A stretch of 64,000 nt of DNA from Halopseudomonas litoralis. Its GTDB lineage: Bacteria > Pseudomonadota > Gammaproteobacteria > Pseudomonadales > Pseudomonadaceae. The notes under the pieces are model-generated. The model made no database searches and was not told where the DNA came from. It saw nothing but the letters and a program-made list of their open reading frames with translations. This document shows, one piece after another, positions 1 through 64,000 of the stretch. The position numbers and the translations under genes are program-made. The stretch lies in contig NZ_LT629748.1 of NCBI RefSeq assembly GCF_900105005.1, positions 3,844,001 to 3,908,000 on the forward strand, read 5' to 3'. How positions within the stretch are numbered: position 1 is the first letter of the stretch; each line of letters starts with the position of its first letter.

Positions 1-1168
1 CTTCGGCATGCTGTCGGACCGTATCGGCCGCAAGCCGGTGATCATCGGTGGTCTGCTGCTGTTTGCCCTGGGCGGCCTGTTGGCAGCCCAGGCTGACAGT
101 ATCGTCGGTGTCATTGCCGGGCGTGTGTTGCAAGGCGCAGGCGCCATCGCCGCAGCGATCATGGCGCTGGTCGCCGATCTGACCCGGGACCAGCACCGTA
201 CCAAGGCCATGGCGATGATCGGCATGAGTATTGGTCTGTCATTTGCCGTGGCCATGGTCGTCGGGCCGCTGATCGCCGGGGCAGCAGGCCTGCCGGGGGT
301 GTTCTATACGACGGCGGTGCTGGCGCTGGTGGGCATCGCGCTGGTTGCGCTGGTGGTGCCGACGCCAGTGCAGGCGCTGCATCATCGTGACGCCGGGGTG
401 GCCAAGGGCGCTTTTCTGCCGGCACTGCGCAATTTCGATCTGCTGCGCTTGAACTATGGTATCGCCGTTCTACATGCGCTGCTCATGGCCTGTTTCGTGG
501 CCATCCCCCTGGCGCTGCAGGAGCAGGCTGGGCTGCCGCGTGAGAGCCACTGGTGGGTCTACCTGACCGCGCTGCTGCTGTCCTTTGTCGGCATGGTGCC
601 GTTGATCATCTATGCCGAGCGCCAACGCAAGATCAAGCGTGTGGTGCTGAGTGCGATTCTGCTGCTGGCGCTGGTGCAGCCGATGATGTGGCTGAGCATG
701 GATTCGTTACCTTGGCTGGTGGCCGCCATAGTATTGTTTTTTGTTGCTTTCAATGTGCTGGAGGCGACCTTGCCGTCTCTGCTCAGCAAGATTGCACCGG
801 CGGGCAGCAAGGGTACGGCCATGGGCATCTATTCCACCAGCCAGTTCGCCGGCGCGGCCCTCGGTGGTGTGCTGGGTGGCGCGGTTTACGGGAGCTTCGG
901 CCTGATCGGGGTGTTCGTCTGCTGCGCATTGCTGGCGCTGTCCTGGTTCGGAATTGGTGTTACCATGGCCGAGCCTCCGTACGTTACCAGCCTTCGCCTG
1001 GCGTTGGCCCCGACGCTGGTTCGGGATGAGGCGTTGCACCGGAGAATACTGGACGTACCGGGAGTGGCCGAGGCAGTTATCGTGGCTGAGGAAGCAGCCG
1101 CTTACATCAAAGTCGATACACAGGTGCTGGATCGCGAACAACTGGACCGGATCGTCAATCCGGTCTGA
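1..1168 (+). CDS. MFS transporter, 5' end cut by the window
   Basis: This is a major facilitator superfamily permease of the inner membrane, open at the left edge. The first visible codons carry the family's loop 2-3 motif ([10 protein letters not shown]), so only the first two membrane segments or so are missing. About ten hydrophobic segments follow, and the last 60 residues form a soluble tail. The next gene is ssb, an arrangement I recall from other pseudomonads (uvrA-MFS-ssb). The substrate cannot be read from the sequence; drug/H+ antiport is the common annotation for such genes. Confidence 0.85.
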
Positions 1169-1196
1169 ATACACCAGACACCCGAGGAGAGTGAGC

Positions 1197-1697
1197 ATGG
1201 CCAGAGGCATCAACAAAGTAATCCTGATCGGTAACGTGGGTGGGGACCCGGAAGTACGCTACATGCCTAACGGCAATGCGGTGTCCAACGTCACCCTGGC
1301 GACGACCGACAGCTGGAAGGATAAGCAGTCCGGTCAGCAGCAAGAGCGTACCGAGTGGCACCGGGTGGTGTTCTTCGGCCGCCTGGCGGAAATCGTCGGC
1401 GAATACGTGCGCAAGGGCTCCAAGCTGTACATCGAAGGTCGCTTGCAGACCCGCGAATGGGAAAAGGACGGCGTGAAGCGCTACACCACCGAGATCGTGG
1501 TTGATATCGGCGGTCAGATGCAGCTGCTTGACGGCCGCCCCCAGGGCGGCGAAGGCATGGCTCCGCGCCCGCAGCAGTCGCGCCCGGCACCTCAGCGTCA
1601 GGCAGCGCCGCAACAGCAGGCTCAGCAGCCAGCGCAGCAACCTCAGGCGCAGCAGATGCCTGATTACGACAGCTTTGATGATGATATTCCGTTCTGA
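1197..1697 (+). CDS. ssb: Single-stranded DNA-binding protein
   Basis: SSB coats single-stranded DNA in replication, recombination and repair and recruits partner proteins through its C-terminal tip. The 166-residue protein has the N-terminal OB fold ([19 protein letters not shown]) to about residue 110, a Gln/Pro-rich linker and the acidic tip DDDIPF. The ATG at 1197 follows a GAGGAG-type ribosome site and matches the family N-terminus. A longer in-frame extension upstream overlaps the MFS gene and is discarded. A strong terminator follows. Confidence 0.97.
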
Positions 1698-1726
1698 TTC
1701 GGAAGCTGATCTGAATGCTGTGCCCC

Positions 1727-1753
1727 AAAAGCCCCGGATTTTCCGGGGCTTTT
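1727..1753 (+). terminator. Rho-independent terminator of ssb
   Basis: GCCCCGG (1731-1737) pairs with CCGGGGC (1743-1749) around a five-base loop. A-rich and T-rich flanks (AAAA before, TTTT after) would also let it work on the opposite strand. Confidence 0.9.
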
Positions 1754-2052
1754 GCTTTATTCGCCAGCGCTTGCGCCTCTGGAGTACGACGAGGTCTGGG
1801 TTGCCGGGGGTCTGCTCGACGACAGCGTTCAGCAAATACCGCAGTATCAGGCAAGCCACTGACGTAGCGCAGGCGCGCTACACCACCTCGGGGAAAAACC
1901 ACAGTAAATCATGCATATCAGCATCGGAGCGGTTTTCCCTCTTTCCCCTCGCGGAACAAGCGAAGCGGAGAACAATCGTAGGCTGGCCCGAAGGGCGAGC
2001 CCTGCCGGCCAGCCTCTCTAAGATGATGTATCGCTGATGCTTTAAGTCCCAG
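1754..2052. other. Gene-free structured intergenic DNA with a REP-like palindrome
   Basis: No gene with coding signals is visible between the ssb terminator and the pilin terminator. GGCTGGCC (1981-1988) pairs with GGCCAGCC (2007-2014), and the inner arms AGGGC/GCCCT (1992-1996/1999-2003) form a second stem. This is the shape of a REP-type element. Weaker complementarity exists between GGGAAAAACC near 1892 and GGTTTTCCC near 1931. Whether the unit recurs elsewhere cannot be judged from one window. Confidence 0.35.
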
Positions 2053-2088
2053 AAACAACAATCCCCGGCGAGCCGGGGATTGTTGTTT
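2053..2088. terminator. Bidirectional terminator downstream of pilA
   Basis: A perfect hairpin: the A-rich arm ending in ATCCCCGGC pairs with GCCGGGGAT and a T-rich flank, with a two-base loop. It lies about 75 bases after the pilin stop codon, and the A/T flanks suit termination in either direction. Confidence 0.85.
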
Positions 2089-2162
2089 TAGTTTGGAGTA
2101 ATTAGGTCAGAAAATTCTTGTAAAGTGTATGTGCTTGGACCCTTATTGCTCCGAAGTTGATA

Positions 2163-2606
2163 TTATGGTGCGTTACGGCATGCGTTAGGCACATATTTAT
2201 AGTCATCGGCTACGCTCATGCCGCACTCCCAAGCCACGCCACCTGCGGAGTAGGTGGGAGTATAAACCAGGTCGCCGGTACCGCTTCCACCCAACTCGGA
2301 CCAGTCCAGCTCTAAAGTGATTATACCCGCTGCAATTGCAACGCTGGTCAGATAATCACTTGCTGCTGCCATTTCAGTAACATCAACGCCGGAAGCCCCA
2401 TCGCCACAGTTGGCTAATCCACCTTCTGCAACCGCACATTCGCTTACCGCGGTACGTGCGGAAGATGCGAATCCAATTACTTCAGACATTTTGGCGCGAA
2501 CCGTATAGTCCTGATAAGCCGGCAGCGCAATCGCGGCCAAAATACCAATAATCGCCACAACGATCATCAGTTCAATAAGAGTAAAACCCTTCTGCATGGT
2601 TTTCAT
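2163..2606 (-). CDS. pilA: Type IV major pilin (PilA family)
   Basis: Structural subunit of type IV pili (twitching, adhesion, DNA uptake). The 147-residue prepilin has a short leader ending in Gly7, cleavage before Phe8, and the canonical [16 protein letters not shown] helix with the required Glu at mature position 5. A globular head with four cysteines follows (57, 67, 128, 143); Cys128-Cys143 would close the C-terminal D-loop. A perfect sigma-54 site lies upstream. It stands alone: no pilB, pilC, pilD or tRNA gene is adjacent, unlike the usual Pseudomonas pilin locus. An IS5 element has landed about 340 bp upstream of the start. Confidence 0.92.
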
Positions 2607-2677
2607 GCCATTCTCCTTGAATATAAGTCAGGTCCGGTTCGGGACAATCCCTGTACCGTTAAACCTGTCAGAGAAAT

Positions 2678-2693
2678 AGCAAGGGTTGTGCCA
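2678..2693 (-). promoter_or_regulatory. Sigma-54 (RpoN) promoter of pilA
   Basis: Read on the minus strand the site is TGGCAC-N5-TTGCT, an exact match to the -24/-12 consensus. It would place the start of transcription near 2666, about 60 bases before the pilin ATG. Pseudomonas pilA is classically RpoN/PilR dependent. Confidence 0.88.
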
Positions 2694-2775
2694 GCCCTCA
2701 TTTAATACGAGTAAGGGGTGCTGAGTATCTTGTTGGATGCGTGCCCTGGCCCTTATAGAGTCGGGGTTATAGTCA

Positions 2776-2916
2776 TGTCAGGTGTTTTTCGTTACATTCC
2801 TTACCAGTTGCATTGGGTGTCTGCAAAGTTACGGGTTGGCAGGGTGTCATGGTCGCTGGGTATGACATTGATATATATGTCACAGTAAATAGGTGTGACA
2901 CAGTTGAGTGTCACAC
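2776..2916. promoter_or_regulatory. Cluster of TGTCA/TGACA repeats, probable PilR enhancer sites
   Basis: TGTCA occurs at 2776-2780 and 2845-2849. Two inverted pairs follow: TGACA-N10-TGTCA (2863-2882) and GTGTGACA-N8-TGTCACAC (2893-2916). They lie about 110 to 250 bases upstream of the predicted pilA start. PilR of P. aeruginosa is reported to bind repeated (C/G)TGTC elements upstream of pilA, so assignment to PilR is reasonable inference. Part of the cluster could instead control the divergent Sel1 gene. Confidence 0.5.
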
Positions 2917-2940
2917 TCTTGGTTATCCGTTTATAAATAG

Positions 2941-2944
2941 TTAA
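2941..2944. repeat. Target-site duplication TTAA, left copy of the IS5 element
   Basis: TTAA abuts the left inverted repeat. The identical partner is at 4135-4138. Confidence 0.9.
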
Positions 2945-4134
2945 GGAAGGTCTGAAATACCGGCCATATGGGCGGCGATTATGACCTCGGCTCACAAAAA
3001 AAACATTTCAGGAACGATTTCATCGCCCTCAGTCGCGTTTTCAGCGCGTTGCAGCCCCTTTTCGGCCATCCAGGCCGCTGTACCCAGTACTCCGGGCGGA
3101 TTTATCCTGCACTTAACAGCTGTTTTCGGGCCATCCATAGGTTGGCCAGGGCGAACAAGGTATGCAACTGGGCCGTGTTCTTCGCCAGGCCCTTGTAGCG
3201 CACCTTGGTGAATCCGAACTGGCATTTGATCACTCGAAACGGATGCTCGACCTTGGCTCGTGTACTGGCTTTGGCCCGCTCGATTCGGCGCAAGCCTTTC
3301 TCGATCAGCTTGGTTTTGCTCAATGTCTTGAGCTTGCCTGGGCGCATCGCAATCGACCAGACCACCTCCTTGCGCCCTTTGTGTTCATCCCGTTTCTGAA
3401 CGCCGGTATAGCCGGCGTCACCGCATACATGGGTTTCTTCGCCATGCAGAAGCTTGTCTACCTGAGTAACATCGCCCGCATTGGCCGCCGTCCCCACGAG
3501 ACTGTGAACCAGCCCTGACTCAGCATCAACGCCAATGTGGGCCTTCATGCCAAAATAATACTGGTTACCCTTCTTGGTCTGATGCATCTCAGGATCGCGC
3601 TTACCTTCTTTGTTCTTGGTCGAACTGGGTGCATGAATGATGGTTGCATCGACCACGGTGCCGTGGCGCAGCATTAGCCCGTGCTCACCCAGGTAACGAT
3701 TGACCACTTCGAACAACGCCGTGGACAGGCCGTAGCGTTCCAGCAGCCGACGGAAGTTGAGAATAGTGGTTTCATCCGGAATGCGATCAAGTTGAAGGCC
3801 CGCGAAGAGTCGCAAGATGGTGGTTTCATACAGCGCTTCTTCCATCGCTGGATCGCTGTACCCAAACCAGTTCTGCATCAGATGAACTCGCAGCATCGCG
3901 TCGAGCGGGTAAGCAGGTCGACCACCTTCGCCCTTGGGATAGTGCGGCTCGATCAGCGCCAGCAATGGCTTCCAGGGAACCACTTGATCCATTTCCAGCA
4001 GAAAGCGCTCACGGCGGGTCTGCTTACGTTTACCAGCGTATTCGGCGTCTGCAAAGCTCATCTGTTTCATGCGGTGGTCTCGAAAATGGCGCTGACGCAT
4101 TTTACCTTTTCAGGAAGTCTTTTTCAGACCTTCC
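2945..4134 (-). mobile_element. Complete IS5-family insertion sequence, 1190 bp
   Basis: The ends are 13-bp perfect inverted repeats (GGAAGGTCTGAAA at 2945-2957 and its complement at 4122-4134). They are flanked by a 4-bp direct repeat TTAA (2941-2944 and 4135-4138). IS5-group elements duplicate YTAR targets, and TTAA fits. One transposase gene fills the interior. Intact ends and an intact target duplication imply a recent single transposition. Confidence 0.95.
3102..4100 (-). CDS. IS5-family transposase
   Basis: A DDE transposase of 332 residues, close to the usual IS5-group length. The catalytic residues are visible as D151 (VVDATIIHAPSS), D228 (CGDAGYTG) and E285 (in the RAKVEHPFRVIK block). 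The signature EMHQTKKGNQ precedes the conserved AHIGVDAESG segment. Met11 or Met14 are alternative starts, since homologs often begin near MSFADAEY. The frame is uninterrupted, so the enzyme is probably active. Confidence 0.95.
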   Translation of the reverse strand: MRQRHFRDHRMKQMSFADAEYAGKRKQTRRERFLLEMDQVVPWKPLLALIEPHYPKGEGGRPAYPLDAMLRVHLMQNWFGYSDPAMEEALYETTILRLFAGLQLDRIPDETTILNFRRLLERYGLSTALFEVVNRYLGEHGLMLRHGTVVDATIIHAPSSTKNKEGKRDPEMHQTKKGNQYYFGMKAHIGVDAESGLVHSLVGTAANAGDVTQVDKLLHGEETHVCGDAGYTGVQKRDEHKGRKEVVWSIAMRPGKLKTLSKTKLIEKGLRRIERAKASTRAKVEHPFRVIKCQFGFTKVRYKGLAKNTAQLHTLFALANLWMARKQLLSAG

Positions 4135-4138
4135 TTAA
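4135..4138. repeat. Target-site duplication TTAA, right copy of the IS5 element
   Basis: TTAA abuts the right inverted repeat, and the Sel1 gene's ribosome site begins immediately after it. Confidence 0.9.
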
Positions 4139-4151
4139 TGGAGAAACGATA

Positions 4152-4630
4152 GTGAATGAACTGGTCAGCGTGGACACTGCCGCTGCTGTGACGGGTGTCA
4201 GTAAACGTACCTTGTGGCGCTGGCTGGGTAGTGGCAGTGTGCAGCGTCAGGGTATGGATGAGCGGGGAAGGGTGATGGTGGCCTTTGCAGATATTGCCCC
4301 GCGGCTCTGTGTGACGCTTTCTTCGTTTTCTGGGGGGGGGCTGCGGATGGGTTGGCGCTGCTCCTGGCGGCGGACAGCGGCGATAGCGAGGCGCAATGTG
4401 ATCTGGCATTGGTGTTTCTTGAGCAGGATCGTGCTGATCTGGCCGCGTACTGGTTCAATCTGGCTGCGCAGCAGGAGCACGCCGATGCCATGCATTATCT
4501 GAGTGGGCTGTACCAGCAGGGTAATGGGGTTGAACGGTGTGAAAGCACTGCGATGCTGTGGCGCGTAAAGGCTGCCGGTGCTGGGCATGCGATTGCGCAG
4601 GCGCAGATGGCGGCGATTACCAATAGTTGA
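4152..4630 (+). pseudogene. HTH plus Sel1-repeat protein, frameshifted at a G9 tract and separated from its promoter by the IS
   Basis: The reading starts at GTG 4152, about nine bases after GGAG. It encodes an N-terminal excisionase/MerR-like helix-turn-helix (SVDTAAAVTGVSKRTLWRWL). It runs into nine consecutive G residues (4332-4340), after which this frame degenerates. The frame one base back continues as about two Sel1-like repeats (ALLLAADSGDSEAQCDLALV) to a stop at 4630. One extra G would join the halves. The IS5 insertion lies 14 bases upstream and cuts the gene off from its likely promoter. The tract may be a true mutation, a slippage switch or a sequencing error. Confidence 0.7.
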
Positions 4631-4833
4631 GCAGTTGGAGTGAAGGGCTTGAGTCACTTGCCGTGAGAAACCATAGAGGTACATTCTTGGCGCGTGTGCC
4701 ACCAGCAATGCTCGCCCATCAGCCACGCTGATGCGACCGGCACCCGGTTGCCCGGGATGACGCATTGCCGCTAGCATCAGGGTTTATCGGGCCGTGATTG
4801 CCTGACTACCCGGAACAACAAGTGGAACCCTGC

Positions 4834-5511
4834 ATGTCTGAGATCTATTTTGTACGCCACGGCCAGGCTTCATTCGGCTCCAGCAACTATGATCAGCTGT
4901 CGGAGCTGGGGCATGAACAGGCTCGTCTGCTGGGCGAATATTTTCGCGAACGGGACATGCTGTTCGATCACATCATCACCGGTGACATGGTTCGCCATCG
5001 CGAAACCGCCGAAGGCATCTGCGCCGGAATGGGGTTGAATGAGCAGGGTTTCGAGGTCTATCCGGAGCTGAATGAGTTCGACTTCCACTCGGTGCTGCGT
5101 GCCTATATCACCCAGTTCCCCGAACATGCACTGCCGGAAAAACCGGTGCCGCTGGATTTCTTTCGGCGCTTGAAGCAGGGCATTCTGCTGTGGTCGGCGG
5201 GCGAGCTGGAAGGGGAGCTGCCGGAAACCTGGGCCAGCTTCGAGCAGCGTCTGGCGGCCTTTCGTGAAGGCGTGCAGCAGCGCCATGCCGGCCAGCGGCT
5301 GCTGGTGGTCAGCTCCGGCGGAGCCATTGCCATGCTGGTGCGCCAATTGTTGCAAGCGCCCGAGTCGACCATGGTCGATCTCAATCTGCAGACCCGCAAC
5401 ACCGCGGTGACTCACTGCCGGTTCAACAATCACAGTATGCGTTTGAGCAGTTTCAACAATATCTCGCATCTGGATCGACCCGGCCGCGAGTCGATGATCA
5501 CCTATACCTGA
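4834..5511 (+). CDS. Histidine phosphatase family protein (phosphoglycerate mutase-like)
   Basis: A 225-residue member of the branch-1 histidine phosphatases. The catalytic motif VRHGQASF is at the N-terminus, an RHRETAEG-like segment follows near residue 50, and the second catalytic His region is replaced by the SSGGAIAML stretch. Start ATG 4834 puts the RHG motif at the normal distance from the N-terminus; an in-frame extension to 4798 has no family support. Substrate unknown. It lies upstream of an SDR gene in the same direction. Confidence 0.85.
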   Translation: MSEIYFVRHGQASFGSSNYDQLSELGHEQARLLGEYFRERDMLFDHIITGDMVRHRETAEGICAGMGLNEQGFEVYPELNEFDFHSVLRAYITQFPEHALPEKPVPLDFFRRLKQGILLWSAGELEGELPETWASFEQRLAAFREGVQQRHAGQRLLVVSSGGAIAMLVRQLLQAPESTMVDLNLQTRNTAVTHCRFNNHSMRLSSFNNISHLDRPGRESMITYT

Positions 5512-5584
5512 CATACGCACTGATGACGTGAACCGCCGAACGTTGCACAATGCAACACATCAACAGTTTTGACGGGTTATGTGA

Positions 5585-6478
5585 ATGCGAATGCGGGTAT
5601 TGCTGCTCGGAGGGGAAAACAGGCTGGGGCAGGCGTTGCTGGCGCAGGCCGCGGCGGAGTTCATTCAGCTGGAAGCGGTTGAGCGCCCCGAGCAGGGCTG
5701 GCAACCGGAGATGGCGGATGACCTGCTGGCCGGTGCCAAGCCGGATCTGGTGCTGAATCTGGCGTTCTACCGCGAGCAGTTTCAATTGGGCCTGGAAGAT
5801 ACCGCCGCATTGCAGGCTCAGCAGCAGTTTGACGAGCGACTGATTCAAGGGTGTGCGAGCAAAAGCGTGACGCTGATGATGCTCTCCAGTGCCCGCGTGT
5901 TCGATGGCAGCAAGACGTCCTCGCATACCGAGAAGGATGCGCCGCAGCCCATCGGTGCGCTGGGCCGGTTGCAGGCGCAGCTGGAAGACAGTCTGCGTAC
6001 GCAGTGTCCGAAACATATCATTCTGCGTTTCAGTTGGTTGCTGGATACCGCGCCGGAAGGGCCGTTCGGGCAACTGATAGCCGGGTTGAAAGGGCCATCT
6101 CCGCTGATGTTGCCTGAGGAATGGCGGGGCAATCCGACCCCGGTCACCGATGCGGCGCGGATAATACTGTCAGTGCTCAAGCAGCTGGATTGTGCTGCCT
6201 CGGTATATGGTACCTATCATTACGGCAGCAGCGAGGTGACTACCTGGATCGGCTTTGCCCAGTATGTGATGCAGGAGCTGATCGGACGCGGCCTGCTGAC
6301 GGGTGATATCGCCATCCAGCCGGTCCCTTTCAACAGTCGACCCGAGTTACGCGGCAGACCGCAGAATGCAGCTGTACTGGGGCGTAAGCTGATGCTGGTA
6401 TTTGGTATCAAGCCGCGGACCTGGCGTAGCCAGTTGCCGGCTTTGTTGGATGAGCTGGAAGCTGAGTTATATAAATGA
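5585..6478 (+). CDS. RmlD-like SDR, sugar nucleotide-binding protein
   Basis: 297 residues of the extended short-chain dehydrogenase fold related to dTDP-4-dehydrorhamnose reductase. The N-terminus has a Rossmann start (MRVLLLGGENRLG), with an SSARVFDG active-site-like segment near residue 105. The typical YxxxK pair is not obvious, so catalysis is uncertain. PAO1 carries, from memory, an epimerase-like gene (PA4068) next to oprG, matching this arrangement. ATG 5591 is an alternative start. Confidence 0.75.
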   Translation: MRMRVLLLGGENRLGQALLAQAAAEFIQLEAVERPEQGWQPEMADDLLAGAKPDLVLNLAFYREQFQLGLEDTAALQAQQQFDERLIQGCASKSVTLMMLSSARVFDGSKTSSHTEKDAPQPIGALGRLQAQLEDSLRTQCPKHIILRFSWLLDTAPEGPFGQLIAGLKGPSPLMLPEEWRGNPTPVTDAARIILSVLKQLDCAASVYGTYHYGSSEVTTWIGFAQYVMQELIGRGLLTGDIAIQPVPFNSRPELRGRPQNAAVLGRKLMLVFGIKPRTWRSQLPALLDELEAELYK

Positions 6479-6503
6479 AAAACGGCCGCATCGGCCGTTT
6501 TTC
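6477..6503. terminator. Bidirectional terminator between the SDR gene and oprG
   Basis: GAAAAACGGCCG (6477-6488) pairs perfectly with CGGCCGTTTTTC (6492-6503) around the loop CAT. It overlaps the SDR stop codon and serves both convergent genes. Confidence 0.92.
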
Positions 6504-6517
6504 ATTGCGGGCGGGCT

Positions 6518-7201
6518 TTAGAATTTATAGCCCAGACCGACCATGTAGACGAAGGGGTCGACGTCAACATCTACCTTGACTCGGTCGCCATTCAAGCTGG
6601 TCTTGCCGGTGGTGTCGATATCGATGTAACGCACCTGGGCGTTGACCATCCATCTTTCGTCGAGCATGTAGTCAGCACCGACCTGCAGTGCCAGGCCCCA
6701 GGAGTCGTCCAGATCCAGGCCGCTGAAACCATTTTCTTTTCGCTTACTGCTCAGGCCTTCATCAAAGAAAGTGGTGTAGTTGATACCTGCACCCACGTAA
6801 GGCTGGAAGGCGGACTGGTTGTTCAGTGGATAGTAAACCACGCTCAGGGTAGGCGGCAGATGCTTGATGTCGCCCAGCTTTCCATCCAGACCGCCGCCTA
6901 AGCCTTTCAGGTCCACGTCATGGCTGAATGGGGTGGCTGCGAGCAATTCGATACCGACTTTCTCAGTCAGCATATAAGCGAAGTTCAGACCGAGCTGGGT
7001 ATCGCTGTCCAAGGTGGCCTTACCGCCAAGATTACCTAAGGTGTTGTGCTTTACACCCGAGCTATCCTCACGCGGATCAACAGTAATCGCACCTGCGCGC
7101 ACGATGATGTCGCCAGCCTGATGTGCTTGAGCGATGGAAGCAGCCAGCAGGGCAGGGGCGAGCAGCAGGCCGAGAGCAAACTTTGATGCAGTGCGCGACA
7201 T
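6518..7201 (-). CDS. oprG: OmpW/OprG-family outer membrane protein
   Basis: An eight-stranded outer membrane beta-barrel of 227 residues with a signal peptide cleaved after about residue 26 (AQA/HQAG). The mature start (GDIIVRAGAITVDPRED) and the terminal aromatic (YMVGLGYKF) are typical. OprG/OmpW proteins pass small hydrophobic molecules or amino acids and respond to oxygen and iron. Genome context matches PAO1 PA4067. A near-consensus Anr/FNR box precedes the gene. Confidence 0.9.
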   Translation of the reverse strand: MSRTASKFALGLLLAPALLAASIAQAHQAGDIIVRAGAITVDPREDSSGVKHNTLGNLGGKATLDSDTQLGLNFAYMLTEKVGIELLAATPFSHDVDLKGLGGGLDGKLGDIKHLPPTLSVVYYPLNNQSAFQPYVGAGINYTTFFDEGLSSKRKENGFSGLDLDDSWGLALQVGADYMLDERWMVNAQVRYIDIDTTGKTSLNGDRVKVDVDVDPFVYMVGLGYKF

Positions 7202-7262
7202 TGAGATGTCTCCTTGGGTGTCTGGTATGGGTCTACTCTAGGCATCCCGAACGCATCGTTTA

Positions 7263-7276
7263 TTGATCTGGAGCAA
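7263..7276 (-). promoter_or_regulatory. Candidate Anr/FNR box upstream of oprG
   Basis: TTGAT-CTGG-AGCAA differs by one base from TTGAT-N4-ATCAA and is centred about 69 bases before the oprG ATG. OprG in P. aeruginosa is reported to be Anr controlled, so the location makes sense. Confidence 0.45.
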
Positions 7277-7395
7277 TTGTTTGCCTTGTGTGCTTGCGAC
7301 AGGATGACGCGGTTGAATTCTGTGAGCGGGAAGATGATAATGCTTCTCTTTTGTGGCGAGGCTATCGAGTCTCATCATGACCCTGGAGGAACTGG

Positions 7396-8163
7396 ATGAG
7401 AGCGGTTTGGATATTCTTGATGGCCGGGTTGCTGCCGACCATGGTGCTGGCGCAGGGCGCAGGAGAGCGCGCATTGGCCGAAGGCGAGGCCATGATGACC
7501 GACGCCCAACGCTCACAGCAGCGTATCGATCAACTGGACGACGCTACGCGCGACGCCCTGAGCCGCTACCGCCAGGCGATCCAGCAGAAGGATCAACTTG
7601 CCGAATACAACCAGCAGTTGAGCAAGATGGTCGATTCCCAGCGCAGCGAGCTGGAAGACCTGCAGGCGCAGCTGGCAACCATCGAGGAAACCCAGGCCGA
7701 AGTAGTGCCCATGCTGCAGCGCATGGTCAGGTCGCTGGAGCAGTTCATCGAGCTGGATCTGCCGTTTCTGGAGGATGAGCGAGCCGATCGGCTGGCGCAG
7801 CTCCAGGCGTTGATGATCCGTCCGGAAGTGACCGTTGCAGAAAAGTATCGCCGGGTGCTCGAGGCCTATCAGATCGAAAGCGATTATGGCCGCACCCTGG
7901 AAGCCTGGCGCGGCGCCCTGGACATTGATGGCAACCAGCGAGTGGTGGAGTTTCTGCGGTTGGGTCGGCTGGTGCTGTTCTACCAGAGCCTGGACGGTCA
8001 CATGCAGGGTTACTGGAATGCCGAAGCGCGGGAATGGCAGACATTGCCAGCCGGTTATCACCGCACGCTGGCGCAGGGGCTGAAAATCGCCCGCCAACAG
8101 CAGACCCCAGTGATGCTACGTCTGCCTTTGCCGCCGGTCAGTGAACAGGGAGCTGCACAATGA
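7396..8163 (+). CDS. DUF3450 periplasmic coiled-coil protein, first gene of the TonB2-type operon
   Basis: 255 residues with a signal peptide (cleavage near VLA/QGAG), then a long charged coiled coil (about residues 30-120) and a small C-terminal domain. It starts at ATG 7396 behind GGAGGA and overlaps the next gene by four bases. In Vibrio the same family precedes ttpC-exbB2-exbD2-tonB2. A structural role in the periplasmic part of the energiser is inferred; no biochemical function is established. Confidence 0.85.
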   Translation: MRAVWIFLMAGLLPTMVLAQGAGERALAEGEAMMTDAQRSQQRIDQLDDATRDALSRYRQAIQQKDQLAEYNQQLSKMVDSQRSELEDLQAQLATIEETQAEVVPMLQRMVRSLEQFIELDLPFLEDERADRLAQLQALMIRPEVTVAEKYRRVLEAYQIESDYGRTLEAWRGALDIDGNQRVVEFLRLGRLVLFYQSLDGHMQGYWNAEAREWQTLPAGYHRTLAQGLKIARQQQTPVMLRLPLPPVSEQGAAQ

Positions 8164-9506
8164 AACGTCTGTTGATTGCTTTTGCCGTGGCATTGATCAG
8201 CCCGCTGACCTTCGCCCAGCCCACCTCTCTGGACCAGTTGCTGCAGGATATCCGTGAGATTCGCAGCAGCGAGCAGGCCACCATGCGCGAACGCGAAGCG
8301 CAGTTTCTGCGCGAGCGGGATAACCAGCAGGCACTGCTGACACAGGCCGAGCGCGAACTGGCGCCGATCAAGGCTGAAGCGGACCAGCTCAAGGATGAAT
8401 TTGAACAACTGGAGCAGGCCTTGGCCGACACCGAGGCGCAGATGCGTGAGCGCAGCGGCAATCTCGGCGAGCTGTTCGGTGTGGTGCGTCACATGGCGAG
8501 CGACACCCGCAGCCAATGGCAGGACTCGCTGCTGAATATGCAATTCCCCGAGCGTCTCGGCCAACTCGACCGACTGGCTGCCACGGCGCAGATCCCGACG
8601 GTAGAGACTCTGGAGCAATTCTGGTTCATGTTGCAGGAAGACATGACCGCCAGCGGCAAGATCAGCCAGATCAACGCGCCGGTCATCGGGCGTGACGGTC
8701 AGCAGCAGGGTCAGCCGGTAGTACTGGTCGGCCCCTTCGTGGCGCTGGCTGAAGACGAATATCTCACCTACCAGGCCGATGCCGGTACCCTGCAGATAGC
8801 TGACAAGCAGCCTGACGGCCGTGGCCTGGTCAGCGATTTTGTGGCGCCGCGCAGCGCGCTCGCCGACCTGATGGTCGATCCTACCCGTGGCACCGTCATC
8901 AGTCAGATGCAGCTCAGCCCATCCTTCATGGACCGGGTGCGTCAGGGTGGTCTGGTGGGTTATGTGATCATTGCTCTGGGTGTGCTCGGCATACTGCTGG
9001 CGCTGGCCAAACTGGTTTGGCTGCTGGGTGTATCCAACAAGGTCGAGCGGCAGGCCAACAATTTGGATCAGCTGCGCGATGACAACCCCCTGGGGCGCAT
9101 TCTCGGTGTGATCGGCAGCAAGCCGCGGCTCGAGGAGCTGGACACGCTGGAGCTGAAGCTGGACGAGGCGATTCTGCGGGAAACGCCGGCGCTGGATCGC
9201 GGCAACGGCTTGATCAAGCTGCTCGCCGCGGTGGCGCCGCTGTTGGGTCTGCTGGGTACGGTAACCGGCATGATCGCGACGTTCCAGGCCATCACCCTGT
9301 TTGGTACCGGTGATCCGAAGCTGATGGCCGGTGGTATTTCCCAGGCCCTGGTGACCACGGTGCAGGGGCTGGTGGCAGCCATTCCGCTGCTGTTCCTGCA
9401 CGGCATGCTGGCCTCGCGCAGCAAGGCGCTGATCCAAGTACTCGAACAGCAGAGTGCGGGCCTGATTGCTCTGCACCTGGATCCGGGAGACAGGCGTGGT
9501 GAGTGA
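8160..9506 (+). CDS. ttpC: TtpC-type long MotA/TolQ/ExbB protein
   Basis: 448 residues. A signal sequence (cleaved near TFA/QPTS) precedes a periplasmic coiled coil (about 25-110). Membrane segments sit near residues 262-282 and in the C-terminal ExbB domain, with the proton-channel signature APLLGLLGTVTGMIATF. The layout matches Vibrio TtpC, an extra subunit that TonB2 systems need to energise outer membrane transport. The ATG overlaps the DUF3450 stop (ATGA). Confidence 0.88.
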   Translation: MKRLLIAFAVALISPLTFAQPTSLDQLLQDIREIRSSEQATMREREAQFLRERDNQQALLTQAERELAPIKAEADQLKDEFEQLEQALADTEAQMRERSGNLGELFGVVRHMASDTRSQWQDSLLNMQFPERLGQLDRLAATAQIPTVETLEQFWFMLQEDMTASGKISQINAPVIGRDGQQQGQPVVLVGPFVALAEDEYLTYQADAGTLQIADKQPDGRGLVSDFVAPRSALADLMVDPTRGTVISQMQLSPSFMDRVRQGGLVGYVIIALGVLGILLALAKLVWLLGVSNKVERQANNLDQLRDDNPLGRILGVIGSKPRLEELDTLELKLDEAILRETPALDRGNGLIKLLAAVAPLLGLLGTVTGMIATFQAITLFGTGDPKLMAGGISQALVTTVQGLVAAIPLLFLHGMLASRSKALIQVLEQQSAGLIALHLDPGDRRGE

Positions 9507-10014
9507 AGCCCTGTGGATGCTCAGGGACTTTCTCGACAGCGGCGGCTGGGTGCTGTGGACCATCCTGTTCTTCACCATTGTGTTGTGGACATTGATGGTC
9601 GAGCGGCTGTGGTATCTATGGCGCATCTTCCCCAAGCGTTCAGCCAGCCTGCAGAACCGCTGGCTGCGCCGCGCTGATCACAGCAGTGCTGCGGCCCGGC
9701 ATATTCGCGAAGCCTGGCTGTCCGTAGCACGGCAGCGACTGAACCGATTCATGCCGATGATTCGGGTCATGATCGCCATGTGTCCGCTGCTGGGCCTGCT
9801 GGGTACGGTAAGCGGCATGATTCAGGTGTTTGACGTGCTGTCGATCAGCGGTACCGGCAATCCCCGGGCGATGGCGGCGGGTGTGTCCCGTGCCACGGTG
9901 CCGACCATGGCCGGCATGATGATTGCCATCAGCGGATTATTTTGCCTGGCGCGACTCGATGCAGCGTCGCGGCTGGCCATGCAGCGGCTCACCGACCGTC
10001 TGCGTCACGAATAG
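9496..10014 (+). CDS. exbB: ExbB/TolQ-type proton channel subunit
   Basis: 172 residues with three membrane segments (about 17-37, 88-110 and 130-152) and the channel signature CPLLGLLGTVSGMI. GTG 9496 and GTG 9499 both lie behind GGAG (9486-9489), and either may start the protein; ATG 9517 is a shorter option. It overlaps the ttpC end, implying coupled translation. With ExbD it forms the stator that passes proton-motive force to TonB. Confidence 0.88.
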   Translation: MVSEALWMLRDFLDSGGWVLWTILFFTIVLWTLMVERLWYLWRIFPKRSASLQNRWLRRADHSSAAARHIREAWLSVARQRLNRFMPMIRVMIAMCPLLGLLGTVSGMIQVFDVLSISGTGNPRAMAAGVSRATVPTMAGMMIAISGLFCLARLDAASRLAMQRLTDRLRHE

Positions 10015-10028
10015 GAATACTTGACCAT

Positions 10029-10442
10029 ATGCGCATGCGCCGACATTCAGCAGGCAGCGACGACGAAGCAGGCATCGACCTGACCCCCATGCTCGACGTG
10101 GTGTTCATCATGCTGATCTTCTTCATCGTCACCAGCACCTTTATCAAGACCACCGGTATCGAGGTCAACACCCCGACCGCGGACAGCTCCGAAGAGCAGC
10201 CCAAGGGCAATATCCTGATCGCCGTGGACCCTAATGGCGAGATCTGGATTGATCGCCAGCAGGTGGATATCCGCGCAGTGCGCGCTGCGGTGGAACGCAT
10301 GCGCGTCGATCAGCCTGACAGCACTGTGGTGGTGCAGGCTGATGAGGATGCACGCAGCGGCCTGGTCATCCAGGTAATGGATCAGGTGCGTATGGCGGGT
10401 GTGCAGGACGTGGCGCTGGCTGCCACGGCGGGAGCCAACTGA
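10029..10442 (+). CDS. exbD: ExbD biopolymer transport protein
   Basis: 137 residues with one N-terminal membrane helix containing the essential aspartate motif (IDLTPMLDVVFIMLIFF) and a periplasmic C-terminal domain. ATG 10029 is chosen because it gives the normal short cytoplasmic tail; an upstream in-frame extension overlaps exbB. The stop overlaps the tonB start (TGATG). Confidence 0.93.
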   Translation: MRMRRHSAGSDDEAGIDLTPMLDVVFIMLIFFIVTSTFIKTTGIEVNTPTADSSEEQPKGNILIAVDPNGEIWIDRQQVDIRAVRAAVERMRVDQPDSTVVVQADEDARSGLVIQVMDQVRMAGVQDVALAATAGAN

Positions 10443-11137
10443 TGCGGCTGCTGGTCAGCTTTGCCGGTGCCTTGCTGGTAACGCTGGCATTGTTCGCCCT
10501 GATGATGGTGCTGATCATGCCGCCACGGGATAATCGTGAGCAGGGTGATGAGTTGGCGCGGGTCAGTTTCGTCCGCAGCGTCGCCGATACGCCGAGTGAC
10601 AGCCGTCAGCGTCAGCAACGTCAGCCGCCGGAACAGCCGCAGCCGCCGGATGTGCCGCCACCCCAGCCAGCACCGCCGCAGCCGCAGGTCGAAACCAGCG
10701 TGCAGCTGAATATTTCCGTACCGAATCTGCCGACGCCGGGCATCAATGTGGCGGTCACCCCTACCTTGGCCGGCATCACCGCGGCGGAGGCGCCAGCGCC
10801 TGCTCCGACCCCTGCGCCTGCAGCTCCTGCGGCGCCGGCTGCCTCAAGCAGCCCGTCGACTGCCGAGGAGGTTGCGCCGCTGGTGGATATACCGCCTAAC
10901 TACCCGCATCGCGCGTTGGCGGCGGGCATCGAAGGCGAAGTAACACTGGCATTCACCATTTCTCCCGAAGGGCGAGTGGAGAATCTGCGGGTGACCTCTG
11001 CCAAACCCAAAGGGGTGTTCGAGCGCGAAGCGCGCCGAGCCGCCAACCGCTGGCGTTTTGCACCGCGCCGGGAGAATGGCCAGGCGGTCGCGCGTGAAGC
11101 CACCAAAACCTTGTATTTCCGTCTGGAGGACAGATGA
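10442..11137 (+). CDS. tonB: TonB family energy transducer
   Basis: 231 residues: an N-terminal membrane anchor (about 3-26), Pro/Gln-rich and then Ala/Pro-rich periplasmic linkers (about 55-140), and a C-terminal TonB domain (about 145-231) beginning NYPHRALAAGIEGEV and containing RWRFAPRRENG. It links ExbB/ExbD to TonB-dependent receptors. No receptor gene lies in the window, so the cargo is unknown. Confidence 0.93.
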   Translation: MRLLVSFAGALLVTLALFALMMVLIMPPRDNREQGDELARVSFVRSVADTPSDSRQRQQRQPPEQPQPPDVPPPQPAPPQPQVETSVQLNISVPNLPTPGINVAVTPTLAGITAAEAPAPAPTPAPAAPAAPAASSSPSTAEEVAPLVDIPPNYPHRALAAGIEGEVTLAFTISPEGRVENLRVTSAKPKGVFEREARRAANRWRFAPRRENGQAVAREATKTLYFRLEDR

Positions 11138-12249
11138 CCATGGGTGTCGCCAACCTCTATCGTAGTACTGCATTGGGTCTGATGTTGTTACTGCTGCCGG
11201 GCCTGGTTAACGCCCAGCAGGCGATCAAGCCAGCAGTCTTCATGGCCTTGTCTTCGGCGCAGAAAGAGCAGCAGAGCGGTAAGCTGGACAAGGCGCGGGC
11301 TACTCTGAACAAGGCGATCAACGATGCCGAAGCGGGAAGTCTCGAACTGGCGCTGATCCAGCAACGGCTGGGTTATGTGGCGATTGCGGCCCAGCAGAAT
11401 CGTCAGGCTATCGACTGGCTGCGCAAGGCGCTGGCGCACAGCAAGCTGGATGCGACGGCAACACGTCAGGACCAATTGAATCTGGCGCAACTGCTTGCCG
11501 TGGAAGGTCAATATCGCGATGCTGCCCGACTGCTGGAATCTGTGCAGGCTGGCGGTGCATTGACGCTGGAGCAGAAGCAACTGCTCGTGCAGTGCTACAG
11601 CCAGGCGCGGGAATATACCAAGGCGATCCCCCTGGCCGAGCAGGTGGTGCGTGCCGATCCGTCAGCGGCGGATGTCTGGTATCAGCTGTTGGTCGGCATG
11701 AACTACCAACAGCAGCGCTATGACAGCGCCGCTCAATGGCAGAAGGTATTACTCAAACGGGCGCCGCAGAGCCGCGAACATTGGCGGCAATTGGCTGGCT
11801 TGCAGAGTCAGGCCGGCAATCAGTCGGCAGCGGCTGGAACGCTGCGGTTGGCCCATGAGGCCGGGGTGGGGCTGACGCAGACCGATCTGGACAATCTGAT
11901 CGCAATGCAGGTCAACGCCGGCGCGCCCTGGCAGGCAGCACGTCTGCTGGAAGAACTCATGGCGCAGAAGCTGTTGCCGGTAGACGCAGCGCGTCAGGAG
12001 CGGCTGGCACAATTATGGACGCTGGCGCGGGACCGCACGCGGGCGCGCGAAGCCTGGGCAGCCGTGGCCAGCGGTAGCGGTCGTGCCGATCATTGGCTGC
12101 GGTTGGCGGGTCTGCAGTTGGAAGATGGCAGTTGGACAGATCTGCTGACGACACTCAAGCGTGCGCAAAGCGGAGCCAGTAGCCAGCAACGGCAGCTCAT
12201 CCGACAGTGGGAAGGTTATGCCCGCTCGGCTATTGAGAACAACAGCTGA
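11134..12249 (+). CDS. Periplasmic TPR protein at the end of the TonB2-type operon
   Basis: 371 residues with a signal peptide (cleavage near VNA/QQAI) and repeated helical TPR-like units through most of the length. It overlaps tonB by four bases (ATGA); ATG 11140 is also possible. Vibrio TonB2 clusters end with an equivalent TPR gene, which supports a function in the complex, but its role is not established. Its stop codon directly abuts the convergent DUF3299 gene with no room for a separate terminator. Confidence 0.82.
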   Translation: MTMGVANLYRSTALGLMLLLLPGLVNAQQAIKPAVFMALSSAQKEQQSGKLDKARATLNKAINDAEAGSLELALIQQRLGYVAIAAQQNRQAIDWLRKALAHSKLDATATRQDQLNLAQLLAVEGQYRDAARLLESVQAGGALTLEQKQLLVQCYSQAREYTKAIPLAEQVVRADPSAADVWYQLLVGMNYQQQRYDSAAQWQKVLLKRAPQSREHWRQLAGLQSQAGNQSAAAGTLRLAHEAGVGLTQTDLDNLIAMQVNAGAPWQAARLLEELMAQKLLPVDAARQERLAQLWTLARDRTRAREAWAAVASGSGRADHWLRLAGLQLEDGSWTDLLTTLKRAQSGASSQQRQLIRQWEGYARSAIENNS

Positions 12250-12759
12250 TCACAGCCCATAGGGCTCGATGCTGGCATCGCTGATGCGATAGCCGGCCTC
12301 TGCCAGCTCGCTCTCCACATGCTCGACGCGGATCACCCCGCTGATCCAGAATGGCTGATATAACTGCTGCAGGGCAATTCCGGTTGCGCTGAGCACATGC
12401 ACGATCTGATTTGACGGTGGCGGCGGCACATGAATGCAGGCGCCGAAGTAGGGCACCAGCAGGAACTCCTCCACCTGGCCGGCGTCGGTCAGCCCCAGCG
12501 GTACTATATAGCCGGGTAGTCTGATGTGCCTTCCATCCATGGCCGGCACAACCGGTGCGTGCGGCTCCATCTGTACGGCCGGATCGCCCAGCGCCTCCTC
12601 CAGAGTGCCGAGCTGGGACAGATCATGAACCGGCAGTGGCGCCGGCATCTGGAAATCCGCCGGCAACAGCGCTGCCCAGGAAATTTCCTCGGCAGCGCTG
12701 GCGCTCCATGCCGCCAGCATCAGCAGGCAGCTGCCCAGGAATTTTCCCGCGATGTTCAT
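12250..12759 (-). CDS. DUF3299 exported protein of the zinc-type ABC operon
   Basis: 169 residues with a signal peptide (cleavage near ASA/AEEI) and the DUF3299 core (LPGYIVPLGL, FLLVPYFGACIHVPPPPSNQ). The Cys and His in that segment could bind metal. It is the last gene of a three-gene unit after an ABC ATPase and permease, a trio I recall as PA4064-PA4066 in PAO1, where the set is induced by zinc shortage. Function is unknown; metal chaperoning is a guess. Confidence 0.8.
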   Translation of the reverse strand: MNIAGKFLGSCLLMLAAWSASAAEEISWAALLPADFQMPAPLPVHDLSQLGTLEEALGDPAVQMEPHAPVVPAMDGRHIRLPGYIVPLGLTDAGQVEEFLLVPYFGACIHVPPPPSNQIVHVLSATGIALQQLYQPFWISGVIRVEHVESELAEAGYRISDASIEPYGL

Positions 12760-12771
12760 ATCCCTTTCCTT

Positions 12772-14064
12772 TCAAGTGCGAATCGATAGCCCATCGACCA
12801 GCGATTGGCGGTAAGCGCGCCAGGCCGGCACGCATCCGATGACTATTCCCGCCGCCAGAATGAGCCCCAGCAGGCTCCAGTCCCGAGGGCCTGGCGCTGT
12901 CAGCGGGATGAACAGGCCATACTGCGACAGAACCAGCGGCTGCACCAGCCACAGCGCCAGATACATCAAGCCCAGCCCCAGCACTATACCCAGCGCTGAC
13001 AGGCTGGCGGCCTCCAGCAACAGCAGGCTGAATACATGTCGCGGCCGGGCGCCGACTGAGCGCAGGATGGCCATTTCCCGGCGCCGTTCATTGAGGCTGG
13101 CGAGAATGGCGGTGAGCATACCGACCAGCCCGGTGAGCACGACGAACACCGAGACGATGAACAGGGCTTTTTCCGCTACGCCGAGTAGGCGCCAGAGTTC
13201 CTGCAGAGCGACACCGGGCATGATGGCCATCAGCGGCTCGTCGGGGAAGCGGTTGATATCCCGCTGCACCGCGAAGGCGGCGACGCGGCTGTTCAACCCG
13301 AGCAGCGCGGCATTGATGGTGGTCGGTGTGAGATCGTGGTTGTCGGCATGCTCATGCTCATGCGCCTGTCCTTCATGCTGAGCATGGTCATGATGGAGGA
13401 CGGCTGCGGGCCGTCCATGATGCCAGTCCGCATGCACCGCCTCCTGGCCCGCCAGGCTGATATGCAGGGTACGATCCACCGGTGTACCGGTTCGGGCAAG
13501 TATGCCGCTGACGCGAAACGGGTGGTCATCGTGCTCGATAAAGCTCACCGATCCGGTGCCATGTCCGAGTACCAGCTCGTCGCCCAGGGCATAGCCCTGC
13601 TCACGGGCGACATCCGCACCGATGACCGCGTCGTACAGATCCTCGAACGGCTGTCCATCGGTGAAGCCGAGTTGACGATCGCGGCCATGGCGAAAATGGG
13701 TGAAATAATCCGCGGTGGTGCCCAGCACCGCATAACCGCGGTGCGAATCGCCCAGGGAAATCGGGATCGCCCAGTCCACCCGCGGGTGCGCGGCGATTTT
13801 CTGGAAACTCTCCCAGGCCATGGTGCTGGTCGGATTGCCGATGCGAAATACCGAATACAACAGCAGTTGTACCGAACCGGTACGCGGGCCCACGATCAGA
13901 TCGGTGCCGGAGATGGTGCCGGCAAAGCTGGCGCGGGCCTCGGTACGCACCTTCTCCACCCCCAGCAGCAGTGTGACGCTCAAGACGATGGTCACAATGG
14001 TCAGCAGCGCGGAAAAACGCCGATTGGCCAGACTGCGGAAAGCCATGCGTAACAGATACATCAA
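12772..14064 (-). CDS. MacB/FtsX-type ABC permease with a His-rich loop
   Basis: 430 residues: one N-terminal membrane helix (about 18-36), a large periplasmic domain, and three C-terminal helices (about 300-425) of the FtsX domain. Residues 211-243 contain 11 histidines among Asp/Glu, a plausible zinc-binding loop. The start overlaps the ATPase stop by four bases. FtsX-type systems usually do mechanical work or move lipids, lipoproteins or proteins rather than import ions. With the Zur box upstream, a role in the zinc-starvation response is likely; the substrate is not known. Confidence 0.85.
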   Translation of the reverse strand: MMYLLRMAFRSLANRRFSALLTIVTIVLSVTLLLGVEKVRTEARASFAGTISGTDLIVGPRTGSVQLLLYSVFRIGNPTSTMAWESFQKIAAHPRVDWAIPISLGDSHRGYAVLGTTADYFTHFRHGRDRQLGFTDGQPFEDLYDAVIGADVAREQGYALGDELVLGHGTGSVSFIEHDDHPFRVSGILARTGTPVDRTLHISLAGQEAVHADWHHGRPAAVLHHDHAQHEGQAHEHEHADNHDLTPTTINAALLGLNSRVAAFAVQRDINRFPDEPLMAIMPGVALQELWRLLGVAEKALFIVSVFVVLTGLVGMLTAILASLNERRREMAILRSVGARPRHVFSLLLLEAASLSALGIVLGLGLMYLALWLVQPLVLSQYGLFIPLTAPGPRDWSLLGLILAAGIVIGCVPAWRAYRQSLVDGLSIRT

Positions 14065-14771
14065 CTGGCCTCCCTGATGGCGGCGCGATTGAGTTCAGCC
14101 AGCGCCAGGCTACGATCGAACAGGGGCTCCAGCGCCGCATCATGGCTGACAAACAGCAAACTGCTGCCCGCCGCCTTGCATTCGGCGAACAGCAATTGGA
14201 GAAAGGCTTCGCGGGTATCGGCATCCAGTGCCGATGTCGGCTCGTCGGCAATGATCAATTCCGGGCTACCAATCAATGCCCGGGCGGCGGCGACGCGTTG
14301 TTGTTGGCCGATGGACAGTTCGGCCACCGGTTTATCGCGCAGCGCGGACTGATTCATACCCAACTGTTGCAGCAGATCGGTTGCCGCCGCGGTCACCGAG
14401 CCATGGCGCTCTGCTGCGCGCTGCCGGCGCAGTCGTGAGAAGTGGCAGGGCAGGGCGATGTTCTCGGTGATCGACAGGTAGGGCAGCAGGTTGAACATCT
14501 GGAATATATAACCGCTGTGGTCGGCACGAAATCGATCACGGGCCGAGCTGGACAGACGGGCCAGATCCTGGCCAAGCAGGCGGATATGTCCGCGCGCCGG
14601 CAGCTGCACACCGCCGAGCAGGCTCAGCAAGGTGGTCTTGCCGCTGCCGGAGGGGCCCTTGAGGAACACCCGTTCGCCGGGCTGCAAAATGAAGGTGTCG
14701 ATATCCAACAGCGTTGGTTGGCCGGGCCAGGCGAAGGTGGCCTGTTCAAGCTGTATCACGGGTGGGGACAT
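14061..14771 (-). CDS. ABC transporter ATP-binding protein, LolD/MacB type
   Basis: 236 residues with Walker A GPSGSGKT (39-46), signature LSIGQ (152-156), Walker B LIIADE (172-177) and the switch histidine in FVSHDAAL. It is the first gene of the operon and pairs with the FtsX-type permease downstream. A near-perfect Zur box sits 30 bases before its ATG. Confidence 0.93.
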   Translation of the reverse strand: MSPPVIQLEQATFAWPGQPTLLDIDTFILQPGERVFLKGPSGSGKTTLLSLLGGVQLPARGHIRLLGQDLARLSSSARDRFRADHSGYIFQMFNLLPYLSITENIALPCHFSRLRRQRAAERHGSVTAAATDLLQQLGMNQSALRDKPVAELSIGQQQRVAAARALIGSPELIIADEPTSALDADTREAFLQLLFAECKAAGSSLLFVSHDAALEPLFDRSLALAELNRAAIREAS

Positions 14772-14800
14772 GGAGCGGGCGATCCTGCAGAATATTTAAA

Positions 14801-14815
14801 CGTTATCTTATAACG
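14801..14815. promoter_or_regulatory. Zur box upstream of the ABC operon
   Basis: CGTTATCTTATAACG: six-base arms CGTTAT/ATAACG separated by three bases. It matches the core of the gammaproteobacterial Zur palindrome GTTAT-N3-ATAAC and lies where a repressor would cover the promoter of the ATPase gene. Confidence 0.8.
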
Positions 14816-14904
14816 CTATTTCTCAGGGTCAAGCTGTAACTGTCATTCTGAACACGTCTCCGGGAATATCAGCGTGCCTGGCACAGCCCTTTACCAGCGG
14901 TTGC

Positions 14905-15240
14905 TCAAAAATGCGGTTCGAGCGTCGCGCGAATATCACTTTCAGGCTGGATACCGGCAAAGCCATCCACCGGCTGACCGTTTCTGAACAGCACCACCGT
15001 CGGCAGGCTGCGAATGCCGAAGCGCTCGGTCAATGCGGCTTGCTCGTCGCAGTTGACCTTCGCCAGCAACAGCTTGCCGGCATGACTGGCGGTGATATTC
15101 AGCAGGGCCGGCAGCAACGCCTTGCAGGGCACGCACCAGGGCGCCCAGAAATCTACCAGCACAGGTTTGTCGAAGGAGGGTTCGAGCACGAGACGATCGA
15201 AGGTGTCGGCGGTAACGTCGAAGATGCTGGCTTGGCTCAT
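14905..15240 (-). CDS. Thioredoxin-domain protein, short form of CnoX/YbbN
   Basis: 111 residues. The N-terminus (IFDVTADTFDRLVLEPSF) and the ending (GFAGIQPESDIRATLEPHF) align with the thioredoxin domain of YbbN/CnoX. That protein is normally near 290 residues because a TPR region follows; here a stop codon comes immediately after the domain. Unlike SXXC-type relatives, the site is WCVPC and could be redox active. ATG 15240 is used; a TTG 24 bases upstream is less likely. Either a truncated gene or a minimal paralog. Confidence 0.8.
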   Translation of the reverse strand: MSQASIFDVTADTFDRLVLEPSFDKPVLVDFWAPWCVPCKALLPALLNITASHAGKLLLAKVNCDEQAALTERFGIRSLPTVVLFRNGQPVDGFAGIQPESDIRATLEPHF

Positions 15241-15375
15241 GAGGTCTCGGATCAGCGATGGCAATGGATCTATATGGTGCCGGCTGGCCGATTATCAAGT
15301 TTCGCGGAAATTACGGCCCAGTTCGCTATTACTGTGCGCTGGGCCGGCTGGCGGAAGAAGTTGCAAACATCCCGC

Positions 15376-16182
15376 TTAAAAGTGTGCCTTCAATAGCAGG
15401 CTCGCGGTGTTTTGATTGGTTTCGCCGACAAACTGCTCGCTGACATAGCCGCCATCTTTAATACCGAATTTGTTCTTCCAGTAGTCATATTCGATGCCCA
15501 CATAGACCTTTTCTCTCCAGCCCAGGGCCTTGCCCAGGTCGTATTTGATCTGGGGGTTGATATGGACGTTGGCGTGATAGTCGCCGCGACTGTTTTCGTC
15601 ATTGTCCACAACCCAGTCGATGAAGCCATCAATCACCAGGTCGGACCGGCCCATCGGGATGGTATAACTCCAGACAGGGGTGATCTGCCAGACATTATCA
15701 CCAGGGCGGCCGCCATCGGTTTTACGAAGATAGGTATTGAGCTGGAAGAAGTCGAACCCCGGTATCGCCAGGTCAAAGGCGGGCCCGATCAGATAGGCTT
15801 CCGTGTCGCCTTTGCCGAATTCGTAGGTCATCGAGACCAATATATCAGTGACAGGGCCGGCGGCCATGTTGATACCACTGATTTTTCCTAACGACAGGCG
15901 CGGCGAGAATTCACCGTAATGTGTTCGTTCATCATCCCCATCATTGGCACCCTTGCCGTTGAAGTTGATCTGATCAACGAACAGAAACAGATCACCTACG
16001 CTCCAGCCGCTGGCGTGTTCAAATGTGAGCGTCTGCTGAATAGGCGGGTCTACCTTGAAGTTCTTGCCGTAAAGGTAGGTCAGGCTATTGGTATGCCATT
16101 GGACAAGTTCATCAGCGCAGGCAGGAAAGGCACTTAGCCCACCAGCGATAAGCACAAGTGCGGCGGTGGTTGCTTTTTTCAT
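15376..16182 (-). CDS. tsx: Tsx/OmpK-family nucleoside-specific outer membrane channel
   Basis: 268 residues with a signal peptide (cleaved near ACA/DELV) and a beta-barrel typical of Tsx-like porins (ELVQWHTNSLTYLYG at the mature start, terminal LLLKAHF). Tsx admits nucleosides and related bases. Its place downstream of the nucleobase permease and dihydropyrimidinase genes suggests it is the outer membrane entry for pyrimidines. The 120-bp gap before it carries its own ribosome site and an A-rich Hfq/Crc-type motif. Confidence 0.85.
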   Translation of the reverse strand: MKKATTAALVLIAGGLSAFPACADELVQWHTNSLTYLYGKNFKVDPPIQQTLTFEHASGWSVGDLFLFVDQINFNGKGANDGDDERTHYGEFSPRLSLGKISGINMAAGPVTDILVSMTYEFGKGDTEAYLIGPAFDLAIPGFDFFQLNTYLRKTDGGRPGDNVWQITPVWSYTIPMGRSDLVIDGFIDWVVDNDENSRGDYHANVHINPQIKYDLGKALGWREKVYVGIEYDYWKNKFGIKDGGYVSEQFVGETNQNTASLLLKAHF

Positions 16183-16195
16183 GTTGTACTCCAGG

Positions 16196-16211
16196 TTATT
16201 GTTTTTATTTT
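16196..16211 (-). promoter_or_regulatory. A-rich Hfq/Crc-type (CA) motif before tsx
   Basis: On the coding strand AAAATAAAAACAATAA, containing overlapping AAnAAnAA units 13 bases before the ATG. In Pseudomonas such motifs bind Hfq with Crc and block translation during catabolite repression. Confidence 0.5.
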
Positions 16212-16302
16212 ACTCGGCGCCACTTCAAGTAGATGGGCGCACTTATCCTGCCCCGGTGGGGCATATAACATTACGACAGTGATTTAATAAGGCAGGCCCG
16301 AT

Positions 16303-16743
16303 TCAATACAGGCGCACGATAATGCCTCCGGCAATCAACAATGCAATACCCACGGCGCGTCCGATGCTGAGTGCATGTGGGGTAAATCCCGCCAAGCCAA
16401 AATGGTCAATCAAGGCGGCAGCCGTCATTTGCCCGACCAGCACCATGCCCAGCATGGTGGCCGCGCCCAGCCGGGGGCTGAGCATGACCATGGCCGTAAC
16501 AAAAAAGGCACCCATGAGCCCTCCGCTCCACTGCCAGAAGGGCATCGCGGCGAGATCTCCCCATACCGGACGGGGTAAGCGAACGGTCAGACACACGGCT
16601 AGCAGCAACAACAGTCCAATGGCGAAGGAGGCACAGGCTGCCCACAAGGCATGCCCTGCGCTCAGTGCCAGTTGAGCGTTCAAGCCAGCTTGCAACGGTA
16701 AGACAGCCCCTGCGGCCAACGCCATGAACAGGTAGATCCACAT
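16303..16743 (-). CDS. YdcZ/DUF606-family small membrane transporter
   Basis: 146 residues with four or five hydrophobic helices and family features (AGAVLPLQAGLNAQLA near the N-terminus, GMVLVGQMTAAALIDHFG in the middle). These DMT-related half transporters have mostly unknown substrates. It lies 39 bases after the dihydropyrimidinase stop in the same direction, so a role in the pyrimidine operon, perhaps in export or uptake of an intermediate, is inferred from position only. Confidence 0.75.
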   Translation of the reverse strand: MWIYLFMALAAGAVLPLQAGLNAQLALSAGHALWAACASFAIGLLLLLAVCLTVRLPRPVWGDLAAMPFWQWSGGLMGAFFVTAMVMLSPRLGAATMLGMVLVGQMTAAALIDHFGLAGFTPHALSIGRAVGIALLIAGGIIVRLY

Positions 16744-16782
16744 TTTCCTTCCCTCTCCTCGCAGGGGTTGTCTTGGCCATCG

Positions 16783-18236
<1,454 letters not shown>

Positions 18237-18299
18237 CTCCTTACAGGTCTTGGCGAGCCGGCTGTTGCAAGTGCCTGCCGGCCCGATAGGTAACCCAGT

Positions 18300-19790
18300 T
18301 CATGCTGGTTTCAAGCTGTTGCGCATGAGGATCAGATAGATGCCAGCGGCGATCAGCAGACCGACAAACCAGGCATAGGTATAGATTTCCTTGAATATGG
18401 CGGGCACGGTATCGATAGCACCGGCGACATGCAGGAAGCCCGGCAGATTGGGCAGAATACCGACCACGAGCGCGATCAGGGCTGCCGGATTCCAGCCATT
18501 GCGATAACTGTATTGGCCGTTGTTGCGAAACAGCGCGTGGTGATCCAGCTTGGTTTTGCGGATCACGAAGTAGTCCGCGACCATGATGCCGGCAACGGGG
18601 CCGAGCAGGGCTGAATAACCAATCAGCCATGTGAAAATATAAGCGCTGGTCGATTCCAGCAGCTTCCACGGCATGATCGCAATACCGATACCTGCGGTCA
18701 GATAACCACCCATCTTGAAGGAAATCTTGCTGGGACTGAGATTGGAGAAACCGTTGGCAGGGGCGACAACATTGGCGGCCAGGTTGGTGGTCAGGGTAGC
18801 CAGGATCAGGGCGATCAACGAGATTACGACTGCAGCACCGCCCATCTGGCTGGTCAGCTCCACCGGGTCCCAGATGGCTCTGCCATAGATCACTACTGTT
18901 GCCGAGGTAACGGCTACGCCGATAAAGGCGAAGAGCGCCATGGGCAAGGGGAGGCCCAGCGTCTGGCCGATGAATTGATCTTTCTGGCTACGGGCAAAAC
19001 GGGTGAAATCGGGAATATTGAGCGCCAGCGTCGCCCAATAACCTACCATAGCCGTCAGTCCGGGCCAGAACACTGCCCAGAACTGGCCTTCACGGGCGCC
19101 GCCGGCAACGAATTGTGAGGGGGTCGAGAGCATTTGACCGAAACCGCCCGCCTTGAAGTAAGCCCAGCCCAGCAAGGCCAGGCCCATGGCGATCAGGAAA
19201 GGTGCGGCGTAGGTCTCCAGCCAACGGATGGATTCAGTGCCATAAGCGATAAAGACGACATGCAGGGCCCAGAACAGCAGAAAGCAGACCAACTGGCCCG
19301 GATCGATCCCGAGAAAACCGATGACGCTCCCGGAGATGGCATTGTCGGTCATGATGTTGACGATGATATAAATCGCCGAGCCGCCTACCCAGGTCTGGAT
19401 ACCAAACCAGCCGCAGGCAACCAGTCCGCGCAGCATCGCCGGCAGTTTGGCGCCCGCTGTGCCGAAAGAAGAGCGCAGCAGCACCGGAAAGGGAATACCG
19501 TGCTTGGTACCCGCATGACCAATGGCGATCATGGGCACCAGCACAATGAGGTTGCCGAGCAGAACAGTTAAGACCCCTTGCCACCAGGACATACCTTCGG
19601 CTACCAGTCCGGCGGCCATCATGTACGTCGGAACACAGACAACCATGCCAACCCACAGGCCAGAGATACTTTGCCAGGTCCAGGTTTTATCTTCTTCTCT
19701 GGCGGGGGCCAGATCTTCATTCCACAAGTCGGCGCTTGGATCACCGTTCAGAGAGATATCGTACTGAAGTGAATCAGTTTGAGTGTGCAT
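18300..19790 (-). CDS. NCS1-family nucleobase:cation symporter
   Basis: 496 residues with about twelve membrane helices. The NCS1 hallmarks are visible: a cytoplasmic N-terminus with NEDLAPAREEDKTW before helix 1, GxxxxxPxY-like WVGMVVCVPTYMMAAGL, and LNIPDFTRFARS in the middle. Members carry uracil, allantoin, hydantoin or cytosine with Na+ or H+. Being first in an operon with dihydropyrimidinase suggests uracil, thymine or a dihydropyrimidine as substrate. About 515 bases of gene-free DNA precede it. Confidence 0.9.
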   Translation of the reverse strand: MHTQTDSLQYDISLNGDPSADLWNEDLAPAREEDKTWTWQSISGLWVGMVVCVPTYMMAAGLVAEGMSWWQGVLTVLLGNLIVLVPMIAIGHAGTKHGIPFPVLLRSSFGTAGAKLPAMLRGLVACGWFGIQTWVGGSAIYIIVNIMTDNAISGSVIGFLGIDPGQLVCFLLFWALHVVFIAYGTESIRWLETYAAPFLIAMGLALLGWAYFKAGGFGQMLSTPSQFVAGGAREGQFWAVFWPGLTAMVGYWATLALNIPDFTRFARSQKDQFIGQTLGLPLPMALFAFIGVAVTSATVVIYGRAIWDPVELTSQMGGAAVVISLIALILATLTTNLAANVVAPANGFSNLSPSKISFKMGGYLTAGIGIAIMPWKLLESTSAYIFTWLIGYSALLGPVAGIMVADYFVIRKTKLDHHALFRNNGQYSYRNGWNPAALIALVVGILPNLPGFLHVAGAIDTVPAIFKEIYTYAWFVGLLIAAGIYLILMRNSLKPA

Positions 19791-19810
19791 TGCATTGTGC
19801 CCTCTAATCT

Positions 19811-19823
19811 ATTGTTTTTATTT
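19811..19823 (-). promoter_or_regulatory. Hfq/Crc-type motif before the NCS1 gene
   Basis: AAATAAAAACAAT on the coding strand, about 20 bases before the ATG. It contains two overlapping AAnAAnAA matches and is almost the same string as that before tsx. Confidence 0.5.
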
Positions 19824-20242
19824 GGCACGCCTATGTTCGGCGTTTACAGGGTGTTGCTGGGTGAAGCCCATTGAATGCATATGGAAGATGAATAGCGGTA
19901 ATAAGCGCTATGCCAAATCGCCAGTATGAAGCTAGTCGAGGAACTGTACTGTCAGGTTTGACTTGTTTAAATAGGATGGTCTGGGAATGGTATGGAAGAA
20001 TACCCAGTAAGATGGTTGCACATTATTTTCATCCTCTTATCAGTGCTCGCTAATCGAGATGTTTCAAATCGAATGTCAGTACAACGAATGGTGCCCGGTT
20101 CCAATAATGACTCAGCATCAATTGGAATGCTTTCACGGTAAGTTCATCGCTTTCTTATAAATTTAAGACGATGGAAATGTCCCGTGTTTAATGACTGTTG
20201 TTTGCAAACCTACAAGCAAGTTTTGGGACGGTCAAGGATTAT

Positions 20243-20258
20243 TTTTCCAATCGGTCAA
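20243..20258. promoter_or_regulatory. RutR-like box upstream of the permease/hydA operon
   Basis: TTTTCCA-AT-CGGTCAA matches 11 of 14 defined bases of the E. coli RutR palindrome TTGACCA-N2-TGGTCAA. A second half-site CGGTCAA lies at 20229-20235. The surrounding string closely resembles the palindrome before cofG. Confidence 0.5.
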
Positions 20259-20306
20259 AATGCGCTGCCATTAGTAGCCAGGATTTTTCTTGCGCCAGCC
20301 GGGCAG

Positions 20307-21224
20307 CTATTTCACCAGCCGATCGAGCTCTTCCAGATAGCTCTCAAGCACCAGATTAGGCGGGGCGCCCTTGCGGGTGATAGCACCGTAATGGGTGATA
20401 TATCGGTTAGCCAGTGAGTCGATTGCCCGCATCGCTTGGTCGCGGACCCAGCGGTCGGCGTAGTGGGTGGGAAGATAACCGATATAGCGGCCAGTCAGGA
20501 TCAGAAAGGCAATCCCTTCGCGGTCCGTTGCTGATGCAGCGGCCTTGAGTGGCTCCTGCAGTGCCTTGATTTCCGGTGTTTGGGCGTAGGCCGGCAGGAC
20601 CGCATCCCAGCCACTGAGCGCCACTGGCTCCGAAGCCGGATGTTGATACAGCGGATGAGTTGAGCTGCAATACAGCTGCGAGGCCTCTTCGTACAGCGGT
20701 CGATAATGCAGCCCGGGCAGGGACTTCAGCGCAGGGATGATACCCACGTGCAAACGGCCATCCAGCACGCCCAATTCAATATCGTTGGGTGGAATCATGC
20801 GGATGTTGATGCGCACATCGGGCCCGCGATCCTTCAGCGCGCCCAGTGCCTGTGTGATCAGCATCTGCGGCATGGTAACCAGGCTATCGGTGATACCGAT
20901 GTTGAGCTCGCCCTTCAACTGAGCATGCAGGCTGTTCACATGGGTGCGGAAGCCTTCGATGGCGGCCAGCATCTGCAGGGTGGCCTGATATACCTCGCCG
21001 CCTTCCTGAGTCAGGGAAAAACCACTGCGGCCCCGCTGACAGAGCCGCAGGGCCAAGCGTCCTTCCAGTTCATTCATGGCGATACTGATTGCCGCTCGGC
21101 TGATATTCAGCTCTACCTCAGCTGCGGAGAAGCCACCGCATTCGACCACCTTGCGAAAGATCCGCAGCAAGCGCAGGTCGGCATCACTGATTTGACCGGG
21201 CAATGCCAGCTTACGTGTTTTCAT
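20307..21224 (-). CDS. LysR-family transcriptional regulator
   Basis: 305 residues: N-terminal winged helix (DADLRLLRIFRKVVECGGFSAAE, about residues 14-75) and a periplasmic-binding-like effector domain. Divergent from the transaminase gene with 151 bases between starts, the standard layout for a LysR activator and its target. An effector related to beta-alanine or beta-aminoisobutyrate is inferred. The ATG is preceded by an AGGAAAAA site overlapping an A-rich motif. Confidence 0.9.
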   Translation of the reverse strand: MKTRKLALPGQISDADLRLLRIFRKVVECGGFSAAEVELNISRAAISIAMNELEGRLALRLCQRGRSGFSLTQEGGEVYQATLQMLAAIEGFRTHVNSLHAQLKGELNIGITDSLVTMPQMLITQALGALKDRGPDVRINIRMIPPNDIELGVLDGRLHVGIIPALKSLPGLHYRPLYEEASQLYCSSTHPLYQHPASEPVALSGWDAVLPAYAQTPEIKALQEPLKAAASATDREGIAFLILTGRYIGYLPTHYADRWVRDQAMRAIDSLANRYITHYGAITRKGAPPNLVLESYLEELDRLVK

Positions 21225-21226
21225 CT

Positions 21227-21234
21227 TGTTTTTC
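21227..21234 (-). promoter_or_regulatory. Hfq/Crc-type motif at the LysR gene start
   Basis: AAAAACAA lies directly between the AGGA ribosome site and the ATG and fits AAnAAnAA. Confidence 0.4.
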
Positions 21235-21271
21235 CTGGTTAACCGATGCCTAGCAGGATAGCGGAGGAGAC

Positions 21272-21329
21272 AAGTTAAGTTAAGTAAACGGTAACCTGAA
21301 GGTAAGTAAGTTTGGGTTTTACTTTAACT
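21272..21329. promoter_or_regulatory. Repeat-rich LysR/transaminase intergenic operator region
   Basis: AAGTTAAGTTAAGTAAA (21272-21288) is mirrored by TTTACTTTAACT near 21318-21329, with GGTAACC and GGTAAGTAAG between. Such AT-rich inverted and direct repeats between divergent genes are typical LysR binding and activation sites. No clear -35/-10 pair was settled. Confidence 0.4.
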
Positions 21330-21375
21330 CGGTACTGACGAGACTGGCTCTACCGATAACAAGAGGGGTGGTGTT

Positions 21376-22719
21376 ATGTCTGATCTCAATACCCAGCGCC
21401 CTGCCGGACTGACCCCCGAGCAGCTTGATGCTTACTGGCTTCCCTATTCTGCCAACCGCCAGTTCAAATCCGATCCACGCCTCATCGTGGGGGCGGAGGG
21501 CAGTTATTACATCGATGCTGATGGCCGTAAGATATTTGACGGTCTATCTGGTCTCTGGTGTTGCGGGGCGGGGCATAACCGCCCGGAAATTGCCGAAGCG
21601 GTTGCCAAACAATTGCGTGAGCTGGATTACGCTCCGGCTTTCCAATTTGGTCATCCCAAAGCCTTCGAGCTGGCCGAGCGCATTACCCAGCTGACGCCGA
21701 AAGGCCTCGACCACGTGTTTTATACCAACTCTGGATCTGATGCCGCGGACACCTCGCTGAAAATCGCCCGCGCCTATTGGCGCAAGAAGGGCAAGCCGAC
21801 CAAAACCAAGCTCATAGGTCGCGCCAAAGGCTATCACGGCGTCAACTTCGGCGGCATCAGCCTGGGCGGTATCGGGGCTAACCGGATGCTGTTCGGGCAG
21901 GGGATCGATGCCGACCATCTGTCGCACACCTTGCTCAAGGAAAACCTCTTCAGTCGCGGCATGCCCGAGCGTGGTGTCGAACGTGCCGAGGATCTGCTGG
22001 AGCTGATTGCCCTGCATGACGCCTCGAATATTGCCGCCGTCATTGTTGAGCCCATGGCCGGTTCAGCCGGTGTATTGCCGCCGCCGGTAGGTTATCTGCA
22101 ACGCCTGCGCGAGATCTGTGACCAGCACGAGATTCTGCTGATTTTCGATGAGGTCATCACCGGCTTCGGGCGCATGGGCTCCAACACCGGCGCGGAAGAG
22201 TTCGGCGTTACCCCGGACATGATGAACGTTGCCAAGCAGCTCACCAACGGTGCTGTGCCGATGGGCGCGGTGATCGTGCAGCGCGAAATCTATCAGACCT
22301 TCATGGAGCAGGGCGGCCCCGACTACGCGATCGAATTGCCGCATGGTTATACCTACTCCGGTCACCCGGTAGCTTGTGCTGCGGCATTGGCCTCACTGGA
22401 TATTCTGCAGAATGACCGCCTGGTTGATCGGGTCAGGGAAATGAGCCCGATATTCGAGAACGCCCTGCATGGTCTCAAGGGGACCCGCTACGTAACGGAT
22501 ATCCGCAACTACGGGATGGCGGGCGCCTTGCAGATCGAGAGTCGCCCCGGTGAGCCGGCGCGCCGTCCTTATGAAATTGCCATGAAGTGCTGGGAAAAAG
22601 GCTTCTACGTGCGTTATGGCGGCGACACCATTCAATTGGGCATGCCCTTCATCGTTGAGCGTGAAGAGATCGACAACGTCATCAACGCTATCGGCGATGC
22701 CATCAACGAACTTGACTGA
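21376..22719 (+). CDS. Omega-amino acid (beta-alanine):pyruvate aminotransferase
   Basis: Transfers the amino group of beta-alanine (or beta-aminoisobutyrate) to pyruvate, giving malonate semialdehyde and L-alanine. 447 residues of the class III PLP fold: GLWCCGAGHNRPEIAEAV near the N-terminus, the PLP Asp in FDEVITGFGRMG and the Schiff-base Lys in NVAKQLTNGAVPMGAV. The family is close to P. putida omega-amino acid:pyruvate transaminase. It precedes mmsA by 37 bases, and MmsA uses the product, so the two form an operon. Confidence 0.92.
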   Translation: MSDLNTQRPAGLTPEQLDAYWLPYSANRQFKSDPRLIVGAEGSYYIDADGRKIFDGLSGLWCCGAGHNRPEIAEAVAKQLRELDYAPAFQFGHPKAFELAERITQLTPKGLDHVFYTNSGSDAADTSLKIARAYWRKKGKPTKTKLIGRAKGYHGVNFGGISLGGIGANRMLFGQGIDADHLSHTLLKENLFSRGMPERGVERAEDLLELIALHDASNIAAVIVEPMAGSAGVLPPPVGYLQRLREICDQHEILLIFDEVITGFGRMGSNTGAEEFGVTPDMMNVAKQLTNGAVPMGAVIVQREIYQTFMEQGGPDYAIELPHGYTYSGHPVACAAALASLDILQNDRLVDRVREMSPIFENALHGLKGTRYVTDIRNYGMAGALQIESRPGEPARRPYEIAMKCWEKGFYVRYGGDTIQLGMPFIVEREEIDNVINAIGDAINELD

Positions 22720-22756
22720 TTAGTACCGCTAACAATACAGGCAGAGAGAACAGACG

Positions 22757-24247
22757 ATGAAGACGATCGGACACTTGATCAACGGCACCATTGATACCCA
22801 GTCCAGCCGTACCCAGGATGTTTTCAATCCATCCACGGGTGAGGTATCAAAGAAATTGGCAGTGGCGAGCAAGCCCACCGTCGAGGCAGCCATCGCCGCT
22901 GCCCAGGCCGCTTATCCCGCCTGGCGTAACACGCCACCCCTCAAACGCGCCAAGGTCATGTTCCGCTTCAAGGAACTGCTGGAACGTAATGCCGACGAAA
23001 TCTGTCGCCTGATTGGGGAAGAGCACGGCAAGATCGCCCATGACGCCATGGGTGAACTGCAACGGGGTATTGAGAACGTCGAATATGCCTGCGGCGCTCC
23101 CGAGCTGTTGAAAGGCGAATTCAGCAAGAATGCAGGACCGGCGATCGACTCCTGGAGCGAGTTCCAGCCGCTGGGTGTGGTGGCGGGCATCACGCCATTC
23201 AACTTCCCGGCCATGGTACCGCTGTGGATGTACCCCATGGCGATCGTCTGCGGTAATACCTTTGTACTCAAACCGTCCGAACGCAACCCGTCGGCGGTGC
23301 TGTTCATTGCCGAGCTGCTGCACGAAGCCGGCCTGCCGCCAGGCGTGCTGAACGTGGTCAATGGTGATAAGGAAGCGGTGGACGTGCTGCTGTCGGATGC
23401 GCGCGTCCAGGCGGTCAGCTTCGTTGGCTCGACGCCCATTGCCGAATATATCTACACCACGGCGAGCGCCCACGGCAAACGCTGTCAGGCGCTGGGTGGC
23501 GCGAAGAACCACGCCATCGTGATGCCGGATGCGGATATGGACAACGCGGTATCCGCCCTGGTGGGCGCTGCCTTCGGTTCATCAGGTGAGCGTTGCATGG
23601 CGCTGTCGGTTGCCGTGGCGGTAGGGGACGAGGCGGCTGATTCACTGATCAGTAAAATGACCGAGCAGATGAAAAGCCTGAAAGTGGGTGCTTTCTCTGA
23701 TAAGAGCAACGATTTTGGTCCGCTCATTACCCGTGCGCACCAGGAAAAGGTCACCGGTTATATCAGCAGTGCCGAACAGCAGGGTGCCACGCTGGTGGTC
23801 GATGGTCGTCAGCCGGCCGTGGCCGGCTACGACAAGGGATTCTATGTGGGTGGCACGCTGATCGATAACGTGACCGCTGAAATGACCTGCTATAAGGAAG
23901 AGATCTTTGGGCCGGTGTTGCTGGTCATGCGCGTCAACAGCATGGAGGAGGCCATGCAACTGATCAATGATCACGAGTACGGCAATGGCACCTGCATCTT
24001 TACCCGTGACGGTGAGGCGGCGCGTTATTTCAGTGACAACATCATGGTGGGTATGGTCGGCATCAACGTACCGCTGCCGGTGCCGGTGGCTTATCACAGC
24101 TTCGGTGGCTGGAAGCGCTCGCTGTTCGGTGACCTGCATGCCTACGGTCCGGATGCGGTGCGTTTCTACACCAAACGCAAAACCATTACCCAGCGCTGGC
24201 CATCAGCCGGGGTGCGGGAAGGCGCTCAGTTCTCCTTCCCTTCCTGA
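22757..24247 (+). CDS. mmsA: CoA-acylating methylmalonate-semialdehyde/malonate-semialdehyde dehydrogenase
   Basis: Oxidises malonate semialdehyde to acetyl-CoA or methylmalonate semialdehyde to propionyl-CoA, with NAD+ and CO2 release. 496 residues of the ALDH fold: ITPFNFPAMVPLWMYP, FVGSTPIAEY, catalytic Cys in GERCMALSVAV, and the MmsA-type LPVPVAYHSFGGWK near the C-terminus. It ends the upper strand of the pathway; the same enzyme serves both uracil- and thymine-derived intermediates. Confidence 0.95.
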   Translation: MKTIGHLINGTIDTQSSRTQDVFNPSTGEVSKKLAVASKPTVEAAIAAAQAAYPAWRNTPPLKRAKVMFRFKELLERNADEICRLIGEEHGKIAHDAMGELQRGIENVEYACGAPELLKGEFSKNAGPAIDSWSEFQPLGVVAGITPFNFPAMVPLWMYPMAIVCGNTFVLKPSERNPSAVLFIAELLHEAGLPPGVLNVVNGDKEAVDVLLSDARVQAVSFVGSTPIAEYIYTTASAHGKRCQALGGAKNHAIVMPDADMDNAVSALVGAAFGSSGERCMALSVAVAVGDEAADSLISKMTEQMKSLKVGAFSDKSNDFGPLITRAHQEKVTGYISSAEQQGATLVVDGRQPAVAGYDKGFYVGGTLIDNVTAEMTCYKEEIFGPVLLVMRVNSMEEAMQLINDHEYGNGTCIFTRDGEAARYFSDNIMVGMVGINVPLPVPVAYHSFGGWKRSLFGDLHAYGPDAVRFYTKRKTITQRWPSAGVREGAQFSFPS

Positions 24248-24259
24248 GGGGGCGGCAAC

Positions 24260-24291
24260 AAAAAGCCGGATCATGATGATCCGGCTTTTTT
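24260..24291. terminator. Bidirectional terminator between mmsA and alr
   Basis: AAAAAGCCGGATCA (24260-24273) pairs with TGATCCGGCTTTTT (24277-24290) around a three-base loop: a 14-bp perfect stem with A and T flanks, serving the convergent genes. Confidence 0.95.
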
Positions 24292-24311
24292 ATGTTCAGC
24301 GAGGAGAGCGC

Positions 24312-25382
24312 TCAACCAAGATAATGCCGCGGCACCCGATTCAGATTGCAGAACAACTGGTAAGCGATGGTGTCCGCCCAATCGGCGACCTCGTTGGCCG
24401 GCAAACCATCACCCCACAGCTGTACAGCGCTGCCCAGGCCGCATGCGGGCAGGTCGGTGAGATCGACTGTCAGCATATCCATGGACACCCGACCGATCAG
24501 CGCCGCACGCTGACCATCCACCAGAACGGGCGTACCGCTTTTTGCATGCCGGGGATATCCATCGGCATAGCCCATGGCGACCACCCCAATCCGGGTGGGA
24601 CGTTTGGCAATGAATTGCGCGCCGTAACCGACTGGCTCACCGCTGGCAACGTCGTGCACGGCAATAATCCGCGAATTCAGATGCATCACCGGTTTCAGCC
24701 TTGCGGCGCTTTTCTGAGCGAAGTTGAAGGGCGAGGCGCCGTACAACATGATGCCTGGTCGTAGCCAATCCCCATGGGCCTGTGGCCAGGCCAGGGCGCC
24801 GGGAGAATTACACAGGCTTGATGGGCCATCCAGATGGGCAGTGGTTTCATTGAAGCACAGCAGTTGATGCTGGGTCGTGTCGCAGTCCGGTTCGTCGGCG
24901 CGGGAGAAATGGGTCATCTTTACCAGGCTGGCCACTTTGCTACTCGCTTGCAGTGCTTTCCATATTCCTACATATTCTTCAGGCTTGAAGCCCACCCGGT
25001 GCATGCCGGTGTCCAGTTTCAGCCAGACATGCAATGGACGCTCGATGTCGATCTCAGCCAGGTCGCGCAGCTGACCATGATGATGAATGACCACCCACAG
25101 ATCATATTGCTGGATCAGTATCAGCTCCGCTGCGTCAAACCATCCTTCCAGCAATAGAATCGGTTGTTGAATACCGGCATTGCGCAGTAATAATGCTTCT
25201 TCTATACAGGCGACGGCAAAGCCATCCGCGGATGCACAAAGCGCTTGAGCGCAACGAACGGCGCCATGGCCGTAAGCATTGGCTTTTATGACCGCCAACG
25301 CTTTGTTTCCCGAAAGTTGCTTGGCCAACTGGTAGTTATGACGCAGAGCGCCAAGATCGATCAATGCATGGGCTGGACGCAT
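24312..25382 (-). CDS. alr: Alanine racemase
   Basis: Interconverts L- and D-alanine. 356 residues: PLP Lys33 in [10 protein letters not shown], catalytic Tyr region ([13 protein letters not shown]) and [12 protein letters not shown] 25382 gives the family N-terminus [16 protein letters not shown]; upstream in-frame residues overlap ridA and are not used. Last gene of dadA-ridA-alr, so probably catabolic (DadX-like), turning transaminase-derived L-alanine into the DadA substrate. Confidence 0.94.
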
Positions 25383-25405
25383 AGTCTTATTCCAGAATAT
25401 CGGTG

Positions 25406-25762
25406 TTAAACAGCGGCGGTCATGGCGATTTCCACCAGAATATTGGGCTCGACCTGTTTGGCTTCCAGGATGGCGCGAATGGGCGCTGTCCCTTCTGGCA
25501 GCCATTGGCCCCATATCCGGTCCATGGTCTCCAGGTCAGTCTTGAGGTTCTTCAGGTAAATGGTCGCGGACAACAGCCTGGTTTTATCGCTGCCGGCTTC
25601 CGTCAGGAGTGTCTCGATCGCTGCCAGGGTATTACCGGCCTGCACGCTTAGATCGTTGCCGAGCGGGCTGGTATCGGCAAATCTGCCCGTCAGATAAACC
25701 CTGTCCTGATGCATCAGGACCTGACTCATCAGGACATTGGTATAGGAAGATTGGATGTTCAT
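25406..25762 (-). CDS. ridA: RidA-family (YjgF/Rid) protein
   Basis: 118 residues with the Rid fold ([48 protein letters not shown]); the Arg in APIRAI is the residue that binds the carboxylate in deaminases. It hydrolyses reactive enamine/imine intermediates such as 2-iminopropionate, which DadA would release. It lies 17 bases after dadA and 23 before alr. Confidence 0.9.
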
Positions 25763-25773
25763 GCATGCGCTCC

Positions 25774-25786
25774 TTATTTTTATTTT
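25774..25786 (-). promoter_or_regulatory. Hfq/Crc-type motif spanning the dadA stop and the ridA ribosome site
   Basis: AAAATAAAAATAA on the coding strand contains the dadA TAA stop and runs into AAGGAG. Two AAnAAnAA matches overlap. Confidence 0.45.
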
Positions 25787-27039
25787 GCGTAACGCTCTAT
25801 CTCGAAACCGTCCATGCTGATAGCCATCTTGCTGCCGGCAATCCTGTCCACCAAGAGTTGGCTTGAGCCACAGGCCATGGTCCAGCCCAAGGTGCCATGA
25901 CCGGTGTTGAAGAACAGATTGCTCAACTTGCTGGCGCCGATGATCGGTGTGCCATCAGGTGTCATGGGGCGATAGCCGGTCCAGAAGTCCAACTCCTGCG
26001 CCTGGCCGCCCAGCGGGAACAGGTCGTTGATCACCATCTTCAGCGTGGCCCGGCGCTTTTCCCGAAGCTCGGTATCAAAGCCGGCCAGTTCTGCCATGCC
26101 GCCCACACGAATACGATCGGCCAAACGGGTAATGGCTACTTTGTAGGTTTCATCCATTATCGTTGACACCGGAGCCATCGAAGGGTCGGCAACCGGGATG
26201 GTCAGCGAATAGCCTTTGACCGGATAAATAGGCAGGCTGATACCCAGAGGCTTTACCAGCTGTGGTGAATAACTGCCCAGCGCCAGCACATAGTGATCCG
26301 CTGTCAGGACCTCGCCGTCGGCCAGGCTGACGCCCTGTATCCGGTTGTCATTTGCCTGCATGCTGCTGATCGTACGGTTGAACAGAAACTTGACCCCCAG
26401 CTCGGCACATTTGGCTGCGAGTTGGGTGGTGAACATATAACAGTCGCCGGTTTCATCATTGGGCAGGCGCAAACCGCCGACGAACTTATCCTTGCTGGGA
26501 GCCAGACCGGGCTCATGCTGAATGCAGCCGGCTCGGTCGAGTAACTGATAAGGCACGCCGCAGCGCTCCAGCACCGCGATATCCTTGGCCGCGGCATCGA
26601 GCTGCTTCTGGGTGCGGAACAGCTGCAAGGTACCCAGCTCGCGATGTTCATAATTCACGCCACTGTCGGCGCGCAGTTGCATCAGACAGTCGCGGCTATA
26701 CTCGGCCAGGCGCATCATGCGTTCTTTATTAACGGCATAGCGGCCTTCGGTACAGTTGGACAGCATCTGCATCATCCAGCGATATTGCTGCGGGTCGGCA
26801 GTAGGGCGGATGGCCAAAGGCGCATGCTCGGACAGCAGCCACTTGATGGCTTTGAGAGGAACGCCGGGGGCCGCCCAGGGAGCGGAGTAACCAGGTGAAA
26901 TCATGCCGGCATTGCCGAAGCTGGTTTCCAGGCCCGGGCCCGGTTGGCGATCGAGCACTGTCACTTCATAGCCCGCCTTAGCCAGATACCAGGCGCTGGT
27001 TATACCAAGTACGCCACTACCAAGAATCAGTACTTTCAT
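25780..27039 (-). CDS. dadA: D-amino acid dehydrogenase, small subunit type
   Basis: Oxidises D-alanine to pyruvate and ammonia, passing electrons through FAD to the respiratory chain. 419 residues: FAD-binding start [20 protein letters not shown], the [19 protein letters not shown] segment and the C-terminal [21 protein letters not shown] region are characteristic. First gene of dadA-ridA-alr, preceded by GGAGG. Placed beside beta-alanine transaminase, it would regenerate the pyruvate acceptor. Confidence 0.94.
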
Positions 27040-27316
27040 TATTATCCTCCCGGGCGCAACCCGGCGCGCGGTTGTTAGTTGTTGTTTTTCTAGTTGGCTT
27101 GCGGGGCATCCGCTGTTGTTTCTTGTTGTTAAATTCGCCTATAGGCTTTTTGCTGATATTGGTATACGACAATATTTACAAGTGCATCCTCGGGCCGGGG
27201 TCGCTAGTTGCCAGAGGGCTCAAGGTGTATACTCGCGCCCCTTACGAACCCGCAGTGCCGGTAGCAATGCTGCTTGCCAGCCATATGGCCCGCGACCGCA
27301 ACCAAGAGGTATCTCC

Positions 27317-27997
27317 TTGGATCGAACCCCCTTCCATTTGACTGAAAGCGCCCCTGCAAATGACGACGCGGCCAAGCCCCGCAAGCGCTCAAGCGCCCGC
27401 AAAGCCCAGGAAGCCCGCATTCTGGACGCTGCCGAAACGCTATTCGCGCAATATGGCTACAACGGTGCATCTATCGAAGCGATTGCCGAGCAAGCCGGGT
27501 TGTCCAAACAGAACATGCTTTATTATTTTCCTTCCAAGGAAAACCTGTATCGCCATGTGCTGAAAAACGTACTTGATCTCTGGGTCGAAAAAATGACCCT
27601 GTTCGAACAGGCTGGTGATGATCCAGCCAGCAAATTGCGCAGCTATATCCTGGGCAAACTGGAACTGTCACAATTACGGCCCAATGGTTCCAAGATATTT
27701 GCCAATGAGATCATCAACGGCGCGCCTTATATCAAAGACTATCTACTGCAAAAGCTGTTGCCCAAACTTGATGCCGATATTGCTTTGGTCAAAGAATGGA
27801 TTGCCAATGGCTTGATGGATCCCATTGATCCTCACCACCTGTTCTTTTCCATCTGGGCTGCAACTCAGACCTATGCTGACTTTTCTACCCAGATTGCCTT
27901 GGTGTTGCGTAAAGACAGTCTGGATACCGGCGACTTTGACGCGGCAGGCGCGTTTCTTACCCACACCATCCTCAAAGGCACAGGGCTTACCAAATAG
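27317..27997 (+). CDS. rutR: RutR-like TetR-family regulator
   Basis: 226 residues. The HTH domain (AAETLFAQYGYNGASIEAIAE, then LSKQNMLYYFPSKENLYR) and the C-terminal domain (IFANEIINGAPYIKDYL; DPHHLFFSIWAATQTYADF) closely resemble E. coli RutR, which senses uracil/thymine. No ATG lies in frame near the domain start; TTG 27317 follows AAGAGGT at ideal spacing and is chosen. It faces the amidohydrolase gene convergently. Likely represses the pyrimidine/F420 block through the boxes at 20243 and 35924. Confidence 0.85.
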   Translation: MDRTPFHLTESAPANDDAAKPRKRSSARKAQEARILDAAETLFAQYGYNGASIEAIAEQAGLSKQNMLYYFPSKENLYRHVLKNVLDLWVEKMTLFEQAGDDPASKLRSYILGKLELSQLRPNGSKIFANEIINGAPYIKDYLLQKLLPKLDADIALVKEWIANGLMDPIDPHHLFFSIWAATQTYADFSTQIALVLRKDSLDTGDFDAAGAFLTHTILKGTGLTK

Positions 27998-28010
27998 CCC
28001 GCGGCAGTTG

Positions 28011-28042
28011 CCTGAAAGAGCATGACTATCTGCTCTTTCAGG
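28011..28042. terminator. Perfect hairpin between convergent rutR and amidohydrolase genes
   Basis: CCTGAAAGAGCA (28011-28022) pairs with TGCTCTTTCAGG (28031-28042) around an eight-base loop. No T-run follows on either strand, so it may work with Rho or protect mRNA 3' ends rather than act as a classic terminator. Confidence 0.6.
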
Positions 28043-28061
28043 GTGCTGGCGCCCAGTCGAT

Positions 28062-29294
28062 TCAGCTATTGGCGCGTGCCACGACCGCCTGGAAAAGCAC
28101 GTTGCAGCCGGCGGCCAGATCTTCCGGCGTCGCATTTTCCGCTTCGTTATGGCTGATGCCGTTCTCGCAAGGCACAAAGACCATGGCCGTTGGTGCGACG
28201 CGGGAGATATAGCAGGCGTCATGCCCGGCACCGCTGACTATATCCCGGTGGCTATAGCCGAAATCCGTTGCCGCCTGGCGGACCAGGGCAACACAGTCGG
28301 CGTCAAAGGGGACGGGCGGGGAGTACCAGATCTGCTCGAAGGCCATTTCCAATCCCAATTCCGTAGAAACGGAATCGGCTGTTTCACGCAGCGCCTGATC
28401 CATTTTTGCTAGGGCTTCGGCATCGGGGTGGCGGAAATCCACGGTAAAGAACACTTGCCCGGGAATCACGTTGCGTGAGTTGGGGAACACCTGCAGCAGA
28501 CCAACGGTAGCGCAGGCATTGGGTTGATGAGCGAGGCCGATTTTATTGACCTGATCAATCAACCGGGCGGCGCCGACCAAGGCATCCCGCCGCCGGCTCA
28601 TTGGCGTAGGGCCAGCATGGGACTCTTGCCCGGTCAGGGTGATTTCATACCAGCGCTGGCCTTGTGCGTCAGTGACTACGCCAATCTGTTTTTTCTCGTC
28701 TTCGAGGATTGGACCCTGCTCGATATGCGCCTCAAAGAATGCCTTGAATGGGCGCCCACCGACATCGTCGGGGCCGTTATAGCCGATACGCGCCAGCTCT
28801 TCACCCATGGTCTTGCCATCCAGGTCAGCGCGGCTCAAACCATAATCCAGTTCAAACACACCGGCAAACACGCCGGATGCCACCATCGCCGGTGGAAAGC
28901 GCGAGCCTTCCTCGTTGGTCCAGACCGAGGCTTCAATAGGCGCCTGGGTGTCCATGCCCTGATCATTCAAGGTGCGAATGACTTCCAGGCCGGCCAGTAC
29001 GCCGTAGATCCCGTCGAACTTGCCGCCGGTAGGCTGGGTATCCAGGTGGCTACCCATCACCACGGGCGGCAGCGAATCATCCAGTCCGGCGCGGCGAGCG
29101 AAGATATTGCCCATCTTGTCCACGCGGATGGTGCAGCCCGCGTCTTTGCACCATTGCACGAACAGGTCACGGCCCTGCTTGTCCAGATCGGTCAGGGCCA
29201 GCCGACAGACGCCGCCTTTTTCGGTACCGCCAATCTCGCCCATATCCATCAAGCTTTGCCACAGCCGTTGCTGGTTGATCATGGTTTTCTGCAT
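28062..29294 (-). CDS. Zn-dependent amidase/hydrolase, probable N-carbamoyl-beta-alanine amidohydrolase
   Basis: Predicted to hydrolyse N-carbamoyl-beta-alanine (or the beta-aminoisobutyrate analogue) to the beta-amino acid, CO2 and ammonia. 410 residues of the M20/HyuC-AmaB family: H83 and D94 (GSHLDTQPTGGKFDG), E128/E129 (TNEEGSRFPPAM), FEAHIEQGP and the late metal His in ISHNEAENA. Family members also act on allantoate or N-carbamoyl-alpha-amino acids; the neighbouring dihydropyrimidinase and transaminase favour the beta-alanine route. Distal gene of the F420 operon. Confidence 0.88.
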   Translation of the reverse strand: MQKTMINQQRLWQSLMDMGEIGGTEKGGVCRLALTDLDKQGRDLFVQWCKDAGCTIRVDKMGNIFARRAGLDDSLPPVVMGSHLDTQPTGGKFDGIYGVLAGLEVIRTLNDQGMDTQAPIEASVWTNEEGSRFPPAMVASGVFAGVFELDYGLSRADLDGKTMGEELARIGYNGPDDVGGRPFKAFFEAHIEQGPILEDEKKQIGVVTDAQGQRWYEITLTGQESHAGPTPMSRRRDALVGAARLIDQVNKIGLAHQPNACATVGLLQVFPNSRNVIPGQVFFTVDFRHPDAEALAKMDQALRETADSVSTELGLEMAFEQIWYSPPVPFDADCVALVRQAATDFGYSHRDIVSGAGHDACYISRVAPTAMVFVPCENGISHNEAENATPEDLAAGCNVLFQAVVARANS

Positions 29295-29315
29295 TGTGAA
29301 TGCCTCATTCGATCA

Positions 29316-29326
29316 TTATTGTTTTT
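29316..29326 (-). promoter_or_regulatory. Hfq/Crc-type motif before the amidohydrolase gene
   Basis: AAAAACAATAA on the coding strand, about 21 bases before the ATG and just before the ribosome site. It holds overlapping AAnAAnAA units and the same core as at tsx and NCS1. Confidence 0.45.
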
Positions 29327-29363
29327 ACCCCTGGACACCGGCGGCGACGCCGCCGGTATCAGC

Positions 29364-30368
29364 TCAGGTGCGGAACTTGGGAATGATGTGTTCGCCATAC
29401 TGGGCGATGATGTTTTCCTCATCGCCATTATCCAGATAGATATTGAACTGCGTGGCGCCGGCGGCCTTGAGCTCATTGAGCTTGCTGACATGCTGTTCGG
29501 CTTCACCCAGCACACAGAAGCTTTCTACGATGTCCGGGGTGATGAAGTCCAGATAGGGGTTATCGCTCTGGCCATGCTTGGAGTAGTCATAGCCCTTACG
29601 CTTTTCGATATAGTCGGTCAGGCTGGCGGGGACGGTACCGCTGTCGCTGCCGTACTTTTCAACGATGTCGGCAACGTGGTTGCCGACCATGGCCGGGAAC
29701 CATTTAGTGGCTTCGATGCACTCGTCCCGGCTACCGAAATAGGCCGGGGCGGCGACGATCACCTTGTAATTGTCCATGTCACGACCGGCTTCCTTGCCAG
29801 CGCTGATGCTCTGCTCAGCCAGCCATTTGACAATGCTCGGTTCGCCGATCTGCAGAATGACACCATCGCCCACTTCCCCTGCGGTTTTCAGGGCCATGGG
29901 ACCATAGGCGCCGATATGCACGGGCAGTTCGTAGCCATCGGCCCAGGGGAATTTAACCGGCTCAGGGCACTCACCATAAAGTACCTCTTCACCCCGGATC
30001 ATGGCTTTTACCTTGGTGGTGAATTCAGCCACCCGCGCCAGCGAGGCAGGTTTCTTGCCCATCACCCGGACCGAACTGTCGCCGCGGCCCAGGCCGATAT
30101 CGAAGCGCCCGCCGCTTTGCTTGGCCAGACTGCCGAACAGGCTGGCGGCCAGCGACCAATCACGGGCGTTGGGGTTGGTGACGCACGGTGCAAAGCGCAT
30201 CTTCTTGGTGTGCTCCATACACATGGCAATCGCGGGATAACATTCGCGCCACAGAATATGCGAGTCATAGAACCAGCAATAAGCGAAACCAGCTTCTTCA
30301 GCCTGTATGACCAAGCTGCGGGCCCGTTCGGGGCTGACAAAACCTTTAAAGCAGATACCGAATTCCAT
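29364..30368 (-). CDS. F420-dependent luciferase-like oxidoreductase, CPS_4043/TIGR03842 type
   Basis: 334 residues of the bacterial-luciferase-like TIM barrel, close in pattern to methylene-H4MPT reductase: MEFGICFKGFVSPERA at the start, GGRFDIGLGRGDSSVR near residue 90 and VHIGAYGPMALKTAGEVGDG in the middle. I recall TIGR03842 as an F420-dependent family of unknown function, often the only F420-type LLM enzyme in proteobacterial genomes. ATG 30368 directly follows AGGAGAATAACA; a longer frame is rejected. Lying between npdG and the amidohydrolase gene, with no PreT/PreA in the window, it is the best candidate for an F420H2-dependent uracil/thymine reductase. Confidence 0.85.
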   Translation of the reverse strand: MEFGICFKGFVSPERARSLVIQAEEAGFAYCWFYDSHILWRECYPAIAMCMEHTKKMRFAPCVTNPNARDWSLAASLFGSLAKQSGGRFDIGLGRGDSSVRVMGKKPASLARVAEFTTKVKAMIRGEEVLYGECPEPVKFPWADGYELPVHIGAYGPMALKTAGEVGDGVILQIGEPSIVKWLAEQSISAGKEAGRDMDNYKVIVAAPAYFGSRDECIEATKWFPAMVGNHVADIVEKYGSDSGTVPASLTDYIEKRKGYDYSKHGQSDNPYLDFITPDIVESFCVLGEAEQHVSKLNELKAAGATQFNIYLDNGDEENIIAQYGEHIIPKFRT

Positions 30369-30375
30369 TGTTATT
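30368..30375 (-). promoter_or_regulatory. Hfq/Crc-type motif at the LLM gene start
   Basis: AATAACAA, whose last A is the A of the ATG, lies between AGGAG and the start and matches AAnAAnAA. Confidence 0.4.
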
Positions 30376-30408
30376 CTCCTATGTCGGTAGGTGTTACTCA
30401 TTGCTGCA

Positions 30409-31077
30409 TCAGGCGTCTGGCGCGCAGATGCGGATTCCTGCGTGGGTGAAAGGGACTTTCTTGGAAATATTCAGGCGGATCAGGATCGGTGTGATGGCCT
30501 CGATACAGCGGGCACTGCTGGCCGGACCGCAGTCATAGGCGACTACGTCCATCCTGTTGATCAGCTCAATGATCTTGTCCTTGGCTGGCACGGCGTCGCC
30601 GCAGACCAGAACATCGCAGTTGATGGCGTGATCAAGCTTGTTCAGGCTGGCCGCGGAGATGTTGTGCAGCGCGCCGACCACCGGAATGGCCTCGCCCAGC
30701 AGCTGTTGGGCGGCTTCGGTCGCCGAGCCGGCGGCCGGCATGGCAACTGCCCGTGGATTACCTTCGGCCAGTGGCACCACGATATCGACCAGAATCTTGT
30801 CTTGCAGCAGTTCAGCAATCGATTCGAGCGTGGCGTCGTGGGCGGCGTAAGGTACAGCCAGAATCACTACCTCGTCGGCGGCACCCACCGCATCGCGAAT
30901 ATCCATGCCGCGAATGGCGGCGGCTGAGTCCGGCAGCAAGGCCTGGAGTTCCTGCGCTGTGGTATTGGCGCGTTTCGCATCGCGCGAGCCAATTGCCACC
31001 GGGACGCCGGCGCGCGCCCAGCGTAAAGCCAATCCCCGGCCCTGTGGGCCGGTACCGCCTAGAATTGCAATGGTCAT
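30409..31077 (-). CDS. npdG: F420:NADP(H) oxidoreductase (NpdG/Fno-like)
   Basis: Transfers hydride between NADPH and F420. 222 residues with an N-terminal NADP-binding Rossmann fold ([23 protein letters not shown], then [12 protein letters not shown], whose Ser-Arg suits the 2'-phosphate) and the NpdG-type middle ([29 protein letters not shown]). It overlaps cofE by four bases and lies 41 bases before the LLM gene. As the only F420 reductase in view it should supply F420H2. Confidence 0.9.
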
Positions 31078-31856
31078 CGGAAGAGATCCTCTTTTTGTGG
31101 TCTTATCAGGTCAGTTGCCGAGCTGGGGGCGGATTCCCAATCCACGCCCTGGAAGAGAATTGCGGGTGTTTTGCCGTTCTTGCTCATCAGCAAGCCCGAA
31201 GCGGCAGCTATTTCATCGGCCAGGGCCGGGATGGTGACGGCCAGTTCGCGGCCAAAGGCATCCTGTTCGCCGATCAGGCTGACCTGAGCAGGCACATTGG
31301 CCAGGCCTATGGCGACGTTGACCAACCCCATCCGCCAGGGGCGGCCGAAGGTATCGGTGATCACCACACCCAGACGCACGGCGAAGGTCTCCTCGAGCGC
31401 GGCGCAGATCCGCCGGGCGCTGCTGTCGGGGTCCTTGGGCAACAGAATGACGGTGTTCTCTTCGCCCACGTTGGATTCATCCACCGCCGCGTTGGCGCAG
31501 ATAAAGCCCAGCCGGTGTTCGGCGATCAGGATGCCTTCGGCTTGCTGGGGATGCTTGAACGCCCGCACCACGCGGCGGGACTCACGCAGGATCACTTCGA
31601 TCTTGCGCGGGTCCTTGTTCAGCTCTGTCGCCAGTTGCCGGGCCTCTTCACCAGGCTCGATACCGTCCAGCGACACCACCTGGCCTTCTGCTTTGGAAAC
31701 GACCTTGTGGGCAATGACCAGAATGTCGCCGTCGTTCAATACGACATCATTGCTGCGAATGGCCTTGACCAGGACATCGGCCAGGTCATCGCCGGGCAGA
31801 ATATCGGCAATCCCGGCCAGGGCGGTCATGCTCAGACTCTTGGATTGGCTCAACAT
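31074..31856 (-). CDS. cofE: F420-0:gamma-glutamyl ligase, single-domain CofE
   Basis: Adds gamma-linked glutamates to F420-0 using GTP. 260 residues with [21 protein letters not shown] near residue 40, [15 protein letters not shown] in the middle and the [12 protein letters not shown] segment. ATG 31856 overlaps the cofC end by seven bases; ATG 31829 is possible. It lacks the C-terminal nitroreductase-like domain found in actinobacterial FbiB. Confidence 0.93.
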
Positions 31857-32551
31857 GCGGGAACTCCCTGGCTCGGCATGGGCCGGTAAGTGGGCGACGA
31901 TGGAGTTGGCTGATGCTGCCACGGCGCGTCGAGCTCCAGGTAGTCCGGCTCGCTGGATTGGCTGAGCAGGTGGGACAGGTCAGCCGGTGTATCAATATCA
32001 AAGCGCAGTTTTGGAAGATGGATCAGGCTGCAGGTGATGCCCCGGCGATGTGCGGCATTCCAGTGCTGGTCACTTGAATGAAGGCCAAACTGGAAGGGCA
32101 GGATATCCGGCGGCGTGGTCAGCAGGGCATTGGTGCCGCGATCATGTGCCGGGCTGATCAGCACTGACGGAACCGGTCGCGGGTGATTGATCAGCGCACG
32201 CAGTTCGGCTTCATCCAGTTGGGCTATATCTGCGGGGATCAACAGCTGCGAATCATAGCCTTGGGCACAACTCCATTCTGCTGCCAGATGCGCTGCCGCG
32301 GACATGCCGCTTGGATGGCTTTCACGCAAGACTGCCGCGCCATAACTGCTGGCCAGTTGGGCAATGGTGTCGCACGCGGTGACCACCAGCACGTCCTGCT
32401 CGGGCATGCAGTCACGGAAAAACGTCAAGGTGCGCTCGCATAGCCAGCGCGCCAGTGCTGCCCGGCGACTAGGGCCGCATAACGGCTCCAGCCGGGATTT
32501 GGCATCAGCAAAATCCCGCACCGGGATCACTACCAGAGTTTTCATCAGCAT
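31850..32551 (-). CDS. cofC: Phosphosugar guanylyltransferase of F420 biosynthesis (CofC)
   Basis: Activates 2-phospho-L-lactate, phosphoenolpyruvate or 3-phosphoglycerate with GTP for transfer by CofD. 233 residues with the nucleotidyltransferase start VVIPVRDFADAKSRL and the LLIPADIAQLDEAEL metal-binding segment. The ATG sits eight bases behind GAGGAG and overlaps the cofD end. Which three-carbon acid is used cannot be told by eye. Confidence 0.88.
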   Translation of the reverse strand: MLMKTLVVIPVRDFADAKSRLEPLCGPSRRAALARWLCERTLTFFRDCMPEQDVLVVTACDTIAQLASSYGAAVLRESHPSGMSAAAHLAAEWSCAQGYDSQLLIPADIAQLDEAELRALINHPRPVPSVLISPAHDRGTNALLTTPPDILPFQFGLHSSDQHWNAAHRRGITCSLIHLPKLRFDIDTPADLSHLLSQSSEPDYLELDAPWQHQPTPSSPTYRPMPSQGVPAC

Positions 32552-33516
32552 GCCTGCTTCTCCTCTGTAAGCTGGCCTTGGGCGAACTGCAGCAGCTCGC
32601 CGGCCAGACGAGCTTTGTCGGCGGTATCTCGCATCAGCGTATGGGTGACCATGACATCGATACCGCGCGCTTTCAGGGCGTCGGCCTCTGCCTGGTCCTG
32701 CTGGTCGATGATCAGTCCGTCAATCAGGTCGGCATAACAATCGGCAATCCCGAGGTTATTGCAGCTGTAACCACAGGCGCTGAGCATGCGGTCGGCGGGG
32801 CCCTTGACGGTGGCGCCGCCAATCAACGGAGAGACCGCGATCTTGATCGCGTTGGACAGGGCAAATGCCTGCCCCAGGCCGGGTATGGCCAGGATCGGCC
32901 CGATGCTGACAATCGGATTGCTCGGGGCGATCACCAGCAGATCCGCCTCACGGATGGCGGCGAGGGCTTCCGCCGTTACCGTGGCGCGCTCAAGGCCATC
33001 AAGCTGAATTTCCAGAATTTCGGGCTGGCATTGTTCGCGGACAAAGTATTCCTGGAACGACAGCCAGCCCTGGGGTGTTCTGATCCGGGTTTGTACGCGG
33101 TCATCGGTAGGCAGGACGATATTGCTCTGTACGCCGAAGGACTCCGCGATCCGCTGGGCGATAAGGCTGGGTCGGACTCCCTGCTGGCGCAAGTGGGTAC
33201 GCATGATATGAGTGGCCATATCCTGATCACCCAGATACATCCAGCTGTCACATCCCAGGCGTTTCAGGCCATCGAGCACACGGTTGCTTTCATCGGCCAG
33301 GCCCCAGCCTTTGCTGCTGTCGATCCGGCCTGCCAGGGTATAGGTCAGGGTGTCGATATCCGGAGATACCCACAGTCCGTGAAACGCCTGGTCATCGGCG
33401 ACATTGCCGATGATGCTGAGCTGGCCGGGCTCACAAATGGATGCCAGGCCCACCGCAAGCTTGGCACCGCCGACCCCGCCGGCGAGCAGGGTGATACGTG
33501 GCCGGCGACTGTTCAC
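32545..33516 (-). CDS. cofD: 2-phospho-L-lactate transferase (CofD)
   Basis: Joins the activated three-carbon phosphate to the deazaflavin Fo, giving F420-0 or its dehydro form. 323 residues with LLAGGVGGAKLAVGLAS at the N-terminus, NVADDQAFHGLWVSPDIDT and the late APSNPIVSIGPIL segment, all typical of CofD. The GTG start overlaps the cofH stop (GTGA). Confidence 0.94.
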   Translation of the reverse strand: MNSRRPRITLLAGGVGGAKLAVGLASICEPGQLSIIGNVADDQAFHGLWVSPDIDTLTYTLAGRIDSSKGWGLADESNRVLDGLKRLGCDSWMYLGDQDMATHIMRTHLRQQGVRPSLIAQRIAESFGVQSNIVLPTDDRVQTRIRTPQGWLSFQEYFVREQCQPEILEIQLDGLERATVTAEALAAIREADLLVIAPSNPIVSIGPILAIPGLGQAFALSNAIKIAVSPLIGGATVKGPADRMLSACGYSCNNLGIADCYADLIDGLIIDQQDQAEADALKARGIDVMVTHTLMRDTADKARLAGELLQFAQGQLTEEKQAC

Positions 33517-34733
33517 AGTGCTGCTCCGGCATAACGTGGCGCGGCTGGCGCGGCCTCGGGGGCATCGTAAACGGTAATGTGGCGATACAGCGTATTGCGC
33601 CGGACCGGCTGGCGCCGCATGTTGCGCATGATCTGGACGAAGCTGTCCGGATGCATTTCCTGACCGTGTTCAGCGCCTGCCGCCCGGGAAATGCTTTCGT
33701 TCATCAGGGTGCCGCCCAAGTCGTTCACCCCGGCGCTGAGCATCTGCTGAGCCAATTCCGGCCCCAACTTGACCCAGGACGCCTGGATGTTATCGATCCA
33801 GCCGTTGAGCATGAGACGGGCGACGGCGTGCATGCGGATATGCTCCAGCCGGGTAGGGCCGGGTCTTACGCCGGCGTGCTCCAGATACAGCGGCGTCTTG
33901 TGATGAATGAACCCCAGTGGCACAAACTCGGTGAAGCCGCCGGTTTCCTTCTGGATATCGCGCAACAGGGCCAGGTGCGCTGCCCAGTGTTCGGGTCCGT
34001 CAATATGGCCGTACATGATGGTGGAGGTGGTGGGCAGCCCCAGCTTGTGGGCGGTTTTGACAATCTCCACCCACTCTTCGGTGGTCAGCTTGTCGCGGGT
34101 CAGCTGCTGGCGGATGGTGGTATCAAGAATCTCTGCCGCTGTGCCGGGCATCGAGCCCAGGCCGTGATCGATCAGGTCCTGGATAAACTCGGCATAGGAC
34201 ATCTTGCTTTTGCGCGCGCCAAACCAGATTTCAAAGGGCGAGAACGCATGAATATGCATATCCGGCAGCTTGGCTTTTATCGCCTTGAGCATGTCTCGAT
34301 AGAAATGCCCGGGGATGTTCGGGTGCAAGCCGCCCTGAATGCAGACTTCGGTTGCGCCTCGGTCCCAGGCTTCCTGGGCTCGCGCAACAATTTCATCCAG
34401 ATCAAAGAACTCGGCTTCGGGATCATCTTTGCGTTTGGCGAAACTGCAGAAACGGCAGCCCATGTAGCAGACATTGGTATAGTTGATGTTGCGGTTGATT
34501 ACGAACGTCACCGTATCGCCGACACTGGCCCGTCGCAATTGATCAGCGCAGGCTGTTAATGCATCCAACTCAGCGCCTTCGGTCTGGAATAAGGTAATAG
34601 CGTCCGCTTGGTTAAGTTCCTGGCCAGCTAATACATTTTCGAGAATGGTTCGTACTGTTAAGCCAACGCCTGGTTGGTAAAGTTCTTTTACTGACTCATG
34701 CAAAGCAATGTTTTCTGACACTGATATGTTCAT
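33513..34733 (-). CDS. cofH: Fo synthase subunit 2 (CofH), radical SAM
   Basis: With CofG it makes the deazaflavin Fo, the redox core of F420, from tyrosine and a flavin-pathway pyrimidine. 406 residues with the radical SAM cluster CYMGCRFC (CX3CX2C), then EVCIQGGLHPNIPG and HIHAFSPFEIWFGA. ATG 34733 lies eight bases after GAGGA; the frame continues up to a GTG but that start has no ribosome site. Confidence 0.94.
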   Translation of the reverse strand: MNISVSENIALHESVKELYQPGVGLTVRTILENVLAGQELNQADAITLFQTEGAELDALTACADQLRRASVGDTVTFVINRNINYTNVCYMGCRFCSFAKRKDDPEAEFFDLDEIVARAQEAWDRGATEVCIQGGLHPNIPGHFYRDMLKAIKAKLPDMHIHAFSPFEIWFGARKSKMSYAEFIQDLIDHGLGSMPGTAAEILDTTIRQQLTRDKLTTEEWVEIVKTAHKLGLPTTSTIMYGHIDGPEHWAAHLALLRDIQKETGGFTEFVPLGFIHHKTPLYLEHAGVRPGPTRLEHIRMHAVARLMLNGWIDNIQASWVKLGPELAQQMLSAGVNDLGGTLMNESISRAAGAEHGQEMHPDSFVQIMRNMRRQPVRRNTLYRHITVYDAPEAAPAAPRYAGAAL

Positions 34734-34744
34734 TGCGGAGTTCC

Positions 34745-35875
34745 TCAAGACAGGCACTGTTGTAACGCCAGACCATCAGCCCGGGCGATTGCGGATAACC
34801 GGGGAGCCACTTCACCAGTAAAGAAATGCTGAGGGCGCTCCAGATAGCGGGGATATACCGCGAGGCGCTCTTCAAGACCGTAGCCACAGTCTGCTGTCGC
34901 ACGGCGAAGTGATTCTATCTGCGGCCACGCGCGTTCCGGGTTGATATGGTCGATGGTCAATGGGGAGACACCGCCCCAGTCATTGATGCCGGCAGCGATA
35001 TAGGCTGCGAAGCGGCTTTCCAGATTGGGAGGCGCCTGCAGGCTGATGGACGGGTCAAGCAGCAGGCGGGCCAGTACCAGGGTGCGGACCATATCGTCCA
35101 GGCTGGGCTCGGGATGGCCGGCCATCGCGGTACCGGGCTTGGCCCGGAAATTCTGCACTATGACTTCCTGGATATGGCCATGTTCGAGATGCAGATTATT
35201 GATGGTCATCAGGCTATCGACGCGCTCTGCCCAGGTTTCACCTATGCCGATCAGAATGCCGGTAGTGAAAGGCACACCCAGGCGGCCCGCCCGGTCCAGG
35301 GTGCGAATACGCTGCACCGGGACTTTGTCGGGGCAGGCGTAATGGGCGCCGCCCTTGGCGATCAGACGGCGGCTGACATTCTCCAACATCATGCCCATGC
35401 TCACACTGTGCGGCTTGAGGAGTCGGATATCCGCTTCGGAGAGTGTGCCGGCATTCACATGGGGTAGCATGCTGCTTTCGCTCATTACCATGGCGCAGAC
35501 TTCGGCCAGATAACTGATCATGCTGGTATGCCCCTGACGGGCGAGGGCGGCCTGTGCTTCCGGGTAACGCAACTCGGGCTTTTCGCCCAGGCTGAACAAC
35601 ACTTCCTTACAGCCCATGCGCTCACCGTCATGAACAATCTGCATAACTTCAGCAGGGGTCATCAGACGTGCATTGGGGGAGTCGGGCTTTTGAACGAAGG
35701 TGCAATAACCGCAATCGTCACGGCACATATTGGTAAGTGGAACGAAAACCGCCCGTGAATAAGTCAGGGCTTGGCCCCAATGCACATCACGAATGCCGGC
35801 CGCTTGTTTGGCCAGTTCGGTAAATTCGTCATCGGGCGCCTTTTCAAGCGCTAGTGCCTGTGAACGGGTCAACAT
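34745..35875 (-). CDS. cofG: Fo synthase subunit 1 (CofG), radical SAM
   Basis: Partner of CofH. 376 residues with the radical SAM cluster CRDDCGYC in FVPLTNMCRDDCGYCTF, FSLGEKPELRYP and the terminal RLAVYPRYL. ATG 35875 is about 11 bases from GGAGG; ATG 35884 is only two bases from it and less likely. It is the promoter-proximal gene of cofG-cofH-cofD-cofC-cofE-npdG-LLM-amidohydrolase. CofG and CofH are separate, unlike the fused FbiC of actinobacteria. Confidence 0.93.
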   Translation of the reverse strand: MLTRSQALALEKAPDDEFTELAKQAAGIRDVHWGQALTYSRAVFVPLTNMCRDDCGYCTFVQKPDSPNARLMTPAEVMQIVHDGERMGCKEVLFSLGEKPELRYPEAQAALARQGHTSMISYLAEVCAMVMSESSMLPHVNAGTLSEADIRLLKPHSVSMGMMLENVSRRLIAKGGAHYACPDKVPVQRIRTLDRAGRLGVPFTTGILIGIGETWAERVDSLMTINNLHLEHGHIQEVIVQNFRAKPGTAMAGHPEPSLDDMVRTLVLARLLLDPSISLQAPPNLESRFAAYIAAGINDWGGVSPLTIDHINPERAWPQIESLRRATADCGYGLEERLAVYPRYLERPQHFFTGEVAPRLSAIARADGLALQQCLS

Positions 35876-35892
35876 AATGACCATTGCCTCCG

Positions 35893-35904
35893 TTATTTTT
35901 TTTG
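35893..35904 (-). promoter_or_regulatory. Hfq/Crc-type motif before cofG
   Basis: CAAAAAAAATAA on the coding strand runs into the GGAGG ribosome site and contains AAAAATAA. Confidence 0.4.
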
Positions 35905-35923
35905 TGGAGTCTTGATGCAAGTT

Positions 35924-35939
35924 TTTACCAGTCGGTAAA
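35924..35939. promoter_or_regulatory. RutR-like operator of the F420 operon
   Basis: TTTACCA-GT-CGGTAAA lies inside a longer perfect palindrome with nine-base arms (35921-35942, four-base centre). It matches 11 of 14 defined bases of TTGACCA-N2-TGGTCAA. It would cover the start of transcription from the promoter just upstream, so a repressor role fits. Confidence 0.6.
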
Positions 35940-35942
35940 AAC

Positions 35943-35972
35943 AGAGTAGGTCATATTTTCCCGAATGGTCAA
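35943..35972 (-). promoter_or_regulatory. Candidate sigma-70 promoter of the F420 operon
   Basis: Minus strand: -35 TTGACC (35972-35967), 18-base spacer, -10 TACTCT (35948-35943). The -35 is good and the -10 weak. The -35 also contains a TGGTCAA half-site (35966-35972). Confidence 0.45.
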
Positions 35973-36183
35973 ACTTTTAATGGCGGGAGAATCAATTATC
36001 TTTGGGAAGAATTTTTGGAGGTGTCTGGAATGCACCTTTGCTTCCAGAGAGTGGGGAAGTAATTTGGCGGTGGTAGAGCAGGACAGGGTAGGAATTACTT
36101 TGTCTTGGGGCTGTTTAATATCAAGGTAATGGCAATATAAGGCGCACTTCTGGGGACTTCTGGCTTTCCTGAGTTATCGATTA

Positions 36184-36858
36184 TCAGATCGCCGCGGCGG
36201 CGGAGCGGTACAGTGAGACCTGCCGAAAGAGTTCCGGCTCGCCCAGATCCGGCCAGGTCTGACCGCTGAGGGTGGCGACCCGCCGATAGCCGGGATGTTG
36301 CAGATCACGTACCCGCGAATCCGCTATCAATACTTCATTGGCGCGACCGAGGAAATGGTCGAGGAAGCCGTGGTTGTCCCGGTCGTACAGCACATCGGCG
36401 GCGAAGATCAGGTCCAGCTCATCGGTGACGGCAAAGTAATCATCCGCCAGTTCGATGCCCAGACCGTTGAGCTGCGCATTCATCGCGCTGGCCAGGCGTG
36501 CCGGGTGATCCAGATCGCAGGCGATGCTCTGCCGTGCACCTGCGGCGCTGCATGCCAGCGCAACTATCCCCGAGCCGGCACCGAAATCCAGCACCCGTTT
36601 GCCGCGCACCTGTTCTGGATGATCGAGAATCCAGCGCGCCAGCGCCAACCCGCTGCCCCAGCAGAATCCCCAGTAGGGCGGCTGTTCCAGCAGGCGTTGG
36701 GTTTCTTCGCTGGCAAAGGCGCGATCCAGATTGACCGGGTCAAGCAGCCATAGCCGCAGTTCGGGCAGCTGGGGCAGCGCACTGACGGCCAATTGGGCGT
36801 CCGGCAAAATCCGATGCAGAGCCTGTTGCAGAGCGTCGATCGGGCCGAGTGCAGGCAT
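36184..36858 (-). CDS. Class I SAM-dependent methyltransferase (ETFB-KMT/L11-type)
   Basis: 224 residues with SAM motif I VLDFGAGSGIVALACSAAGA, motif II-like IACDLD and DLIFAADVLYD. The N-terminal WGFCWGSGLALARWI segment is characteristic of the group that includes protein lysine methyltransferases. ATG 36858 is chosen because upstream in-frame residues look non-coding. It is transcribed away from nrdR. Substrate unknown. Confidence 0.85.
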   Translation of the reverse strand: MPALGPIDALQQALHRILPDAQLAVSALPQLPELRLWLLDPVNLDRAFASEETQRLLEQPPYWGFCWGSGLALARWILDHPEQVRGKRVLDFGAGSGIVALACSAAGARQSIACDLDHPARLASAMNAQLNGLGIELADDYFAVTDELDLIFAADVLYDRDNHGFLDHFLGRANEVLIADSRVRDLQHPGYRRVATLSGQTWPDLGEPELFRQVSLYRSAAAAI

Positions 36859-37081
36859 GGCTGAATACCTTGATGGAAAAGGGCGGCATTGTAGCGCGCC
36901 AGCGCAGTGTCGGTGAATCAGTCTGATGAGGCTGACGCGGGAGAGAGCAGGGTGCGGCAACAAGCCCCAGGTTAACACTGGCTTACTTTAATAACCCCGT
37001 GTCTGCGAGTATGCTATGGGCCTTCTAAAAACCCAGCATGGCCGTACGCGGCTGCTGTTCTGACCTTTACTGGATCCGAGC

Positions 37082-37555
37082 ATGTATTGTCCCTTTTGTG
37101 GCGCCAATGACACCAAGGTAATTGATTCCAGGTTGGTGGCGGACGGTGGCCAGGTACGTCGCCGGCGTGAGTGCCTCGCCTGTCAGGAACGTTTCACGAC
37201 CTTCGAGACTGCCGAGTTGGTGTTGCCCCGGCTCATCAAGCAGGACGGTCGGCGTCAGCCATTCGATGAGGACAAGCTGCGGGCCGGCCTGCTGCGTGCG
37301 TTGGAAAAACGCCCGGTCAGTGTCGAGCAGATCGAGGCGGCGCTGGGCCGCATCAAGCATCAGCTACGCGCCACCGGCGAGCGCGAAATCAAGGCGATGG
37401 TGGTTGGCGAGATGGTCATGGCCGAGCTCAAGCAGCTGGATGAGGTGGCTTACATCCGCTTTGCTTCTGTCTACCGGCGTTTTCAGGATCTCAACCAGTT
37501 CCGTGAAGAGATCGATCGTCTGTCCCGAGGCGAGCCGGGCGACCCCAATGCCTGA
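37082..37555 (+). CDS. nrdR: Transcriptional repressor NrdR
   Basis: Represses ribonucleotide reductase genes in response to the ATP/dATP ratio. 157 residues: zinc ribbon with CPFCG and CLACQERF (two Cys pairs), then an ATP-cone from about residue 48. It starts the nrdR-ribD unit and overlaps ribD by eight bases. Confidence 0.97.
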
Positions 37556-38681
37556 AGAGTTCGCCGACCGTCGCCTGATGGCTCGGGCCATTCAATTGGC
37601 CGCCAAGGGGCTGTATACCACTGAGCCAAACCCCAGGGTGGGCTGTGTACTGGCGCGCGACGGTGAGATTGTCGGAGAAGGCTGGCATGTCTGCGCAGGA
37701 GAAGGACACGCAGAAGTCAATGCCTTGGCCCAGGCCGGCGAGCAGGCTCGCGGGGCGACGGCTTATGTCACTCTGGAACCCTGCAGCCACTTCGGCAAGA
37801 CCCCGCCCTGTGCAGACGCGCTGATCAACGCGGGTGTCAGCCGGGTGGTTGCCGCCATGCAGGACCCCAATCCCCAGGTCGCCGGTCAGGGTCTGGCACG
37901 TTTGCGTGCTGCCGGCATCAAGGTCGATTGCGGGCTGCTGGAAAGCGATGCGCGTGACCTCAATCCGGGATTCATCAAACGCATGCAGCAGGGGCTGCCC
38001 TGGGTAAGACTGAAACTGGCAATGAGTCTGGATGGCCGCACGGCCATGGCCAGCGGTGAAAGCCAATGGATCACCGGACCGCAGGCCCGTGCCGATGTGC
38101 AGCGCCTGCGCGCCCGCAGTGGTGCGGTCATCAGTGGTGCCGACAGTGTGCTGCTGGACGATTCGGCATTGACCGTACGCGCTGCCGAACTGGGGCTGGA
38201 TATCGAGCTGGCGCAGGCCGCAGCGGCAAGACAGCCGCTGCGGGTGCTGGTGGATGGTCAGCTGCGTGTGCCTTTGCAGCAGCGATTATTCCGCGAAGCC
38301 GGCCCGGTGCTGGTGGTCTGTACTGATCCGCAGCAGTGCGCAGCGGATTATCTCTCGCAGCAGATAGAGCTGCTTACGCTGCCCGGTGCGGACGGCAAGG
38401 TTGATCTCGGCGCCCTGCTGCGCGAGTTGGGGCAGCGTGGCTGTAACGAGGTGCTGGTGGAGTCCGGTGCCGGTTTGGCGGGCGCGTTCTGGCGTGCCGG
38501 GCTGGTGGATGAATTGATCGTCTATATGGCGCCGAGGCTGCTGGGTAGCCGGGCGCGACCGCTGTTGGAACTGCCCTTCGATGAGATGGCCGAGGCCATG
38601 GATCTCGATGTGACTGACATGCGGGTTATCGGCCGTGATTGGCGGATCACGGCGCGACCGGTTTTTTCCTTCCGAGAGTAA
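37548..38681 (+). CDS. ribD: Bifunctional riboflavin biosynthesis deaminase/reductase RibD
   Basis: Deaminates then reduces the pyrimidine intermediate from GTP. 377 residues: the deaminase domain has the zinc sites HAEVNAL and [15 protein letters not shown]; the reductase domain starts near residue 150 ([24 protein letters not shown]). ATG 37548 overlaps nrdR. The intermediate formed here also feeds Fo synthesis by CofG/CofH. Confidence 0.96.
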
Positions 38682-38687
38682 CAATCC

Positions 38688-39944
38688 ATGAACGCAGTAG
38701 AAGTGGTCCTGCTCCTGATGGCCGTCCTGGCCATTCTGGGCGTCATTTTTGAAGAAGTAACCCACGTCAGCAAATCCATGGTCGTACTGTTCTTCGGCAC
38801 GCTGGCCTGGGTCGTTCTATTCATTGCCGCACCGGACGAAGCCTACCGCACACGTGTGCAGGAAGCTTTCAACCACAATATTCTGGATATCGCCGGGCTA
38901 TGGCTGTTCCTGATGGCGACCATGACCTTCGTTGCCTATCTGAACAAGAAGGGGTTGATCGACAGTGTCATCTTCAAGATTCTGCCCAGGCGTATCAGTG
39001 AACGAAAGCTGTTGTTCCTGACCGCCATGTTCTGCTTTGTGTTTTCCTCCTTTGCAGACAACATCACCGCCACGCTGGTTTCCATGGCGCTGATCCTGAG
39101 CCTGAAACTGGAGCTGCGCAAGGCGCTGCGCTTTGCCACGCTGGTGGTGTTCGCGGTCAACTCCGGCGGGGTGGCGATGATCACCGGGGACGTCACCACG
39201 CTGATGATCTTCCTGGCTGGCAAGGTGGAGATCACGCACCTGCTGTTGTTGTCAGTTCCGGCGTTGGCCTCGGTGCTGGTGCTGGCAGGTCTGCTGTCCA
39301 TCGGCATGAGTGATGTGGTGGTGATTGATCACGGTACCCGCGTGCACTCGCAACGCACCGGGCGCATGGTTGCGCTGGTGTTCTTCGTGACTATCTTCGC
39401 CACCATTCTCGGTAGCCTGCTGTTTGATATACCGCCGACGCTGACCTTTCTCATGGGGCTGTCGGTGATGTTTCTGCTGGCGCATTATCTCGAGGAGGAC
39501 GTCATGCACGATCCCATCCTGGAATATATCCGCGCCATCGAGTTCGAGACGCTGCTGTTCTTCCTCGGGATTCTACTGGTGGTAGGCATGTTGCAATTCG
39601 TGGGCGTGTTGGGCAGCCTGACTGCGCTGTATGATGTGATGCCGACGCTGCTTGCCAACTTCCTGATGGGCATGCTGTCGGCCCTGATCGACAACGTACC
39701 CTTGACCGCTGCCCTGCTGAAATCCGATCTGGAAATGAGCGTCGCCGAGTGGATGGGGCTGACTTATGCTGTCGGAGTGGGTGGTTCCCTGCTTATAATT
39801 GGCTCTGCCGCCGGGATCGTGGCCATGAGCAAGTTGCCGGGGCTGACCTTCATGTCCTACTTCCGCTGCTTCGGCCTGCTGCTGTTCGCCTTCGCTTTCG
39901 GCTTCCTGGCGGTATTCGGCATGGGCCTGCTGATCACGGCCTGA
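38688..39944 (+). CDS. nhaD: NhaD-family Na+/H+ antiporter
   Basis: 418 residues with about eleven membrane helices. FCFVFSSFADNITATLVSM, VNSGGVAMITGDVTTLMIF and SALIDNVPLTAALL are the conserved NhaD motifs with intramembrane Asp and Asn. NhaD is common in marine and halophilic gammaproteobacteria. It sits between ribD and the riboflavin synthase gene, six bases after ribD, interrupting the usual rib order. Confidence 0.92.
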   Translation: MNAVEVVLLLMAVLAILGVIFEEVTHVSKSMVVLFFGTLAWVVLFIAAPDEAYRTRVQEAFNHNILDIAGLWLFLMATMTFVAYLNKKGLIDSVIFKILPRRISERKLLFLTAMFCFVFSSFADNITATLVSMALILSLKLELRKALRFATLVVFAVNSGGVAMITGDVTTLMIFLAGKVEITHLLLLSVPALASVLVLAGLLSIGMSDVVVIDHGTRVHSQRTGRMVALVFFVTIFATILGSLLFDIPPTLTFLMGLSVMFLLAHYLEEDVMHDPILEYIRAIEFETLLFFLGILLVVGMLQFVGVLGSLTALYDVMPTLLANFLMGMLSALIDNVPLTAALLKSDLEMSVAEWMGLTYAVGVGGSLLIIGSAAGIVAMSKLPGLTFMSYFRCFGLLLFAFAFGFLAVFGMGLLITA

Positions 39945-39969
39945 CAATGCACATGTAACCGAGGCAATC

Positions 39970-40635
39970 ATGTTTACCGGGATAATCGAAGCAGTTGGAC
40001 AAATCCAGACCTTGCAGCCGCGCAGCGGTGACGTGCGGGTGTATATCAAGACCGGAAAGCTGGATCTGGATGACGTCAAACTGGGTGACAGTATTGCGGT
40101 CAATGGCGTATGTCTGACCGTAGTCGAACTGCCCGGCGACGGTTTCTGGGCCGATGTCAGCCAGGAAACCATGCGTCGCAGTGGTTTCACCGAGCTGGTG
40201 GTGGGCAGTCGGGTGAATCTGGAGAAAGCCCTGACCGCGACCACGCGGCTGGGCGGACATCTGGTCAGTGGCCACGTAGATGGTGTTGGCAAGGTCTTGT
40301 CGCGCACTGAAGAGGCCCGCTCGGTACGTTTTCGTATCGAGGCGCCCGCCGCGCTGGCCCGCTATATCGCCGAGAAGGGCTCGATCACCGTTGACGGCAC
40401 CAGTCTCACCGTCAATGGTGTGGATGGCGCTGTCTTCGAACTGAATATCGTCCCCCACACCCTGCAGGAAACCGTGATGGGTGATTACCAGCCGGGCCGC
40501 CCGGTAAATCTGGAGGTCGATGTGATCGCCCGCTACCTTGAGCGCCTTCTGCTGGGTGACAAGGCTGCCGAATCCGGCGCAGCTTCCGGTATCAACATGG
40601 CATTTCTTGCCGATAACGGCTTTTTGAAGTCCTGA
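39970..40635 (+). CDS. ribE: Riboflavin synthase alpha subunit
   Basis: Converts two lumazines to riboflavin and the pyrimidinedione. 221 residues with two lumazine-binding barrels: MFTGIIEAVGQI at the start, GDSIAVNGVCLTV in repeat 1, GHLVSGHVDGVGKV at the junction and GSITVDGTSLTVN in repeat 2. Pseudomonas annotation also calls this gene ribC. Confidence 0.97.
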   Translation: MFTGIIEAVGQIQTLQPRSGDVRVYIKTGKLDLDDVKLGDSIAVNGVCLTVVELPGDGFWADVSQETMRRSGFTELVVGSRVNLEKALTATTRLGGHLVSGHVDGVGKVLSRTEEARSVRFRIEAPAALARYIAEKGSITVDGTSLTVNGVDGAVFELNIVPHTLQETVMGDYQPGRPVNLEVDVIARYLERLLLGDKAAESGAASGINMAFLADNGFLKS

Positions 40636-40657
40636 GCACTGTGCCCGGGAGGGCCGT

Positions 40658-41752
40658 ATGAAACTGAACACTATTGAAGAACTGATCGAAGATATCCGCG
40701 CTGGCAAGATGGTCATCCTCATGGATGACGAGGATCGCGAGAACGAAGGTGATCTGATCATGGCCGCCGAGGCCTGCAAGGCCGAGGACATCAACTTCAT
40801 GGCCCGTTACGGCCGTGGCCTGATCTGCATGCCGATGAGCCTGGAGCGCTGTGAGCGCCTCAAGTTGCCGCTGATGGTACAGCGTAATGGCTCGGGTTTC
40901 GGTACCAAATTCACCGTCTCCATCGAAGCTGCCGAAGGCGTCACCACCGGTATTTCCGCTGCCGATCGCGCACGTACTGTGGAAGCGGCCGCGGCGGCTG
41001 ATGCAGTAGCCGAGGATATCGTCAGCCCCGGCCACATCTTCCCCCTGATGGCCCAGCCCGGTGGCGTGCTGGCGCGTGCCGGTCACACCGAAGCGGCCTG
41101 TGACCTGGCGCGCATGGGCGGCTTCGGCGAGTCCGGGGTGATCTGCGAAATCATGAATGAAGATGGCAGCATGGCGCGCCGCCCCGAGTTGGAAGCCTTT
41201 GCCGAAGAGCACGGATTGAAAGTCGGCACCATCGCCGACCTGATCCACTATCGTCTGCTCAACGAGCGCACCGTACAGCGTGTTTCCGAGCAGCCGCTGG
41301 ATACCGAACTGGGCACCTTCAACTTGGTGACCTACAAGGACAGCCTGGAAAATGCCGTGCACCTGGCGCTGACCCTGGGTGAGATCGAGCCGGAAGAGCC
41401 AACTCTGGTACGGGTGCATAACATGGACCCCCTGCGTGACCTGTTCATGGTCAAGCAGCCGGGGCGCTGGAGCCTGCGTGCGGCCATGGCCAAGCTGGCC
41501 GAACAGGGCAATGGCGTGGTGTTGCTGCTGGGTAATCAGATGGAGGGCGAGGAGCTGCTGCATCATGTACAGCAATTGAGCGGCGATGAGCCGGCAGTAC
41601 GGCGCCCGACCACCTACAATACCGTCGGTGCCGGCTCGCAGATCCTGCGTGACCTGGGCGTGCGCAAGATGCGACTGCTGTCGCTGCCGATGCGCTTCAA
41701 TGCCATATCCGGTTTCGACCTGGAAGTAGTAGAATACCTGCCCTGCGAATAA
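40658..41752 (+). CDS. ribBA: 3,4-dihydroxy-2-butanone-4-phosphate synthase fused to a degenerate GTP cyclohydrolase II domain
   Basis: 364 residues. The N-terminal DHBP synthase is intact ([41 protein letters not shown]). The C-terminal half has the cyclohydrolase II fold but lacks the zinc-binding cysteines: [14 protein letters not shown] stands where HSECLTGD...RCDCG is expected. Cyclohydrolase activity should therefore come only from the separate ribA at 44367. Confidence 0.95.
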
Positions 41753-41809
41753 ACGCATTGGATTCACGGCGGCGCCTGGCGCGCCACCGGTTCTTTAAGA
41801 GAGATTGAT

Positions 41810-42286
41810 ATGACTGCTATCCGTACCATCGAAGGCGACTTCATCGCTGCACAGGGTCGCTACGCCCTGGTTGTCGGCCGGTTCAACAGCTTTGTGGTTG
41901 AAAGCCTGGTCGACGGCGCTGTCGACACCCTCAAGCGTCACGGGGTCAAGGAAGCCGACATTACCATTGTGCGCGTTCCCGGTGCCTTCGAAATTCCGCT
42001 GATGGTGCGCAAAGTGGCTGATCTGAAGCAGTTCGACGCCATCATTACCCTGGGCGCGGTCATCCGTGGTGGCACGCCACACTTCGAATATGTTGCTGGC
42101 GAATGCGTCAAAGGCGTAGGCGCAGTATCCCTGGATACCGGCGTTCCGGTTGCCTTCGGTGTGCTGACAGTCGACAGCATCGAGCAGGCCATCGAGCGTT
42201 CTGGTACCAAGGCCGGCAACAAGGGCGCTGAAGCAGCGCTGTCAGCAATCGAAATGGTCAGCGTGATCAAGCAGCTGGAGGCTTAA
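41810..42286 (+). CDS. ribH: 6,7-dimethyl-8-ribityllumazine synthase
   Basis: 158 residues with the catalytic [14 protein letters not shown] loop and [11 protein letters not shown]. It condenses the RibA/RibD product with the RibB product. The stop codon directly abuts the nusB start. Confidence 0.97.
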
Positions 42287-42775
42287 GTGGCCGACCACGA
42301 CGCTAAACCCAAGCGCAGCGGCGGGCAATCCCGCAATGCCATGCGCCGCAAGGCACGCAGCCTGGCGTTGCAAGCGCTGTATTCATGGCAGATGGCGGCG
42401 CAGTCGTTGTCCGACATCGAAGCGCAGCTGCGCAGCGACGTCGAGTACGAATTCGACAGCGCTGACGGTGCCTACTTCCGTGAGCTGTTGCATGGTGTGC
42501 CGCAGAATCTTGATGAAATCGATGGCCATCTGGCACAGGTGCTGGATCGGGGGATTGATGATGTCGACCCCATCGAGCTGGCCATCCTGCGTATTGGTGT
42601 CTTTGAAATGACCCATCGCGTCGATGTGCCTTACAAGGTGGTGATCAACGAAGGCATCGAGATGGCCAAGATCTTTGGTGCTACCGATGGCCATAAATAT
42701 GTCAACGGCATCCTCGACAAGCTGGCTCCCCGCCTGCGCAGTGTCGAGGTGAATGCGTCCCGCCGGGGGCGCTGA
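42287..42775 (+). CDS. nusB: Transcription antitermination factor NusB
   Basis: 162 residues, all helical, with [17 protein letters not shown] at the N-terminus, [11 protein letters not shown] and [25 protein letters not shown]. It binds boxA RNA with NusE in rRNA antitermination. GTG start immediately after the ribH stop, behind a GGAGG in the ribH end. Confidence 0.96.
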
Positions 42776-42794
42776 ACCACGGCAGGAGGCAGCC

Positions 42795-43781
42795 ATGCCG
42801 CTGGGCGAGTTCGGATTGATCGGCCGTTATTTTCAGTGCGCAGCGCTGGAACAGGCGGGCGGGCATGCGAAGGTGGCCCTCGGCATCGGTGACGATGCCG
42901 CCTTGCTGGATCCCGCACCGGGCTGTCACTGGGTCATATCCACTGACAGTCTGGTGCAGGGTGTCCATTTCCCCGATCACTACTCCCCCGATGACCTGGG
43001 CTATCGCGCTCTGGCAGTGGCTGTCAGCGATCTGGCTGCGATGGCCGCCGCCCCGCTGGGCTTCACCTTGGCGCTGACACTTCCTCGCGTGGATGAACTC
43101 TGGCTGCAGGGCTTCAGTGCCGGGCTGGCTGCCTGCGCGGCGGAGCATCGCATCAGCCTGATCGGTGGCGATACCACCCGCGGCCCATTGAATATCGGTG
43201 TTACCGTGTTCGGTGAAGTGCTCCAGGGCCGCGCCTTGCGCCGCTCCGGTGCACGCGCCGGTGATCTGCTGTGTGTGGGTGGTCCGCTGGGTGAAGGGGC
43301 AGCAGGTCTGGCGGTGGTGCTCGGGCAGGATCTGCCGGCCACGCTGACCGGATCCGAGCGGGATTATCTCACCAGCCGTTTCTGGCGCCCGCGGGCTCAG
43401 TGTGAGCTGGGTGCCGCCCTGGCCGGTGTGGCTACGGCCGGCCTGGATATATCCGATGGTCTGCTGCAGGATGCCGGGCATCTGGCTCGCGCCAGTGGGC
43501 TGGCATTGCATCTGCGTACTACCGGTCTGCCCCATTCTCCGGCGCTGCAGGCGTGGCCAGCAGCTCTGCAGCTGGATTGGATGCTGCGCGGTGGCGATGA
43601 CTATGTATTGTTGTTCACTTTACCGCCGGAACAGGCCGCATTGCTGGAACGGTGGCGCGAGCAGGGCTGGGCAGTCAGCGTCATCGGCGAGGCAGCCGTC
43701 GGTGAGGGCGTCTGGCTGGACCAACAACCGGTCGGCGGGGCTGACGGTTACCAACACTTCAAGGAGTCCACGCATGACTGA
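42795..43781 (+). CDS. thiL: Thiamine-monophosphate kinase
   Basis: Phosphorylates thiamine monophosphate to thiamine pyrophosphate, used by Dxs in this window. 328 residues: GEFGLIGRYF, GIGDDAALL, STDSLVQGVHF, DLAAMAAAPLGF and LDISDGLLQD are the conserved ThiL motifs. ATG 42795 follows AGGAGG; the frame's upstream part overlaps nusB. Confidence 0.95.
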   Translation: MPLGEFGLIGRYFQCAALEQAGGHAKVALGIGDDAALLDPAPGCHWVISTDSLVQGVHFPDHYSPDDLGYRALAVAVSDLAAMAAAPLGFTLALTLPRVDELWLQGFSAGLAACAAEHRISLIGGDTTRGPLNIGVTVFGEVLQGRALRRSGARAGDLLCVGGPLGEGAAGLAVVLGQDLPATLTGSERDYLTSRFWRPRAQCELGAALAGVATAGLDISDGLLQDAGHLARASGLALHLRTTGLPHSPALQAWPAALQLDWMLRGGDDYVLLFTLPPEQAALLERWREQGWAVSVIGEAAVGEGVWLDQQPVGGADGYQHFKESTHD

Positions 43782-44268
43782 GTCCCGCGAGCCGACACCG
43801 GCATCGGTATGGCGCAACCCGATTCACTTTCTGGCCTTCGGCTTCGGCAGCGGGGCACTGCCCAAGGCGCCCGGAACCTGGGGTTCGCTGGTGGCGCTGC
43901 CTTTTGTATTGCTGTGGCAGCAACTGCCGCCGGGTGGTTATGCGCTGGTGCTGGTGCTGAGTAGCTTGCTGGGCATCTGGTTATGTCATCGCACGGCTGC
44001 CGACCTGGGTGTGCATGACCACGGCGGTATCGTCTGGGATGAATTCGTCGGCGTGTGGATTACTTTGTGGCTGGCACCGCCCGGTTGGCTGTGGTTGGTA
44101 GTGGGATTTCTGCTGTTTCGTCTGTTCGATATCTGGAAACCCTGGCCGATTGGCTGGGCGGATCGCCATGTCAGTGGCGGGTTGGGCATCATGCTCGATG
44201 ATATTCTCGCGGGTATCATGGCCCTGCTGGTATTGCTGGCACTGGCCGAATTGCCGGGTCTGCTGTGA
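43774..44268 (+). CDS. pgpA: Phosphatidylglycerophosphatase A
   Basis: Dephosphorylates phosphatidylglycerol phosphate at the inner membrane. 164 residues with FGSGALPKAPGTWGSL at the N-terminus, the acidic motif VWDEFVGVWIT, and several membrane helices. It overlaps the thiL end by eight bases. Confidence 0.94.
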   Translation: MTESREPTPASVWRNPIHFLAFGFGSGALPKAPGTWGSLVALPFVLLWQQLPPGGYALVLVLSSLLGIWLCHRTAADLGVHDHGGIVWDEFVGVWITLWLAPPGWLWLVVGFLLFRLFDIWKPWPIGWADRHVSGGLGIMLDDILAGIMALLVLLALAELPGLL

Positions 44269-44366
44269 AACACATCGGCAATCCAGACACATCAGCGCTG
44301 ACGGTCATACGCATGTGCTGTTAAGATAGCTGCCCTCTATATCAGCGTGGTCGGACAGGAGACAGC

Positions 44367-44978
44367 GTGCCAGTCACCTTTGTTGCGTCATCCCAATTAC
44401 CCACCAAGTGGGGCATTTTTACCATGCACGGCTTCCTTGAACCCGGTACGGGCAAGGAACACGTGGTGTTGACCATGGGCGACGTGGGCGACGGACAGCC
44501 AGTGCTCGGACGCCTGCATTCGGAATGCCTCACCGGCGATGCTCTGTTCAGTCTGCGTTGCGATTGCGGCTTCCAGCTGGAAGCGGCGCTGAAAGCCATT
44601 GCTGACGAAGGTCGCGGCGCCTTGCTGTATCTGCGCCAGGAAGGCCGTGGCATCGGTCTGATGAACAAGATTCGAGCTTATCACCTGCAGGATGGTGGCG
44701 CCGATACGGTGGAAGCCAACGAGTTGCTCGGCTTCGGCGCGGATCAGCGCGACTATGCCATCTGCAAGCCCATGCTGGCGTATCTGGGCATCACCGGTCT
44801 GAAGCTGTTGACCAATAACCCGCGCAAGGTCAAGGCGCTGGAGGATTTCGGTATCACCGTGGCCGAGCGCATCCCGCTGAAGACCGGCCTGAACCCGTTC
44901 AACCAGAATTATCTGGCAACCAAGGCCGGCAAGCTTGGTCACCTGCTGGGAACCATTCATCAGGCAGAGGCAGAATGA
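44367..44978 (+). CDS. ribA: GTP cyclohydrolase II
   Basis: First committed step of riboflavin, and indirectly of Fo, synthesis. 203 residues with the zinc site [18 protein letters not shown], the RQEGRGIGL loop and [12 protein letters not shown] start behind ACAGGAG. Its presence explains why the RibBA cyclohydrolase half can be dead. Confidence 0.96.
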
Positions 44979-45403
44979 TGCTCGATACCGCTCCTCACTG
45001 GCAGGCCATGCGCCGCAACTGGCGCATGCAGTGTGTTGCATCGCTTATCCTGCCGATAGCCGTGGTCTGGTTCTTTCATGACCGTCAGGGAGCTTATCCG
45101 GACGTCGCGGTGCCGCTGTTCATCGCCGGCCTGCTGACCCTGTTGCTGACTGTCTGGCGTTTCCGACACTTTCGCCGGGCGGTCATCGCTGCCGATACGG
45201 CGCAGGATACTGCCTCGGCCGAGCAAGCCTGGACACAGTTGCATCATCAACAGCTGCTGGGCCTGACCAACGCCAAGCTGCCCGCCTGGGTCGGCATGTT
45301 GCATTACGTCTGCACGCTGGAGCTGATGCCACTGATCCTGCTGGTCCTCGCCAGCCAGGGGGCGATGCTGCTGTATCGACCCCCGAGTGCCCGTTTCAGC
45401 TGA
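44975..45403 (+). CDS. Small hypothetical membrane protein after ribA
   Basis: 142 residues, not recognised. Three hydrophobic stretches (about 21-36, 44-62 and 112-132) suggest an inner membrane protein with a cytosolic basic segment RFRHFRRAV. The ATG overlaps the ribA stop (ATGA), so it is co-translated with ribA. No function is proposed. Confidence 0.7.
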
Positions 45404-45418
45404 TAGCCTCTCAGGCTG

Positions 45419-45452
45419 GCCTTGATGGCGAGGGCGACCTCGCCATCAAGGC
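45419..45452. terminator. Perfect 15-bp hairpin between convergent genes
   Basis: GCCTTGATGGCGAGG (45419-45433) and CCTCGCCATCAAGGC (45438-45452) pair without mismatch around a GCGA tetraloop. There is no T-run. It sits between the ribA-operon end and the mksB end and may stop transcription from both sides or protect 3' ends. Confidence 0.6.
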
Positions 45453-45472
45453 ATCCACAGAACACCTGATTC

Positions 45473-48400
45473 TCACACCAGCTCCATGAAATCCAGTGCC
45501 CCCTGCTGGCGGATCACCCGGCGGTGGTTGGCCCACAGCTCGGTGATGCGCTCGCGGTTGAGTTGCTGGCGGTCGAGCAGCACGCGGGTATTGAGCTCAC
45601 CCACAGCGCGCGGGCTGGGCACCTTGCTGAACACGAATTGGTTGCTGATCAGTTCGAGGAAGGGGCCGGCCTTGCTGGTGGGCATGATGAAGATCAGCTG
45701 CAGGCCCAGAGTCTCGGTCAGGTAGTTGATCACTTCCCGAGAGCGCGTTTCATCCATGTGCATGAAAGCTTCGTCGACGATCACCATGCGCAGATGGCTG
45801 TCGCCTTCGTTGAAGCGGAAGGCACTGGTCACTGCGGCAGCGCGGATGATGTAGGCCGGGGTTTCCAGCTGGCCGCCGGAGCCGGTGCCATATTCGCTGA
45901 GGCGGATCGCAGCCTTGCCCTCGGGGTGCTTGAGGATGTCGTAACGGCGGTAACGACGGTAGTCACTGATTCGTTCGAGCTCGCGCAGGGCCTGCTGCTC
46001 ATCGCCGTCGAGCAACAGCCCCAGCAGCTGATCACGCACGGCTGCGCCCTTGCCGGACAGGCTGGTATCGAACAGGCTGGCGCCATCTCCCAGGTTGGGC
46101 ATCTGCATGACCTCGCGGAAGAACTCCCAGTATTCCTTGTATTCCGGCACCCAGGCCCACTCGAACTGGAAGCTTTCGCGATCGGCGCCGAAGCGGTGAT
46201 GCTGCAGCTCGGTGTTGAGCCCTTCCAGGGTACGACCGCCATCGTTGATCGCCTGGTGGATCTCATGACAGAGGTCGGTGATGAAGGTGGTATTGAAGCT
46301 GTCGCGCAGTTTGATCAGCTGCTCCTGCTTTTCCAGCAGCACGTTGTTGCGCAGCCGGTTGTGCAGATTGTCCAGTTGTTGCCGCAGACCACAGACATGC
46401 TCGAAGAATGCCAGGCTGTGCACCTCGGCGCCGGTGTCATGCACCAGGTGGTCCATCGGTTGCGCCTGCTGATTGTATTCCTTGATGCTGCGATCAAGAG
46501 ACACCGCCAACCGATAGAGGCTATCAGTCAGGCTCTTGCTGTCGGCGGCGAAATCGAAATCATCGCCGGAGCGAGTCAGCATCTCGTCGATCTGGGTCAA
46601 GCGCTGCTGCGGATCGAGACCGGTGACGCGGGCGGCGGCTTCGAGCAGGTTTTGTTCGGCCTGGTCACGCTGATCCTGCAGGGTATCGCCCTGGTCGGAT
46701 AATGCACGGATACGCTGATTGATCTGGGTCAGCTGCACGTTCAGACCACCCAGTTCCTGCTGCAGCTCGCTCTGGCGTGCCACCAGTTCGGCATGGCGCT
46801 CATGGGCTCGCTGCAGTTCCTGCTCGACATCGTGAAAGGCACTTAGGTCCAGACTGGCCAATTGCTGCTCGATGTCCTGCAGTTGCTGGCGCTGCTCCAG
46901 CAGCTGGCTGGCCCGGGCGAGATAATCCAGCGGCTTGATGCGCTGCAGAGCGGCGGCGAGATGCTGCAGGCTTTGCACCAACTGGCGCTGGGCATGGCGC
47001 TGCAGTTGCAGCGTCTCCAGCTGTTGGTGCTGGGCACGCAGGTTGCGCTCCCGGGCGGTGACGCCGAAGACCAGCTGGCTGTCATCGATATCGCAGCGGA
47101 ACATGGAATAGTTGCCCGAGCCCATGCCTTCACGGGTGATGCCGCGACGGGCCTGGCGCAGACCTTCGGCATTGTCGACTCGTACCAGAGTGGCATAGGA
47201 AGCGCGCACATAGTGCTCGGCCACCCGGTGGCTGAAGCGCAGCACGTTCACCACCGACTCCTTGGGCAGGCTGAGCCGCTCGGCGTCCAGCCGGGCCTTG
47301 CTGCCCTGAATCACCCGGGCGCGGTTGCGTTCGCGGGTGTTGAGCTGGCGAACGATGTGGATGGCCTCGGCTTCATGTTCCGGTTCCACCAGGATGCCGA
47401 AGCGTGAACCGCCGATATAACCCTCAATGGACATCTGCCAATCCGGGTCGGTGACCTCCACATGGTCGCAAAGCACTCGGGGATCAGCCTGCGGGCACTG
47501 CTGGCGGATGGCAGCCACGGCATCTTCAACGTAAGCGGGATAGGTCACGCGACTCTGCTGCAGGGTGTTGATCTGGCGTTCGCTGATGGCGATCTGGCGC
47601 TCCAGATTGCCCAGTGCGCTGGCGCGCTCCTGGCTCAGCCGGTCGACCCGTTGCAGCAGGCTGATACCCTCGGCGCCTGGTTGGGCAATCATGGCGGCCA
47701 GCCGGTTGTGGGTCTGCTGCTGCTGACGCACGTTATCCAGGCCGTTGTGCAGCGGACTCAGATCGATCCAGTCGTTGGACAGCAACTGATGCAGTTCGGC
47801 CACCGGTTGCTGTTCTGCGGCCAGCACTTCATCGGCCAGGCCCTTCCAGTTGCGGCTGGTCAACTCGGGAATCTCCACCCCTGCACCACTGCTCAGCAGA
47901 TGCTGAATGGTGCGTACAGCTTCCAGATTGAGATCACGCTGGTGCGCCTGTTCGAGCAGCGGCGCTACGCCCTGTTGCAGGCGGGCGCCAAGTTGCTGCT
48001 GGCGGTTTTCCAGATCATCCTTGCCCTGCAGGGCGGGTACGCCCTGGCGGCGTGCTTCCAGCTGCACCAGGTCGCGGTGGGTCTGTTGGGTGCGTTCATC
48101 GTTGAGCTGCTGCTCTTCGCTGAGATCGGCGATGCGGGCGCTGATCTCCTGCTGCTTGTCTTTGGCAACCACATATTGCTTGCGATTGTGGCCCCAGCTT
48201 TGCGCGGCCGCGGCATAATCCAGGCCGAGACGCTCCAGCCAGCTGTTCTGGTAGTCCTCGGTCAACTGCCGAGACTGTTCCAGCATGTTGACGGCGCCGC
48301 GTACGCGGGCGGCTTCCTGTTCCATGCCGTGCACGGTGCGCAGCAGGTCACGGATGCGTTTGATGGTGTCGCCGAATTCGCGGGCTTCGAGCACTTCGCC

Positions 48401-49102
48401 GGCGACGAACTGGTCGATCGAGCGCACTGGTTTGTAGGCCATGAAATTGGCGAAGGTGCGGGCGGCGTTCTTCGCTTCACGAACGGACACCGCATCGCCC
48501 TTGCCGCGCAGGGCGCCATACAGGCGCGCCAGGTAGGCGCTCTTGCGGTCATAGGTTTCCACGCCCTGTTTGCCGAACTGCTTGCGCAGCAGGTTGGGCA
48601 ATTCGGTGAGCGGGATGACATGGCGGCCTTCGTCGGTGTCCCGTATGAAATCACTGAGCGCCAGCATTTCGCCGGGCACTATCATCAGCAGCAGTTCATC
48701 CTGGCGGGCCTGTCGGCTGCTGCCGGCGGTATCCAGGTGGGCGCGCACGCCGATCACCGCAGTGAAGGGCTCGGCGGTTTCGCCCTGGGTCGGATGGAAC
48801 ACGCCAGCGATGTAGCCATCGGTGGTCCAGGGACGGGCGAAGGCGCCGTCATCACAGCCCAGCACGTAAGAGGCGAGGGTGCGCACCTGTTTGCCACCGC
48901 GGCCACGCTGGGTAGTTTCGTCCTGCCCGGGGTTATAGTTGAACAGGTTGTCATGGGCAGCGGTCATCAGAGTCTGCAGGGCGTCGGCGGCGGTGGTCTT
49001 GCCGGAGCCATTGCCGCCGGAGAACAGGTTGATCGGGCCGTATTCCATTTCCTCGACCGGCAGGTTACCCCAGTTGGCGGTAATCGAGCGTTTCAGGTAC
49101 AT
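45473..49102 (-). CDS. mksB: MksB, SMC-like ATPase of the MksBEF condensin
   Basis: 1209 residues: Walker A GGNGSGKT (29-36), very long coiled coils with a central hinge-like globular region (about 540-680), and a C-terminal half with the signature SGGQLETP and Walker B MVIVDEAFMHMD. It compacts DNA by ATP-driven loop formation with MksE and MksF. Third gene of mksF-mksE-mksB. No JetD/MksG nuclease gene follows, so it resembles the chromosomal MksBEF of pseudomonads rather than plasmid-restricting Wadjet. Confidence 0.88.
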   Translation of the reverse strand: MYLKRSITANWGNLPVEEMEYGPINLFSGGNGSGKTTAADALQTLMTAAHDNLFNYNPGQDETTQRGRGGKQVRTLASYVLGCDDGAFARPWTTDGYIAGVFHPTQGETAEPFTAVIGVRAHLDTAGSSRQARQDELLLMIVPGEMLALSDFIRDTDEGRHVIPLTELPNLLRKQFGKQGVETYDRKSAYLARLYGALRGKGDAVSVREAKNAARTFANFMAYKPVRSIDQFVAGEVLEAREFGDTIKRIRDLLRTVHGMEQEAARVRGAVNMLEQSRQLTEDYQNSWLERLGLDYAAAAQSWGHNRKQYVVAKDKQQEISARIADLSEEQQLNDERTQQTHRDLVQLEARRQGVPALQGKDDLENRQQQLGARLQQGVAPLLEQAHQRDLNLEAVRTIQHLLSSGAGVEIPELTSRNWKGLADEVLAAEQQPVAELHQLLSNDWIDLSPLHNGLDNVRQQQQTHNRLAAMIAQPGAEGISLLQRVDRLSQERASALGNLERQIAISERQINTLQQSRVTYPAYVEDAVAAIRQQCPQADPRVLCDHVEVTDPDWQMSIEGYIGGSRFGILVEPEHEAEAIHIVRQLNTRERNRARVIQGSKARLDAERLSLPKESVVNVLRFSHRVAEHYVRASYATLVRVDNAEGLRQARRGITREGMGSGNYSMFRCDIDDSQLVFGVTARERNLRAQHQQLETLQLQRHAQRQLVQSLQHLAAALQRIKPLDYLARASQLLEQRQQLQDIEQQLASLDLSAFHDVEQELQRAHERHAELVARQSELQQELGGLNVQLTQINQRIRALSDQGDTLQDQRDQAEQNLLEAAARVTGLDPQQRLTQIDEMLTRSGDDFDFAADSKSLTDSLYRLAVSLDRSIKEYNQQAQPMDHLVHDTGAEVHSLAFFEHVCGLRQQLDNLHNRLRNNVLLEKQEQLIKLRDSFNTTFITDLCHEIHQAINDGGRTLEGLNTELQHHRFGADRESFQFEWAWVPEYKEYWEFFREVMQMPNLGDGASLFDTSLSGKGAAVRDQLLGLLLDGDEQQALRELERISDYRRYRRYDILKHPEGKAAIRLSEYGTGSGGQLETPAYIIRAAAVTSAFRFNEGDSHLRMVIVDEAFMHMDETRSREVINYLTETLGLQLIFIMPTSKAGPFLELISNQFVFSKVPSPRAVGELNTRVLLDRQQLNRERITELWANHRRVIRQQGALDFMELV

Positions 49103-49104
49103 GC

Positions 49105-49785
49105 TCAGTTGGCTCCTTCGGCAAGGTCAGGGTGTTCGTCAATAGGGTTTTCGTCATCCAGTACCACGCCGCCGGCCAACTGGCTGAGGGCGGTATCGGT
49201 CACCAGGCTGATGATGCCGGGGCGGATGATCAGCCAGCCTTCGCCATCTTCCAGGGTGCCATCGCCGGGGCTGCGGATCAGGCGCAGCTGGCGCATGCGC
49301 CGCAGCAGGATCTGGCGTTCGCCGGCGTTCTCCGGCAGGGGCCGCCCGAGCAGGTGGCGGTGGCTGAGGCTGAGGGCTTCGAGGGACAGCATGACCTGGC
49401 CCAGCTCATCCACCTGGCCGTCACGCAGGGCCTTGTCGTACTCGGCGCGCAGTACCAGCACCAGCGACACTTCCTGCTGATTGAGGCGTTCACGCAGGCC
49501 GCTGTTGAAGCTGTCGTCGCTGTCGGACAGACCGGGCACTTCGGCGCCCGGCGGGAAGATGCGCACCATGTTGAAGCGCGATTCGTGGAGCAGGCGGATG
49601 CGCAGCACCCACAGGTAATCCTCGACCAGCGGCTGCACCTGCAGGAAGCGGTCGTAGAGCTCGGCTTCGCGCTTGCTTTCGTCACGGCACAATACGCCGC
49701 GGTCGAGCAGGCGGATCATCAGGTCGGAAAAGTCGTCGGCGCTGATGCCGTGTTGCTGCAATTGGTCTTCCAGGGCGTCACGCAT
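49105..49785 (-). CDS. mksE: MksE condensin subunit
   Basis: 226 residues, a winged-helix KITE-type partner that binds the kleisin MksF. It has few sequence landmarks (LMIRLLDRGVLCRDESKREAEL in the N-terminal third). Assigned mainly from position between mksF and mksB, overlapping mksF by eight bases and ending two bases before mksB. Confidence 0.82.
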   Translation of the reverse strand: MRDALEDQLQQHGISADDFSDLMIRLLDRGVLCRDESKREAELYDRFLQVQPLVEDYLWVLRIRLLHESRFNMVRIFPPGAEVPGLSDSDDSFNSGLRERLNQQEVSLVLVLRAEYDKALRDGQVDELGQVMLSLEALSLSHRHLLGRPLPENAGERQILLRRMRQLRLIRSPGDGTLEDGEGWLIIRPGIISLVTDTALSQLAGGVVLDDENPIDEHPDLAEGAN

Positions 49786-51217
49786 GGGTATCTTGTTCCA
49801 GTTCGATGATGAATCCGTCGCGGCGGTTGAAATAGGTATCGCCGGTCACCGGCTGGCCGGTCGGCTCGATCTTCACGCGAAAGCCGGCGGCGGCCTGGTC
49901 GGCGCTGCCCAGGGCGATCACGTGGCTGACCGCCAGCAGATCGCTGGCGCCATGGATGGGCAGGTCACCACTGTTGATGCGGCGGCCGTCGCCCAGGGCG
50001 CTGCGCAGGTAGTCGCGCATGCCGCTGGCATTGATGTTGAACGCTCGTTCCAGCAGTTGGCTGACCGCCAGTGAACGCAGGGTGTCGTCGTCGGGCATCC
50101 CGGGGTCGTCCATGTGGCTTTGTACCGGCTGGCGATTCTGCCGCTCGCGCAGGCGCACCTGGGCGGGATCGATGAGTTCCACGCGGATGCGCGCCATGGC
50201 GTCGCCGGCGGCATTCAGGCGCTGTTCGTAGCTGGCTGCATCGAGGGTGCTGAGTTCCCGGCACAGACCGACGATGTCGTTGTGCTGTTGGGTTTGCAGG
50301 TAGCTGAGTTGGCGAATGAGGATGTCGGCGCGTTTGGTGAAGCTCTGCAGGGTGCGGCGCAGGGCCGGCAGCATGATTTCCGAGGCGTTGCGCAGGCGGT
50401 TGTCGATGGTGTCGAGCAGTTGCCAGAGCACCGAAGCGCTATCGTCGACGATCAGGTCGGGGGCCAGGCGGCGCAGTTCCCGTTCGGCATTGGCTTTCCA
50501 GTCCCTGGGCTTGTGGCGGATACGGCGCAATACGTCGTGGATGCGGTCGCGGTGTTTTTCCACGCTGTCGGCGGACAGGCGGATCGACACGTCGGGCTGG
50601 AAGCGGCGCTCCATGAAGTCGAAGAACTGGTCGCTGGCCTGTTGCACCAGTTGCTGGGCTTCGACTTCGCGCACCAGTTGGCGTTTGCGCTCTTCCAGCT
50701 CGGCGATGATGTCGGTGAAGTCGGCGATGATGCGTTCGGAGTATTCGTAGGCGTCGAGCAGGTCATAGACTTCGCCGCGCTCGGCGAAGGCGGACAGGGC
50801 GTTGAGGGTGTTACGGGTGTTGCGATGCCGGGTGCGTACGCTGTGGCCGACGGCTTCGACCAGTGACTGGGTGAACAGGCGGCCGAGGCGGCTGAAGGGG
50901 TAGGTGGACTGGAAGGTGGCTTGGTCTACCTGGCGTTCGAGCCAGCCGTGTTCGATCAGACTGTTGAGTACCCAGCCGGCCTGTTCGCGGTTGTTGCGAA
51001 AGCGGCTCTGTTCGTCATCGTCACCGTCGAGCAGGGGCGCGCGCTCCAGGGCTTCGCTGAAGATATCCAGCACCTGTTCGCGCTTTAGCGATTCGCCGTA
51101 GTCGGCGCTGGCGCTGTACAGGCGGTCGTGCAGCAGGCGCAGGCATTCGACGATCTGTTCGCGGTATTTGCTGGTCAGTGGTTTGAAGAACTGCAGGCGC
51201 TGGTCGGTAAAGAACAT
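49778..51217 (-). CDS. mksF: MksF kleisin subunit
   Basis: 479 residues, mostly helical. The N-terminal segment with KYREQIVECLRLLHDRLYS and the ENEQ-like charged helices are typical of MksF/JetA. First gene of the condensin operon. It starts at the ATG 51217 in a GC-rich leader with no strong promoter recognised. Confidence 0.83.
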   Translation of the reverse strand: MFFTDQRLQFFKPLTSKYREQIVECLRLLHDRLYSASADYGESLKREQVLDIFSEALERAPLLDGDDDEQSRFRNNREQAGWVLNSLIEHGWLERQVDQATFQSTYPFSRLGRLFTQSLVEAVGHSVRTRHRNTRNTLNALSAFAERGEVYDLLDAYEYSERIIADFTDIIAELEERKRQLVREVEAQQLVQQASDQFFDFMERRFQPDVSIRLSADSVEKHRDRIHDVLRRIRHKPRDWKANAERELRRLAPDLIVDDSASVLWQLLDTIDNRLRNASEIMLPALRRTLQSFTKRADILIRQLSYLQTQQHNDIVGLCRELSTLDAASYEQRLNAAGDAMARIRVELIDPAQVRLRERQNRQPVQSHMDDPGMPDDDTLRSLAVSQLLERAFNINASGMRDYLRSALGDGRRINSGDLPIHGASDLLAVSHVIALGSADQAAAGFRVKIEPTGQPVTGDTYFNRRDGFIIELEQDTHA

Positions 51218-51436
51218 GGGGCGTCCGGAGTGGGTGAATCAGCCGGGTATTATGCCGCATGCGGCGGGGGATTTGAGCTTTCCCGGGTCGGTGATGGGTG
51301 GTTTTTGTGGACCGGGTCTGGGTATCTGGCTGCAGATGGTTCTTTACGCTACGCGCGGCGGTGCCGAGTTAAATCGCTGTATCATGAAACACTTGGGCGC
51401 ACGGGGTGCGCCCGGGAGGTATAGAGCAGTCTTCCG

Positions 51437-53320
51437 TTATTGGGTCGACAACCGCTGGCGGATGGATTTTTCGATGCCTGCGGCATCCAGGCCGCATTCG
51501 GCCAACATGCTGTTGGGCTTGTCGTGTTCGACATAGATGTCCGGCAGGCCGAGGTTGAGCACCGGGATCTGGATGCCTTGGGCAAGCAGCCATTCGTTTA
51601 CCGCGCTGCCGGCGCCGCCCATGATGGCGTTCTCTTCGAGGGTGACCAGCAGGCTGTGACTGTCGGCCAGTTGCTGCAGCAGTTCGGTATCCAACGGTTT
51701 GACGAAGCGCATGTTGGCCACGGTGGCATTCAGCGTTTCGGAGGCGAGCATGGCATTGGCGTGCAGAGTGCCGAAGCTGAGAATGGCGACCTGTTCACCC
51801 TGGCGGGTAATCACGCCCTTGCCGATGGGCAAGGGCTCGAGCGCCGAGTCGATCGGCACGCCTGGCCCGGTGCCTCGGGGGTAGCGCACGGCGGCAGGGC
51901 CATTGTGCAGGAAGCCGGTGGTGAGCATCTGCCGGGTTTCGTTTTCATCGGCCGGCGCCATGATCAGCATATTGGGAACGCAGCGCAGGTAGCTCAGATC
52001 AAAGCTGCCGGCATGGGTTGGGCCGTCCTCGCCGACCAGACCGGCGCGATCGATGGCGAATAACACGTCCAGATCCTGCACCGCGACGTCATGAATCAGC
52101 TGGTCGTAGGCGCGTTGCAGGAAGGTTGAGTAAATGGCCACCACCGGCTTGGCACCTTCACAGGCCATGCCTGCAGCCAGGGTGACGGCATGCTGTTCGG
52201 CAATGGCGACATCGAAGTAGCGCTGCGGGAAGCGTTCGCTGAAGGCAATCAGGTCGGAGCCTTCCTTCATCGCGGGGGTAATGCCGACCAGCCGTGCATC
52301 GGCTTCGGCCATATCGCATAACCACTGACCGAAAACGCTGGAGTATTTCGGCTTGCTTTGCCCATTGCCTGCAGGCTTGGGCTCGAGCTTGGTGATGGCG
52401 TGGTAGCCGATGGGGTCGGCTTCGGCAGGAGAGAAGCCCTTGCCCTTTTTGGTCACCACATGGAGAAACTGCGGACCCTTGAGCTGGCGCATGTTGCGCA
52501 GGGTGGTGATCAGGGTCGGCAGGTCGTGGCCGTCGATGGGGCCGATGTAGTTCCAGCCCAGTTCCTCGAACAGTACGCCCGGTGCCAGCATGGCCTTGGC
52601 AGTTTCTTCGGTCTTGCGTGCCAACTCCCATGCGGGGGGGAGCTTTGATAGTACCTTCTTGCTGCCTTCACGCATGTGCGCATAGGTGCGGCTGGAGAGG
52701 ATCTTGGCCAGGTAGTTGGACAGCCCGCCGACGTTATGCGATATCGACATGTCGTTGTCGTTCAACACCACCAGCATGTCGGCATCGACCACACCGGCGT
52801 GGTTGAGTGCTTCGAAGGCCATGCCGGCGGTCATGGCACCATCGCCGATGACTGCGACGGAGCGGCGATCCAGTCCTTGCAGGCGAGAGGCGATGGCCAT
52901 GCCCAGGCCGGCGCTGATCGAAGTACTGGAGTGACCGACGCCAAAGGTATCAAAAGGGCTCTCACTGCGTCGTGGAAAGGCGGATAGCCCGTCTTTCTGG
53001 CGCAGACTGGCCATCTGTTCGCGGCGACCGGTGAGAATCTTGTGGGGGTAGGCCTGATGGCCGACGTCCCACAGCAACCGGTCTTCCGGGGTGTGATAGA
53101 TATAATGCAGAGCGACCGTCAACTCGATTACTCCGAGTCCGGCGCCAAAATGTCCGCCGGTCTGGCCGACCGTCCATAGCAGGAACAGGCGCAGCTCATC
53201 CGCCAGGTCAGGCAGCTGTGCTTCGTCGAGTTCGCGCAGCTGGGCTGTGGTGTCAAGGCTGTCCAGCAGGGGAGTGCAGGGACGGTCACGGGGTATGTCG
53301 TGGAAAGTGCTAGGCATCAA
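51437..53320 (-). CDS. dxs: 1-deoxy-D-xylulose-5-phosphate synthase
   Basis: First step of the MEP isoprenoid pathway, from pyruvate and glyceraldehyde 3-phosphate, TPP dependent. 627 residues: [19 protein letters not shown], the TPP motif [31 protein letters not shown] and [15 protein letters not shown]. Followed upstream by ispA and xseB in the standard arrangement. Confidence 0.97.
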
Positions 53321-53425
53321 ACAAGGCTCTGATTGCCGCAGGGTGCAGCAGGAAACAAGCGCGCAGTTTAACCGATGAGGGATGGATAGCCCAACCTCGA
53401 CTGCGCTGTCCGACGGAACTGGTGC

Positions 53426-54313
53426 TCAGAACCGGCGTTCCACAATGTAGCGGGCGACTTGGCGCAGGCGCTCGGCGGGACTGCCGAACGGCTCAAGCGT
53501 GCTGATCGCCTGATCACACAGCGAGCGCGCCAGCGCATGCGCGCCGTCGAGTCCGAGCATGGCGGGGTAGGTGGGTTTGCCCCGCGCGTGATCGGCGCCC
53601 TGTTGCTTGCCCGACACGCTGGTATCGCTTTCGATATCGATGATGTCATCCTGCACCTGGAATGCCAGGCCGATGCAGCGAGCATACTCTTCCAGTGCCG
53701 CCAGCTGATCATCATCGGCACGCTCGGTCGCTAGAGCGCCGAGCCGCACGCTGGCGTGAATCAGTGCGCCGGTTTTATGTTGATGCATGTCTTCCAGCGC
53801 GTTCTGGTCCAATTGCGCGCCTACCGAGGCGAGGTCGATGGCCTGGCCACCTACCATCCCCTGCGGACCGGCGGCGCGGGCCAGCAGAGTGGTCATGCGT
53901 AGCCGGGTCTCGGCCTGCCAGCTGCCTTCGCAGCTGATCCATTCAAAGGCCAATGCCTGAAGCGCGTCACCGGCCAGAATGGCGGTGGCTTCGTCGAAGG
54001 CGCGATGGCAGGTTGGACGTCCGCGCCGCAGGTTGTCGTCATCCATAGCGGGCAGGTCGTCATGAATCAGCGAATAGGCGTGAATCAGTTCGACGGCGCC
54101 CGCAACCACATCCACCGGCTTGTCGGTCCCGCCCAGCGCTTCGCAGCTGGCGTAGGCGAGGAGCGGGCGGACGCGCTTGCCGCCGCCGGTGACGCTGTAG
54201 CGTATGGCGGCGTAGAGGCGCTCCAGCCCAGGGTGGCTGTTGCAGAACTGCTGATCGAGATGGGTGTCGATGCGTTTCTGGCAGGCCTTGAGATAGTCGC
54301 CGAAATCGCTCAT
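53426..54313 (-). CDS. ispA: Farnesyl diphosphate synthase
   Basis: 295 residues. The first Asp-rich motif [19 protein letters not shown] and the second [11 protein letters not shown] bind the diphosphates via Mg2+. Makes C15 precursors for quinones and cell wall carriers. It overlaps xseB by four bases. Confidence 0.96.
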
Positions 54314-54549
54314 TGCGCGTCATCCGCAAAGGGCGCGGTCACCAGTTGGCCATCCTGCTCCAGCAGCTGCGAGACCTTCTGTTCGGCCTGGGTCAGGGCC
54401 TGCTGGCATTCGCGGGTCAGGGTCACGCCCTGCTCGAAGGCGCTGAGAGAATCTTCCAGGCTGAGATCGCCGCTTTCCAGGCGTTCAACCAGGGTTTGCA
54501 GAGCGCCCAGCGATTGCTCGAAATCGACTGCGGTTTTTTTTCGGGCCAT
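54310..54549 (-). CDS. xseB: Exodeoxyribonuclease VII small subunit
   Basis: 79 residues with the family helix [21 protein letters not shown] and the C-terminal [16 protein letters not shown]. Partner of XseA. First gene of xseB-ispA-dxs. Confidence 0.95.
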
Positions 54550-54637
54550 GGGTCGCTACCTCGATTGAATGATGGATCGGAAAACCGCTGAACATTACCC
54601 AAGCCGGTGGGTGTGGTCAATTGCAGCTCGACCAGCC

Positions 54638-55360
54638 TCAGAAATCGCCCCACAACTGTTGCGCAATGCTCAGCGCTACTACGGGTGCGGTTTCAGTACG
54701 CAGCACACGCGGGCCGAAGCGTGCAGCCTGGAAACCGGCGCCTTCTGTCTGCTCTATTTCGGCGGCGCTGAGTCCGCCTTCAGGGCCGATGAGCAGACCC
54801 AGCGTTTGTGGCGGTGTCATGCTGGACAGGCGCTGGGTAGTGCGATGATGCAGCACCAGTTTCAGATCGACCTTGAGCGAGCTGAGCCAGTCGGCCAGCG
54901 CAATGGGCGGGTTGATGATCGGTACCACGCTGCGTCCACACTGTTCGCAGGCGCTGATCGCGATTTGCTGCCAGTGGTTCAGCCGTTTTTCTGCACGCTC
55001 ACCTTGCAGGCGCACCTCGCAGCGTTCGGTCATCAATGGCGTGATCTGCGCTACGCCCAGCTCTACGGCTTTCTGAATGGCCCAGTCCATGCGCTCACCG
55101 CGAGACATGGCCTGCCCCAGATGCACACGCAGCGGCGACTCGGTCAGCCCGGCCATCGGTGCGCCTAGTTCAATGCGTACCTCGCGCTTGCCAGCTTCCA
55201 GCACCTCGCCGGGCCATTCCTGGCCGCTGCCATTGAAGATCTGCACCGCTGCGCCTGCGCTCAGGCGCAGCACGCGACTTATATAGTGCGCCAGATCACC
55301 GTCCAGCAGCTGTTCGCCCTGGCTCAGGGGCGCATCCAGATAGAAGCGGGAGACACGCAC
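54638..55360 (-). CDS. rsmE: 16S rRNA m3U1498 methyltransferase RsmE
   Basis: 240 residues of the SPOUT class: N-terminal PUA-like RFYLDAPLSQGEQ, then LIGPEGGLSAAEIE and the C-terminal knot segment LRTETAPVVALSI. It lies three bases after bioA and is probably co-transcribed. Confidence 0.94.
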   Translation of the reverse strand: MRVSRFYLDAPLSQGEQLLDGDLAHYISRVLRLSAGAAVQIFNGSGQEWPGEVLEAGKREVRIELGAPMAGLTESPLRVHLGQAMSRGERMDWAIQKAVELGVAQITPLMTERCEVRLQGERAEKRLNHWQQIAISACEQCGRSVVPIINPPIALADWLSSLKVDLKLVLHHRTTQRLSSMTPPQTLGLLIGPEGGLSAAEIEQTEGAGFQAARFGPRVLRTETAPVVALSIAQQLWGDF

Positions 55361-55363
55361 GGC

Positions 55364-56716
55364 TCAGTTCCTTGTAGCCAGTTCGATACCTTCCCAGGCG
55401 ACGCTGGCGAGATGGTCGATCTGGTCGGGGGTGATGACATAGGGCGGCATGAAATACACCACGTTGCCCAGTGGGCGCAGCAGGGCTTCGTGCTTGAGGC
55501 CGTATTCATAAACACGGATACCGCGGCGCTCCTGCCAGGGGTAGGGCGTGCGGCTGGCCTTGTCCTGCACCATTTCGATAGCCAGCACCATGCCGGTCTG
55601 GCGAACCTCGGCGACATTGGGATGATCGGTGAAATGCGCCGTGGCCTTGGCCATATGCGCGGCCAGAGTCTTGTTGTTTTCGATCACATTGTCCTGCTCG
55701 AACAGATCCAGAGTCGCCAATGCCGCGGCGCAGGCCAGCGGGTTGCCGGTGTAACTGTGCGAGTGCAGGAAGGCGCGCAGGGAGCTGTAATCGTCGTAGA
55801 AGGCTTCATAGATCCTGTCGGTGGTCAGACAGACCGACATCGGCAGATAGCCACCGGTCAGCGCCTTGGACAGACACAGGAAGTCCGGACTGATATCGGC
55901 CTGTTCACAGGCAAACATGCTGCCGGTACGTCCGAAGCCTACGGCGATTTCATCATGAATCAGATGCACGCCATAACGGTCACAGGCTTCACGCAGCAGC
56001 TTTAGATATACCGGGTGATACATGCGCATGCCGCCCGCACACTGGATCAGCGGTTCGACGATGACCGCGGCGACTTGCTCATGGTTCTCCGCCAGGGCGC
56101 GCTCCATGTGCTCGAACATGAGTCGGCTGTGCTCTTCCCAGGTGGAGCCCGGTTCGCGATCGTAGCAATCGGGCGATGGGACGGTAATGACCTCCATCAG
56201 CAGGGGCTCGTAGGTTTCCTTGTACAGCGGCACATCACCTACCGCCAGGGTTGCCAGGGTCTCGCCGTGATAGCTGTTGGACAGGGTGATGAAGCGTTTC
56301 TTCTCCGGTTTACCGATATTGAGCCAGTAATGGAAGCTCATCTTCAGCGCCACTTCGATGCAGGAGGAACCGTTGTCGGCATAGAAACAGCGGGTCAATG
56401 GTTCCGGGGTGATGGCGACCAGGCGCTCGGAGAGTTCGATGACCGGCGGATGGGAAAAACCGCTCAGAATGACATGCTCGAGGGTGTCGAGTTGCTGCTT
56501 GATCCGCTGGTTGATGTAGGGGTTGGCGTGGCCGAAGGCATTGACCCACCAGGAGCTGACCGCATCCAGATAACGGTTGCCCTCGAAGTCATGCAGCCAC
56601 ACACCTTCACCCCGCTGAATTGGGATGATCGGCATGTGTTCGTGGTCTTTCATCTGGGTGCAGGGATGCCAGAGTACCGAAATGTCCCGCTGCATCCACT
56701 CGTTGTTCAGACCCAT
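55364..56716 (-). CDS. bioA: Adenosylmethionine-8-amino-7-oxononanoate transaminase
   Basis: Makes 7,8-diaminopelargonate in biotin synthesis. 450 residues of the class III PLP fold: LWHPCTQMKDHE at the N-terminus, SSWWVNAFGHANPYIN, the Asp in LIHDEIAVGFGRTG and the PLP Lys in LSKALTGGYLPMS. Detached from bioBFHCD, as in other pseudomonads. Confidence 0.95.
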   Translation of the reverse strand: MGLNNEWMQRDISVLWHPCTQMKDHEHMPIIPIQRGEGVWLHDFEGNRYLDAVSSWWVNAFGHANPYINQRIKQQLDTLEHVILSGFSHPPVIELSERLVAITPEPLTRCFYADNGSSCIEVALKMSFHYWLNIGKPEKKRFITLSNSYHGETLATLAVGDVPLYKETYEPLLMEVITVPSPDCYDREPGSTWEEHSRLMFEHMERALAENHEQVAAVIVEPLIQCAGGMRMYHPVYLKLLREACDRYGVHLIHDEIAVGFGRTGSMFACEQADISPDFLCLSKALTGGYLPMSVCLTTDRIYEAFYDDYSSLRAFLHSHSYTGNPLACAAALATLDLFEQDNVIENNKTLAAHMAKATAHFTDHPNVAEVRQTGMVLAIEMVQDKASRTPYPWQERRGIRVYEYGLKHEALLRPLGNVVYFMPPYVITPDQIDHLASVAWEGIELATRN

Positions 56717-56782
56717 AGTCGCCTCGCCGGATAGGAAATTATCCGGCGATTGTACATCAAGCTAACGGGTGGCTGCAGAGCC

Positions 56783-57427
56783 TCAGCGGGTACCGTAGAC
56801 CACCATGGTCTTGCCCTTGGCGTGAATCAGGCCCTGGTCTTCCAGCGTCTTGAGTACGCGACCGACCATCTCCCGTGAGCAACCGACGATACGGCCGATT
56901 TCCTGGCGGGTGATTCTGACCTGCATGCCGTCAGGGTGAGTCATGGCGTCGGGCTGTTTGCACAGATCCAGCAAGGTGGCGGCGACCCGACCGGTGACGT
57001 CGAGAAATGTCAGGTTGCCTACCTTGCGGGTAGTGCGGCGCAGGCGGTCGGCCATTTGCCGGCCCACTGCATAGAGCAGTTCAGGATCGCGGGCGGTAAT
57101 GGCGCGGAACTCGGCATAGGGCAGTTCAGCCACTTCACATTCGGTTCGCGCCTTGACCCAGGCGCTGCGGTCCTGTTCGGCGAAGCCTTCGTCGAACAAA
57201 CCCATCTCGCCGAAAAAATCGCCCTGATTGAGGTAGGCGAGAATGACGTCGCGGCCAGGGGCTTCCTGGAGGGTGATGGTGACCGAGCCCTTGACGATAT
57301 AGAACAGGCTGTTGGATACATCTCCGGCATGAATGATGGTGCTGCGGGGCGGGAAGAGATGATGCTCACAATGTCCCAGAAACGCATCGATGTTTGTTGT
57401 TATGAGTGTCGGCGAATTAGCAATCAT
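56783..57427 (-). CDS. vfr: Vfr, CRP-family global regulator
   Basis: 214 residues, the same length as P. aeruginosa Vfr. The cyclic-nucleotide domain has [14 protein letters not shown] and [17 protein letters not shown]; the C-terminal [25 protein letters not shown] ends in the near-identical [14 protein letters not shown] 57427 is eight bases after AGGA. It controls virulence, type IV pili and quorum genes in P. aeruginosa. Divergent from an osmC gene. Confidence 0.93.
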
Positions 57428-57608
57428 TGTTGTCATCCTGGCAGATATGATTGAGCAGACCATGCATACATGGGCATCCTTGCAGCCTCAATGCGAGACC
57501 AAATCGGATTATGTCCAGTTTTGCGGCGAATGACCAGCTCCAGCTGTCGCACCGGCGCTGTGCTATTCTCCGCCGCCAGCGGATAACTTATTGCAGCGGG
57601 AGAAAGAA

Positions 57609-58031
57609 ATGAAAGCGCATATCAAGTGGGTGGACGGTGCCATGTTTCTGGGCGAATCGGGCAGCGGTCACACCGTGGTGATGGATGGGCCGGAAGAGGC
57701 GGGTGGGCGCAACATGGGCGTGCGCCCCATGGAGACCCTGCTCATCGGTCTGGGTGGTTGCGCCAGTTACGACGTGGTCAGCATTCTCAGGAAAGGGCGG
57801 CAGAATATTCACAACGTGGAGGCCAAGCTGGAAGCGGTACGCGCTGACAGTGAGCCAAAGGTGTTTACCCGCATCCACGTGCATTTTGTAGTCAAGGGCA
57901 GGCAACTGAAAGAAACTCAGGTCAAACGTGCGGTAGAGCTGTCGGCAGAGAAGTACTGCTCCGCCTCTATCATGCTTGGTCGCGGTGGTGTGGAAATTAC
58001 CCACGACTACGAGATTATCGACGTCGACTGA
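57609..58031 (+). CDS. OsmC-family protein
   Basis: 140 residues with the OsmC/YhfA fold and paired cysteines in GLGGCASYDVVSIL and EKYCSASIML, the peroxidatic and resolving positions. ATG 57609 follows GGGAGAAAG. The vfr-osmC pair matches PAO1 PA0652-PA0653. From memory, speD (PA0654) lies next there and is absent here. Function, perhaps sulfur or peroxide handling, is unproven. Confidence 0.88.
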   Translation: MKAHIKWVDGAMFLGESGSGHTVVMDGPEEAGGRNMGVRPMETLLIGLGGCASYDVVSILRKGRQNIHNVEAKLEAVRADSEPKVFTRIHVHFVVKGRQLKETQVKRAVELSAEKYCSASIMLGRGGVEITHDYEIIDVD

Positions 58032-58076
58032 ATGCGGCTCGGCTGTGACTGGCGCCAGGGTCAACAGACCCTGGGC

Positions 58077-58721
58077 TCAGATCCGATAGGTTGCTGCAGT
58101 CATGACTCTAGACATCAGTTTCATGACACCTTTAACCGGTCGCGGAAAGTCCACGCCGCCGGCCTGAAGTGCCTGGCTACCATGTTCGATCTCGTCCAGG
58201 CGCATCTGCTCAAGAATCGCGCGGGACTTGAGATCATCCTCTGGCAGTTGACGAAGGTGATCATCCAGATGCCGTTCCACCAGCTGCTCCGTAGCGGCAA
58301 CAAAACCCAGACTGATACGATCGCTGATCTTGCCTGCGGCGGCGCCGATACCGAAGGATAAGCCGTAGAACAGTGGATTGAGTACGCTGGTACGGCTGTC
58401 CAATTCGCGCAGACGTTGCTCGCACCAGGCCAGGTGATCTACTTCCTCGGCGGCGGCCTGTTCCATCTTGCCGCGTACCTCGGGCAATCTGGCTGTCAAC
58501 GCCTGCCCCTGATACAACGCCTGGGCGCATACCTCGCCGGTATGGTTGATGCGCATCAGGCCGGCAGTGTGTTGGCGCTGCTGCCCGGCGACGGCATCGG
58601 TACGCAGATGCTGCGCCGGGGAGGGACGGCCGGGTTGGGCAGCACCGGGCACCAGGGTGCGCATGGCCTGATCGGACTGGCTCAGCAGCCGGTCAAGCAG
58701 ACTGTATTGGCGTGTACTCAT
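58077..58721 (-). CDS. coq7: 2-polyprenyl-3-methyl-6-methoxy-1,4-benzoquinol hydroxylase Coq7
   Basis: Di-iron hydroxylase of ubiquinone synthesis. 214 residues with the iron ligands in [33 protein letters not shown] and the C-terminal [14 protein letters not shown] 58721 follows AGGAGA; a longer frame upstream is discarded. Confidence 0.95.
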
Positions 58722-58784
58722 GTCATGTCTCCTGAAACGTACTTGCAGTATAGCGGTAGCGTCAGCGGCGGCCATTGTTGCAGA

Positions 58785-59123
58785 TCAACCCGGTGGCCAG
58801 CCCATCTGCCGCTGCCCGAGTACATGCAGGTGAATGTGGTACACCGTCTGGCTGCCCATTTCCTTGCAATTGAATACGGTACGGAAGCCGCCATCGCAGC
58901 CCAGTTCCAGGGCCAGCCGCTGGGCGGTATAGGTCATATGGCCAACCAGCTCGCAATCTTCCTCTGTCATGTCATTCAGAGTGGCGATATGCTTTTTCGG
59001 AATCACCAGAAAATGCACCGGAGCCTGAGGGTTGATATCGTGGAAGGCCAGCACACGGTCGTCTTCGAAGATCTTCTTTGATGGGATCTTGCCTTCGGCA
59101 ATCATGCAGAACAAACAGTCCAC
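58785..59123 (-). CDS. hinT: HIT-family purine nucleoside phosphoramidase
   Basis: 112 residues: FCMIAEGKIPSKKIFEDD at the start and the histidine triad VYHIHLHVLG near the C-terminus. Upstream of coq7 on the same strand. Confidence 0.95.
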   Translation of the reverse strand: MDCLFCMIAEGKIPSKKIFEDDRVLAFHDINPQAPVHFLVIPKKHIATLNDMTEEDCELVGHMTYTAQRLALELGCDGGFRTVFNCKEMGSQTVYHIHLHVLGQRQMGWPPG

Positions 59124-59200
59124 GGCATGCTCCTGGTTATTTGTGAGAGTGCCGCCAGTTTAACCGACCATCGGCAGAATGTAACAGCGAGGGATACGCA

Positions 59201-60682
59201 GTGAAAAATGACATCCAAGATCTAGGGCTGGTGCTGGAATCCCGGGTCCGCTTGGTGGTTATCGAATCCTGGGAAGAGCGGCGCGTGCTTGAAGCCATAG
59301 GGGCGCTTGCGATCAAGCGGCAGCAGACCTGGTATACCTGGGATCAGATTGACGGGTTGCAGCGCCTGGGTTTCGGCAGCGCGCTGGAAGAGGCGGATGA
59401 CCTTGTCGATCCGGAAGTGGCTCTGGACCACATCCGACGGCATCGTCAGCCGGCGTTGTATGTCTTCTGCGACCTCCATCCGTTCATGCAGTCTCCACGC
59501 TTGATTCGCCTGCTCAAGATGATCGCCATGGACCCATCCGATAACGCGCCGACGCTGTTGCTGATCAGTCATGAGCTTTCATTGCCGCCGGAACTGCAGC
59601 GGCTGACTGCGCGCCTCAGCCTGAGCATGCCTTCGGACGAGCAGCTTGCAGCCATCATCCGTGAGGAAGCGGCCCGGTGGACCGAGCGCAACCAGGGCCA
59701 GCGCGTGCGCACCGACAACCGCACTCTGCAGCAGGTAGTGCGCAACCTGCGCGGTGTAACGCATGAGGAAGCGAGACTGCTGGCGCGCAAGTTGATTGTC
59801 GACGACGGCGCCATTACACAGGAAGATCTGCCGGTGCTGAACCGTGCCAAGTTCAGCCTGCTGGATATGCAAGGCACGCTGAGTTTCGAGCAGGATACAG
59901 CCCGTTTTGCCGATGTGGGTGGGCTGACGCAGTTCAAGTGCTGGTTGGCTGACCGCCAGGCCGCCTTCCATGAACCACGAGTGAACGGTGACACCCCCAA
60001 AGGTGTATTGCTGGCGGGTGTGCAGGGTTCCGGCAAGAGCCTGGCAGCGCGCGCTGTAGCTGGGCTGTGGGGACTGCCGTTGCTGCGGCTGGATTTCGGC
60101 GCCTTATACAACAAGTACATCGGTGAAACCGAGAAGAATCTGCGAGAGGCGCTGGCCATGGCCGATGCCATGGAACCCTGTGTGTTATGGGTCGACGAGA
60201 TCGAGAAAGGTCTCGGTGAGGACGGCGCCGATCAGGGCGTTTCGCGACGTGTGCTGGGCACCTTGCTGACCTGGATGGCCGAGCGCAAGAGCCGGGTGTT
60301 TCTGGTGGCCACGGCAAACAATGTCATGCAGCTGCCACCGGAGCTGATTCGCAAGGGGCGCCTTGATGAGCTGTTCTTTGTCGACCTGCCAGATGCGCGG
60401 GTGCGCGAGGATATCTTTCGTATCCACCTGGGCAATCGCGAACTGGCCGTCGAGCGTTTCGACCTGCCCGCGCTGGCCGATGCCAGTGAGGGTTTCGCTG
60501 GCGCCGAAATCGAGCAGGCCGTGGTCTCGGCGGTGTACTGCGCTGCCGCCCGTCGGGAAGAGGTCGAGAGCGCACACCTGCTCGATGCGCTGAGTCAGAC
60601 CTCGCCTTTGTCAGTGGTTATGGCTGAACGTATTCAAGCCCTTCGTGACTGGGCCCAGGGGCGTGCGGTAATGGCCGATTGA
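59201..60682 (+). CDS. AAA ATPase (Ycf46-like)
   Basis: 493 residues. The N-terminal half (about 1-230) resembles the non-catalytic part of Ycf46-like proteins. The AAA domain has Walker A GVQGSGKS (273-280), Walker B VLWVDEIEKG (about 327-336), sensor-type LVATANN and the arginine region ELIRKGRLDELFFVDLPD. Context matches PA0657 of PAO1. Its partner or substrate is unknown. Confidence 0.85.
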   Translation: MKNDIQDLGLVLESRVRLVVIESWEERRVLEAIGALAIKRQQTWYTWDQIDGLQRLGFGSALEEADDLVDPEVALDHIRRHRQPALYVFCDLHPFMQSPRLIRLLKMIAMDPSDNAPTLLLISHELSLPPELQRLTARLSLSMPSDEQLAAIIREEAARWTERNQGQRVRTDNRTLQQVVRNLRGVTHEEARLLARKLIVDDGAITQEDLPVLNRAKFSLLDMQGTLSFEQDTARFADVGGLTQFKCWLADRQAAFHEPRVNGDTPKGVLLAGVQGSGKSLAARAVAGLWGLPLLRLDFGALYNKYIGETEKNLREALAMADAMEPCVLWVDEIEKGLGEDGADQGVSRRVLGTLLTWMAERKSRVFLVATANNVMQLPPELIRKGRLDELFFVDLPDARVREDIFRIHLGNRELAVERFDLPALADASEGFAGAEIEQAVVSAVYCAAARREEVESAHLLDALSQTSPLSVVMAERIQALRDWAQGRAVMAD

Positions 60683-61105
60683 TCAGAAGGGTTTCAGCAC
60701 CGCAAGCAGCACGGCACCGACCAGCGCGATCACCGGTGCCTCGTTGAACCAGCGGTAGAACACGTGGGAGCGGGTGTTACTGTCGGCGGCGAAGCGTTTG
60801 AGTTGCGCACCGCAGAGAAAGTGATAGCCGATCAGCAGCGCGACCAGGGTCAGTTTGGCGTGCAGCCAGCCCTGCGCGAGCCAGCCGGGAGTCAGGACCA
60901 GCATCCAGATACCCAGTCCGGCGGCGACCAGCATCGAAGGGGTCATGATGCCGCGATACAGCTTGCGCTCCATGATTTTGAAGCGGTCACGGCTGATCTG
61001 GTCCTCGCTCATGGCGTGGTAGACGAACAGCCGCGGCAGGTAGAACAGGCCGGCGAACCAGGTGACGACGGCCATGATGTGAAAGGCTTTGATCCACAGA
61101 TACAC
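60683..61105 (-). CDS. hemJ: Protoporphyrinogen oxidase HemJ
   Basis: 140 residues with four membrane helices. The N-terminal IKAFHIMAVVTWFAGLFYLPRLFVYH carries the haem-ligand His and the YLPRLFVYH motif, and LHAKLTLVALLIGYHF is the second conserved block. Oxidises protoporphyrinogen IX in haem synthesis. The stop abuts the convergent AAA ATPase gene. Confidence 0.93.
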   Translation of the reverse strand: MYLWIKAFHIMAVVTWFAGLFYLPRLFVYHAMSEDQISRDRFKIMERKLYRGIMTPSMLVAAGLGIWMLVLTPGWLAQGWLHAKLTLVALLIGYHFLCGAQLKRFAADSNTRSHVFYRWFNEAPVIALVGAVLLAVLKPF

Positions 61106-61234
61106 GTTTGACTCCTGAAATGGATGACGCGAAACCCCATACGCGTTGGTTGTCGTCAGGGTTTACTGGTAATTTCCCTCAGCGCTTTTATCATAGGGGG
61201 CTTGTCAGCCATGTTAATCGATTCGAGGCGTAAA

Positions 61235-62269
61235 ATGATCAAGATAGGCATTGTAGGGGGAACCGGTTATACCGGTGTCGAATTGCTGCGTTTGCTGGCA
61301 GTGCACCCGGAGGCGCATGTCGAGATCATCACGTCCCGATCGGAAGAAGGCGTGCGCGTGGCGGACATGTATCCCAACCTTCGGGGCCACTATGATGAGT
61401 TGGCCTTCAGCGTGCCGGACACCGCCACCCTCGGCAAATGCGATGTGGTGTTCTTCGCCACACCCCACGGCGTTGCACATGCTCTGGCAGCCGAACTGCT
61501 GGCGACGGGCACCCGTGTCATTGACCTGTCCGCGGATTTCCGCCTGCGTGATGCCGATGTCTGGGCCGAATGGTACGGCCAGCCTCATGGCGCGCCCGAA
61601 TTGCTCGGCGAGGCGGTCTACGGTCTGCCGGAGGTCAACCGCGAGGCTATTCGTGATGCACGGCTGATTGCAGTGCCCGGCTGTTATCCCACATCGGTGC
61701 AGTTGGGTCTGATTCCTCTGCTGGAGGCCGGTCTGGCGCGTACCGATAACCTTATTGCCGACTGTAAATCCGGAGTCAGCGGTGCCGGGCGAGGAGCTAA
61801 GGTCTCGTCGCTGTTCGGTGAAACCACCGAAAGCATGAAGGCCTATGGCGTGGCGGGGCACCGTCATCTCCCGGAGATTACCCAGGGGCTGCGGCGTGCG
61901 GCGGGCAGCGATGTCGGTCTGACCTTCGTGCCGCACCTTACGCCGATGATCCGCGGTATCCACTCCACCCTGTACGCGCATGTGCCGGATCACAGTGTCG
62001 ATCTGCAGCAGCTGTTTACCGAGCGCTATGCCAACGAGCCCTTCGTTGATGTGATGCCGGCTGGCAGCCATCCGGAAACCCGCAGCGTGCGCGGCGCCAA
62101 CGTCTGCCGCCTGGCCGTGCATCGGCCCCAGGGGGGCGATCTGGTTGTGGTGTTATCGGTGATCGACAACTTGGTTAAAGGCGCCTCGGGGCAGGCCATC
62201 CAGAATATGAATATCGCTCTGGGGCTGGATGAGTCCATGGGGCTGGCTCATCCGGCGCTCATGCCTTGA
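61235..62269 (+). CDS. argC: N-acetyl-gamma-glutamyl-phosphate reductase
   Basis: Third step of arginine synthesis. 344 residues: NADP-binding [21 protein letters not shown], catalytic Cys in [13 protein letters not shown] and [14 protein letters not shown] 61235 behind GAGG gives the family N-terminus; a 37-residue upstream extension is discarded. Confidence 0.96.
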
Positions 62270-63018
62270 TGGATAGCGAGCAGACCAGCGGGCCCGCCGA
62301 CGAGCGCAGTTTAAGCCTGTTGCCAGTTGCGCCGGTGTCGCGCCGACGCAAGCTGCTGGTATGGGTGCTGTTCGCCGGCTTGCCGCTCTGCGGCTGGTTG
62401 GGCTGGACGGCGGCGATGAATTCCTCGCAAATGCAGGATTATCAGCGCCTGCAACAGGAGCGTAGCGGTATCCAGACCGAGCTGGAGGAGACTCGTCTAC
62501 GTCACCAGCAGCTCGAAGTGGATCTGCTGGTGGCACGTCAGTCCGCCAGTGATGGGCAGCAGACCATTGATGATCTTGAGCAGCAGTTGTTCCGTCTGCA
62601 GCAGGATCTGGCCCAGTATCAGGGTGCCTTGGCGCCCAACGCGATGAACCCGGGCGTACGCTTTCAGGCCTTCGAATTGCAGGCCACTGATGTGCCCGGC
62701 GTTTTCCGGTACAAGGTGATGGTAAGTCGCGTCGGCAATGAAAGTGATACCGTTCAGGCGAGTTTGACCGTGTCGGTGCAGGGTAAGCTCGAAGGCAAAG
62801 ACACCCGGGTAAGCTTGTCCGAGCTCACTGGCGGCAGAATCAGCGCATTAGAGCTGAATTTTCGGTATTTTCAGGTGGTGCCGGCAAATGGTAACGATGC
62901 CGAGCTGATGCTACCGGTGGGCTTTGTGCCGGAAAGCGTGCATCTGCGTGCCGAACAGGATGGCAAGCTGCTGCTTGAACAGACAATGGAATGGACCGAA
63001 ACGGGAGTCAGATCCTGA
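62269..63018 (+). CDS. DUF6776-like membrane-anchored coiled-coil protein
   Basis: 249 residues: a short cytosolic N-terminus, one membrane helix (about 29-49), a coiled coil (about 54-120) and a beta-rich periplasmic C-terminal domain (GVFRYKVMVSRVGNES, LNFRYFQVV). The ATG overlaps the argC stop (TGATG), and the gene's own stop overlaps the bactofilin start in the same way, so the three are translationally coupled. A function in cell envelope shape with bactofilin is inferred. Confidence 0.75.
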   Translation: MDSEQTSGPADERSLSLLPVAPVSRRRKLLVWVLFAGLPLCGWLGWTAAMNSSQMQDYQRLQQERSGIQTELEETRLRHQQLEVDLLVARQSASDGQQTIDDLEQQLFRLQQDLAQYQGALAPNAMNPGVRFQAFELQATDVPGVFRYKVMVSRVGNESDTVQASLTVSVQGKLEGKDTRVSLSELTGGRISALELNFRYFQVVPANGNDAELMLPVGFVPESVHLRAEQDGKLLLEQTMEWTETGVRS

Positions 63019-63440
63019 TGTTGAATTTGAATAAGCGCAAGAGAGCGGGTATCAATCAACCCGCTGGCAAGACCACCTTCATCGCCGGGGATACAGAACT
63101 GCGTGGTAATCTGCGTTTCAGCGGAGCGGTAAAAGTCGAAGGGCGGGTCATCGGTAATATTGATGCGGACGAGGGCGCGATAGCTGTCGGGCAGGAAGGC
63201 TATGTGGAAGGAATCATCAAGGCACCGAGCGTGCTGGTGAATGGCGTGATAGTCGGTGATGTGCACGCTTTCGAACATCTGCAGCTGGATGCCGAAGCTC
63301 GTGTCGACGGTGATCTGTATTATCGCTTCATGGAAATGGTTTCGGGTGCGCAGATCAACGGGCAGCTGCACTACCTCGGTGAAGGGCAGAGCGCGGATGC
63401 TGGCAATGAGTTGATGCCCCCGCAGCTGAAGAGTAGTTGA
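63018..63440 (+). CDS. Bactofilin family cytoskeletal protein
   Basis: 140 residues with the DUF583 beta-helix: FIAGDTELRGNLRFSGAVKVEGRVIGNIDAD, read as successive short strands each with a Gly. Bactofilins polymerise at the membrane and position cell wall enzymes. The gene shares a TGATG junction with the coiled-coil membrane protein before it, which could anchor it. Confidence 0.88.
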   Translation: MLNLNKRKRAGINQPAGKTTFIAGDTELRGNLRFSGAVKVEGRVIGNIDADEGAIAVGQEGYVEGIIKAPSVLVNGVIVGDVHAFEHLQLDAEARVDGDLYYRFMEMVSGAQINGQLHYLGEGQSADAGNELMPPQLKSS

Positions 63441-63507
63441 CCAAAAGAGTCGGATAAATGGATAATAGCCGGCTTGTTGTGCTGCGGCACTTGCCGCCGG
63501 AGGTTGT

Positions 63508-63861
63508 ATGTCTAGTGCTGAAGTTTTTACCCCTGCTGCGATGCAGTTTTCCGATAGTGCCGTGGGCAAGGTTCGCGCGCTGATCGAGGAAGAGGGTAAC
63601 GAACGCCTGAGTTTGCGTGTATTCGTGACCGGGGGCGGTTGTTCCGGCTTCCAGTACGGTTTCACCTTTGATGACGAATTGGCCGAAGACGATACCGTGG
63701 TTGAACGCGGCGGCGTCAGGTTGGTGATTGACCCGATGAGTTTCCAGTATCTGGCCGGCTCGGAAGTGGATTACCTGGAAGGGCTGGAGGGTTCTCGGTT
63801 CGTCATCAACAACCCCAACGCCACCACGACCTGCGGTTGCGGTTCGTCATTCTCCATCTGA
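63508..63861 (+). CDS. erpA: Iron-sulfur cluster insertion protein ErpA
   Basis: 117 residues of the A-type carrier family: the three cluster cysteines lie in [12 protein letters not shown] and [11 protein letters not shown]. Delivers 4Fe-4S clusters to apoproteins such as IspG/IspH and radical SAM enzymes. Upstream TTGCCGCCGGAGGTTGT region carries the GGAGG ribosome site. Confidence 0.96.
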
Positions 63862-63878
63862 CGTCCGCCGGGCGCTAT

Positions 63879-64000
<122 letters not shown>

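Follow-up and report, generated by a model that had tools for sequence, protein, structure and literature searches.

Uracil reduction by PydA, the first enzyme of the Pyd pathway, uses FMN and Fe-S clusters in the published scheme (PMC7332683). The locus considered here lies in a 64,000-nucleotide window from Halopseudomonas litoralis (contig NZ_LT629748.1, positions 3,844,001 to 3,908,000). It shares the HydA/PydB step with clusters encoding PydA or PreTA, including E. coli preTA, and its predicted later steps, by an amidase, an aminotransferase, and a semialdehyde dehydrogenase, match those of that scheme. Many of the 15 PreTA loci examined also have NCS1 and TetR genes nearby, as here. The first enzyme differs: in place of the FMN/FAD/Fe-S protein PydA stands a one-domain, F420-type protein of the luciferase family (LLM). 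Moreover, unlike in the PydA/PreTA clusters, a cofactor-synthesis operon lies within the same predicted regulon.

Other described systems share single features with this locus. In mureidomycin/napsamycin biosynthesis, the putative F420/FMN-dependent oxidoreductase SSGG-03002/NpsU acts on a uracil ring and saturates its C5-C6 double bond, as judged from genetics and NMR; F420 is the suspected cofactor, and in vitro assays failed (PMC10714638). The window LLM is predicted to reduce a uracil ring too, but in catabolism, whereas the NpsU substrate is a uracil-containing antibiotic. For Chloroflexota uric acid clusters, an F420-dependent "yanthine" reductase has been proposed, as a prediction only: a luciferase-family F420 protein replaces YgfK/UacX in a ring-reducing pathway, but that pathway concerns a purine and a different phylum, and the accessible part of the report describes no linked cof operon (PMC12507026). 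From the Rut pathway, the locus has a regulator resembling RutR, with its uracil-contact residues kept; RutA itself is an FMN monooxygenase, whereas the window LLM has no RutA-named model among its NCBIfam matches. Searches of open PMC papers found no description of an F420-dependent reductase of uracil catabolism.

A cofactor operon beside pyrimidine genes

The minus strand carries a tight run of genes: cofG (34745..35875, ATG at 35875) and cofH (33513..34757), for the FO synthase subunits; cofD (32545..33516), for a member of the 2-phospho-L-lactate transferase family; cofC (31850..32551), for the guanylyltransferase; cofE (31074..31856, ATG at 31856), for the F420-0:glutamate ligase; and npdG/fno (30409..31077), for NADPH:F420 oxidoreductase. 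Successive genes overlap by 13, 4, 7, 7, and 4 bp. The LLM gene (29364..30368, ATG at 30368) follows after 40 bp, and a gene for an M20 carbamoyl-amidase (28062..29294) after a further 69 bp. The F420 biosynthesis set is complete, each protein exceeding its TIGRFAM cut-off: CofG (TIGR03550, 454 bits against 213), CofH (TIGR03551, 521 against 374), CofD (TIGR01819, 294 against 257), CofC (TIGR03552, 145 against 105), and CofE (TIGR01916, 252 against 181). For CofE, the match to the model of the single-domain ligase spans the full length, and that to the 449-position model only the first half. With NpdG (TIGR01915, 197 bits against 150), LLM (TIGR03842, 498 against 295), and the amidase (TIGR01879, 435 against 204; NF006769, 693 against 452), all eight products exceed NCBIfam curated cut-offs, and the genes lie where a preliminary description of this DNA placed them. 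A promoter scan found no site, an Rfam search no match, a direct-repeat search no useful repeat family, and a search of phage records no match.

That description did not include the wider set of pathway genes at 15.4-28.0 kb. On the minus strand are genes for a Tsx-like nucleoside channel, a probable outer-membrane uptake protein (15376..16182; PF03502, 45 bits against 27); the dihydropyrimidinase HydA/PydB (16783..18228; TIGR02033, 619 against 393); and an NCS1 nucleobase:cation symporter (18300..19790; TIGR00800, 368 against 353). On the plus strand are genes for an AptA-type omega-aminotransferase, the predicted beta-alanine transaminase PydD (21376..22719; NF052567, 732 against 500); a CoA-acylating (methyl)malonate-semialdehyde dehydrogenase, MMSDH (22757..24247; TIGR01722, 679 against 448.5); and the RutR-like regulator. 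The presence of AptA and MMSDH suggests that the pathway yields a beta-amino acid. The PydC-type amidase is a predicted beta-ureidopropionase: its models name only hydantoinase/carbamoylase, allantoate amidohydrolase, and Zn-dependent hydrolase families, and it is gene context that suggests the N-carbamoyl-beta-alanine type. Together, these genes would make up the reductive uracil pathway except for the enzyme that usually begins it.

The arrangement recurs. In 75 of 80 relatives' loci NpdG is encoded directly upstream of LLM, and 68 include an amidase-family gene, so the arrangement is not due to chance. Among genomes with close LLM relatives, dihydropyrimidinase is found in 75/77 and CofH in 77/77, versus 10/274 and 12/274 in the class panel. 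The lack of co-occurrence in related genomes that would have spoken against the preliminary description is contradicted. Exceptions exist: two of the 77 genomes lack a HydA match, and 11 of the 80 loci have neither amidase nor HydA in the flanking DNA examined (7 of these 11 with less than full flanks). The gene unit occurs in Gamma-, Alpha-, and Betaproteobacteria and on plasmids, among them one of P. alcaliphilus on which no hydA lies within 14 kb of the cluster. In four MAG genomes CofH is encoded away from the LLM locus, in a frame of FbiC length; in one of these (locus L203), LLM follows HydA. A Streptomyces LLM, 41% identical to that of the window, is encoded immediately after a dihydropyrimidinase gene.

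The LLM protein and the usual reductase

LLM belongs to TIGR03842 (F420_CPS_4043), an NCBIfam "hypothetical equivalog" whose name gives no function. It is the only F420-type protein among the four luciferase-family members encoded in the H. litoralis genome, the other three matching the NtaA/DmoA and MsnO8 models. Among the structures on the Foldseek list, compared by VIA-align, F420-dependent Mer is nearest to its modelled fold, with RutA folds ranking lower, and its best sequence matches likewise are F420 enzymes. Residues 241-290, the segment most similar across phyla, are modelled with the lowest certainty (pLDDT about 63-70), which weighs against the functional reading. Nevertheless, LLM differs from Mer, the F420-dependent methylene-H4MPT reductase: it scores 117 bits with the Mer model TIGR03555, below the 349 cut-off, and has Cys at the position of the catalytic Glu6 (Thr by majority in set A1; Val in Streptomyces). 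Structures of a Thermomicrobium F420 enzyme are now deposited.

A profile search found no match to the PreA model in the H. litoralis genome. Its only PF01180 proteins are a quinone-type DHODH and a weak FabK-like match, and canonical PydA/PreA was not found. The reduction step therefore is missing, a gap that LLM can fill. The initial prediction was that LLM and PreA would be strictly mutually exclusive. This failed: in the 49 of 77 LLM-bearing genomes covered by the count, PreA exceeds its cut-off in seven, all Rhodobacterales. LLM therefore is not always a replacement. Each of these seven genomes has a separate PreTA-HydA set besides a second HydA set, and the second set might have another pyrimidine as its substrate. 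"One reductase per pathway set", a formulation made after seeing this result, supersedes strict exclusion.

LLM occurs in 5 and PreA in 12 of 148 genomes of the family panel, and both in none, but so few carriers do not permit a test of exclusion; in the genus itself the counts are 4/19 and 0/19. Because TIGR03842 is present in only 1 of the 274 class-panel genomes, that of H. litoralis, this panel by itself has no power on the question. Four panel genomes contain HydA without either reductase; at 38-42% identity to the window HydA, these proteins are read as probable other cyclic amidohydrolases.

A RutR-like regulator and shared boxes

The regulator gene (27377..27997, plus strand) lies in an ORF listed from 27116, with homology beginning near 27377. 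Its TetR-family product scores 151 versus 25 bits with PF08362 and 152 bits with E. coli RutR structures. It falls short of the RutR equivalog TIGR03613 (192 bits, cut-off 368), and so is called only RutR-like. RutR contacts uracil through W77, Y97, W167, Q171, and Q179 (PMC10891134). All five residues are identical in the window regulator (tblastn, E 1e-5 for this check and 1e-10 in the other tblastn runs).

Boxes were sought with the RutR consensus, the palindrome TTTACC..GGTAAA. Two lie upstream of cofG, 33 bp apart (35924..35939, conserved in relatives, and 35957..35972), and one lies in the intergenic region upstream of the NCS1 and hydA genes (20243..20258), each with three mismatches. 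Such boxes precede cof and pyrimidine genes alike, with 19-fold enrichment, and pairs 31-35 bp apart recur in relatives. At three mismatches, no box was found upstream of cof genes in 12/73 loci, including that of Paracoccus denitrificans, or upstream of HydA, NCS1, or amidase genes in 23/57.

Proposed pathway, alternatives, and implications

These observations suggest a scheme that we consider highly probable: a reductive Pyd pathway with the F420-dependent LLM as first enzyme, and RutR-like control of both cof and pyrimidine genes. Its observed basis is gene content, order, and co-occurrence, the failure to find PreA, and the shared operator-like boxes, together with a predicted fold; from these we infer what exactly each enzyme does, that uracil controls expression, and that F420 is indeed produced. 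On the best reading, LLM would be an F420H2-dependent dihydropyrimidine reductase in place of dihydropyrimidine dehydrogenase, with uracil as its presumed substrate and reduction its presumed direction. Uracil, and probably thymine, would enter through Tsx and NCS1. NpdG would reduce F420 with NADPH, and LLM would pass the hydride from F420H2 to C6 of the ring, giving dihydrouracil with none of the usual enzyme's Fe-S clusters or flavins. HydA would open the ring, and the M20 amidase would release beta-alanine, ammonia, and CO2. Transamination by AptA would then convert the beta-alanine to malonate semialdehyde, from which the dehydrogenase would form acetyl-CoA. Presumably, the uracil-bound repressor leaves the boxes before cofG and the pyrimidine genes; the cell would therefore synthesize the cofactor in the presence of uracil.

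Alternatively, LLM may be an F420 enzyme of this pathway that acts on thymine only, on a modified pyrimidine, or on a hydantoin, or that oxidizes instead of reducing, with uracil reduced otherwise. The seven of 49 genomes holding PreTA with its own HydA fit two sets with two substrates, and the amidase matches broad carbamoylase/amidohydrolase models. Nonetheless this is unlikely: PreA is below cut-off or absent in the other 42 and in H. litoralis itself, AptA and MMSDH indicate a beta-amino acid, and the regulator retains every uracil contact of RutR. It is exceedingly improbable that the cluster degrades some cyclic amide other than a pyrimidine, such as a hydantoin or an allantoin-like ureide. 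The amidase model names include allantoate amidohydrolase, and NCS1 matches allantoin permease models, all below cut-off; HydA, however, scores above the cut-off of the dihydropyrimidinase equivalog and below those of the allantoinase models, and the RutR-like regulator with its boxes, the malonate-semialdehyde route, and an F420 reductase with no obvious role there all oppose such a function, which was rejected.

A general redox or detoxification role for F420, linked to pyrimidines merely by joint travel, would suit a unit that occurs on plasmids and across three proteobacterial classes, that lacks a nearby hydA in P. alcaliphilus, and whose LLM is absent from most class-panel genomes with CofH. 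We judge it very unlikely, given boxes common to cof and pyrimidine genes, HydA in nearly all LLM genomes whether adjacent or not, the four MAG genomes with CofH elsewhere (one with LLM after HydA), and the Streptomyces pair. Hardly credible at all is an FMN-dependent, RutA-like monooxygenase that cleaves uracil; it was rejected on the F420 enzymes that are LLM's best sequence and fold matches. No RutA-named model is among the 15 NCBIfam matches of LLM (E 1e-3), from a library that may not contain one, and CofH accompanies LLM in all 77 genomes. After cleavage by RutA, HydA and the carbamoyl-amidase would be of no use, which also speaks against this reading.

The preliminary description had viewed the whole cofactor pathway as dedicated to one catabolic reduction. 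This is supported by the sole F420-type luciferase-family gene and the missing PreA in H. litoralis, the near-constant company of dihydropyrimidinase and CofH in LLM genomes, and the boxes before both gene groups. It does not stand as a general rule: 11 of the 12 class-panel CofH genomes lack TIGR03842. F420 therefore has other uses there and does not always serve the pyrimidine step, which limits the generality of the F420-uracil link.

More broadly, and somewhat more probably than otherwise, TIGR03842 proteins may be a second, unrelated type of dihydropyrimidine reductase, using F420H2, in Proteobacteria and Actinobacteria, with F420 in the carriers serving chiefly pyrimidine catabolism and made when uracil is present. 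Because of those same 11 genomes, the F420-for-pyrimidines reading is limited to proteobacterial carriers. If true, it could explain the trace F420 reportedly found in Paracoccus denitrificans, which carries the LLM. The module's presence on plasmids may partly explain the patchy proteobacterial spread of F420 genes. Uracil reduction would have a second solution besides PydA with its FMN and Fe-S clusters (PMC7332683). A function is thereby proposed for a family listed only as a hypothetical equivalog, one that may supply an unassigned uracil-reduction gene in streptomycetes and mycobacteria. In the pseudomonad group, the rare cofactor F420 would gain a clear role, and a concrete one is offered: an operon for its synthesis, controlled by a regulator of the pyrimidine type, would supply one predicted reductase.

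An F420 operon beside pyrimidine catabolic genes

The window spans bases 3,844,001-3,908,000 of a genome that is a single contig of 3.99 Mb. All eight genes named in the preliminary description are found, each over its curated NCBIfam cut-off. By coordinates, the six F420 genes (cofG-cofH-cofD-cofC-cofE-npdG) overlap successively by 4-13 bp; a 40-bp gap precedes the gene for LLM, a luciferase-like F420-type oxidoreductase of model TIGR03842 (29364..30368, minus strand), and 69 bp more precede the gene for the amidase, an M20 amidohydrolase (28062..29294, minus strand). This second gap (29295-29363, minus strand), from the LLM stop to the amidase start, contains a GC-rich hairpin recognized by eye: a stem of about 9 bp and a 3-base loop, with no T-run after the stem. 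Perhaps it uncouples LLM and amidase expression.

The 15.4-28.0 kb interval encodes a Tsx-like channel; the dihydropyrimidinase HydA; an NCS1 nucleobase symporter; a LysR regulator; the AptA-type omega-aminotransferase, a predicted beta-alanine transaminase; a CoA-acylating (methyl)malonate-semialdehyde dehydrogenase; alanine racemase and D-amino acid dehydrogenase; and a TetR regulator whose C-terminal domain is of the YcdC/RutR type (27377..27997, plus strand). By the scheme in PMC7332683, this locus is the reductive pyrimidine pathway minus its first enzyme. The alanine racemase and D-amino acid dehydrogenase genes (24312-27039) could serve to recycle alanine, if the amino acceptor of AptA is pyruvate. 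Immediately upstream of cofG lies a gene for a PrmA/lysine-methyltransferase-like protein (36184-36978, minus strand), retained next to cof in four other loci (L008, L009, L011, and L012). Adjoining the F420 operon are nrdR and ribD (37082-38681). The ribD-pathway product is the pyrimidine substrate of CofH, and the proximity could be coincidence.

Which enzyme supplies the missing step? The model for PreA, of the usual dihydropyrimidine dehydrogenase (PreTA), has no match in this genome; PF01180 matches a quinone-type dihydroorotate dehydrogenase, weakly one FabK-like protein, and nothing else. Among four luciferase-family genes, one is TIGR03842, and the others match the NtaA/DmoA and MsnO8 models. 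LLM is thus the natural candidate for reducing uracil to dihydrouracil, being the sole reductase in the cluster without a known substrate in a genome where PreA was not found.

Co-occurrence and the PreA alternative

Relatives were sampled as the best 80 of 270 confirmed loci (at least 73% identity), so the counts describe a near clade with many close relatives. The closest loci come from Halopseudomonas and near Pseudomonas species; the Pseudomonas sp. G11-1 LLM is 97% identical to that of the window. NpdG lies immediately upstream of LLM in 75 of 80 loci. Within the available DNA, CofH is present in 74, the amidase family and a RutR-like TetR in 68 each, NCS1 in 49, and HydA in 33; amidase or HydA is present in 69, and PreT or PreA in none. 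At the whole-genome level, covering 77 of the 79 genomes behind these loci, CofH occurs in 77/77 and HydA in 75/77 (no hit in G438 and G484). Distances over the 80 loci correlate with those of LLM (CofH, 0.84; CofE, 0.80; HydA, 0.74; CofD, 0.71; amidase, 0.70; NCS1, 0.66; NpdG, 0.62), which shared descent alone would also explain.

Across 274 genomes of the class, including this one, HydA occurs in 10 and CofH in 12. All five genomes with PreA have HydA over cut-off, next to PreTA; here HydA accompanies LLM; and four more have HydA (38-42% identical to that of the window) without either reductase.

Paracoccus denitrificans and Cohaesibacter carry LLM with no PreA over cut-off. Among 49 searched LLM genomes (of 50 selected from the 80 loci), seven have PreA over cut-off: five Limimaricola (L072, L076, L077, L079, and L084), Ruegeria (L083), and Thalassovita (L086). 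(A Motiliproteus match falls below cut-off.) For that group, these genomes argue against LLM simply replacing PreA. But all seven carry at least two HydA genes, versus 6/42 other LLM genomes (P 2e-5). In each, PreT-PreA-TetR-amidase-HydA make up one set, and there is another HydA-amidase set, accompanied by NCS1 in six. Four of these other sets (L196, L200, L201, and L202) adjoin the cof operon; in L197-L199 the contig stops before any cof gene.

RutR-type boxes

Scanning with a RutR box consensus, allowing up to 3 mismatches, gave 11 sites in the window versus 1.98 expected. Of the three intergenic sites, each with 3 mismatches, a pair lies ahead of cofG and the third ahead of NCS1-hydA. In the 80 loci, the sequences upstream of cofG/cofH, HydA, NCS1, amidase, TetR, AptA, LLM, MTase, or LysR genes hold 158 boxes in 72,793 bases, versus 160 in the remaining 1,418,509. 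Controls gave a mean of 3.35 and maximum of 9 (20 dinucleotide shuffles of the upstream bases), and a mean of 1.98 and maximum of 7 (40 permuted palindromes). Of 73 readable loci, 61 have a box before cof; one stands before HydA, NCS1, or amidase in 34/57. The 12 loci lacking a box before cof include Paracoccus denitrificans, Cohaesibacter, and 4/5 Limimaricola.

PreTA clusters carry the same box before PreT (three loci, one perfect) or before the amidase/TetR pair: 15 such loci hold 11 in 17,698 upstream bases versus 12 in 268,766 others, and seven have no upstream site. Relatedness among the loci means that all of these box ratios overstate independence. The alignment of the window's RutR-like protein to Escherichia coli RutR scores 152 bits and spans 176 residues; the protein retains all five uracil-site residues named in PMC10891134, which also describes the RutR box as palindromic and about 16 bp long.

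Distant loci, plasmids, and the use of F420

Four MAGs (G470, G474, G475, and G491) have an LLM locus without cof genes and CofH elsewhere, in frames of 840-864 aa, the length expected of an FbiC fusion; in one (L203), LLM directly follows HydA. A Streptomyces sp. BHT-5-2 record (L212) encodes a TIGR03842 protein (590 bits; cut-off, 295) that is 41% identical to the window LLM. Its HydA frame (554 bits; cut-off, 393) ends at 11992, and the LLM match starts at 12001. About 2-4 kb upstream are a carbamoylputrescine-amidase-like protein (258 bits, below the cut-off of 410) and an aminotransferase with no model over cut-off among the matches listed. This single actinobacterial record extends the LLM-HydA linkage to another phylum, with a different amidase, and makes L212 6070-13020 a candidate for the form that the pathway takes in actinobacteria. 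LLM segment 232-282 is 59% identical between the two clades, versus 38% elsewhere, which would fit one common substrate.

LLM genes also reside on plasmids: ten Leisingera records, one from Paracoccus alcaliphilus, and a Streptomyces megaplasmid. In the Leisingera cluster, the genes for NAD(P) transhydrogenase alpha and beta (L211, 5263-8280) lie between the aminotransferase gene and cofG, and may provide NADPH for NpdG. The P. alcaliphilus plasmid carries cof-npdG-LLM (L210, 8614-17821), and next come an ABC transporter and adenosylcobinamide amidohydrolase. No hydA lies within 14 kb; a different use is possible.

According to a 2021 review, F420-dependent enzymes of non-actinobacterial bacteria had not yet been examined experimentally, and only traces of F420 were found in P. 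denitrificans. In Mycobacterium smegmatis, nitrogen limitation induces a reductive uracil pathway, part of whose genes are still unidentified. Our searches of open-access papers turned up no suggestion that uracil catabolism uses an F420-dependent enzyme.

Eleven class genomes have CofH without TIGR03842 (G155, G157, G164, G238, G240, G267, G304, G308, G359, G411, and G414), mostly in frames of FbiC length. TIGR03842 occurs in one of the 12 CofH genomes of the class, this one, so F420 serves other purposes there too, which counts against a general rule. The genes named in the preliminary description are confirmed, and its claim that the cofactor pathway is dedicated to one catabolic reduction is supported and extended; we strongly infer that the F420 reductase in this pyrimidine regulon would be a uracil reductase.
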